Shown in pieces: positions 1 through 64,000 of a DNA stretch of 64,000 nt. How positions within the stretch are numbered: position 1 is the first letter of the stretch; each line of letters begins with the position of its first letter. The notes beneath the pieces are model-generated. The model saw only the letters and a program-made list of their open reading frames with translations, did no database searches and had not been told where the DNA came from. The position numbers and the translations under genes were made by a program. This DNA is from Clytia hemisphaerica (lineage: Eukaryota; Cnidaria; Hydrozoa; Leptothecata; Clytiidae): assembly GCA_902728285.1 (NCBI GenBank), contig CACVBU010000795.1:1-64000 (forward strand), written 5' to 3'.

Positions 1-257
1 GCGAGCACAGAGTACAATATCTGGTAAACGCTGTGATTTCCCTATCTAGGGGTAGGAAACTATCCCGGGATATGGCCCGGTCCGATGATATTGGAGGGTA
101 AGCTTCTCTTCTCTCTCTATTTTGATTTTGATAACCCTTAACGAACGCAAAACCGCTACCTAATTCGAGTTATATCAAATATACAGCCTTTTTTGTCTCC
201 GCTGCAGATTATATTAAGGCAGACCTTAAAATATCCCTATTTCCTTTTTTAGCGTTT

Positions 258-2330
258 ATGTCAACAGCAACAGGGCGGAGTAAAAAGAACGCGGTTGACC
301 TTTCTGTAAGTTATTAAAGGTTTTGTTTTTAAATAAGAGTGATTGTTTGTTTACTCATCAATTTTAATTCACAAGCTTTTTCACATTGGATTGACACAAA
401 TATGGAGCAAGATTGGCCAGAAAGGGGAAAAGAAAAACATTTTTTGCTTATATTAGCATAATATAACAATAGGGAGACACTGTCCTGATAGGAAATATGT
501 GCCTGATATGAAATGGGAACACTTATGTAAAAATTAAACCTTTAAACTGAAAACCATTCTCTTTTTGTCTTCACAAAGTCTTTTGCTTATACAGTTAACT
601 CTCTCTAATTCAAACTATTCTAAATATTATGGGTGGACATCATGATGCTTGATGGACAATCGATTACTCAGCTGACACACAATTCTTTTTTCAACATTCG
701 TCTAACGTTAGATAGTCACTGTGAACATTAGATGAACGTTGAAAAAATGTTGTGGCCAGCTGGGTAGAAAGAATCTACATGGTATATAACCTGCAGCAAT
801 CTGATCATGCTAGAATGGTAGTTCCAGGTTTCTCGCTTTTCCTTCCCTCCCGAAGATAACTATATTATGAAAAGGCATAGCCCCCTTTGATTTTTTGTAT
901 TTTTGTTGCAAAACTTTCTCAATAAAGAGAATAACTTGTATTTTCAGATGTATGATGATGACGATATACCATCCACAAAAAGGTGATTAATTAAGTTTTC
1001 CTCCCATTAAGGGCCCATGCCACCGCGACCGGGGAGTTCAGGGGGTTCATGCCCCCCCCTCCCACTTTTTTTGCAAAGTAAAATTTTTGGGTGCGCCTCC
1101 TTAGACTCAATATTCATTGGCCCTTACTTTAAACTTCATGGCGTGGGCCCTGGATTATGAAAAAAAATCATTTTCGAAAGGCTTTTTTCGTTGATGAAAT
1201 ATTCATCTTCATTAGTTTCAGTTCTTAAATTGAAGCAAAGCGTGTTGTAAAACTTCGATTGGATTTTGTATTCAATTGATTGAACTACAGATAAATAATA
1301 ATTGGATCAATTATTTTAGCCTTTATTTGCAAATTATTTCAAATTTTATTTTACATTGAATTTTCTTTCAGTTTCAGATCTCAGAGGTCAAAGAAAGTAG
1401 ACTACACTTATTTGGTAAGTAGCTCAAGGTACTCAATGTATTGTGTCCATATTGCAAGTATAGTAACCCTCTTCTGGAGTACTTTGTACCAAAGTGTACC
1501 TCACGTTTATCGCTTTTAGTACACTCTGTGCGCATTGTCTGTTTGATAAAGAAATTGCCGTACGGAGACACTCCATCGCAGCAGTCGGTTTAAAAAATCT
1601 CAAATGAGAAAAGACAATGACAACAGACCCTCTACGGCAATGAATTTCGAAATTAGCCGTAGATACTGTAAGAAAGTTACGGTCCCGTTTTCAAGATATA
1701 ATTTCTAAGATAACATATATAAGACATAATTCGTGATGTTCATGACGTAATGTTTTTATACGGTAAAAAGACCGCGTCTTCGCCACTAATTTTGAAATCA
1801 AAAATTTGAAATTAAATTTTTAACCGCCTTGACTATTAGGGGGCTTCCGTATAAAAGATTACGCCATGAGTATAATGAATTAGTGTTTTTGAACTTTGAC
1901 ACATTTTACATTTCAAGTGCAGTGCAGTGGTAGAGCATCTGGCTACGGTGCGCAAGGTTTTGGGTTCAACCCCCAACCGGGTCGTACCAAAAATTTTCCA
2001 CAATGGTACTTGATGCCTCTCTTCTTAATACTTAGCAATTAAAGAGACATGTCAAGGGTAAGTGAAGAAATCCAGGGAGAAAGAGTGGCACCCTCCCCTA
2101 CCTTCGGGTAGATAGCTATCGAAAGAGGAGCCTTCGGGTCGCCTCCGACAGCTGTCTCAAACTTACTTATTTACTAGATATTATTCGTAGTAATTAGAAC
2201 TCAAAAAGAAGGCTTTTTGAATATTGTTCTTATTACAAAAACGTGTTTTCCATTATAGGATGACGATGAAGACGACCAGGAGAATCCGTTCGATCAAATC
2301 AATCAACCTTCCAAACGCGCTCGACGCTGA
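258..2330 (+). CDS. Possible small four-exon gene, basic/acidic 63-aa protein
   Basis: I do not recognise this protein. Exons at 258-305, 948-982, 1378-1414 and 2259-2330 have consensus GT-AG borders and matching phases (0, 2, 0) and end in TGA at 2328-2330; together they encode 63 residues. The product begins MSTATGRSKK, has a run of four Asp, a basic RSQRSKK segment, a second acidic run (DDDEDD) and a terminal basic SKRARR that looks like a nuclear localisation signal. A good donor at 98 suggests an upstream exon ending at 97; joined to an acceptor at 251-252 it could be 5' UTR or allow an in-frame ATG at 85. The 32-codon open frame across 1-97 does not connect in phase. The introns hold a MITE and a SINE. 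It could also be the C-terminus of a larger gene extending left of the window. Moderate to low confidence. Confidence 0.42.
668..764. repeat. Short MITE with CAGCTG ends (copy 1)
   Basis: An imperfect 97-bp inverted repeat. The left end reads CAGCTGACACACAA and the right end closes in GGCCAGCTGGG, with inner AACGTT-type motifs facing each other. A second copy lies at 15681-15778. It sits in intron 1 of the possible small gene. Confidence 0.6.
1011..1150. repeat. Small MITE with GGGCCC ends
   Basis: A 140-bp sequence bounded by inverted ends (GGGCCCATGCCACC on the left, CATGGCGTGGGCCC on the right) with a C-rich centre. It lies in intron 2 of the possible small gene. No coding potential. Confidence 0.5.
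1916..2178 (+). mobile_element. tRNA-derived SINE (copy 1)
   Basis: The head carries a Pol III A box (GTGCAGTGGTAGAGCATC) and a B box (GGGTTCAACCCCC) with a CTACGG anticodon-like segment between them, so it derives from a tRNA gene. The tail contains AAAGAGAC, CCAGGGA, a C-rich block and TTCGGGT motifs and ends in a CTTACTTA-type repeat. The same head and tail recur at 21537-22105, which establishes it as a family. The tRNA acceptor stem does not pair, so it is not a functional tRNA. It lies in the last intron of the possible small gene. Confidence 0.75.
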
Positions 2331-2534
2331 AAGCTGTTAATGACCGAAAAAATGAAGGCGGTAGGTTTTATTTTGGTAAAGAAATCCTGACGAACCACAA
2401 AAGTAAGGTCCGGCAGCAATGGTCAACTATAACATGACATTGATGTGATTTAAATTTGTCAATATGATCGAATTGACTATGGTATACTGACTACAGTGCT
2501 TCAATGTTTAAGTTACACTACTACAAACCATAGA

Positions 2535-2770
2535 TATCAGCTACTCTGTATTTCCCAAGCAACGGTAGGTGAATGCACCATCTTTGTTGAAAGTAGGTCA
2601 CAGCAGATCATAGTTCGGTACCGGCAATTTTTTCAACCAAGCTAAAAAACCTGAATGGCGCGAAGCGATGAGGCGAAAGATAGGCTTGATCGATCAAATT
2701 GCCGGCATCGAACTATGGTCGAAGATGGCGCATTATTTTGATTCAAATAGGCACGGAGTAGCTCTATCTA
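2535..2770. repeat. Imperfect fold-back MITE
   Basis: Complementary segments face each other: ATCAGCTACTCTG on the left against CGGAGTAGCT on the right, and inside them ATAGTTCGGTACCGGCAAT against ATTGCCGGCATCGAACTAT. The whole would fold as one long hairpin. There is no coding potential here or in the flanking 2331-3040 intergenic stretch. Confidence 0.55.
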
Positions 2771-3044
2771 GTGTTTTATATAAGATATCTGTGCTACAAA
2801 CGCTTTATATTTGTTGCTAGCGTAAATATGATTTGCTAAATCATATCAAGCCCTTTTTCACACAAAAAGAGATGTTACTTTTGTCACTATCATGTTTCTA
2901 ATGTATATATTTACTTATTCAAAGAATGTAGATTTTTATTATTTTTGACAGGTATTTTTAGGACCCACGAAGAACAATGCAAAGAAAATGCAAATCAAAA
3001 TTAATCATGGGTTTTGAGTTTTGCAACGAAGTGCCAGTGACAGT

Positions 3045-3520
3045 TGCTTCTCTACCCCTACCCGGAGGTCAACCTTTTTTCGTTGCCTGTTCGTTCGTCT
3101 GTCACCAGCTTTTCTCAGGACCGGCTGATCAGTTTTTCTGATATTTGCATAACTATGCAAAATGACAGCACTCGAAAAGTAACGGAGCCCGATTCTGGGG
3201 TGGGGAGATTTCGGCAAATCTGGGTCAAAAAGTGCCTAAAAATGGGGTTTTTCGGACTGAATGAAATTGCTTCGTTGTTTTTTTTCGGATCATTTTTGCA
3301 TGGAGACACAGGGCAAGGTTCTCTAAAAATTGGCAGAAGTCTTTTTTTGGCCGTAAAAATTGAATTTTGTATTATGAGCATTTCTCGCGATTGGCTTAGT
3401 TTTTTTTTGCAAAATGATATAAAAAAGTAATGTTTAAAATCCTATTTTCCAAAAAGAAATTTTTTAGCAAATTTTGTGCCAACAATTACCTAAAATTAGG
3501 ATTTTTTGTATTTGGTGAAC
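3045..3520 (+). repeat. Dispersed repeat R1 with CGTT/CCGT microsatellite (copy 1)
   Basis: It contains GTTCGTTCGTCTGTCACCAG, then CTTTTCTCAGGA, a 'gag..gatt..ttt.tgatat.tgca' block, and GGAGCCCGATT followed by AAATGGGG. The same blocks appear in the opposite orientation at 50505-51415 and 56580-57595, so this is an interspersed family. The open frames in it (128 aa forward, 88 aa reverse) are shadows of the repeat and look like no protein. Confidence 0.6.
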
Positions 3521-3890
3521 AATCGTCTCATTGCCGATATTGAAATCCACAAAATATGATTTCAGCTTTTCAAAAATAAATTTTCAGTTAAATTAGCGCC
3601 AAATTTCAGACTTTTTTTTAAATCGTTTCAATAAATTTCATAGTGTTATCTTTACAGGATAGATATAATTGTTTGGGATTATGACCGAAACTTAGCATTG
3701 TTTGATTTCCAAAATTTGTTTTTTGTATGTGGGGCCCCCCATACCTAAACATTTGAAATCCAGTGTAGTAAAACAAGTTTCTTTTTGTTTCAAGCTTACG
3801 CATCTTTGTGTTATCTTTCTTTTTTCGTTTGAACATTTTCTTCGTCATTCAACATCTTTTCGATTATCTTTATCAGGTAGGTCCATTTGG

Positions 3891-4212
3891 ACACCCCTGT
3901 CTCAGTGACCCGGTGGCATGATTTCAGTACATGATTTTTTTCAGTACATGGTTTCAGTACATGATTTTTTCCTACGTCACTGCAGTAATCAAATTTTTAT
4001 TGCACTCATTTGTAATCATCCTAAATGGCTTGGGAATTCAAGAACTGTTTTTTATTGTCGCTGTCTTTATTCAATTTATATCTCAATTCACAAATGAGTG
4101 CAATAAAAATTTGATTACTGCAGTGACGTAGGAAAAAATCATGTACTGAAACCATGTACTGAAAAAAATCATGTACTGAAATCATGCCACCGGGTCACTG
4201 AGACAGGGGTGT
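3891..4212. repeat. Palindromic MITE with ~125-bp inverted arms
   Basis: Nearly perfect inverted arms (about 3891-4014 and 4088-4212) begin ACACCCCTGTCTCAGTGACC and include TGCAGTAATCAAATTTTTAT. They flank a short non-palindromic centre. The element is bounded on both sides by ATTTGG (3885-3890 and 4213-4218), read as a 6-bp target-site duplication. The terminal ACACCCCTG motif recurs at about 5467/13540 and 55371, so this is one of several related families. Confidence 0.8.
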
Positions 4213-4468
4213 ATTTGGCATGTTGCCTGTTTCAATTTGATTACCACGATTGAAACCTAATAGCGCTCTGCAACGCATACGTCATAATTATTACTTATCA
4301 CTTTTTTTGATATTTGTACGAGTTGCAATCCCACAATTCAATGCGGCTCAATTAAAGATACGTGAAAGTTGTTATATATCTTTTGTCAAATGGAACTCAT
4401 ACAAACACATCGAGAGTAATGATTATGTCAAAAATAAAATATATTTTTAGATTCAGCGGGGTGCGCTA

Positions 4469-4718
4469 CACGCTTTTTTTTTTATAAGAATGGTGTAAAT
4501 CCATTTCATCATGGATATTCTTAACTTTTTTGGGAAAATCATCCTAAAATATTCTTACAGCATTCTTAGGTTAGGATCCTAATTCAGACTTGATTTAACA
4601 TTTAGTACATACGTCTCAAAATTCCATGATGGTGATATTCTTAGCATATTCTTAATTTTTTGGCCATCTTCATCATGGACATTCTTATAAAGTGTATTCT
4701 TATAAAAAAAAAAGCGTG
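4469..4718. repeat. TA-flanked MITE, CACGC(T)n family (copy 1)
   Basis: Terminal inverted repeats read CACGCTTTTTTTTTTATAAG, the element is flanked by TA on both sides, and the interior contains ATTCTTA and CATCATGGA motifs also in inverted arrangement. A closely similar copy lies at 16609-16875 and more divergent relatives at 14792-15035, 15300-15544, 36466-36690 and 61702-61949. A TA duplication fits the Tc1/mariner-type superfamily, but no transposase is present. Confidence 0.75.
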
Positions 4719-5466
4719 TATTCGGTATTTTCTAATCAAAGTAGGAATTATTTCGTCCGCATTTTAAATTGTTATGAAAATTCTGTAATCATACATCTTT
4801 TCACAAACTAATATGTTTTTTGAAATCATAAAGAGTGAATATGTAGAAATGTCTTTACAAACCAAAATTCTAAATCCTTTATCATGCATCGACTATAAAA
4901 CTAAAACACTTTACAGTCCGTTTAGAATCTCAATAACTTTTTCTTAAAAGTCTATCTTTAGAATGCCTCTTATTGGTGTTATTTTCTTGCCAGGTAACTG
5001 AAGGTATTACAAAATGAATTAAGGTCGACCCGCCCAGCGCGGAAGCCTGTCAATGAAATCCAGTTGACCTCGGTTAACTGAATACACAGGTTGCATAATT
5101 TAGACAAATCACGCTTTTACCATAAATTTTTATGTGCTTGTTACACGACATTTATTTCTGATTGGTTCGAATTTATTGATACTAATAAAGTTATCATCTT
5201 TAAGTCGAAAAGCAAAGTAATATGGGAATAAAATCACGTGAACTTTTCGAGTAATCACATGTTTTGATTGCATTGATATAATTTTGCAACCTGTGTATTC
5301 TGTAAAACTTTTTCATTTCAGATAACTATGATGATCAAGCCAAATCGTACCGAGAAATTATTTTACACTTGTGTGTTAATTTTTAAGCCATGTTTCTAGA
5401 TCTCAACCCTAAATGCAAACTGCACTATACCTTTGAATGCTTTAAACTTCAGAGGTATACTTTTTC
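4719..5466. other. Non-coding stretch with one small MITE
   Basis: AT-rich and without convincing coding potential. Within it 5080-5301 is bounded by GAATACACAGGTTGC on the left and its inverse GCAACCTGTGTATTC on the right, a 222-bp MITE. Confidence 0.6.
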
Positions 5467-5643
5467 ACACTCCTTCTCACAGACCCGATAGGATTTTTTC
5501 AGCCAGTGGGGATGACATTAACAGGCTGAAACTCATCGGGGACTGATATTCCCATATTGTTTATGGAAAAATAGTGAATATCTTTTAGTGAGGATTGGCG
5601 TACTTGATTATTTTCAGTGGGGATAAAAATCGGAGGATAATTT

Positions 5644-5810
5644 TGTTAAAGTTTTTATCAGAACGTAAACGTCTCTTCAGGAAGAAAACACAACAAGAAC
5701 TACTCTACAAGAGAAAAAAGATAGTATCGAGCGTAAAAAATGCTCTAAAAAATAATAGCGCATATTACGCATACTATGGTCGCGACAGTGAACTCATTAA
5801 TTATTTAACA
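5644..5810 (-). repeat. Copia 3' LTR
   Basis: A 167-bp LTR with TGTTAAA/TTTAACA termini. It duplicates the two outer pieces of the right-hand LTR (12532-12609 and 13402-13478) on either side of the MITE found there. Confidence 0.9.
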
Positions 5811-8800
5811 CTCCCACTTGACAATATGACAGTGACATGTCATCATTGTCACCAAGTCCAAATATCCCTTAAATGGGTTAACAGTAAGTTTCTACTTTTG
5901 TACTCCAAGTAATGTTCGCAACTGTTCAAATTTTACTTTTGACAAACTTTTCGTGAAAATGTCAGCAACCATGTCGTTAGTTGGACAATACTTCACTTGA
6001 ACAACTTTCTCATCAACAGCTTGTCTGACATAATGATACTTTATGTCAATATGCTTCGTTCTGGAATTAAGTTTCGGATTCTCGCTAAGTCCGATAGCAC
6101 CTTGGTTATCCTCATATAACGTTGTTGGTTTTGTTTGTTTAAAACCAATATCACTTAACAATTGACGTAGCCATACGGCTTCTTGCGTAGAATGACTGAG
6201 GGAAATGTACTCAGCCTCGGTTGTTGACAGGGCAACAACGGATTGACGTTGAGATCTCCACGTTACAGGAGATTTACCGATTTGAAAAACATATCCAGAT
6301 GTAGACTTTCTGGATGACTTATCACCAGCCCAATCAGCATCGGTGTAGGCTGATAATTCAACATTTCTCGATTTCGACGAAACATAAACTAGACAATGAT
6401 CCAAGTTCCTTGGATGTAACGAAATACGCGTTTAACACCTTTCCAGTGTTCTTCACTTGGATGGGACATATATTGACTCAATACTCCCACTGAATAAGAC
6501 AGATCTGGACGAGTTCCGATCGACGCATAGATCAAGGAACCGATAGCAGCTTGATAACTCTTCAGGTTGACAGGTTTCTCATCGGGAGCAAGTTTTTCGA
6601 AAGACTTTCCTGTCTCCATTGGCGTTGAGATTGGTCGGCATTCGTCCATGCCGAATCGTTGCAGAACATTGCGAAGATAAGCGGATTGATCAATTCGAAT
6701 GATCCCAGCTTGTCGATCTCTACGAACTCTCATACCAAGGATGTAATTGATTTCTCCCTGATCGACCATATCAAACTTCTCAGCTAGATTCTTCTTCTCA
6801 CGTTCGAGCAAATTGATATCGTTTGATGCGAGGGTAAAATCATCGACGTAAACAGCAATAATGATCAAAGAAGTTGTGTCGCTCTCTTTGATACATTTCG
6901 AATAAACACATGGGTCAGCATCAGCAACTTTGTACCCATTTGATCTCAAATGACTGTCTGTGAGAAAGCGGATTACGCTAGTGTGGGTTGGATAAGATCG
7001 AATGATAGGTGAAGACATGATGTTATAAAAAGACTGAATATATTTGACAATGAAGACATACTGTCCAAATAATCCCAAACTTTATCTTAGCTGATCTGGA
7101 TTATGCCAATTTATTAGTTAGATGAAAATGAAGATTCATTGTTGTCTTGTCAATGGTCAGGCTTCAACTGTCCTTGCTGGAGAGAATGGACTCTCAAAAC
7201 CACATGGCACAAGGAGGAGAGCTCACTCGGCCCAATCTCCCAGCAAGGAACTCAAAGGAGAAGTGCACTGGGGGTCAGTAGAGATCTAGACTAGCCTCAT
7301 GTTCAAACAATGATCTCTACTGTCAGGGCAAGATGGTAGACCTAGCCATAATATATATTATACAAACATATTATCCATGTAACATATAATACATATTATC
7401 CTATAACATACATATAACAATCATAATATAACCTTAGTTCTGCTTCCTTACATACACCCCCTGTTCACTTTGAGTTGTCCCCAACTCAGCATATTGTCAA
7501 TATAAGTCCCGCTCAGTAAATGTATGTCCATCAATCAAATCCAATAACAATAATCAAACAACATTGTGTAAGTTGATAATTCAAATCATCCAAATAGAAG
7601 TGTCAACAGGTCAATACCAAAACTGATTTAACATACAAACAAACAATCACCGTTATTGGAAAACAAAACAATCACCATTCTTGGTTGAATACATCCATCA
7701 TCCAAAACAGGCCAAAATGAAATTGGTAGTACCTGTGCTGCATCCGTCTATCGTTCAAGGTTGAAATATCAAGTTTCGTGGGGCCCGGGGATGGCAACAA
7801 TATATGATGACGGCTGAGCATGCAGAGCGTGGAGAGCTAGGTTGTATGTCCAATTTTCCTCCGGTGGTCAAATGCATGAAGATGTAGTTGATGTGCATCC
7901 AACCATTTCCAGGTAACATGAAACAAAATAAAAGTGAAGAAGTTAGTCACGAAAATCTCCCCAAGCAAAACCAGCGAGAAATTGGGAGTCAGGAGGCTGC
8001 CACAACCCTTTGCAATTAGGCTCTACCTCCCTTTTCAGCTCACAGCCAGTTTCTGATTAACAATCTTCCCTCCCTGTCTAAGTCCCTAGGGTTAGGAAGA
8101 GGCAAGTCTGTGAGCATAAAGCATCAGCCCGAATTTGGCCATCATCAAGTTGAGAAAGTTGAAAGTTCGCTCATGTACAGGTAGCACCCTACGGTCTATA
8201 TTTGTCACATAGTGTCCCTCCTCCTCTTTCTAAATATGATGGCACCTCTACTCACATTCGATGATATCATTCTTCCATAAAAAGTCAATGTTGTTTTGAT
8301 CATTATCAACACAAACGATTTCGAAAAGTTTGTTTGCAATTTCTTTCACGTCTACGGATACCATTTTTAAATTTCGAACGGGCGTTTACAATTCCGCCCG
8401 ATTTTTCAACAAGTGTCTTATTTGTTTAATTTTCGCGAATGGTAATTGCCCCAAACCATGTTGTTTCTTTCTTTCCTCCTGAACTTCACCGAGCTTGCAA
8501 GCAGCAAAACCAAAACAAACATTGTAAGCATAAACTATATCTTTCTTTTCAAATAAATATCATAGTTAAACCTCTCCTAAACCCATGACCCCTTTTGGGA
8601 GAGACTAGACAGGGAGCTTTTATAAATTTTCTGTGTTCAATGCGATTCTCTTTGCACGACTTTTGATTTAAATAAAAATTCTCAGTTCTAGCTGTCCCAG
8701 GAACAGCTTTTGTGACCAATTGCGGATTGGTCCCCTGGGGGATCAACAATCTACCCCAGGGCCGTAGAAAAATTTGAAAAATGCCAACATTTATACATAA

Positions 8801-8888
8801 ATGTTTTCCTTACTTGCAGGGTAATCAACATCCAAATCCGCAGCTGATTTCACCGACGCCTAGCTCTTCACACCACTCAGCACAGTGC

Positions 8889-9005
8889 TCAGTGCAAATC
8901 CAGCTCTTTATTGTCGTGTTGATTCCGTTGCCAAGATAAGTTTCCATCAATGTTGACCAATGATGGGGCTTGATGTTGTGAAGCCGATGAGATGAAGCCT
9001 GCCAT
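8889..9005 (-). pseudogene. 38-codon frame, possible gag relic
   Basis: It starts with ATG 20 bases after the primer-binding site, where gag normally begins, and stops after 38 codons. The peptide contains VNIDGNLSWQRNQ, which loosely resembles the start of Gypsy-type gag proteins. It is too short to act. A chance frame is a real alternative. Confidence 0.3.
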
Positions 9006-9024
9006 GATCACCAAAACCAACAAC

Positions 9025-9036
9025 CCTCTGCTACCA
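9025..9036 (-). promoter_or_regulatory. Primer-binding site, 3' end of initiator tRNA-Met
   Basis: On the minus strand TGGTAGCAGAGG follows the 5' LTR after one base. It is complementary to the 3' end of animal initiator methionine tRNA (including CCA), the usual start point for minus-strand DNA synthesis in many LTR elements. Confidence 0.75.
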
Positions 9037-12000
9037 ATGTGAGAAAGCGGATTACGCTAGTGTGGGTTGGATAAGATCGAATGATAGGTGAAGACATGAT
9101 GTTATAAAAAGACTGAATATATTTGACAATGAAGACATACTGTCCAAATAATCCCAAACTTTATCTTAGCTGATCTGGATTATGCCAATTTATTAGTTAG
9201 ATGAAAATGAAGATTCATTGTTGTCTTGTCAATGGTCAGGCTTCAACTGTCCTTGCTGGAGAGAATGGACTCTCAAAACCACATGGCACAAGGAGGAGAG
9301 CTCACTCGGCCCAATCTCCCAGCAAGGAACTCAAAGGAGAAGTGCACTGGGGGGTCAATAGAGATCTAGACTAGCCTCATGTTCAAACAATGATCTCTAC
9401 TGTCAGGGCAAGATGGTAGACCTAGCCATAATATATATTATACAAACATATTATCCATGTAACATATAATACATATTATCCTATAACATACATATAACAA
9501 TCATAATATAACCTTAGTTCTGCTTCCTTACATGTCAATAGTGACATTCCATAGACGAGCAGATTGTTTCAGTCCATAAATACTTTTGTTCAGTTTACAG
9601 ACTTTGGACGGATCTTTCACGAAGCCTTCTGGTTGCTTCATAAAAATTTCAGCATCTAATTCACCATTCAAAAATGCAGTTTTGACATCCATCTGATGTA
9701 TATCGAGATCTAATTCGTTGGAAACAGCTAAAACAGTTCTTAACGAATTGTACTTTGCAACTGGAGCGAAGGTTTCATCGTAGTCATTCCCTTTCTCTTG
9801 AGAATAACCTTGGGCGACGACACGAGCTTTGTATTTCGTAATCTCCCCATCTGCACCTCGTTTCTCTTTGAAGACCCATCGACTACCGACAACATTTTTG
9901 CCTTCAGGTAAATCAACTAAGTCCCATGTATGGTTTGCAACTAGCGAATTCATTTCATCGTTAATAGCTTTCCGCCAGTATTCAGCTTTCTCACAGGTTA
10001 TCGCTTGTGTGTAGGTCTGGGGCTCATTGGAATCAACAGCAACATTCGCCAATTCCCACCAATTGCCAGTGATGACACCTAAGCGATCAGGTGCCTTACG
10101 ATCACGTTGGGCATGTTGAGGAACCTCGACAGGTTCTCCTTGAACAGCTTGATCAGGAACGACTCCTGGTACAGCTTCCGGTACAGCCTCTTGCACGACT
10201 ACAGGAGCGACTTCAGGAACAATGTCATTATCGAAATAAAACTGGCACTGTTCATCAACTATGTCCTCTTCCTTAGAATTTCCGGTAACGAGTGGAAACT
10301 CCTTTTCGAAGAACAGGACATCATTACTGCGGATCATCTTTCCGATTTCAGGGTTGAACAATTTGTATCCTTTGCTGTCATTTGGATAACCAACGAAGAT
10401 ACACGGTATGGAACGTTTGTCAAGCTTACTCTTCTGCTTCTCAGACGGAACGTGAACCATAGCTTTACATCCAAATACACGTAGATGACTAACAACAGGC
10501 TTCTTCTCGAACCAGCATTCGAAAGGCGTTTGATCTTTCAGCTTCGATGTTGGACTGCGATTTCGAATGTAGACAGCGGTTGCGACGGCTTCAGCCCAGA
10601 ATTCTAATCCAAGGTTGCTATGATGAAGCATTGATCTTGCGAGGTCGAGGATGGTACGATTCATCCTCTCTGAAACACCATTTTGTTGTGGAGAATAAGG
10701 GATTGTAAACTCACGTTGGATCCCTTTGTCTTTGCAGTATCGATTGAACTCTGTGGACGTGTACTCTCCACCATTATCGGTACGAAGACGTTTGACTGTT
10801 CGCAGTTTCTGCACTTTCTGACCAGTGGCATTCTCCATCAAACTAACATACTCCTTGAATTTCGACAAAGTTTCACTTTTAGCTTTCATTGTATACAGTA
10901 CTGTGTATCTTGAATAATCATCAATGAACGTGACGAAATACTTTGATCCTCCGACAGATTCGGTACTCATAGGTCCACATACGTCACTGTGGATTAACTC
11001 AAGTGGTTGCTTTGTCTCAGAATCTGAACTCTTCGGGAACGAATTTCGGTGCTGCTTTCCGACAGCACACCCTTCACATTTGGGATCGACCGATTTTTCA
11101 GGATTGATGAGCAAACCATTGACAAGTTCTTTCTCATTCAAGAACTTCAGGCTTTCGTAGCCTAGATGACCGAAACGTTCATGCCATAAATCAATATCAT
11201 GTCGAGCTTGAGTAACATAACAAGCCTCGTCAACAGTATTCAGTTTGTACAGTTTTCCGTGTTTCTGACCAATCGTGTAATATTTCTCGTTGATTTTCAA
11301 ATTACATGATTGTCCTTTGAATTCGACTGCAGCTCCTTTCTCGGTTACGGATGGAAGTGAGAACAGTTTATTTTTCAACTTTGGTACGTATAAGACATCA
11401 TTCAGAAGAATGTCGACTTTCTCTTTACCGTTCAAGACAGTCACGCGTACTTGACCTTTTCCAAACGATTGTAGTTGACTATCATCCGCTAATTGAATGT
11501 TTAACGGTTGATCAAATTTCTTGTAATTGTCAATACTCTTTCGTTCATAAGTCATATGCTGTGATGCTCCGGAATCGATCCACCATTCGTCGCCGCTCGA
11601 TTCTTGGTTCGACTTCAAGGCAATCTCCGGCTGTTGATCGGTTACAAGGTTAGCCTTCTCCTTCTTGGCTTTCTCGTCGGCTTTCTTCTTTGCGCAATCT
11701 CGAGCAAAGTGATTCTTCTCATGGCAGTAGTGACAGGTTAACTCCTTCGACTTTTTATCCTTGTTTTTACGATCTCGACCTTGGAATTTCGGAGTTTTCG
11801 ACAGAAATGCATCGTCACATTTCCCTTTCGACATTGGCCTTTTGAATTTCTCTGCTTCATGAATCAAACGATCCCTAACATATTCCCAGGTAAGATTGTC
11901 CTCACCAATTGTTTCTAATGCGGTTATCAGGAAATTGTAATCATCATTCAAACTACTGATTAGTATGATTACCAAGTCATGTTCAGCGATTGGATCACCA

Positions 12001-12515
12001 ATTGCTTCCAAATGTTCAGATATAGTTTTGACGTCGTTTATATGTTGGATGATTTCAGCACCTCTCTCGAGCTTTATGGAATACAACTTTCGTCTTAGTT
12101 GTATCTTACGCGATAAAGTCTTTTGTTGAAAATGCTTTGCGAGACTATCCCAGGCATCCTTGCCAGTCTCTGATGCACGAATATAAATTTGTAGACTTGT
12201 CGAAACAGATAAACATACACTAGCAAGTGCCATGTTCTCTCTTTTCTTAAATTTTCGTTTTTCCTCTGCAGTGGCATTGTCACCAATTTTCTCTGTGCCA
12301 TTGACAATGTCCCATAAATCCTTTCCGATGAGGAACATTTTCATGTTAAATTTCCAATTGTGATAGTTTTCAGCAGTTAGCTTATCGAACTTACAATCAA
12401 AGTCCTTTTCAGCAGCCATCACGAATTATCACAATAATTCAACAATAATCAACAGAGATAATGCACTGGACCAGAATAAACAAAATATCAGTTATCAGTT
12501 TGTTGTGGACGTTGT

Positions 12516-12531
12516 GTCTGGGCTCATAACC
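12516..12531 (-). promoter_or_regulatory. Copia primer-binding site, internal part of initiator tRNA-Met
   Basis: On the minus strand GGTTATGAGCCCAGAC directly follows the 5' LTR. With one mismatch its first 14 bases complement the anticodon arm of initiator tRNA-Met, not its 3' end. This is the half-tRNA priming known from Drosophila copia. Confidence 0.75.
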
Positions 12532-13478
12532 TGTTAAAGTTTTTATCAGAACGTAAACGTCTCTTCAGGAAGAAAACACAACAAGAACTACTCTACAAGA
12601 GAAAAAAGAGGGAGTTTCTAAACATCGACCAGAAATGGCGACCACGACCAGCGACCACGACCGGCGACCAGATAAATTTGGGTTATCGAGTTGACCTGCT
12701 CTCTTCACCGTAGAGAACATCCAAATCGAGTCCTGGTGTGGCTTTCAAATAAACCACTGAACATGTGGCTGAGAATTACTCTATCTAGAATACTAAAAGT
12801 GACCTTTGACGTTACCAGTCATTTTCTAGACAAAGTGACACTTTTTGACAAAAATATTGACAGGGCAATTAAGTGTGATGCCTGTAAACTTTATTACACA
12901 CAGGAAATATTTTAATTGTACCGAATGAGATGCCTTTAGTATGAATGGATAGAAATTGTCAGTAGGAAAAAGCTGGGAAGGCCAGTTTTAGAGATATCAA
13001 TCTCATCAATTATTCTATTGTCCTTACATTGTCAAAATGACTTATTTTGACAAAATAATTATCTGGTGATCAAATATAAAGCTTCCTAAATAAATTCCAG
13101 TACAAATTTTGCCACTAACTAATTTGATGCCGAAAATACAAAAGGATAGAAATTGACACTCTATTCAAGCTCCAAGAGCGTAATGGCTGCTCTGCACGTT
13201 TTGCACGTGGCTTTATAATCACTGTAGGTGAGACAGGGGTGAGCTTTACTCTTCAATTCGATAAATAAATGATCATAAGAGAAAGACTCTACGGTGGAGA
13301 AAGAGGAAAAACTCGATAACCCAAATTTATCTGGTCGCCGGTCGTGGTCGCTGGTCGTGGTCGCCATTTCTGGTCGATGTTTAGAAACTCCCGAAAAAAG
13401 ATCTAAAAATCTCTAAAAAATAATAGCGCATATTACGCATACTATGGTCGCGACAGTGAACTCATTAATTATTTAACA
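12532..13478 (-). repeat. Copia 5' LTR, interrupted by a MITE
   Basis: LTR sequence at 12532-12609 and 13402-13478 matches the 167-bp LTR at 5644-5810. The 783-bp MITE between them splits the element's promoter-bearing LTR. Confidence 0.88.
12610..13392. mobile_element. Long-TIR MITE in the Copia 5' LTR, Mutator-like
   Basis: Inverted repeats of about 85 bp begin GGGAGTTTCTAAACATCGAC and contain repeated CGACCA/CGACCG units. It is flanked by a 9-bp duplication GAAAAAAGA (12601-12609 and 13393-13401). Long TIRs with a 9-bp duplication fit a non-autonomous Mutator-like element. The interior has no transposase; open frames of 68-74 codons there look accidental. Confidence 0.78.
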
Positions 13479-13734
13479 AATTTTCCACCGGGGACGATAT
13501 TTTGGACAATTTTCCCAGTGGGTTTGTGAGAAGGGGGTGTATGCAGCAAGTATTCGCGTTATAAAAGATTCTCTTGACTCAACTACAGATATCCTCTTTC
13601 TATCCGGCTTCTATTCTACAATCTTTTTTATAAGAACCAGGAGAGCTTTGGCGAGTAACCGAAAAACATCCATCCTTAATTTTTAAATCATCTTGCCAAA
13701 ATAGATAAATAAAGAGTGAACATACCAGATGTTT

Positions 13735-14665
13735 TAAACTTTAAGATTAAAAAATTTCTATACCGTAAATCACCGATTAAGCGCCCGGGCGCTTATTTAA
13801 TTTTTCAGGCTCTGAGGGGGGCGCTTATTCAAGCGGGCAATTATTCAAGCGGGGCGCTTATTTTTTTATTTCAGAAATTCGTATATCAACAAATTCGGAA
13901 TCTGCTTAAACTTAACTTCAAAAAAGGATGAATAAAAGAAAAATCCAATAAGAAACAGAAAAAAAGAAAGCTAAAAGACCTTGATTTTTATTTTTGTTCC
14001 AATTTTTTTCAACTGTTAATCATCTGAAGAGAAATTCTTATCCTGGAAATTAGCCTAGGCCACCAATTCGAATAAGCGCCCCTCCCTGGAGGGGGCGCTT
14101 ATTCAAAGGGGGGGCGCTTATTCGAGCGGGGCGCTTATAAAATTATTTTAAGTAAATGGGGGGCGCTTATTCGAGCGGGGCGCTAAATCAAGCGGGGCGC
14201 TTAATCGGTGATTTACGGTATGCAAGGATTTAGCTACTATAAAACTTTACTCATGTTTATAAATCAAAGGGGAAAATAGATCAGAAAGCTAATACCTTTT
14301 TTAATTAATCATAAAAGACTAACAAGGCATTGTCGCATTACGGATTAAAGTTTAAGGTTGAAATATTTCTAAAAGGGAAGGATCTAGATACTATAAAACT
14401 TGTGTGAACGTTTATAAATCAAAGGGGAAAATAGATCAGAAAGCTAATACCTTTTTTAATTAATCATAAAAGACTAACAAGGCATTGTCGCATTACGGAT
14501 TAAAGTTTAAGGTTGAAATATTTCTAAAAGGGAAGGATCTAGATACTATAAAACTTGTGTGAACGTTTATAAATCAAAGGGGAAAATAGATCAGAAAGCT
14601 AATACCTTTCTTTAATTAATCATAAAAGAGTAACGAGGCATTATCGCATTATGGATTAAAAAATA
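13735..14665. repeat. ~155-bp tandem repeat (about three copies plus part)
   Basis: Units starting with GGATYTAGMTACTATAAAAC recur at about 14226, 14380 and 14535 and include AAATCAAAGGGGAAAATAGA. The tail of an earlier unit (TTTAAACTTTAAGATT) lies at 13735-13762, before the MITE at 13761-14220. Copies 2 and 3 are nearly identical. No coding potential. Confidence 0.82.
13761..14220. repeat. TA-flanked MITE rich in GGGGCGCTTATT units
   Basis: Inverted ends read TACCGTAAATCACCGATTAA, with the outer TA a probable target duplication. Inside, GGGGCGCTTATTCGAGC-type units repeat in both orientations. It interrupts the 155-bp tandem array, so it is younger than the array. Confidence 0.8.
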
Positions 14666-14791
14666 TTTATTATATGCTTGATTAAAAATCACAGCAAAAC
14701 CTGTTATAGCATTGATGATATTTAAGTCTTCACAAGCTTAGCAGTAGGCGGCTGTTAATTGATATATACTCACTCACTAAAATGAGTTTTA

Positions 14792-15035
14792 CCACACTTT
14801 TTTTTATAAGAACATCCACAATTTTTGAAGCCTTCAGATGTTCTTAACTATTCCGGTTCCAAGCCTAAGAATGTTCTTAACATGGTCTTATTTTCAGCAT
14901 TTTTTGAGTATTTTTGTCCATTTTCCTGAGAAAATAGGTGTTTTAGAGTCAACGAAGCTTTAACTTGTTCTTAAGACTTTAGCCACCGAAGCCTTATTAT
15001 GTTCTTATATAGTTTGTTCTTGTAAAAAAAACGTG
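14792..15035. repeat. CACGC(T)n family MITE (divergent copy)
   Basis: The ends read CACACTTTTTTTTTATAAGA and, inverted, TGTTCTTGTAAAAAAAACGTG, with TA on the outside. The interior (TTTTGAAGCCTTC, GTTCTTA repeats) differs from the 4469 and 16609 copies, so only ends and design are shared. Confidence 0.6.
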
Positions 15036-15299
15036 TATAACTTCTTAAAATGTTAGTACGTGCGGCACATGGTCTTAATCCATTAAATCCTATTTGTTTT
15101 TGAAAAAAAATCAACCCATCGCAAGGTTCACAAGTAGTTCGAGATAGAGTTTGTGTTGGGGAGACGCAACTAAAAGGTGAGTCATTTAGAATCATCAATA
15201 TTTTTATTCAAGCAGGTACTGTCAATTACTTCATGCTTCATACAGAAGACTGAATATTCTGACTAGGTACACTTTGTAAAGTAATCTAAAGTACGAATA

Positions 15300-15544
15300 C
15301 ATGTTTTTTATAAGTGTTGTACTTAAAAGCATATCTAGGCTCAGATATGAGCTAAGCATTACCTTAAGCCTACAAAAAATGTATTTTTCTGAAATTGCGC
15401 TTGTTTTTTTAAGATTTTACGGATTTTTTGAATTTCGATACAATTTTGCTTTGGATATAAGCATCCTTAAAAGCATTTTCAGCCCTCAACCTAAGCATCT
15501 CCGAGCCTTTTTTCAAAATTTTTGTTTGCTTATATAAAAAACAT
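15300..15544. repeat. CACGC(T)n-related MITE (divergent copy)
   Basis: The left end is ACATGTTTTTTATAAGTG and the right end is CTTATATAAAAAACATGT. The interior repeats AAGCAT/CTTAAAAGCAT motifs in both orientations. It lies about 360 bp upstream of the double-protease exon 1. The 78-codon frame within is not convincing. Confidence 0.5.
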
Positions 15545-15680
15545 GTAAGTCTTGAAATCTAACTTTCATAGATTGAGAACAAGAAGATTTTGTGAGCTAG
15601 AGCTGAAAAAAAAATACCGTGATAGTAACTCCAGTTGTCATTTTTCGAGGTTTTCCTGGGTCCATCAAAAGTCGATCTTC

Positions 15681-15778
15681 CCCAGCTGTCACACAACGTT
15701 TTTTCGACGTTTATCTAACGTTCACAACGTCCATATAACGTTAGGTGAACGTTGAAACAACGTTGTGTGCCAGCTGGG
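15681..15778. repeat. Short MITE with CCCAGCTG ends (copy 2)
   Basis: The ends read CCCAGCTGTCACACAACGTT and, inverted, AACGTTGTGTGCCAGCTGGG. It is the better-preserved mate of 668-764. It ends 126 bp before the protease start codon, within the putative promoter or 5' leader intron. Confidence 0.75.
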
Positions 15779-15904
15779 TTAGGTAATTCATATGCAGTTA
15801 AGAATATCCCGTTGCTCTACGTATCTACGTAAGAAAGATTTCGCCATGAATTCAAGAATGAAAACAGTTCTATCACTTTTATTTTTTTTTATAGGAACAT
15901 CAAT

Positions 15905-18900
15905 ATGAAGGTTTCATGTGTAACTGCTTTTATACTAGTAATTGCAGCTGGTTGCCACATTGCCCTAGCTGACGAATTCAACAACTTTAAAGTTTGTGGG
16001 AAAACAAGCACTGGAGGAAAACTGCAACGTATTGTGGGCGGCGAGAATGCAAACCAGGGCGAACTCCCTTGGCAAATAGGCGTTAGTAATGATGGTCAAG
16101 TTTTTTGTGGAGCAACCTTGATCAGCAAGAAATGGGCTATTTCAGCTGCACATTGTGAAATTAAGCCCGGAAATGAACTCATCCTTGGTGCAAGTGATCT
16201 TAATTCTCAAAAGGAAGGTAAGAAATATAAAAAGTCCTACCGGCTGAAACATCTAAACTCTGTGGTGCAAGGTCAATGGTTTTACCCCCAGCCGAAAGAC
16301 CCTAAGAGAATCTTTTCTTGACGCATCCCTGCTTGATGTATGTAAACAAAAGTGAAAGCGCAGATATCCCAGGGGAAGAAGAGGCGCCTCTCTCATATTT
16401 TGGATAGACAGCTAAGAATATATCCTTTTATAATTTTTTTTGAGAAGCCCATAGTTCTTTTATGATCGGAATTACGGTATTTAACGGCCAAATTCCCGGT
16501 ATCAGCATTTTTGATAGAGGTTTGAGAAATTCTTTGCCAGTGTGCAAGAATTTCATGGCATGCTGTAAAATATTTCCTACAAGTCCTTTACTTTTTAACA
16601 CACGATTACACGCTTTTTTTTTATAAGAATAGTGTTTTTTCATTTCATCATGGATATTCTTAACTTTTTGGCAAAAATCATCCAAAAATATTCTTACAGT
16701 ATTCTTAGGTTAAGATCGAAATTGGCAATCTACAGGTCAAAATGCATTAAAAATGGCATACTTAGGTTCAGTTGCTAAATTCCATGATGATGATATTCTT
16801 AGCACATTCTTAATTTTTTGGCCATTTTCATCATGGACATTCTTATAAAGTGTATTCTTATTAAAAAAAAGCGTGTATATATCTGTTAAACTATCGGTTA
16901 GATTGTAATTGATATCAATTATTTTTATTGTCTAAACAACCTGCCAGAATATTGATGATTATGGTTCACTTCTTTTTCAATTTTAGTGTTCAAGAAACGA
17001 ACAGTCTTGAGAGCTTTTCCCCATGAAAATTACGACTCAGATACCATGGAAAATGATATTGTCTTGCTCGAATTGAATAGAGAAGTCACATTCAACGATC
17101 TCATTGCACCTGCTTGCATTGTTGATAAAAGTAAACATCTGGTCCAAGGAACAACAGCTGTTGTCTCAGGATGGGGTACACTTGAATCTGGAGGAGACCA
17201 GCCAGAAATTCTTCAAAAAGCCGAGGTACGGTTCTATTTTCTATAAGTTGTAAGAAATGACCTCTGGTGTTTTACATAGTTTCTTATTTTTTAACCTTTT
17301 TTACCCTTCCTGAGATTTCAAACATTTCATTCCTTAAAAAAACAAATATTTCGCAAATTTATATTCTGTAGATGCATTATATTCCACAGCAAAGTAAAAA
17401 TATCCAGTCTTTTGGAGCCAGCTAACTATCAAATTTTAATTTTGCATAGAATTTGTAAATTTGTAATTTTAGGTCAACATTGTCTCGAGAGATACGTGTA
17501 ATTCAAAGTATTCGAGTGGTATAACCAAAGTCATGTTATGTGCAGCCGCTCCAGGAAAAGACTCCTGCCAGGTAAGTGGATCTTTTCAAAGTGTCAGAAT
17601 TGAATCTGACTAAAATGAGGTTTTTTAAACTTTTATGTACGTATTTGTCTCACCAACTTTGATCTATTCATCTGTTTGGATACGTTCCTCGACCCAAAAC
17701 TTACTACTGTAATTCTTTATCTCTAGGGTGACAGTGGTGGTCCACTGGTTGTCGATTTAAGAGATAAATGTGGTAATGACCAATATTTTTTGGCTGGTGT
17801 TGTCAGTTTCGGTAGTGGTTGTGCACACCCTGACTATCCAGGAGTTTATGCTGATGTTGCAGCATTGAGAGATTGGATCGATGATAAACTGGCCTCCAAA
17901 GGCAATGGTAAGAACCAGAAAACTTCTCTTTATCCTTTAGATTTCACATATCGCCGTGTCAATTCAAAACAGCCTTAAGTCCATTTTTTCCATTTTGAGA
18001 TAATTGGCTTTAAAGTTTGAGATGTATTGGACTTAAGGCTACACATTTCATGTCAATGCTTCATAGAAAATAAAATTTGCCCTAAAATTTAGGACTTAAG
18101 ACTGTTTATGGTTGATATTATATGGAACATTCTAAGTTCTTATTTTTTTTGAATTGCAAAATACACCTCTTTCCCATTAGAATTCTGTGGACTTAAGGCC
18201 GTTTTTGGAAAGCGTGCATGCTGAAATAGGGGTTATGGTCTTAAGAGTCAATTTTCGAAAAAATGGACTTAAGTCTGTCTTGAAGTGACACGGCGATATA
18301 TGATCTACTAGTCCGATGGGGTCAATAGGGTAAAGTGCAACTAGTAATGGCCTCCAAATGGATTATCCCAGCGTCGACCTTTCATATAAATGCAGCAATA
18401 GTGCTCAACGAGTTATATTGAAGACAAATTGTCGCGATAGAGTGACTTGGAAAGCCCTTGTGTCCAGCGAGCGTTGAGTGTTGCGTAAGCTGCAGCGAAA
18501 TATATTAACGTGGTTTACTAGTCTTTTAGTTTTTAAAAGCTAGGTTGAGCATTTAACATTGTAGTTACTGACTAAAGGTTCAAAAACCATGACGTGGAAT
18601 TGTAAAAATTCGATTAGGAACTTAAAAGTTTTCAAGGTCATGGGATTGTGTTGAATCGGTTTTGCCGTAATCTAATATCACCTCGTAGATAGATATATGC
18701 TGCTTAACCTCACTAATATTGCAAATATATCTTTCCAATTTAATTTAGCGATATTTTAAATCTTCATTGCAGTTAAACCATCAACAGCTGAACACACATG
18801 TGGAGGACCAACACCAACGGATAAACCATCTCCGCCACCAACTGATAAACCATCTCCGCCACCAGGTAAAATTCGTTATTCCTTTTATATCGGTTATATT

Positions 18901-21900
18901 GAAAAACTTGTTTTTAGAATATTCTATAGTTCATAAGCGTGACCTTAAGGACATAATAAAAATAAATACTACCCCAAACAAGGACAAATGTCAAGCATTT
19001 TTTTCCTTGATATTACCATAAGAAAATCCAAAAATTGGCCACTATACAGCGGTGAATCTGAGCGGAGTGTAATCTTTATGGCGGAGAGCTATCATTTCCT
19101 TATATGGAATATTGATAAAAGAAACACTCTCTGTCAGAGATTTTGAAACCCCCCTCAGATCCGCCACTGTTATATACCAAATAAAGCTAATTGCAGTTGT
19201 CTCTCTATTTTTCGATTTTCGTGGGATCTATGATAATTATTCGAATTGAAGAAATATTCGAATTAAAGAGAGTATTTTACATTCATTTCAAGCTGAGGAA
19301 ACCAAGACTTAAGTTCGAATTACAGAAAGATTCTAATCATGGAGGTTCGAATTAGAAAGATTTGACTGCAATATAATAATTTTTCTTCACAGTGGGTGCT
19401 GCTGATTATTTCAATGACAAAGGTGTTTGTGGAACCAATGGTGACACACATTTTATGGAAAACATCCAAAGGATTGTTGGTGGTGTTCCGTCTAAGCGAG
19501 GCGAGTTACCATGGCAATTGGGTTTAAGATATGGTGATGGTCAAAAACCTTATTGTGGTGCCACACTTATCAGTAAACAGTGGTTGATCACAGCAGCACA
19601 TTGTAAAGTGAAGGCAGGTTCTCAAGTTATTCTTGGTGCATATGATTTCGGAAATGGAGGAAATGAAAATGAAAGTAAGTAAATCAATAATTCCGAAACG
19701 AATAAATTAAGAATGAAAAGCTTCACCTTCAAATTTGTGGAGAATACATAGCACGGAATTTCTGCAGATTTCTGTACACGAAATCTGATGTCTTCTGATT
19801 TCTAAGAAACCTTTATTGCCCTATTTGTCTTCCTAAGCGTGTTATTAGTTAATAGTTAGATGTGTTCTGAAATCTAATTTTTTACCGAGATATACTTGTG
19901 CGATGTTTGTTTTTTTCTCCACGAAAGATGTGTTCGGAACATTTCTAGGGTTACTAGGCAACAAGAATACATCAGCTTTCCCTTGATTATACCCCTGTGT
20001 CTCCTAAAACGATTTGTTCTGCATATTAGATGACCTTCATCATACCCCTGTCTCATTAGAACACATCATCATTTCTAGCTGATTGATTTACTCATCAGAA
20101 CAGATCAAAATTTCTAGCTCAAAAATATTCTCAGAATAATCTGAAAAAGGTGCTTTCTTCCCTTGCAATCAAATGCCATGGGTGTTTAAATGCATCCCAA
20201 TCATTAGACTTGCTTACTAGTCTGTTAATTAATCATGTCAGAGAGGGCGGAAATAAAAAGGCGGCGGGCGTTTGCTAGAATAGGAGCTGCGTAGGAGAAC
20301 AAGCAAAAGTTGGTGAGAGGCTGCTGATTAAGGGCTTTCAGCCCTTGCTGCCGGAAAAGTTTCTTCTCACGCTTACCTAACTCCTAAGCTCACTTTTTCT
20401 GCAGGATACCGTTCCAGCCCGACTGGCGTGGCCCGGCTGGCGTGGCCCAACTGGTGTTCCAGTCTACTCAATTATTAATGATTAATTCTTCGATGTTTTA
20501 GGGCACCGTGTTAAACGTACTGTCGCTAAAGTAATTAATCATGAAAATTACGACGACGGAACTTACAACAACGATATTGCTTTGGTCAAATTGAACGCTA
20601 AAATCAAATACACAAAATATATTCGACCAGCTTGTATTGTTGAAGATGGAGAAAAACTTGCTGACGATGCAGAAGTTGTTATCTCTGGTTGGGGAACGAC
20701 TAAATCTGGTGGAAGCCAGCCGAAAGTTTTACAAGAAGCTGAGGTGATAACAATAAAGGGTCGTGATTCTCTCAAAACGATTTATTTTCTTATAAATCAA
20801 TTTAATCGATAAGTTGTTCGAGTCCGAGCCAAAGTTTGAAATCGACCCTTTTAGAGAAAGAACTTCGACGTTTTTCCGACCCTTTGAGAGACTACCCCCC
20901 CCCCCCCCGGAGCAAAGGTTTCCTTTCGAATCCACGACTTTTCAAATTTTCAATCGACTCTATCTATCTTTTAAAGGTCCTTTTCAATCATGCTATTTTA
21001 TCGAGAAAAACTTAGTTTCCCACAAACGTCACAAAAGTGAATCGAGGAAAAACGAGAAAGCTTCACTGGAGACTTTCTCGTCATCCCTCTGATGAAAAAA
21101 AATATCTTATCATTTAATTTGAGATTTTTTATTCAATGTGATATCATTATACCATAGGTTAAAATAGTCAACCATGGAAAATGTGATAATTTGTACGGAC
21201 GTTACAAGATTACAGACAAAATGTTTTGCGCTGCTTATCCCGGTAAAGACTCTTGTCAGGTAAGACTTTTCTGCTTTCCTAAATTTGGTATATCCCAAAT
21301 TAAAAGAGAATAAACTATCGCGAATCAGTTTTTCAAAATTTATCACAAAACTAAAATTGACGCATAAGTTTATTTTCCGTAAAGTTTTCTCATTTATATT
21401 TTCAAAAATTGGGCTTCTAGTCTAGATACAATTTGGTGTGATTAAATCCTCCCTGTTTGATCGTTTACTATCTTCTTTTCTTCACTGAAAATTATGATCA
21501 GAATTGGGTTTCATAACAAAGGGTACAGTCAGTAAGTTCGTAGCATGAAGGTAGAGCATCCACCCGGGGGTGGTACTACTAGGGCAAGATGGGTTATGGG
21601 GATGCTCCGCTGGTCAGGGTACCTTTTTTAACCTCCTCGAGTCCCAGGTAGGGTCGCAAAAACACCAAAATAGAAAAATCAGTCCCTCGTAGGGTGCCTA
21701 TTTTTGGAAAAAAGTAGAAATTTTGAGAAACTTTTGGAATTTCAGTCCCATTCAGGGTCACTTTTTTCGCAAATTTAGAGTCCCACGTAGGGTCCATTTT
21801 TCGAACCTCAGCGGAGCACCCCTGTCGGTCGACAAGGGTAGTACCCCCCCCCCCGGAGCATCCAGCTACGGTGCGCAAGGTTGTGGGTTCGATCCCCAGC

Positions 21901-22337
21901 CGGGTCATACCAAATATTCTCAAAATAGTACTTAATGCCTCTCTGCTTGATGTTCAGCAACTAAAGAGACGGATCTGTGGAGAAAGCTAAATGGAGAATC
22001 CAGGGAAAGTATGGTGCCCTCCCCTGCCTCCGGGTAAACAGCTAGAGAAAAGGGAGCCTTTGGGTCGCCCTCGACTCGCAAACTTACTTACTTTACTTAA
22101 GTAAATTCATTTAAAATATATTTTCTAAACAATATAATGGTATAATTATTTCAGGGCGACAGTGGTGGCCCACTTGTTATTGATAAGAAAAACAATGGCC
22201 GTGATCAATTTTATTTGGCTGGTGTGGTGAGCTGGGGTCTCGGATGTGCCAATGAAAATTATCCTGGTGTTTATGCGGATGTAGCAAACTTGCGCAATTG
22301 GATCCAAGGCAAACTGGAATCAGAAAATGGTACGTAA
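15905..22337 (+). CDS. Secreted protease with two trypsin domains (polyserase-like), nine exons
   Basis: Exons: 15905-16217, 16987-17225, 17473-17571, 17727-17907, 18773-18865, 19393-19674, 20502-20743, 21158-21259, 22155-22337. They sum to exactly 578 codons including TAA. A signal peptide occupies about residues 1-22 (hydrophobic FILVIAAG core, cut near ALA). Domain 1: activation site QR|IVGG at 42/43, catalytic His83 (AAHC), Asp128 (ENDIVLLE), Ser220 (GDSGG). A linker of about 31 residues repeats TDKPSPPP. Domain 2: QR|IVGG at 335/336, His378, Asp427, Ser520. Both triads are complete, and both have Asp six residues before the serine (GKDSCQGDSGG), predicting cleavage after Arg/Lys. A Cys before each IVGG pairs with PACIV in chymotrypsin-type enzymes and would keep the propeptide attached. 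A pyrimidine-rich tract ending ATAG at 15896 suggests a leader intron or trans-splice site. The final exon could instead splice at GT 22330. A weak AATAAA lies at 22882. Confidence 0.88.
16240..16430 (+). repeat. Degenerate SINE relic in protease intron 1
   Basis: GTGGTGCAAGGT, a B-box-like GGTTTTACCCCCAGCCG, CCCTGCTTGATG and a C-rich tail follow the order of the SINE at 1916 and 21537 but have diverged strongly. Confidence 0.4.
16609..16875. repeat. TA-flanked CACGC(T)n MITE (copy 2)
   Basis: Same ends and interior as 4469-4718, including TTTCATCATGGATATTCTTA and the inverted CATCATGGACATTCTTAT, with TA on both sides. It lies in intron 1 of the double protease, before the exon carrying the domain-1 catalytic Asp. 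Confidence 0.78.
17949..18299. repeat. MITE with TATCGCCGTGTC ends in protease intron 4
   Basis: The left arm is TATCGCCGTGTCAATTCAAA and the right arm is the inverse, TTGAAGTGACACGGCGATA, with several GGACTTAAG motifs inside. It begins 41 bp after exon 4, and its first bases supply the codons and stop (17976-17978) that would be used if intron 4 were retained. Confidence 0.75.
21537..22105 (+). mobile_element. tRNA-derived SINE (copy 2), split by a MITE
   Basis: After removing the insertion at 21563-21855, the head GGTAGAGCATCCAGCTACGG with the B box GGGTTCGATCCCC matches the 1916 copy. So does the tail (CTAAAGAGAC, ATCCAGGGAAA, CCTCCGGGTAAACAGCTA, CTTACTTACTT). It lies in intron 8 of the double protease. 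Confidence 0.75.
21563..21855. mobile_element. MITE nested in the SINE, with internal tandem GTAGGGTC units
   Basis: Inverted ends are CCCGGGGGTGGTACTAC and GTAGTACCCCCCCCCCCG. The flanking GAGCATCCA (21554-21562 and 21856-21864) is a 9-bp target duplication inside the SINE head. The interior holds four AGTCCC-N-AGGGTC units separated by A/T-rich spacers. The 109-codon reverse frame across it is a shadow. Confidence 0.72.
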
Positions 22338-24812
22338 TTATTTCGAAAGTGTTCCAATAGGATCTCTTTAACTCGAGCATCTATAAATCGAATATTTCCT
22401 TAACAATGCCTGATAAAACCTTACTCCATAACTCGAAATCTCCTTAACTCGAACAAATTTTTGTTCCCAGTACTAAGGCTCAACTGTACTTTGAGATCAA
22501 AAGCTTTGGAAATAGCTGTTAATTACAAATATAATATATTAAGTAGGTAAATTGCAAGGCAAAAAAAGGCTGTCGAGGCCAATGAAGTATAAGCCCGAAG
22601 GGCTAGAATTGAATCTCCTTGGTAGGATTTGAAGCCAACAAATCCTACCAAAGTTGCGCAGCCTTGAGCGGCTCGCCTGGCTTTTACATAAATGACGGAT
22701 TGAAACTAAAATTTACCGCTAAATTTCGAAAAAAAATATGAATTGTAAACAAAGGAATTGCTAGATTAAATATGTCGTCAAAAATACGGCGCATTTTTNA
22801 TTATATAACATAATTCTAAAACAATGGCATAATCTTTTCTCGCTTTTGTTCACCACAGTAAATTTATCCAAAAAAAAAAGAAATAAATAAGCAATAGAAC
22901 TACGAATAATTACGACCGTAAAATTATGAAAAAAATAACTTGCATAATCTTAAAATAAAAAGAAAGTGAAAGTAATAAACAATGCACAAGAAACATTTTT
23001 GCTCTCAGTTTTAACAATCAATAATCGAATATAGGAATTTCCTTCTTAAAGCAAATAAAAGAATATATTAGAGAACAATATGTTTTGCGGACCGTAATGT
23101 ACGAAGCAAAAAACGGATGCTCTATTATGAGAAAGAATATTTTCTTTCGGTAAACAATTTCCCTATATTGATTCAAGTTATGCAAAAGGGAGAGAGAGAG
23201 TACAGAAGGTGAATGCACGTGGCTTTCACTTTCTTTTTTAATCTATAAAAACGCACTGAAAGCTTTTTAAATATAATTTGTATAATCTTACATAAATTAT
23301 GTTTTTAAAAATAATTGAGTTTCAGCGAATGAAAGTTTGTAAATTGCCTAAATATTTTATCCTGATTAGTATAATTACGCATGAATTAACATATTTTATG
23401 CACGGATCGCGAATCGTGCATCGTAAATCGTTAGATCGTGCATCTTAAATTACACCAACCCCATTATACCTCACCTAAGGCCCGATTTTGATAAAAGTAT
23501 GCTTATGATTTTTTCGAATCTAAAAATTGTCTGCCAACTAGCGAGTCCACTAACTAGCCAAGAAGGTGCTGTCTTTCCAATACCCTCATTATAAGTTTTG
23601 ATTTCAGCAAATCGGTTCTGACAAATTTTATCTAAAGTTTTAAGCTTTTGAGAAATCAGCCCGCGTACTGATAAGTTTTGCAAAATTTACAACCCTTCTT
23701 GGGACTAATCTGGCCGAATTTTGATAGTTTTAGTGGCAAAAAATTGAAATTTTCCCCATTTTCCAGACTTTTGGTGCGATTGAAATTTGATTTTCTGATT
23801 TTTCCAACCTTTAAGGCCGGTGTCCACTTTCTTGCGAAGTGCGCGAAAGATTTTTTCTAAACCGTTTTTGTCTGAAGAAAAGATTACGTCGTAAAAAAGT
23901 TTCGAGCAAACAAAAAAAAAGTTGAAGATATACGTCAATTTTGACCAATGGAATTGCTTCTTTTTTTAATCAACCAATGACGTTACAGATAACGTGAAAG
24001 TTTCGCGCGCTTCGCGCGAAAGTGGACACCAGCCTTTAGTGGGATTTGGAAATCCAAAAAGGTACCTTTAAGGGCGACACATACCCATACCCTTCAATTG
24101 CCCAAGTACCCTCCAAATTGACATGTTCATTAAAACGCACTACTAAATCAATCATGGAAAAATTCCAAAATTAGAACTTTGGCTCAAATTGTCACAGGTC
24201 AATAAAATTTTCGGCAAGTACAAAACGCCTACTACCTACTACTTAATACTTACTACCTATTACTTACTACCTATTGTAAAATAGCTAAAAACGGCTCGAA
24301 ATTACCTTTAAAATATTCAGCATGTTAAAATTAGGAAACTTTGGTGGTAAAAAAGTTAAAACTTCTTCTTTTATCGTACTTTGAAGACTTCAAAATATTT
24401 TCTCTCTTTTATTTTGTTTATGATTTCCCGCGCTTTTTCTATAAAGTTTACTGACACACTTCTTTGTAGAAGAGAAGAATATTTCCTTCGCACAATAACT
24501 TATTTATTCATGTCAGTTTTACGGCAGTTTTATTTATAAGAAATCGATCAATCTAAAAAATTGAAATACTTTAAGTAAGTAGAGCCCTATGTTTCACTGG
24601 GTACTTGCTGAAAATCCTTTGACATGTCTTGACATTTATTGACAAAATGACCCTTTTGAACCAAACTATTGACAGGGTTGTTAAATAGGACCTTTGAAGA
24701 CTTTTTTATGTAGCAAAAATTCTTATTGTGCTCAATAAGATGCTTTCAGTATCGCAAGGTAAGATTTTCAGTAGGAAAATACTACAAAGCGCTCTTTTAG
24801 AGGTGTCAATTT
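22338..24812. other. Intergenic AT-rich stretch with two MITE copies
   Basis: No convincing exon was found. At 23811-24038 a MITE has ends AAGGCCGGTGTCCACTTTC and, inverted, GAAAGTGGACACCAGCCTTT, with GCGCGAAG repeats. At about 24213-24700 the sequence (AAACGCCTACTACCTACTAC, then CGGCTCGAAATTACCTTTAA) is a second copy of the left half of the element at 39340-40197. A perfect hairpin (TGGTAGGATTTG...CAAATCCTACCA) lies at about 22620-22652. Confidence 0.6.
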
Positions 24813-25557
24813 TGTAAGTCCACGCACACACACAGACAAGAATTTGTAACGTTGATTGAATTGATATTGAGGTTCAAGTTCAAACTAAGAAATAAAATGA
24901 ATGAAAATTCCTAAGTTTCTAATTAACAAAATACATTGAGCCTTGAATTATAAATGTATTTGACAAGTAGAGCCTAACTTAACTTAACCTAAGGCCTGAA
25001 CAGTCACTATGCAAAAGGAAACAAAGAAAACAGAAAAAGTGCAAACAAGAAACAAGAAAAATCTACCAGCTGGCCAAGAATGTGTGCTGGAAATGTGAGC
25101 CAGTGAAAATACAAAGTTGAAATTGAAGTAAAATTCTGATTATTGTCATTTGTCATTTGAAGTCATATTGATGTTGACTCTCTCATAGTCAACTTGTGAC
25201 TGAGTAGCGAATGAGAAAAAGTTGGCCTTTTTATAATAGATTTGATACAAAAAAACTAGTTTGACAAGATATAAAAACAATGAATATATAACACTCTTGA
25301 GAAATCAAATGATAATTAAATAAAATGCGTGTGAAATAATTAATTACTAGATAATGACTAAATGACAAAATGATAATTTTGAATGAAAATGAAACACGAG
25401 AATGCACAAGAGAGAAAACACGCTGAAAAAGAAAGCACTGGGAAAACAAAGGACGCTGGGAACAAAAAGACACTGACAAAAACAAGACACTGAAAATTGA
25501 ACTATAAAATATTTTTGCTTTTTTAAATATACTAAAAATTTGATGAATAACATTACA
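24813..25557 (-). repeat. BEL 3' LTR
   Basis: A 745-bp LTR that is a direct repeat of 31317-32118, with CCACGCACACACACAGACAA near one end and TAAATATACTAAAAATTTGA near the other. Open frames of 79-114 codons on the minus strand are LTR shadows. Confidence 0.88.
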
Positions 25558-25579
25558 CTCCCACCAAAAAAGCAAACAT

Positions 25580-27507
25580 TTACCATAATTTACGAATCAA
25601 ATCAACATATAAAGCCATTTCACCCAACTCTTTCATCATATCACAATCGTCCACGTGATGAATAACGACCAATGATCGAACAGCTCGCTTTGTTTCTCGA
25701 AATACTTTTTCATTTTCGTTACGATATCGAATGATGGCCTTACGTGCCACCCCATCACGACCGAATTCGAGACTTTTGACGATTCCATAGGTGTACGAGT
25801 TTGACAGAACTGATTCGTTTTTGGTGAACAAGATGATATCGCCAATGTTGATTCTGTCTGATGTAAACCATTTTTGCTGGTGCATGAGTTTTGGCACATG
25901 GACGAGAAGCCAAACTTCAAACCAGGCATTGAAGATGAATTGGTTCTCCTTGATGATATTTGATGGGTTGGTAGATGATAGAATGCCAGTGGGGCAACGA
26001 TATTGTTTCGTCCAATAGTAAAACGATTCGGCGTTATCAAGTCGAGACATTCGAAGTCTCCCACATGTTACCAACAGCCAAGGGCAAGTTGTTAATTTGA
26101 TTGCCAATAGATGATGATAACGTTTCCCACTGAAGGATTGAAAGACGTTGGTTGTGAACAGATTTTTCGATCGAACTGTTGATTTCACGAATTTTTCGTT
26201 CTACTTTTCCATGCATTGAGTGGCCTTGAACTGGACAGAATTCGAACTCAACACGTGCTTGTTTCATCAGTTTGGATTTGATATCAATGAAATCAAGTCG
26301 CATTTCTTTGCAGGTTTTGATGAGTTGACCTCCTTCGTCACAAAGAAGTCGTTTCGGGTAACCGTGGTCACAGGAGAAGCGATTGAAAGCAAGGATGAAT
26401 GATGTCGTTCCATAATCGTCCAAAACCTTGATTTTGACAGCTGATGTAGAGCAACAGCAGAAGACAACCAACCATATTTTGGCTGTCTTTCGTTTGTGAT
26501 GTGGTGTGTAGCATTGAAACGGTCCAGATAGGTCGACTTGGGTGTAGGAGAATGCTGGAGCTATGGTGATATTGCATCTGGAGATTGGACCCATAGCCAT
26601 GTCGATGGTTCGTTTGGCCAAAAACTTGCAACGTTGACACGAACTTTTGATGGATTTGATAAGAACTCGACCTTCGAGGATGTAAACTTTCTTGAGGACA
26701 TAGCGAAGTGTGGACTCTATCCCAGCATGACTGACTTCTGGATGATTCCAATGTGTGTCGAGGATGATACTATATGCAATTGGTGATCTTCTGTCTATAA
26801 CTGGTACACAAAAGGATGTCGAAGATAAATCTTTCATTGATTTGGTGAAACGTCCAACTATGGATACTTGATCATCGGCGAGGATTCGACCAGTGTACAC
26901 CAAGATTCCATTGTCGTTGAGTCTGGTGATATTTTCATATTTTGGTTTTGGAAGGAATTGAGTTATCTCTTGTGATCCTTTCCTGTAGAAATACGTCTCA
27001 GCAGCTTTGATCTCGTAATCGTTAATGAGAATGGTTGAATGTTTCAAAATGGTGAGTTGGGAACGAGATTTATCTTTTGTACGTTTGAGTAGAGTGTAAA
27101 TATACTTGAAGACGATTGCCATGATACGAATAACTGTAGAAAACTTGTGTTGATTTGGGTTCAGAAGGTATTGAGAGAATTTAGCCCTTTCAGATGTTTC
27201 TTTGAATGATAAGATGTGATAACTTTGAACGATAGTATGTTCCTTGTTGATTTCAACCATCTGTTTGTTGGAGATCGTAACTTCAGAGCTGATGGATGGG
27301 AAATGATGACTTGATTGCTCATCCATGATGTCCATTGATCCAATTAGATGATTGGTCGATATCCTGGAATGTGGCTCCTCTTCTGGTGCCAAGGTCTGCA
27401 AGGTTTTGATATGTTGGAATGTAGTACCACTTTCTTGTCCGGAAACGAAGGATTCTAAGACGCGACTTCGAACCCACTTTTCAAAGGTTTGTCGTCTTGC
27501 TTATCCA
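25580..27507 (-). pseudogene. BEL integrase and C-terminal domain, frameshifted
   Basis: The main frame (27401-26037) contains a zinc-binding HHCC region (THWNHPEVSHAG, then CQRCKF) and a DDE integrase core: Asp in TQVDLSGP, Asp in LLCDEGGQL, Glu in GKVERKIREI. At about 26060 the frame shifts into FECLDLITPNR and shifts again by about 25980. The C-terminal DUF5641-like domain (WFTSDRINIGDIILF, then RAVRSLVVIHHVDD) follows and ends at 25580. The integrase would insert the cDNA into host DNA. Upstream coding is lost in the assembly gap. Confidence 0.85.
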
Positions 27508-28163
27508 NNNNNNNNNNNNNNNNNNNNNNNNNNNNNNNNNNNNNNNNNNNNNNNNNNNNNNNNNNNNNNNNNNNNNNNNNNNNNNNNNNNNNNNNNNNNN
27601 NNNNNNNNNNNNNNNNNNNNNNNNNNNNNNNNNNNNNNNNNNNNNNNNNNNNNNNNNNNNNNNNNNNNNNNNNNNNNNNNNNNNNNNNNNNNNNNNNNNN
27701 NNNNNNNNNNNNNNNNNNNNNNNNNNNNNNNNNNNNNNNNNNNNNNNNNNNNNNNNNNNNNNNNNNNNNNNNNNNNNNNNNNNNNNNNNNNNNNNNNNNN
27801 NNNNNNNNNNNNNNNNNNNNNNNNNNNNNNNNNNNNNNNNNNNNNNNNNNNNNNNNNNNNNNNNNNNNNNNNNNNNNNNNNNNNNNNNNNNNNNNNNNNN
27901 NNNNNNNNNNNNNNNNNNNNNNNNNNNNNNNNNNNNNNNNNNNNNNNNNNNNNNNNNNNNNNNNNNNNNNNNNNNNNNNNNNNNNNNNNNNNNNNNNNNN
28001 NNNNNNNNNNNNNNNNNNNNNNNNNNNNNNNNNNNNNNNNNNNNNNNNNNNNNNNNNNNNNNNNNNNNNNNNNNNNNNNNNNNNNNNNNNNNNNNNNNNN
28101 NNNNNNNNNNNNNNNNNNNNNNNNNNNNNNNNNNNNNNNNNNNNNNNNNNNNNNNNNNNNNNN
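27508..28163. other. Assembly gap (656 N)
   Basis: The run of N lies exactly where BEL reverse transcriptase and RNase H should be. Those domains normally need well over 1.5 kb, so either the gap size is only an estimate or this copy carries a deletion. The apparent open frames crossing it are meaningless. Confidence 0.98.
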
Positions 28164-29589
28164 CCATACGACTCTCAAGGTATGAAGTTGTGGATCGATG
28201 TGTCCTTGAGCATTGATTGTTGTTGAGCATTAAGATTTTCAATGTAGTCCACAAAACCAAGTCTTGAAGTTTTGCTTCAGATGAATGATTTCGACTTTAT
28301 CTGATGGAGATGTTGAGTTTTCGAAGCTGTTGGTGATATATCTTCAGGGCGATGCTCTTGTTTGGTGCCAACTTGGTGAGAGGGGCAACAAAGGGTAGAG
28401 TTGCAGTGAGTGACAGTTTTCGTATCAGGGTCGATTTTAACAGATGAATCAATGATGTTCTGCTCATATTCTTCTTTGATGCTGATTTCCTCTGGGATGT
28501 TTTGAATTTTCAATCGTTGCATTCTCTGCACTTGATGCACCGATAAGATATGGTTGTGAACCAGTTTGATTCTATCTCTTCGAATTGCTTGATGGGATAC
28601 GATGAGTAAGAAAATAACTTGTTGACATCTGGATTCACTTGAATTCCAGTTCGGTACAATGATAATTGATCACTCAAAAATCCAAGGAAGTTGGTTTGAT
28701 TGAAGAATGTTTGATGAATTTTCGTGAAAATCTCATGAGGTTCCAATAACCCCACGACCACCATCTTGTGTTGAAAACTGATTCATAGATCGTCAGTCCT
28801 GACGCAAGTTGATATACGACTTTTGGGTGATATCGTAAATAGCTAATACCAACCATGAAGTGGACATCTCCTCCGATACTTGAAGGTACAGATGGAAGTC
28901 GAGTTGAACAATGATCGGATGAGTGGTAGCTTTGAGCAATCTCCGTGTAAACATCAGTGAGTGGATACTGTGGAAAGGTAGCGGTTATCGTATCAAGTGA
29001 TATGCCATTGAATGATGCTAAATTGCCATCGTGCATTGGGATTTTGACGTTGAAGGTTCCAAATGACTGCAATGATGTTTGACCAACTCCGCCGATGGAC
29101 GTAACTTGGGATGACATTTTTGTAGCTCTTGAACCAAGTGATTGAATGCTGAACGTTTGACGATAAAGTCACTACACCTGTGTCATAGAAGATAGTGTAT
29201 GGGGTGTTGTCAATTGAGATTGTTTGTAGCATGTAGATACCACGCTGGTCAGTTGATTCTTTATCACCAGATGTTGCAGTCGTCTTGAACGATTCATGTG
29301 CATGAAATGATAACTGATGTTTTTGGAAAATTCTGGCAGATTGGAGCTTCGGACACAGCGTTTGTAAGTTGATAACAAATCTTTGTTGACTTGATCCTCC
29401 TTGTGGTCGTTGCAAACAAGGACGTGTTTTTTGGTTGGATACTTCTGGTGGATAGGATTTGGGCAGTGTGTAATCACGTTGACATCTCCCTTCTTTGTGC
29501 TTAGGTGATGAAGCATCAGCACCTGGAAAAAGACACTGAAAGCAGTATCTTTTGCTTCTTAGTAATGTGAGTCTATCAGCTGGACTCAA
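28164..29589 (-). pseudogene. BEL protease to reverse transcriptase start, frameshifted
   Basis: Minus-strand pieces in several frames line up with BEL/Pao pol. There are Cys/His-rich stretches (YCFQCLFPGADASSPKHKEG); an aspartic-protease motif FYDTG near 29200; a GGVGQTSLQSFGTFNV segment, with SLDTITATFPQYPLTDVY and DVHFMVGISYLRYHPKVV following; then IPEEISIKEEYEQNIID leading toward reverse transcriptase up to the gap. The frame changes at least at about 29430, 29120, 28780 and 28430. These may be real decay or sequencing errors. Confidence 0.8.
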
Positions 29590-29591
29590 TT

Positions 29592-31176
29592 CTACAAACT
29601 TCTTGCAGGTGTAGTACTGTAGAATCCTGGTGCCTCCAGGACCAAGAGTGGATACATGTTCATCAGTTCCGTCTTTTGCACCACAGATAAAGCAAATGGG
29701 CTCAGATTGAGGTATGGAAGGAAAAGAAAGAAAAATCCATACCTCTGAGTCCCGTTGTTCTTTGATGAGTCTTGATTTGATCCAGTTCGTTTGGATGAAT
29801 CTTGGTTGTTTGGACGTTTGTGATCGGTCTTGTTGTCTTGAATGCTTGATTTTACTGTCAGCTTCTGGTGTTGGATTTTCAGCTCATCTTCGAGGAAGGT
29901 GCACATTTTGACCAAGTCTCTTCAGTGTAAGAGACGTGACGTTTGATATCTGTGTTAACCATCTTGATAGCCTGGCATCACCAAGCAGGTTATAGACTTT
30001 GTTGATTGCACCACCGTAATACAGATAATTCTCGACGTGATGTTCCCTTGCCAAAGATGTAAGGTCCTTGATGAGGTTGACAATATTGGTCATTGATTCA
30101 ATGATTGATCCAGTGTCTTTGGAGCGTTGAATGGAACTTGATGACGTCAGTTGGTTGATTTTTCTTTGGAGGATGAGCATGACGTTGCCATAGGCTTGAT
30201 TCAGTCGATCCCAAATTTCGTCTATGTCATCTTGAGTTTGGACACAACTCAGGGCTGGTTCCTTCAGATAGTTATTCTTGAGTAAATCAGCAAGTAGATG
30301 TTTCGGAGTAGTTTTGAGATGTAGTTTTTCAAATTTTGACTTGAAGGTATAAATATCGATACTATCTGAATATCCAGAAAATTTCTCAAGTTTAATGTTC
30401 AGGTTCGATTCAGAAAACAACTTTTGCTTATAGACTTGACGGTCATCGATTTCTTTGTTGAGATCTCTGATGTACACAGATTTTGATAAAGTCAAATGAT
30501 CATACCGTTCCAATAGACGTTGGATTGCTTCTGTAGTAGTTTCATTGTTGGTTTCAGCTGAAGAGATGGATTCAAGACGTTTTGAAGTTTCATTGACTAA
30601 GTTGATATGTGATGATAGATTTGATTTCATGTCCATTAACTCCTCGTTAGAACAGTCTTTTGGTTGGCGTGAGAACTGAGTAATAAGCTCCTCGATAGAA
30701 TTTTTGGAATCTTTTATTGAGAATAGAAGTGATTTTTCCTTACGGTCAACAGCATCACTTTCCTGCTTTGCTTGTACCATTTGAAAATGACGTTTGGATT
30801 TGGTAGCATCCTTGATGTAATCCTTCATCACGTTGAGTGTCTCTAGGATGGTTGTTGTCAAGATTGGATCGGGGGTTTCAGTAACGAGAGTTTGTTCATT
30901 GGAACGAATGGATTTACGTAACTCGATTAACCTCTCGATGACGTCTTTGTAGTCAGCTCCAGGTTCGACAGGATTTTCGTCAATAGTGTCAGCTACCTCC
31001 TGGATAAGGACTTTGATGTTGATTGCAGATTGAGATGGCATCTCGTTGAATGTTGATCTTGTTGAGTAGATTTGAAATTCAGTTGAAGACTCCTTTGACG
31101 TGGCAACTTTCTCGACTAGCTGCCCAGTAGAGTTGAGTATTTTGTAATCGATCCGACGAAGATTACGTCTTGACAT
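29592..31176 (-). pseudogene. BEL gag (DUF1759-type), frameshifted at its end
   Basis: A 430-codon frame from ATG 31176 to 29884. The N-terminal half is rich in Lys/Glu and probably coiled coil. The C-terminal half has the gag core with KLEKFSGYSD, YTFKSKFEKLHL and DDIDEIWDRLNQAYGN, typical of the DUF1759 gag of BEL/Pao elements. It stops at 29884, but the homologous text (VKMCTFLEDELKIQHQKLTV) continues in another frame (29915-29592), so one frameshift separates gag from the zinc-knuckle region. It would form the particle shell. Confidence 0.85.
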
Positions 31177-31316
31177 TCACGTAAATTGAGTAACGTGAAC
31201 AAGTTGATAATAAATTGAGAGATTTGACTGATTCAGTTGAAATAAGTTGAATGAATTGAATTGATTGAAACGATTTGCTGCACGATCAGCGGTTGTTGAG
31301 ATGGGTCCTGTTTGAA

Positions 31317-32118
31317 TGTAAGTCCACGCACACACACAGACAAGAATTTGTAACGTTGATTGATGAATTGATATTGAGGTTCAAGTTCAAACTAAAAAAT
31401 AAAATGAATGAAAATTCCTAAGTTTCTAATTAACAAAATAAATTGAGCCTTGAATTATAAATGTATTTGATAAGTAGAGCCTAACTTAACTTAACCTAAG
31501 GCCTGAACAGTCACTATGCAAAAGAAACAAAGAAAACAGAAAAAGTGCAAACAAGAAACAAGAAAAACCTACCAGCTGGCCAAGAATGTGTGCTGGAAAT
31601 GTGAGCCAGTGAAAATACAAAGTTGAAATTGAAGAAATTCTGATTATTGTCATTTGTCATTAGTCATATTGATGTTGACTCTCTCATAGTCAACTTGTGA
31701 CTGAGTAGCGAGTGAGAAAAAGTTGGCCTTTTTATATAAATTTGATACAAAAAAACTAGTTTGACAAGATATAAAAACAATGAATATATAACACTCTTGA
31801 GAAATCAAATGATAATTAAATAAAATGCGTGTGAAATAATTAATTACTAGATAATGACTAAATGACAAAATGATAATAACTGACAAAGTATTTGAAATAA
31901 TTGATAACATAGATAAATGACTTTAAACATAGAACAAAACAAACGACGCATGAAACACGAGAATGCACAAGAGAGAAAAGACGCTGAAAAAGAAAGCACT
32001 GGGAAAACAAAGGACGCTGGGGACAAAAAGACACTGACAAAAACAAGACACTGAAAATTGAACTATAAAATATTTTTGCTTTTTTAAATATACTAAAAAT
32101 TTGATGAATCACATTACA
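31317..32118 (-). repeat. BEL 5' LTR
   Basis: An 802-bp LTR matching 24813-25557 with scattered small indels. An additional segment containing TAACTGACAAAGTATTTGAA separates AAATGACAAAATGATAAT from ATGAAACACGAG. It contains the element's promoter in minus orientation. Confidence 0.88.
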
Positions 32119-33000
32119 CTTGTTTATACACTAAAGTAAAAACAATTCTGCACATATAAATGGGTCATTGTTTGAGGTCTGGCAAAACTTCCCGGAAAAA
32201 GCCTATCCGGCGGTGCGTGGATCTAGAGGTGGGTTCTGTCTCCCCCATAGATCTTTTTCTTGCAAAGTTTATCTTCAAATTAGTTTTCAAGGTTGACTTG
32301 GCCAACCTTTTCATCTATCTATGGCTCAAGTTTTAGGCAATTTCTCATAGTTTTTGAAAAAGTAAATTTCATTAAAAAGCGCCGGGTTATTCTTTCATGA
32401 ATCCCTTTAGACGTTTTGCAGCACATTTTTTTGCTTAAGCGAGTCAAGTAAATGATATAGCACTTTCACATCATTAATCTTTGATACGCATTTTGGTGGG
32501 ACACTAGTATGTCTAACTGTAGGGCGGCCAAAGGGTTGCGCCTCACACGGTAAGAAATTCGCAATTTTAGTAAAATAAAGTTTGGGGTGAAATATCTTAC
32601 CATAGAAAGTAGCTAAGATAAACTTTTAAACTAAAGAGAATTTACTCAGCTTTCTTCTAAAAAAATCTGCATTCTCATATCTTTCTTCGTTTCTAAATTA
32701 TTAAGGAAAACCCACTGCGCGGTCTACCATATTCCGCCTACGCAAAAACGGCACCGAAAAATTTTCTAGATACCCTTACATAAAAAACAATTACGAGTGA
32801 TGTCTTTCATCTACCGGCATAATTTTTTCACCATACTTTTGCCACGTGATTCTTGCTTTTCCCCAATCAACGCTTTTACTTGGGTTTTCCTCTGGATTCG
32901 GGTCAAAAGAGACATTTTAGTTTTGTTTTCAGATTTTCTTTAAAACTTTAAAGGTTATTAACTAAACGCAAGGAGCCATAAAATTGGAACTTCAAATTGA
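32119..33000. other. Intergenic stretch, nothing recognised
   Basis: No open frame, inverted repeat or motif of note was found between the BEL LTR and the next MITE. Confidence 0.5.
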
Positions 33001-33545
33001 TACCGTCAACTGCTCTAACTTGGGACTATCTGACAAAACATGGGACGGCAATTTGGCCACCATTTCACCGAACCTCCAAAGTCATTTGATTTGAGTTAAT
33101 GAATGGCGTATTAAAAAATACACGATTTCTCTTTCACACCTAGTAGGCTTTTAAATCGAAATCCGTAGTGGAACACACATGAATGTCTGGAACAAAGAAG
33201 ACCATATTAGTGGCAAAACGATGGAGCGTTTGACGTCACTCGCGCGGCAAGTTACAAACTCGTTATTTGTTAATCCCATCGGGCGATAGGCGGTGGGCGT
33301 TCTCTAATTCTCCAATCGACGTCCGGTCATTTTGAATGAAAACAAAAAAAGTTAAAAAGGGCGCACTATCAGTGAAAGTTATCGTGACATGTTATGACAG
33401 AACGTATGAGTGATAAACTTAGTGGAGTTATCAAAACAAATTTGTTGTCAAAGAGATTAAACAGTATATAAGTGAAAATACAGGCCAGAATATCAACAGT
33501 CCCATGTTTCGATCAATCGTCCCAAGTTAGAGCAGTTGACGGTAT
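33001..33545. repeat. 545-bp TIR element
   Basis: The ends read TACCGTCAACTGCTCTAACT and, inverted, AGTTAGAGCAGTTGACGGTA. A fragment of the same family (CAGCTCTAACTTGGGACTAT) lies at about 58795-58870 in GSK3 intron 1. No coding potential. Confidence 0.75.
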
Positions 33546-33665
33546 ACAAGAACTAAAACTTTTTGCCAGGTATAAAATGACCCCTCATTTATGATAAGGG
33601 CTTTCAAATGGCATAGGTTTTGAATTTGAAAAATAAGTTTGAAATTTAGACTGGCAGCTCTAGTA

Positions 33666-34170
33666 ACTGTAGCGTTGTGGCTTCTTCATAAAGACGAAAG
33701 ACATATCTGGACTTATTTCGTACTTTTCAGTCTCTTGTTTGTAGTTTTTCTGACTTCCTGGTTCTATGTGACTTATTTTCTATGTTTTCCAACTGACTGA
33801 TTGACTTACTGAAAGATCGCCACCGGTGGGATTTGAACCCACCAAATGCAAAGTCGCATCGTTTGGAAACCCAATGCCTCATCCACTGTGCCACGGATTC
33901 ATGCTGGGAGAGTGTTTCTGACGGCTATTTATATTGTACAAACTACAGACCAGACTATATGAAGAGAAAATCACAAAAGAGTGCTTTTTTCGAGCTCCAA
34001 CCCTAACTGATAATAACCCAATTCCTAGCCAATCTGGTAAGTAACCACATCCAAACCACACCCATACCAAACCCTACTAGGTCGCCTGCAGGTCCTGACA
34101 CTATTCCTGCATCCCGGATCCGAAAAATAGATATATGTCTTTCGCGTTTATGAAGAAGCTTTCACCATCT
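33666..34170. repeat. Inverted-repeat element carrying a tRNA-like segment
   Basis: GGCTTCTTCATAAAGACGAA near the left end faces TTCGCGTTTATGAAGAAGC near the right end. Between them lie the tRNA-like sequence at 33823-33903 and unrelated DNA. It may be a MITE that captured a SINE. Confidence 0.5.
33823..33903 (-). repeat. tRNA-like sequence (SINE head)
   Basis: On the minus strand GTGGCACAGTGGATGAGGC resembles an A box and GGTGGGTTCAAATCCCACC is a perfect T-arm/B box. The 5' and 3' ends (GAATCCG and GGCGATC) do not pair as an acceptor stem, so it is tRNA-derived and not a working tRNA. It differs from the SINE at 1916. Confidence 0.6.
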
Positions 34171-34186
34171 GTAGCTATGTAATTAT

Positions 34187-34423
34187 TACCGTGAAGTCGG
34201 GTAACTTACTTGCATCAGTGGAGGCTAACATGCATAGCCCTCAAATGACTGACCAATCAAAGCAGCAAAATTCCAAAACAAATGAACTACGCAGCTCCGG
34301 TTGCAGCTCTACTCTACCATTTTTGTTTTGATTTAACTTTGTATTTTAAGGACCAGCCAGGTCATTCGTTTAAGGGCTATGCGTGTTAGCCTCCACTGAT
34401 GCAAGTTACCTGATCTCACGGTA
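34187..34423. repeat. MITE with TACCGTGAAGTCGGGTAACT ends
   Basis: The left arm TACCGTGAAGTCGGGTAACT plus GCATCAGTGGAGGCTAACA faces its inverse at the right end, CTCCACTGATGCAAGTTACC. Partial copies lie at about 34618-34815 and 40806-40846, so the family is dispersed locally. Confidence 0.75.
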
Positions 34424-34817
34424 TATTGTTTGCAAAGAGGACAGTAGTACAGTACTCATTATTTTCTGACTTTCTGGAACTCGAAATAACTTTTCTCTGG
34501 GTTCAAAGTGACATGTCTGCCAGCCAAAAAAACGCCCAGCCTTTCTCTCTGCTCTGCTATTCTCAAATCATGTCATCCAGCTATATTGCACAAGGTGGCC
34601 TACCTTTTCCTGTAGCTATTACTGTGAAAAGTCAGGTAACTCGCATCAGTGGAGGCTAACATGCAAACATGCATAGCCCTCAAATGGATGACCTGTCTCG
34701 TCCTTAAAATACAAAGTTAAGTCAAAACAAAAATGGTAGAGTAGAGCTGTGAGCGAAGCAGCGTAAGTTCATTTGTTTTGAAATTTTGCTGCTTTGATTG
34801 ATTGGTCAGTCAGTTAG

Positions 34818-35348
34818 GGGCCGTCGAAAAACGACTTTCCTTTTTTTTAACGGCCTGAGGCCGTTGTTCAGACCCCCTCCCCCCCTACGTCTTAGCTGCC
34901 AAAAAAATTCTTCAAAAGTAAATACTTTCACTGGTCCATGGCCGCCATGTTCTTTCGATTCGTAATCCTCAAAGTTCTTCTTTTCGCACGGAATAAACAT
35001 GTGGTTTTGAGCCGTGACCTTTCAATTTTGAAACTCCAAGCCCCGCAGCAAGTCAGGGCGGGATGGGTGGAGCAAGGAGTCAATTGAGACGGAGGGAAAA
35101 ATTGCTGACTTTCGTCACATGACCAGTCATTTTTCTCGTTGAAGCATTAATTGGTGATCGGGAATAAGGTGAATGTCGTGTCGTTGCTTTGGTCTTAGCC
35201 TTTCTTCACATGTTTCTACTTTTTGGACTGATAAAACTTGTAAGTGAGACTTTCCCTTTTTTAAAAACTTTTTTAACGGCATTGCAGTGACCACCACCCA
35301 CCCCTTACGGCCAGAAGCCGTTAAAAAAAAGGAAAATCGTTTGTCGAC
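34818..35348. repeat. ~530-bp TIR element, AACGGCC family
   Basis: GTCGAAAAACGACTTTCC and TTTTTTTTAACGGCC at the left face GGCCAGAAGCCGTT and AAAAGGAAAATCGTTTGTC at the right. The interior is non-coding with C-rich blocks. Confidence 0.65.
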
Positions 35349-35397
35349 TTTAATGTAAAAATTTAAACCCAGAGCAAAATTTACTGATTGATGATTG

Positions 35398-35836
35398 ATG
35401 TTTTTTTGCTGTGAATTTGGACATTTTCTTCTACGTGCGTTTTAAACGTGGAAAACTTTTGGTTATGAATTTGGACATTTTCTTCCATGTGCGTTTAAAA
35501 TGTGGAAAACTTTTGGTTGTGAGTTTGGACATTTTCTTGCACGTGCGTTTTTTCAAACGCGGAAACTTTTGCTGTGAATTTGGACATTTTCTTCCACGTG
35601 CATTTTAAACATGGAAAACTTTTGGTTTTGAATTTGGATATATTCTTCCACGTGCATTTAAACGTGGAAATTTTTGCTGTGAATTTGGACATTTTCTTTC
35701 ACATGCTTTTAAAACGTGGAAATTTTTACTGTGAACTTGGACATTTTCTTCCCCGTGCGTTTAAAATGTGGAAAATGTTTGTCGTTGACTTGACATTTTC
35801 TTCCACATGCATTTAAAAAATGTAGAAAAGTTTTGC
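35398..35836. repeat. 54-bp minisatellite with CACGTG hairpins
   Basis: About eight tandem units, each with TTTGGACATTTTCTTCC followed by a hairpin-forming CCACGTGCGTTTTAAACGTGG and ending GAAAACTTTTG. The unit is close to 54 bp, 18 codons, so frames on both strands stay open through several units (for example MNLDIFFHVRFKRGKLL). I regard this as a consequence of period and not as a gene. Units diverge by point changes and 1-2 bp indels. Confidence 0.85.
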
Positions 35837-37523
35837 TGTCAGGCAAAAATAAAAAAAAATGGAGTGTTTCCGGAATGCGGGTGAAGGAAAAAAGCTTTGA
35901 TGCGGCCGGCCAGAAAAAAAATTTTTATTTGTAATTTGATTTTTTTGATGACTTAAGTAATATATATATAACATCATTGAAATAGAACTTTAACAATAAC
36001 TTTTATGTACAAACAGTATGAAGTAAGCCCTGAATATACTAATGTATCAACTACCAACTAACAAACAATTCTTGATCTACAAGTGGGAATATCTAACCAA
36101 ACTACTTTTATAGCTTAAATGCTCCAACTTGATTTTTTTTATAATGAACTATATAGATGAATCCATAGTCTGCGGCCAGATCAGAGAATGATTATTTTTC
36201 ACCCGGTTGGTTTCCAGAAATGCTACATTTTTTTATTTTTGCCTCAATTGAAAATTTTTTCAAGCAATATCCTGGCATGAAGACTTTTTTTCTTTTTTTC
36301 TTTTTGGAAATTATGATTGCCAATGTGACATTTTTGTGCTTTTGCAGCATGCTTTTGAAAATTACAAAATGCCTTCTGCTAGGGGAATTTTTTCCTTTCG
36401 ATGTTCTTTCAGATTATGAAAATATTTCCCAGTATATATGAGATTTTTTTTCTTCTTTTGCATTACACTTTTTTTATATAAGAACCAGTAAAATTTTTTT
36501 TTTTTTTTTGCACTTTTAGCTTCTATCATGTTCTTATTAATAGGTATTTTAGGAATTATACCCAATTTTTATTACGTTGACCCCTAAATTGATTGAAATT
36601 GAGTAGTTTCAGGCTCAGCATTGTTCTTAAAAATTGTTCTTATTTTTTTGGCGATTTTGAGCCTCGTTGTTCTTATGAAATTGTTTCCCTGTTTTGAAAG
36701 TTTTTTACTTTTCGACATGCATTTCAAAAAATATAACTTTTGGATGCTATAATTTTTTACCTTTTTTTCAATATTTTATGTTTTACCTTTTCTCCAATAT
36801 TTTATTAAACCTTTTTTCCAATATTTTATATATGAAAGAATATGCAAAATATTTCATCTATTTTGAAAATATAAATTTTCCTTTGGTTTTCTTATTGTAA
36901 AATATTCTCAATTTTTGATGAACAAGATCAATTTTTGTAGATATACATTACCCCCTGATTTAAGAAAACGAAACTAGAGAAAAAGTATTTTAGGTTGAAA
37001 TTTTAAGATATTTGAGTTAAAAAAACTTCAAAAAAGCAGTTTGTTTGAAAATAGAATATCAACTTTTTTTTGGTTCACCAGAGTTTGTACATGTTTAAAA
37101 TGCATTGATAGAAATTTTCCTTGCTCTCGTGACGATCATGAAAATTACCCAAAAAGGTTTGTTCACCATGCAAATATCGCGAAAATAGCCCAAATCATGC
37201 CTTGAATTATTTCCCGATCATGCATCACTCAAACGGCTGGGTACAACTTTTTAAAATTGTATCATAAAATGGCTAACTTTCTCATTCCCGGGAAAACATA
37301 CCTGCCCTGTCTACTTTTTGGCGTTTTGGTCCTTTTCCGTTGTACACTAGCAATCGGAAAGTTTCGCTGGGAATATAAAGGAAGTTTAGCAATCCTACGG
37401 TATGTAGTGAAAAAAACCTTTCGCTTGCGAACACGAGATTTTCGTATTGTGCGTAATCCCTTTTACAATTGATGTAACTGTCAGTCATTTGAGGGCTAAG
37501 CTGAGGAGGGCTATGATGTATAT
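35837..37523. other. AT-rich non-coding stretch
   Basis: Poly-T/A rich. A decayed relative of the CACGC(T)n MITEs lies at 36466-36690 (ACACTTTTTTTATATAAGAA at the left, GTTCTTAT motifs at the right). At 36740-36850 a short CCTTTTTTCCAATATTTTAT motif is repeated about three times. No gene seen. Confidence 0.55.
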
Positions 37524-38777
37524 GGCGGATCTCTAGAAATTGTTTGGTTCCCGTCATTTCGACTTTAAAAAGTGGGTCGGTCGGTCGGTCGGTCAAAAAT
37601 ATTTTTTTGTACATACATACCATCTTTGTTAATTGAAGGTACCTGCATTGTTAGCGACTCCAGAAGTCATGCAACTTTCGTTAATTCAAACCAAATGTTT
37701 CATTTTTCTGTGAACTTTGAACCCTTGGAACTTTTCTTCTATGTATGCTAAAGCGTTCCGGTTTTTACTAAATGAAAGCCCGTGATCTTAGCTTTCCAGC
37801 GGTATATAACACTGTGGACACGGGCTAGACGGCAAATTGGTAAAATGCCGAACGTTTTGCAATATTTTGAAAATTGTTTGCCGACGGGAGAAAAAAAATT
37901 TGCAACTATCGAAAAACAAATGTGTCTGGAAACGGAGGAAAATGTGGTCAAAAAGGTGTTTAATTTTGCATAAATTAATGCAGATTGTGGGGAAATTCCC
38001 TGTTTTCCATCACTTTGTGACCACAAATAGGCCCATAACTTTTGATCTAGAGAAGTTGGGACTTTGGTGTAATACACTTTTTTGCTCAGTTTGAAGAGCT
38101 CTATCATGTGATATAGGTCTTTTTTTAATTTGAAGACCCCCCAAAAACCATGAATTTCCAGGCCTTGCAACTTTGCCTGGAAACGCAAAAAATCGCCAAT
38201 TACTCGTAACTTGCACGATAATATCGTGGAAACTTTTTGATTTTGGAGTCTACATATACTAATTCGTGAGTTTCCACCAAAAAAAGTTAGTTCTAAGATG
38301 TGTGTCACGAAACGAAACATTTATCGACCTCAGCAGCGGGACTAAATGCAATGTCTTCTTTTTTCAAAAAAAGATATATCTTTCGTTATTTTGATAAATA
38401 TACTAAATATTTTACAAATATTTTTATATAATAATATTTTAACACCATCAAAGAATTCTCCCTGCAAATTTGAGGTCTCTAGCTACAGTAGAAAAAGAGA
38501 TATGCAAAATTTAAGAAGCATGACTGGAAAATTTCTTTTTTTCTTTTTTGACACATTTTTCAAATTTTTCCAAGCTATTTTCCTAACCTTTTTTTTGACA
38601 TTTTTAGTCAAATTTTTGACACTAAAATTTGAATATCTTTACAACCACTTATCCTCTGGAGGCCTATGACCCCTCATTTTCTTTCTTTTTCAAAGCTCTA
38701 CAGGATAGGATAGATTTTGAAAAAAAAATTAAAACTTGAAAAATCTTCTGGAGTTGCTAGCATTGTGAGCCCCATAA

Positions 38778-39244
38778 GGCGATGGGAATTTGATGTTCTG
38801 TTTACCGTCGACCGCCCGCATGCTCTTGAGCCACCGCTCAAAAAAGTTCATTATTTCTTAAAAACTCATTATTTTCTTCTTTTCCTGTGCCAAGCTATCC
38901 AAAACACTCAAAGTGAATCAAAAATAACATCTTCGCTAACAAAATGTGCGCCTCGAGTAAGAAACATGGTTCCAATAACATCCGCGAATGGGGCGGGCAT
39001 TTTTTTAAGCAGTAGGCGGCATCAAGGGCGTTTTAGAAATTCGCGTTTTAGACGCGTCTCGAACGCGTTTGAATTTTTGCGCATGTCATTTTGATTCCAA
39101 AAGTGAAAGCAGCTCGATTTCACGTTGGAATTCAAATTCGTTGGAGATTGAAAGCACCAGGTAGGAATAATGAATAATGAAATTTTGCCGCATCAAATAT
39201 TTTTTGAAACGCGACGGTAAACAGAACATCAAATTCCCATCGCC
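38778..39244. repeat. 467-bp MITE, GGCGATGGGAATTTGATG ends
   Basis: The left arm GGCGATGGGAATTTGATGTT, continuing CTGTTTACCGTCG, faces CGACGGTAAACAGAACATCA, which continues to CCCATCGCC at the right. Non-coding interior. Confidence 0.75.
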
Positions 39245-39339
39245 TAAACATCACGCAACATCTTGATTTCAGAAAGTGATGCTTTGCGAGCGTGGTCTGC
39301 TTCCACGAAGGTCCGAATTATGAAATCGGGTTAAAAAAT

Positions 39340-40197
39340 GGGCAGGTCTAAAACGCCTAATACTTACTACTTAATACTTACTACCTAATACTTAATATTT
39401 ACTATATATACCTCAAAATCGCTCGAAAATACCTTTAGAATGATCAGCATGCCAAACATGACCAAATCTAAAATTTTGGTGTTAAAAAAATTTCAAGTTT
39501 TTGTCTTACAGCGTTTTGAAGACATGAAAATATTTTCTCTCTTTTTTCTCTTCACTTCATTTTCCCGCGCTTTTTCTATGAAGTTTACAGACTATACACA
39601 TTTTGTCGAGAGACACTTTTTCGTAGGAGAAAAATATTTTGCTTGCTCATTCATATTAGTTTTATTTATAAGAATCAGTTGATATGATAAAGATAAAGCC
39701 CTAGAAACCAATCTCAAAAAGTAGTGTATGACACTTTACTCGATATGATGCAGATAAATACAAAAGGATACAATTAAATGACCTATATATTCAATCTCAA
39801 ATAACGTTTAAATAACGTTTTAGCAATTTGGATCTTTATAAAGGAGACAGGGGTGTATAAGAATAACTGATTTTAGATATTTGCACATGTGTTTTTATAA
39901 TTAAATCGAAGTCATAATAGAGCAGTAAAAGGAAGAAAAACTAGATAAAGATAATAACCTTTTGCTTTGTACTTATATGAGGCGAAGAAAATATTTACTT
40001 TAATATTCAAATATTCTTTTAGATAACACATTCCACGAAACTAATTTTCTTAGAATATAAATTTCGAACAGGCGAAGGATGGAGAGCCAGGGCCTGGAAG
40101 TTCTGGTCTGTAAAGTATCCAAACGGATTAGGTAGTCAGTATTAGGTATTAGGTAGTAAGTATTAAGTAGTAGGTATTAGGCGTTTTAGACCTGCCC
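39340..40197. mobile_element. 858-bp MITE with GGGCAGGTC ends and a 10-bp duplication
   Basis: The ends are GGGCAGGTCTAAAACGCCTA and, inverted, TAGGCGTTTTAGACCTGCCC, followed inward by TAATACTTACTAC repeats. GTTAAAAAAT borders both sides (39330-39339 and 40198-40207), a 9-10 bp target duplication that fits Mutator-like transposition. A second partial copy is at about 24213-24700. Confidence 0.78.
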
Positions 40198-40428
40198 GTT
40201 AAAAAATCGGGAAATCATGGATAAACTGGTTTTTGGTTCACTTTCCGCTGGCGCGCCGCGCTCGCTATTTCGATTTGAAAACTTGTAAACACTGAGCGCG
40301 CAGAGGTTGGTAATTAGGAATCCAGAAGTGGCAAAAGGGGTCTCCGACTCTCCGACTCTAACTTCAGAGTAAAAATCAGGGTCGGTCGGATGACGGGAAC
40401 CAAACAATTTTTAGAGATCCGCCTATAT

Positions 40429-42667
40429 CATCGGATATATGATGCATGGCTGGTGTCATGGAGCGAGCTAGCCTGGAGATCCATGCTATGATTTCTTATT
40501 CTATATACTGATGGCGAAATATATAGCATGGTATGGGCTGAGAGTTTGAATTTCCCATATCCTAATAACGGTTGAAAACACAGCCAATCAAATCCTGTTA
40601 TTGTTTCACTACTGGTCACACTTTCTTAAAGAAAGCGCAACTTCCGAAATTTGGTTTTTATTTTAGTTAGTGAGGACAGCGCTAAATTCGAATTTCCCAC
40701 ATTAATTTTTTTGAGGCCAAAATCGGACTCACAGCTCTGACCCGTCAAGTATTCATCAGATTTAAAAAAAATACGCAGACGGGTTCCTGTCTAGGAGCGA
40801 GCATGTTTTAGCCTCCACTGATGCAAGTTACCCGACTTCACGGTAGGGGTTTTGGACCTACCCGCAGTGTAAATATAAGACAAACATTCAAAAAAAGTAA
40901 TATAAATAAATACCTTGTGTGATGATCGATGATAGTGCTTTGTTGTGTATAAAATGTGTCAAGCAGCCTGGATGAGCTTTGCTTGAGCTAGTTGAGCAGA
41001 TATGAAATTTTGCAGTCGCCTTCAACCTGAATAAACCCTTCTTACAGAATACTTCAGGTCGAGCCCGACTGAATAAATGCCTCTCCCCCGCTTTTGTCTC
41101 GATACTTTGTAAACAATTTTTGACAGCTTTGGCTCTGTTACTCAGCAGCAGCGCCCGTAGTACACCCACCGCCCCTAGGCGCACTTATACTTTTAAGTTA
41201 AAAGTAGTGACGTCAAAAAATCGAATGTTTGGAGCCGTAAACCGTATACCGTAAACCTGTACCCTGGGTCAGGCCCAGAGGCCCAGTTTTCATAGAGAAA
41301 ATACTATCTTATTCGAGCTGTGATACTCACGGTAGTAAACCTGGGCTCAAAACATTCGAGAAGTCGCAAAGTGGAATAGACGTCATACTGTAATCAGTTA
41401 ATTGTGATGTGAAGATAAAAGCCCAGGATATATAGGGCTAAAATGACGAAATTGAGAGAAACGAACTTAGTTGTGCGCTATGCTGTTACCCTGAGTATCA
41501 GAGGTTAAGTTTTCAAAGAATATAATATCCTCTGAAGACCAATGATAGAAATTTTATCGCGCATGTGTCAATCTAATCACTGTAGAAAGAATCAAAGATG
41601 AAGAGCATGTATTACCTTATTAATGTCTAGCAGACTATATCAGTGTGCAGTTTAATATTTACGAATTCCCCAGAAACCTCCAAGTGTAATTGAAGTGAGT
41701 TTCTTTCGAAAGAAATCTTTTACATGATCCCCAAATGTATAACAGTAATTGCCCCCGCAAGGAGCGCAGCGACTGAGGAGGCACTCATAGCTTCACGCAA
41801 TATATTGGACTGGAATCTCGATTTTTTGCGAATTGTTTTTGTTTTTGTGTTTGCGTCGTAATCGGCTTTCCGGCCAATTAAGTGTTCCGCAAAAATATGG
41901 CGGTAAATTATACAGCGGTAAATGTTATACATATTTTCATATTACGTTATATGCTATTACCATTATTGCGTATTACATTTTATTAGTTTCGATTTAGCAT
42001 TGAAAAGCTGAAGCGAGTGTTATAAATGCAAATTATAGAAAAAGTATAGTGATTACACCATAACACGAATTACAATATTACTTGTGCAAATCAAAACAAA
42101 CAAAATGGCAGACTGGTTATGATGATGAGCTGATTCGTTGACTGGAAAAGGTGTTTTGTATGTCAAATTTTGTTTCTTGTCTTTCAAACTGAATACTAAA
42201 TACTGTAATTTAGTCAGAAGAAGTTTATTTCAGCAATGATTTCAATTCTTTTTCTGGAATCTTTAAAGAAGTTTGCTCAAGTTTTCAAATGTACATTTGA
42301 TATTTTTGTTCAAACTGTAATTTATCTTTGTCTGTTATTATATTAATAACTAGCTTAATTGTTTATAGAGCTTTTTGAGCTTTAAAGACCATCATATGGT
42401 CGTAACTCGAGAAAGTCCTTCTTAGCTTGGTAAAACAAGGTACCGGCAAAGTACAAAAAAGTTGAATGTGCACGTGAGTAAAGTTGAATCCAAAAGTGGT
42501 TGAATGTCAATCAATATATTTTTTTTGGTCTTCAAAATAGATTTACCTCACTTAGAGTGTTTTCACTGTTTGTGTGGTAAATCTATTTCAAAAGCCTAAA
42601 AAAAGTTCGTTTACATTCGTTTAACTTTGCATGCGCTCGTTCCACTTTTTCATGCAGTTGTGATAGA
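40429..42667. other. Non-coding stretch
   Basis: It contains a partial copy of the 34187 MITE (40806-40846) and a small inverted repeat at about 41221-41361 (TCGAATGTTTGGAGCC against GGGCTCAAAACATTCGA). The rest shows no supported gene. Short frames here have no recognisable similarity. Confidence 0.5.
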
Positions 42668-42852
42668 GGCCGTCCATATAGTCCATTCATATAATAGTAC
42701 GTACGCAAAGATTTTCCAAAAATTTGATACCCCCTCCCCCCTTGTACGCAGAGAACAATAGAAATGATGTCATTTAAACAATAGATGTACGCTTTTGCTA
42801 ACCTCTCCTCTCCCCCTTCATTGCGTACGTACTGTATGTGTATGGATGGCCC
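42668..42852. repeat. 185-bp MITE with GTACGTACGC near its ends
   Basis: GGCCGTCCATATAGTCCATT and GTACGTACGCAAAG on the left face CATTGCGTACGTACTGTATG and GGATGGCCCC on the right. C/T-rich centre. Confidence 0.7.
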
Positions 42853-44534
42853 CATAGCCTAAATAACTTACGCTCTAGGGGTTTGTTGAAATAGCTCCAA
42901 TTCTAGCTTTCCAAGTTATGGCATTTAACGGTGGTTAGAGTAGGCACACAGACAGTCATACAGGAACACCATAAAGTGAGAGTATATAGCTAAAAACTCA
43001 AAAAGTCTAGTTTCCTGAAGGCCCGTCTCTTCATTGTCTGCGCTGCAATCATCTTAATGGCTTCGATCCTTGCAGCTTGGAGAAAAGATTGCATCATGAA
43101 AAAGTACTATGCACTTGAAAAAAAATTAGGCACATTTCAACTTTTCGACTGTACGCCTGGACCACAATGACATTCCTTTATTTTTCTTTTGACTGCAATC
43201 ACAGCGTACGCAAGTGGAACCCGGGCCTTAACTAGGATTGGTCTATTTCAGATGGCGCAGAACTTTTTGATGGATTTTATACGCAGTATCATCTTATCAT
43301 CTTACTATTGTTTATTAGGCAAAGTAGCAATAGAGAGTTGTTGAAATATATAGCAGCCAATGAAAAATAAACAAGCTATTTCTGATTGGTTACCTTGTTG
43401 ATTTATTCACCGCACCGCTATATATTTTGCCTACAATCTAAGATGTCTGCTGCATTATCGGAAAAGGTCATTTAGTGAATGATCATGACATATATTGTTG
43501 TAAGAAAAAACAAACAAACAAGGAGATGTGAAAGTCAGTAAGATAATGATACCATGATTTTCGAAATATGTTTTTGAGAAGCTTTTCCAGCTTTTCCTTG
43601 AATTTCATTAAATTGTCAAGCTGCATGAATTCTTTAAGTATTTTGTTAATGGAATATGATTTTTTTTCAATCAATTAATAAATAATTAAATCAATCAATT
43701 ATTCCTGATTATTTTTATTAAAAGCTTTATAACTGCATGACATGACCTTTCTGTGGGGGCATTTAGTGAAAGCTATGACTAGTTTTAATTACTAAACTAT
43801 TAATTATGGAAATGTCCCAACTACAATCATGCTCGACATATATTGAGAATTCCGGTTATTTTAACGTTTTTTCAATATTTCTCTTTAATTTAATCGAATA
43901 TTTCAATTGAAATGGGTTAGCAGACTTCCCAGGCTATATTCTGAACCTTATCGGACTTTTTTTGAAATTTTGGATCTAGCGTTAAAACTCTATCCTTCAA
44001 ATCGAACCTACTTTAGAGCACTTACAAATCGATTATTGTGGTTTCAAAACTTCCTGGGGAATTTCCCTTTTTTCTTATCATTATCAAATAAGACCTTGAT
44101 TGTAAAATTAAAACATAAATTAGAATTGCAAGGGTCCAGAATTTTTGAGATCTCGATGTAGAAATTTTCTTCCAACGCGCTAAAGCATCGGAGCAAAAGC
44201 AAGGCCGGGAATATTTACAAGATCGGAAATGGTTTACTTTAGATTACGGAATTTTGCAAGACCGCGATTTTGCAGTGGGAGAACTAAACCATCGTAGCCC
44301 TTGTTATCTCGTGGATTGTCTGGTTCAGTTCAGCCAAAATACTTTCAGCCTGAAGGGCAATGGGTCACCGCTGTTGAGCCAGACTGCGGATGCAGCACAT
44401 AAAAGACTGACTATTATTCCTTCTTTTGATTTGATGGATTGAATTTTAAACTTCACTAGATCGAGCTTCGGACTTTGTTTTGTACCTTATGTACCCCAAG
44501 ACAAATGAACCCATTTTCAAGCTTTAATGACTAC
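42853..44534. other. Non-coding stretch
   Basis: AT-rich. A short inverted pair (TAGGCAAAGTAGCAATAGAG against CTATATATTTTGCCTA) spans about 43316-43440. Frames at 43907-44161 and 44254-44442 (+) are not recognisable as genes. Confidence 0.45.
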
Positions 44535-45193
44535 CTTAAGGGAGCTTTTTTTGGCGGCAACTAATTTTGGCGGGCAGAAAATAATTTTTTAATTTTGGCG
44601 GGAACTTATTTTGGCGAATGAGGCGAGACCAATTTAATTTGTTGTTCTACGGGCAGATCGTTAGCAAAATATGGGTTGGTCGGTCGGTCGGTAAAATAAA
44701 AATAAATTTTTCATTTATCAGGGTTGGTAAAGTACCGAAAATGTTTTCCAAAAAATATCTGGTTCAAAAATTCCCTTTTTTTTATCTTCGATGAAGATCA
44801 TAATAAAATCTTAGTGTATGGAATGCTTGATTGTCTAAATTTTTCAATTTCTTGAATTAATTTTCAGCTTTATTCAAATTTGATTCTTACAAATAGGTAT
44901 ACATTGTAGTGGAAATTCAATATTATTATTTTTTTGATTTTAGCAAAAATAGGGTCGGTCGGGCCCGTAGAACAACAAATTAAATTGTTGTCGCCTGACA
45001 GCGTAAATTTGTTCTATTTTGCCTTATTTTGAGCAATTTTGATAAATTTCAGGGATTATTTAGGCAAGGAAACAAAAAATGTAAATTTGGCGGGAACTTA
45101 TTTTGGCGAGTGAGCAAAATATTTAATTTTGACGGAACTAATTTTGGCGAATTTCGTCTAAATTCGCCAAATCCGCCGAAATAAGTTCCTTAA
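44535..45193. repeat. MITE with TTTTGGCGG units, carrying a nested MITE
   Basis: The left arm CTTAAGGGAGC plus repeated AATTTTGGCGGGAACTTATT faces an inverted right arm ending CCGAAATAAGTTCCTTAAG. Inside it, 44632-44987 has its own inverted ends (AATTTAATTTGTTGTTCTAC against GTAGAACAACAAATTAAATT) and a GGTCGGTCGG tract, so one element sits in another. Confidence 0.65.
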
Positions 45194-45562
45194 GTACTCT
45201 TCATTTCTGTCAGATATGGTACAAGGTACAATTATAGTTTTTGTCAATCAGGAACTTCAAAAATTGACTTTCTAGGGTCTCTTCGCTAAAATGTCATTAC
45301 CCCCTTCATTGTTCCATAGAAACTTTTCGAAGTCCCAAGGGACCACCATATATTGAGAGGATATTGGGGAATAAAATGAGACATGTTCATGGTAAAACTT
45401 ACTGTATGATTTTAGCGAACATAAGGTAAAAAGTATACGAACCACTAGTTTTAAGAAACGTTTAACAAAAAGAAGTACAGTAAAGATAAAAAATTGCTGT
45501 TTGAAAGAAAGTTCTTTATAGTAAGTAAGATGGTATCTTTTGTTGTCGACTTGCTTTTCAAG

Positions 45563-46978
45563 CTAGCCGTTTGATTGTTCATGACTGCGTTTTAAGACAC
45601 GACTTTCTTTTTTCATCTTCGAGTAAGAATCAATTCCGAGATATTGTTGAAGACAAAAAGGCAGATTCTCCTTCAGATACTGGTCATTGTTAAGTCGTAA
45701 GCAAGCTAACCGAGCATGATGTTTTAAACTACGATTAAAAGATGGTAGATAATGCCGTGGTAACAAACTCCTTTCTATGTGGTAAGGATCAAATTCTTTG
45801 GACTCCAATACAATTTCTCGTTTATCCCAATTGAACGTGACATTGTCGAGTTTATCAAATTTAAAAGAGATGACCACATCATTTGATTGTATATCAATCA
45901 GGTTGAAACCAATAAAACATCGGCCAAATATTGGATGTGGTTGAAATTCAATAATGTAGAATTGATCAAAGAATCTTTCAATTTTTGTTTTCTCAGAAAA
46001 ACTATCAAGGAAAATCTCATCCTTTAATTGTAAACCGGTTTCATTTATGTTGAAGATTTGAAAAACTTGACTTTCTTTATCATCGTCGTCAACAGCTCCA
46101 TACACCAGATAACAGAGTGATCCTTTAAGTTGACCAAACTTCATGAAATAATCGTATCCTTGCAATGTGAACTCGATATTGTGGATAAAATATTCGTTAC
46201 CGTAAAAATCAAATGCTAAAAGAGATTTATTTGGATAGTCCATAATGAGTAGCATGTCCAATTCAAGGTTTAAGAAAGTCTTACAGTTCCAAATGGACAT
46301 CAATCCAGTGCTAGGAGAAATATTCCTGATACGTTTGAAAAGGGAGGCTTTTTTCTCATCGAACTTTATGATATCGACACAATAGCGATGTTCAAAATAA
46401 TGTTCCAGAACAACTAAAATGAGGTAGCCATCTTGAAAACAGTGTTCTTGCATAACTTTTGGTGAAATTATTCGGAAATCAGGTGCTACATAATCAAGTT
46501 CTATAGTGTTGTCTATGGTGCATTCAAACGTTGTTGTGAGAACATTTTTTGATAATTGACCAAAGAGTTCTCTCAATGTGCCTGTATGGATGGTCAAAGT
46601 TTTGTTGTTGTTGATTTTATCGTTTCTTTGGAAGAGGAACCATCTTGTCGAAGATGCATCATAGAAAGGTAGATACCAATTCCTGGTAGATGGACATGCT
46701 AACTGAAGTCTTAGTAACTGACATTCAAACTGATTAGAAGAGTCGTTAAAATAATGTACAGGTAGCGTTACATCAACAGGGTGCAGAGTGCTTGGAGGTG
46801 AGATGATACCATTTGAAGCGTACATATAACTGAAATATCTTCCACTGCTATCAAAACCTTTTCCAATGCAATCTCCTTTACCAAACAAATCATCGATTTC
46901 GTAATCACTTTTTGATGAAGTATTTTCAATCGAGGATATGGGCACCAAGTTTTGACGTTGATGGTAGCTCCAAGACAT
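45563..46978 (-). CDS. Intronless gene, 471-aa protein with SOCS-box-like C-terminus
   Basis: A single open frame from ATG 46978; an in-frame stop lies a few codons upstream, which fixes the start. At residues 417-425, SLKHHARLA resembles the Elongin-B/C box (Ser-Leu-x3-Cys-x3-Ala, with Ala for the Cys), and LPFCLQQYL at 439-447 fits the Cullin-5 box (Leu-Pro-x2-Leu-x2-Tyr-Leu). In SOCS-box proteins these recruit a Cullin-5 ubiquitin ligase. The remaining 400 residues have no motif I can name with certainty; repeated beta-strand-like, aromatic-rich segments (GKGFDSSGRYFSYMY, LLIMDYPNKSLLAFDFYGNE) could be a beta-propeller substrate-binding region. The C-terminal 21 residues are basic. A TTGTATTACAG acceptor-like tract at about 47014 allows a spliced 5' leader. 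Inference: ubiquitin-ligase substrate adaptor. Confidence 0.72.
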   Translation of the reverse strand: MSWSYHQRQNLVPISSIENTSSKSDYEIDDLFGKGDCIGKGFDSSGRYFSYMYASNGIISPPSTLHPVDVTLPVHYFNDSSNQFECQLLRLQLACPSTRNWYLPFYDASSTRWFLFQRNDKINNNKTLTIHTGTLRELFGQLSKNVLTTTFECTIDNTIELDYVAPDFRIISPKVMQEHCFQDGYLILVVLEHYFEHRYCVDIIKFDEKKASLFKRIRNISPSTGLMSIWNCKTFLNLELDMLLIMDYPNKSLLAFDFYGNEYFIHNIEFTLQGYDYFMKFGQLKGSLCYLVYGAVDDDDKESQVFQIFNINETGLQLKDEIFLDSFSEKTKIERFFDQFYIIEFQPHPIFGRCFIGFNLIDIQSNDVVISFKFDKLDNVTFNWDKREIVLESKEFDPYHIERSLLPRHYLPSFNRSLKHHARLACLRLNNDQYLKENLPFCLQQYLGIDSYSKMKKESRVLKRSHEQSNG

Positions 46979-48432
46979 TCTTGTTTGCTGTGTTTAATTT
47001 TGTTTTTTAAACTGTAATACAAAGTAGAATGATAAATTATCGATGATGATGATTTTGTTAGGTAAAACCCAACAAGTCAGGGCTAAGAGTTTATTTATTC
47101 GAAGTAATATTATAAGGTCAACGAGGCTAAACACCAAAGTTGAACAACCAGCGGGACTAAAAAGGCTACTTAAAGTTCGAGCCCAACTAAGATATACAGT
47201 CGAATTCCAGGATAAAAGGTCATTCATTGGTTCAATCTAAGATTGGAAAGTAGAGGAGAACGGAACGGGATAACAGCTTTTTTTTATTTTGGGGTCAACT
47301 TTTATTTCATTTAATAGCTTATGTACATTGTGAGTAGGACAAGCAAAAACAGAAAAAAAAGATAAAAAAACGATAAACAAACTAAAAGAGAATATTAAAT
47401 TGTTAAATTGGAAAAATGGTATTCTCTACAATACAACATAATTTATAATTTTCATCTTGTTACAATGAATAAATTGACCTGGAAAAATGCTAGTCATTTC
47501 TGCGAAGAATAGTTGTTAATTAATAAAAACGCTTTTTCCATTTTAAAAGGTTACTCAAAAGCTGATCTACTTGTGCAATTGTCAAAATGCTGAAAGGATA
47601 ATTGTTCGCAAAACGCCAGAGAAATTTTATAAACAAATTTACAAATGGAAAGGGGAATTTTTTGTTCCTACTAATCCTAGAAAATGTTGCATGAGGTCTG
47701 TTAAATATAATTGTTTTTAAGTCCAGGAAAATCTAATTTTGATAAAATTATTTCAGTACTTGTTGAGTGTTTAGAAGTATTCTACCATATTAAAGACAAA
47801 GCTCGATTACCCAAGCATAAACAAAGGATTTTGTACTGAAAATTATTTTAGCAAAAAGTCAAAGTAATCAATCTCCATAACCAGATGTTTGATTGGTCAC
47901 AAGACTTGAAGAATGGTGAGGAAATAACAAAAAAACAACAGTGATACACAGAGACAAATAAAAATCTAAAATTCTGACAAATTGATGACTGGTAGATTGT
48001 GATAGAAGACTTATCTGCCTGTGTGCATAATTGAGGGAAAAATTTGTCAGCATTTTGCAGAAGGACTAACCAATAAGATAGACTGGTTGTTTGTATAAAA
48101 TCTATTTTTAAAAACAATAAATTTAGGAACACGCTAAAGTTTACGATCTCATAAAAAAAGACCGATCCATGAAAAACTTTTCATTGTAAACTCAAATTGA
48201 TTAGGAGCTTAGTTGTTGAGAATCTTGTGAGGCTTTTTCATCAACGAGACAGAAAATGGAGCTTTAAAACGTATCGAAAGGAAAAGCTCAACCTAATTAT
48301 TCGTTAAAGAGCAATATCGACCAGCTCCCTTTCGTTTTCTCAACAATTTCCACCAAACTTCTTCCAAATAAAAAACTTTTCTTTTATCAACATAAATCTA
48401 CATTGGTGTAGTTCGTAGCAGTTACGACTTTG
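46979..48432. other. Intergenic region between SOCS-box-like gene and GSK3 3' end
   Basis: It contains the SOCS-box-like gene's upstream flank and the GSK3 downstream flank. No gene or clear repeat was seen; short frames at 47848-48132 look random. Confidence 0.5.
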
Positions 48433-48438
48433 TTTATT
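48433..48438 (-). promoter_or_regulatory. GSK3 polyadenylation signal
   Basis: AATAAA on the minus strand, 51 bp after the GSK3 stop codon, the first such hexamer downstream. Confidence 0.5.
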
Positions 48439-48488
48439 TACGTTGATTGACTGATTTGGAAAGGATGGCCATCGAAATTCCATTCAAA

Positions 48489-60911
<12,423 letters not shown>

Positions 60912-61701
60912 TTTCCTACTTTACATGACAATAATTTTCACAATCAAATAGTCCAAACAACTGGAAAATGTAACTTTATTTGAGTTCCATATCCAACCAA
61001 TTATATTACTCCTTTGAATTACTTTGCTCTAGCAAGAGCGAGAAAAACTTGAAACACCTCAAAACTTTCACCATAAACAATAATATGTTTTCATGTTGCA
61101 ATATTCACAAAACTTTTTTTGAGTCAAATGCCGAGCACAGCTACGCAAGTCGGCCATGAACATATCCTCTCTTTAATGAAGAGATAAAAGCTGTTATCAC
61201 GAAATGAGGGAGATAACAAACCCGATTTCCCCGATAAATTTATTTGAAAGTTCAATTGCACTATTTTAGGGACAATAAGTACATTAAAGATTAGCTGGCT
61301 GTTTGTAAACATAGCAAGCATTTCCAAATGGAAAGTATTTCTATTCAAATAACCAAGATGAAATCCAGAAATAGCCAATTAACCGAAGTACGGAAATATC
61401 GGGAAACCAACTCGATAGCAGCGTTGATTCATTAGCTCCCGAGTATTGGGCCAGTTCTGTCAAAATCAAAACCGAAAGAGGTTTGTTTTGAAAGAGGCCA
61501 CGGAAAAGAATGGACTTACGTCTTCGAATATAAATTGAAAACATTTTTCGGCAAAATTTTCGCGGATTATTTTTTTCGCGCTCGAAGTTTACCGCAAAAA
61601 GGGAAAAGGGAACAGGGAATGCGGTTTCAGGAAAATCAATGGTATCGAAGTAAACAAACAGGGAAACTGACGTGTAAATTGGTGAGTTGTATAATTGTCT
61701 A
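60912..61701. promoter_or_regulatory. GSK3 upstream flank
   Basis: About 0.8 kb 5' of the GSK3 start codon. I see no TATA box or other decisive promoter element; the 5' UTR boundary cannot be set from sequence alone. Confidence 0.3.
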
Positions 61702-61949
61702 CACGTTTTTTAAATAATTATAAGAACAAACCAAACAAGAACAAATAAAGCTCCAATGGTCAAAATATTAAACAAGTGTTAAGAACATTTTAAGGCTTTG
61801 CGGACATCCGGTTTCTTAGGGGAATGGTCAAAAAACTCGCAAAATGGTGAAAAAATAAGAAAATAGTAAGAGCATTTTTAGGCTGAAATTTAAAAAAGTT
61901 AATAACATCCGAAGGCTGAAAATTATTGGATGTTCTTATAAAAAACGTG
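61702..61949. repeat. TA-flanked CACGTTTTTT MITE (CACGC(T)n group)
   Basis: The ends read CACGTTTTTTAAATAATTAT and, inverted, TTCTTATAAAAAACGTG, with TA on both sides. The interior has AAGAACATTTTAAGGCTTTG and the inverted relative AAGAGCATTTTTAGGCTG. Confidence 0.68.
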
Positions 61950-61967
61950 TACCAACCTCTACTTGAG

Positions 61968-62080
61968 CTGGTCGATCGTGTATTGCTGTGCGATCGACTT
62001 GAGGAAGATTTTCCGCCACTGAAGACTGTACCACTACTCATCAGCAAAGATGCTTTCTTGACCATCCAGTCAAGGTTCAA
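61968..62080 (-). other. Possible exon, Ser/Arg-rich
   Basis: On the minus strand an open segment containing MVKKASLLMSS and SSSSRSHSNTRSTSSS ends at a possible donor (AGAG|GTTGGT, partly next to the MITE). It could be a first exon of an unknown minus-strand gene or a distant GSK3 leader. No homology supports it. Confidence 0.2.
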
Positions 62081-63278
62081 ATATTTTCAATTAATTGTCT
62101 TTGTAAACGTGATGGTATAAAAAGCGAATCCCTTTTCCGTCAACAGTTCTCATACCATTTACGCAAATTCCGCGAATATTAAATTTAGAAATTCCAATGA
62201 AATGAAAAGTAAGGTCTGTCGAAACACCAAGAACTTCAAGTTAACATCTTTCAACAAAAACAAATGATTTAAAGATATACCCCGATGCGGGGAAGAAATT
62301 ATTATCTTCTTCTTCTGTTAATTTTTTACGTATCCATTTTGATTATTTTTCGATTTTTTTGATACCCTAAAACGAGAGATCAATTTACAATCAACAATAA
62401 AATCACAGAGAAAGAAAATACACAAACAGATTAACATCAAAACTTCCTACAAAACTGACAAAAATCATTCAATGACAAAAGGAAAAAGTCAATTTAATTT
62501 ATGCAAAAAAATATTATAAAAGAGAAAATGCTCAGTTTTAATTGCTAAGCCAATTAACCGAGAACAATTAAAAATGTATTGATAAAAGCAAACGATTGAT
62601 TACACAATGCGCTACGTCCAACCCGCTCGCTCTTACAGCGCGCGCGTCATTCGGTTTGTGACATCAAGCCAAATAATAGTATAACACGAAAATCACCCGG
62701 AAGTAACCGTCATGTAAACGGAAACAGCCTTCTTCCGCATTTAATCAATCAGCAATGATAGGCAAAGACATTGAGAACAAGCTTGCGGAAAATACGTAGA
62801 GATAGATAGGAACATCCGAATGCTCCAAAACTATTCGAAGTTGCTATGAAAAATGTGTAATATAGTACCTTATTCCGGTGGAGAGGGGATGGCACTGACC
62901 TTAACAGCCGACAGGGTGTACCGCTTAAGTTCAAAAAGCGGATCCTGTCATCATAGTGCGGAAAGGGGTCTGACCCCCCCTTCTTGGTACCCCCCCCCAA
63001 CCTTAAAAAATGCCTATCCCCCAAGGGTTTTGGGCTACATTTTTTATGGTAAAAAGGGAAGGGAAACAGTAAAGAAAAATTAAGTCTGGCAAATATAATA
63101 CCACTTTTTAGTGAAAATAAAGAACTTCCTTTCATGCAGACCAAATTTCATAACAGTGCTAGAAAATAATCTACAATATTTTTAAGCCCCTCTTCTTAAA
63201 CGACCCCCCCCCTCCTTGCTATCCCCCCATTTTAATGAAAATTTCTGACCCCCCTTCTTCACTTTTTTGGAAGGTGTC
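62081..63278. other. Non-coding stretch
   Basis: AT-rich to 62850, with a GCGCGCGC patch near 62640. Then C-rich runs (ACCCCCCCTTCTTGGTACCC) related to the G-run element to its right. No gene supported; overlapping frames at 62749-63144 are shadows of low-complexity DNA. Confidence 0.45.
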
Positions 63279-63592
63279 ATACTCTAAGGTCCCGAATAGT
63301 AGGGGGGGGTCTGAATAAAAGGGGGGGTTCGAAATTTTTGCAAAATATAATAAACGGGGGGGTCTGAATAAACGGGGGGTCTGAATAAACGGGGGGTCTG
63401 AAAATATTTAGGTAAATAAAGGCTAAAACCAGGCTATTTAGAGCAAAATAAGGGTCCTTCTCTTTGACAGCTGAAAATATTCTTAAAAACTAATAAACGG
63501 GGGGGGGGGTCCTAATAAGAACGGGGGGGGGTCCGAAATATTTTCGAAAATTAATAAGCGGGGGGGGGACGTCTATTCGGGACCTTAGAGTA
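63279..63592. repeat. MITE with G-run tandem units
   Basis: The ends are ACTCTAAGGTCCCGAATAG and, inverted, TATTCGGGACCTTAGAGT. Between them the unit ATAAACGGGGGGGTCTGA repeats about six times with G-runs of 6-10, giving a clear G-quadruplex-forming plus strand. Confidence 0.72.
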
Positions 63593-64000
63593 CCCCCTTA
63601 AGAAAGGGGGGGGGGTCCGAACTATGGTCATATATGAATGTTTGGTAAATTTGGGACCCTGTCAGAACGAAAAATCGTAAGCAATGGAAAGTGGCAAAAA
63701 TGACTAAAGTGAAAGTAGACGAATAAATGAGAATTTTCTTTAATTTTCATCATCCTTAAAATTCTCAAAAAATAACCAAAAGTCAAGTCTGCCAGACACA
63801 CATCTTATTAAAGATTAGTAAATTTGGGACCCTGTCAGATATCTTCAGAGTCTAAAAAAGGGAACTCTGAACAGCGGCACTTCCAAGTGCCTCCCTGGGC
63901 CTTATTCTTCAAAACAGAGATGCTTATTATCAAACTAAATTAAGGAGAAAACTAAGTGTGTTGTAGCAAAATCACATATCCCCCCTCTTCTGAAAAATTT
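63593..64000. other. Non-coding right edge
   Basis: TTTGGGACCCTGTCAGA occurs twice (about 63650 and 63822), a direct repeat spaced by about 172 bp. Nothing else recognised. Confidence 0.45.

Follow-up and report, generated by a model that had tools for sequence, protein, structure and literature searches.

A predicted secreted two-headed trypsin in Clytia hemisphaerica and its one-, two- and three-block relatives

A 64,000-nucleotide stretch of the genome of the hydrozoan Clytia hemisphaerica—the first 64 kb of contig C547, here called the window—contains a gene whose product is probably a secreted, two-headed S1A serine protease of polyserase-like architecture, made, in the model that we prefer as a whole, of trypsin blocks with a C-terminal tail. 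The window gene model and three related loci in the same genome agree in predicting a polyserase architecture, that is, at least two S1 domains in one polypeptide.

Materials and Methods

The genome searched was the 417-Mb assembly of 951 contigs. Relatives of the window gene were fetched as 40 kb of contig C729, 30 kb of C374 and 20 kb of C144, together with short stretches of C144, C274, C589, C49 and C672. Splice sites were ranked by a simple consensus score over all GT or all AG dinucleotides of the window, using a generic score table.

Results

Gene model

The window gene consists of nine exons on the forward strand between 15905 and 22337 (Table 1), which sum to 1734 nt and translate into 577 amino acids followed by TAA; the total of 578 codons given by the first-pass annotation holds only if the stop is counted. 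All eight inferred internal introns have GT..AG ends, and reading through the model returned the intron phases previously given as far as exon 8, along with the linker exon at 18773-18865 that had been said to join the two domains, in phase 1 on either side. The hydrophobic N-terminus encoded by exon 1, read by eye, was taken as a signal peptide.

Table 1. Parts of the window gene and features near its 3' end (window coordinates; a slash within a motif marks the cleavage or splice point).
Feature	Position	Strand	Description
Residual 5' UTR	15895..15904	+	10 nt before ATG; splice acceptor AG ends at 15894
Exon 1	15905..16217	+	Putative signal peptide, propeptide with Cys31, R42/I43VGG, His83; ends in phase 1
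Exon 2	16987..17225	+	Asp128, Cys148 (C122 equivalent); phase 1 to 0
Exon 3	17473..17571	+	Pocket Asp214; phase 0 to 0
Exon 4	17727..17907	+	GDSGGP with Ser220 (AGT codon), extra Cys232; ends in phase 1, ATG/GTAAGA
Exon 5	18773..18865	+	Linker rich in Pro, Thr and Lys, including Cys287; phase 1 at either end
Exon 6	19393..19674	+	Propeptide 2 with Cys321, R335/I336VGG, His378; phase 1 to 1
Exon 7	20502..20743	+	Asp427, Cys447; phase 1 to 0
Exon 8	21158..21259	+	Pocket Asp514; phase 0 to 0
Exon 9	22155..22329	+	GDSGGP with Ser520 (AGT codon); probable end is a phase-1 donor, ATG/GTACGT
GTACGTAA	22330..22337	+	Stop of the first-pass annotation; taken as the beginning of an intron, mirrors the donor after exon 4
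End of homology with C729 (22769) and single N (22799)	22770..22799	+	Candidate assembly join or rearrangement
Alternative terminal exon, VNLSKKKRNK-stop	22859..22890	+	Acceptor in top 0.96% of AG, AATAAA at 22882; weak

The AG ending at 15894 scores as an acceptor within the best 0.20% of the window's AG dinucleotides. An acceptor-like AG 10–15 nt upstream of the ATG was seen by eye at five of the six gene starts examined, the C729 gene copy uncounted (window 15894, C729:438598 at 438.6k, C144:940.9k, C144:926.9k and C374:468.8k); at the C274 start the nearest such AG stands 24 nt from the ATG. An AG so near the ATG is as expected under spliced-leader trans-splicing or with a conserved 5' UTR intron.

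Two trypsin domains with intact catalytic features

The two complete trypsin domains first annotated were recovered by Pfam: Trypsin (PF00089) matched two stretches of the predicted protein, with a whole-protein score of 429.8 bits, the cut-off being 20.6 (E = 3e-129), with a weaker match to DUF1986 (residues 55–160, E = 7.5e-11) inside the first stretch. The best solved relatives include enteropeptidase, plasma kallikrein, hepsin, a hepatopancreas trypsin (2f91) and chymotrypsin. The first and second domains (D1 and D2) are 52% identical to each other in an alignment of 267 columns (E = 5e-95), a likeness that is real and far beyond chance.

Both catalytic triads, earlier called intact, can be read from the sequence and from the alignment of D1 with D2 (H83/D128/S220 and H378/D427/S520), and the trypsin-type pocket aspartates are likewise present as D214 and D514, within the motif KDSCQGDSGGP of both domains. 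The catalytic residues of D1 and of D2 align with those of solved proteases, the pocket Asp189 position of D1 was matched to 2f91, and GDSGG occurs in each domain. Both heads also carry an R/IVGG activation site, with Gln-Arg before IVGG, and both use the codon AGT for Ser195. On these features of the sequence, both halves should be active and should have trypsin-type specificity.

One gene rather than two

The evidence is good that the two trypsin blocks belong to a single gene, and the same kind of architecture recurs at C729, C374 and C144. Blocks with apparent signal peptides of their own do lie near multi-block loci (C729:438609 and C144:926.9k), as might be expected if the window held two adjacent trypsin genes with tails, transcribed into separate mRNAs; but exon 6 starts at a phase-1 acceptor and has no in-frame ATG ahead of its propeptide Cys, the linker is in phase 1 on either side, and at C144 a single exon serves both as linker and as first exon of the second head, all of which makes two genes very unlikely. 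A filtered search for an independent start of D2 within 17901–19392 gave four weakly hydrophobic ATG frames, none of them convincing.

The 3' end of the gene

The TAA at 22335-22337, at which the first-pass annotation ended the gene, is probably intronic. Exon 9 has, at the position aligned to the end of exon 4, the sequence ATG/GTACGT in phase 1 at 22329/22330, a donor conserved in C729 and ranking within the best 1.5% of the window's GT dinucleotides. A fourth phase 1 for domain 2 needs a splice at this point, so that the stop would fall in the intron, as bases 6–8 counted from 22330. An in-frame stop just within an intron can make a gene model appear complete.

In the C729 copy, which keeps the exon 9 donor, a phase-1 exon ending in a stop follows about 1.4 kb further on (C729:425616-425764) and encodes a Pro/Thr-rich tail, VHPASGGIKPPVTGAPVTPVKPSPTTAPAPEPTDESSGYSGSGDGNYEI; its acceptor scores outside the top 7% by the same kind of consensus score. 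The compact form of signal, linker and double protease described earlier is therefore probably a protein without its C-terminal tail, given the tail exon of the C729 copy. A copy of this exon was sought in the window and none was found; either the window copy has lost its tail, or the scaffold was wrongly joined or rearranged near 22769-22799. The alternative terminal exon at 22859 was ranked below a C729-type tail: it is on the far side of the N, and nothing in the fetched C729 sequence matches it.

That the gene simply stops at 22335-22337, yielding a 577-aa protein without a tail, is unlikely, although the reading frame is open through to the TAA, the window holds no C729 tail exon and, if the layout past 22769 is real, translation of this copy may run on into the intron. 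Against such an ending stand the conservation of the donor at 22329/22330 and its match to the exon 4 donor, the phase-1 exon seen after the last block at each of C729, C144 and C374, and the further phase-1 donor at which the C144 and C374 tail exons themselves end, so that more may follow.

The C729 copy and purifying selection

The C729 copy matches the window protein at 95–100% identity in in-frame tblastn pieces; at the DNA level, aligned pieces 90–99% identical run from 683 to 22769 of the window, and the flanks differ beyond. The 31-aa peptide of the linker exon is 100% identical in the two copies. Of 575 codons, 570 could be compared; they differ at 16 synonymous and 12 non-synonymous positions (pN/pS 0.21), with five changed residues and seven silent codons in D1 and six changed and seven silent in D2. 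Since diverging from the C729 copy, the window gene has been under purifying selection. The C729 copy lacks single bases at three points in exons 1 and 6, and 3 bases in exon 4; these deletions may be sequencing errors or decay, and one of the two copies may be defective or poorly sequenced.

It is quite unlikely that the window gene is instead a degenerating duplicate of C729, cut by a rearrangement at 22769 and left without a useful protein. The end of C729 homology at 22769 and the different flanks of the downstream LTR element at the two loci would agree with degeneration, but the nine window exons are all open and the pair is constrained, the frameshifts belong to C729 and not to the window copy, and the break is close to an N and may reflect a join made in assembly.

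Elements and other genes around the locus

A Copia-type retroelement lies at 5644-13479 on the reverse strand, with a 965-aa open frame (Pfam gag, integrase and RVT_2). It is absent at the matching place in C729, where a 5–6-bp repeat marks the empty site, and is probably a young insertion. Downstream of the gene, at 24813-32120 on the reverse strand, there is an LTR element with ends 97–98% identical, a 656-N gap inside and a match to DUF5641, which we take to be typical of BEL/Pao; its flanks differ from those of the C729 copy. Two inverted-repeat stretches, at 16594-16890 in intron 1 and 17944-18303 in intron 4, are respectively missing and altered in C729, so these introns of the window gene may carry young short transposons. 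The window also holds, both on the reverse strand, a protein kinase fragment at 53340-53687 (Pfam Pkinase, E = 1.2e-12), presumably GSK3-like, and a 476-aa open frame at 45563-46993 with no Pfam match at E 0.001.

Relatives in the same genome

Used as a query against the genome, domain 2 had at least 138 exon-level matches, the window's own among them; Pfam Trypsin had at least 156. Longer relatives, which had been thought plausible, do occur: the C374 locus was modelled as a signal, three trypsin blocks, two linkers and a tail exon, in 15 exons and 938 codons in frame, with phases 1-0-0-1 in all blocks and 1-1 in all linkers. At C144, two blocks, a linker and a tail exon form a model of 9 exons and 596 codons with matching phases, the linker being fused with the first exon of the second block. 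The Ser195 codons are AGT, AGT and AGC at C374 and AGC and AGT at C144.

C274 has one trypsin block with its own start, C589 at least two blocks, and C729:438609 a single block with an apparent signal peptide of its own and then further open sequence. The one block at C672, in which GDGGGP replaces Ser195 with Gly, looks dead. A Pro/Thr-rich phase-1 exon was sought in the stretches fetched from C589, C274, C49 and C672, and none was convincing; three overlapping linker candidates at C589:19903-19933, the only ones that a filter returned, were set aside for their weak acceptors and unlikely donors. A C374-like trypsin block, with an apparent signal peptide of its own, lies at C144:926.2-925.4k, where exon 2 seems to be interrupted by inserted sequence. 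Equal trypsin exon scores at C55:19099-19320 and C458:42008-42229 hint at haplotype copies retained in the assembly.

Block identity is 91–94% within C374 and 94% within C144. In the window gene, D1 is 59–60% and D2 56–57% identical to the C374 domains, against the 53% that they share with each other. Phase-1 exon-block duplication, proposed earlier for the window gene, is the kind of event that fits C374 and C144, with their repeats 91–94% identical. A single duplication within the window gene is not supported; D1 and D2 are each closer to the C374 domains than to each other. The tree places D1 with C374 (support 75/86, below the tool's mark); a clade of D1 and D2 has a borderline AU p of 0.046, and long branches weaken the tree. 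Judged by these identities, the C374 and C144 repeats are recent and the window's D1/D2 pair is old.

Linker composition and cysteines

In the exon 5 linker, all three lysines precede proline. The same holds for 5/5 Lys or Arg residues in four interdomain linkers (817/200000 shuffles as high), for 9/9 when the C729 and C144 tails are added (8/200000) and for 12/16 over all seven linkers and tails (2/200000). Because the linkers share ancestry, these shuffles overstate significance; the linker ends were chosen by the analyst, and the C729 linker, identical to that of the window, was left out of the count. The C374 tail breaks the rule, with 3/7. Inside the domains the figures are 1/25 for D1 and 2/33 for D2, and across seven domains 1 or 2 of 20 to 33.

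Trypsin cuts poorly before proline. With Lys followed by Pro throughout, the hinge would be expected to resist its own enzyme. A Lys-Gly stands directly before Cys321, and a cut there could free head 2.

Cysteines of the propeptide and C122 type are present at 31/148 and 321/447, the Cys1/Cys122 places of chymotrypsin; for D1 the C122 place was aligned to solved proteases. Two extra cysteines, Cys232 in head 1 and Cys287 in the linker, are also found in C729 and are absent from the modelled C374 and C144 blocks and linkers.

Discussion

In the scheme that we propose, the unit would be a trypsin block of four exons (phases 1-0-0-1) with a Pro/Thr-rich exon in phase 1 behind it; this last exon would serve as a hinge if another block follows and as a C-terminal tail if none does. 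Each head would start as a zymogen, and a cut between Gln-Arg and IVGG would yield an enzyme that cleaves after Arg or Lys. In principle one head could activate the other, since the pockets of both are trypsin-type and Arg is the last residue of each activation site. Disulfides Cys31-Cys148 and Cys321-Cys447 would hold each cut head to its propeptide, so that the activated protein would stay a covalently tied pair. Secretory cells would probably use such an enzyme for extracellular protein breakdown or for local proteolysis.

The proline rule of the linkers and the propeptide cysteines, taken together, suggest a tethered pair that resists autolysis. More tentatively, and as a possibility that we rate below even chances, the family may consist of self-arming, self-tied proteases, in which a cassette of phase-1 trypsin block and proline-guarded hinge was copied to give trypsins with two and three heads, which would activate each other in cis and remain linked through propeptide disulfides; in the window protein a C232-C287 bond would then lock the hinge onto head 1.

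The architecture of the window gene is already known, and to call it unusual, as had been done, was an overstatement: double and triple trypsins have been published from man, beetle, Nematostella and Trichinella. What is new here is the observation of Lys or Arg before Pro in the hinge. Nematostella vectensis NVJ_127465 also has several trypsin domains in one gene, and its authors read the single clade formed by the domains of this triple trypsin as tandem domain duplication; it differs from the window gene in having three domains and in being grouped with chymotrypsins, a comparison made from its published description (PMC6767649).

Human polyserase-3 resembles the window protein in being secreted, in its two protease domains and in its free cysteines; Cys pairs were predicted to hold each domain to its propeptide, and its authors proposed retention in one chain (PMC1435904). 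It is unlike the window protein in that it has no R/IVGG in either domain, an atypical GLSGA in the second domain and a TCN codon for Ser195 (PMC1435904), as against R/IVGG and GDSGG in both domains and AGT codons in the window. Polyserase-1 and -2 likewise have several serine protease domains per chain, but these number three and use TCN for Ser195; polyserase-1 is described as membrane-bound and as releasing its domains, and polyserase-2 as active in its first domain only (PMC1435904). Since Ser195 is reported as TCN in all human polyserase domains (PMC1435904) and is AGT in the window, the window gene would be polyserase-like in design and not a polyserase by descent, as far as this codon tells.

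Tenebrio polypeptidases and Nudel, as described in PMC11172050, share with the window protein two or three tandem S1 domains in a secreted or membrane protein, but in the seven proteins of that account there are inactive homologue domains together with Sushi or LDL modules; the authors suppose that the heads of the beetle polypeptidases are retained in one disulfide-tied molecule (PMC11172050). Trichinella spiralis TsSerP and TS 15-1 are also described as having two trypsin domains in one secreted protein, and the zymogram reported for TS 15-1 has activity for the C-terminal recombinant half only (PMC6233931).

The hinge would supply a testable rule for tying trypsin to trypsin without the tie being cut. 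The one-, two- and three-block genes of this genome, with their matching phases, form a natural series for the origin of multi-headed proteases.
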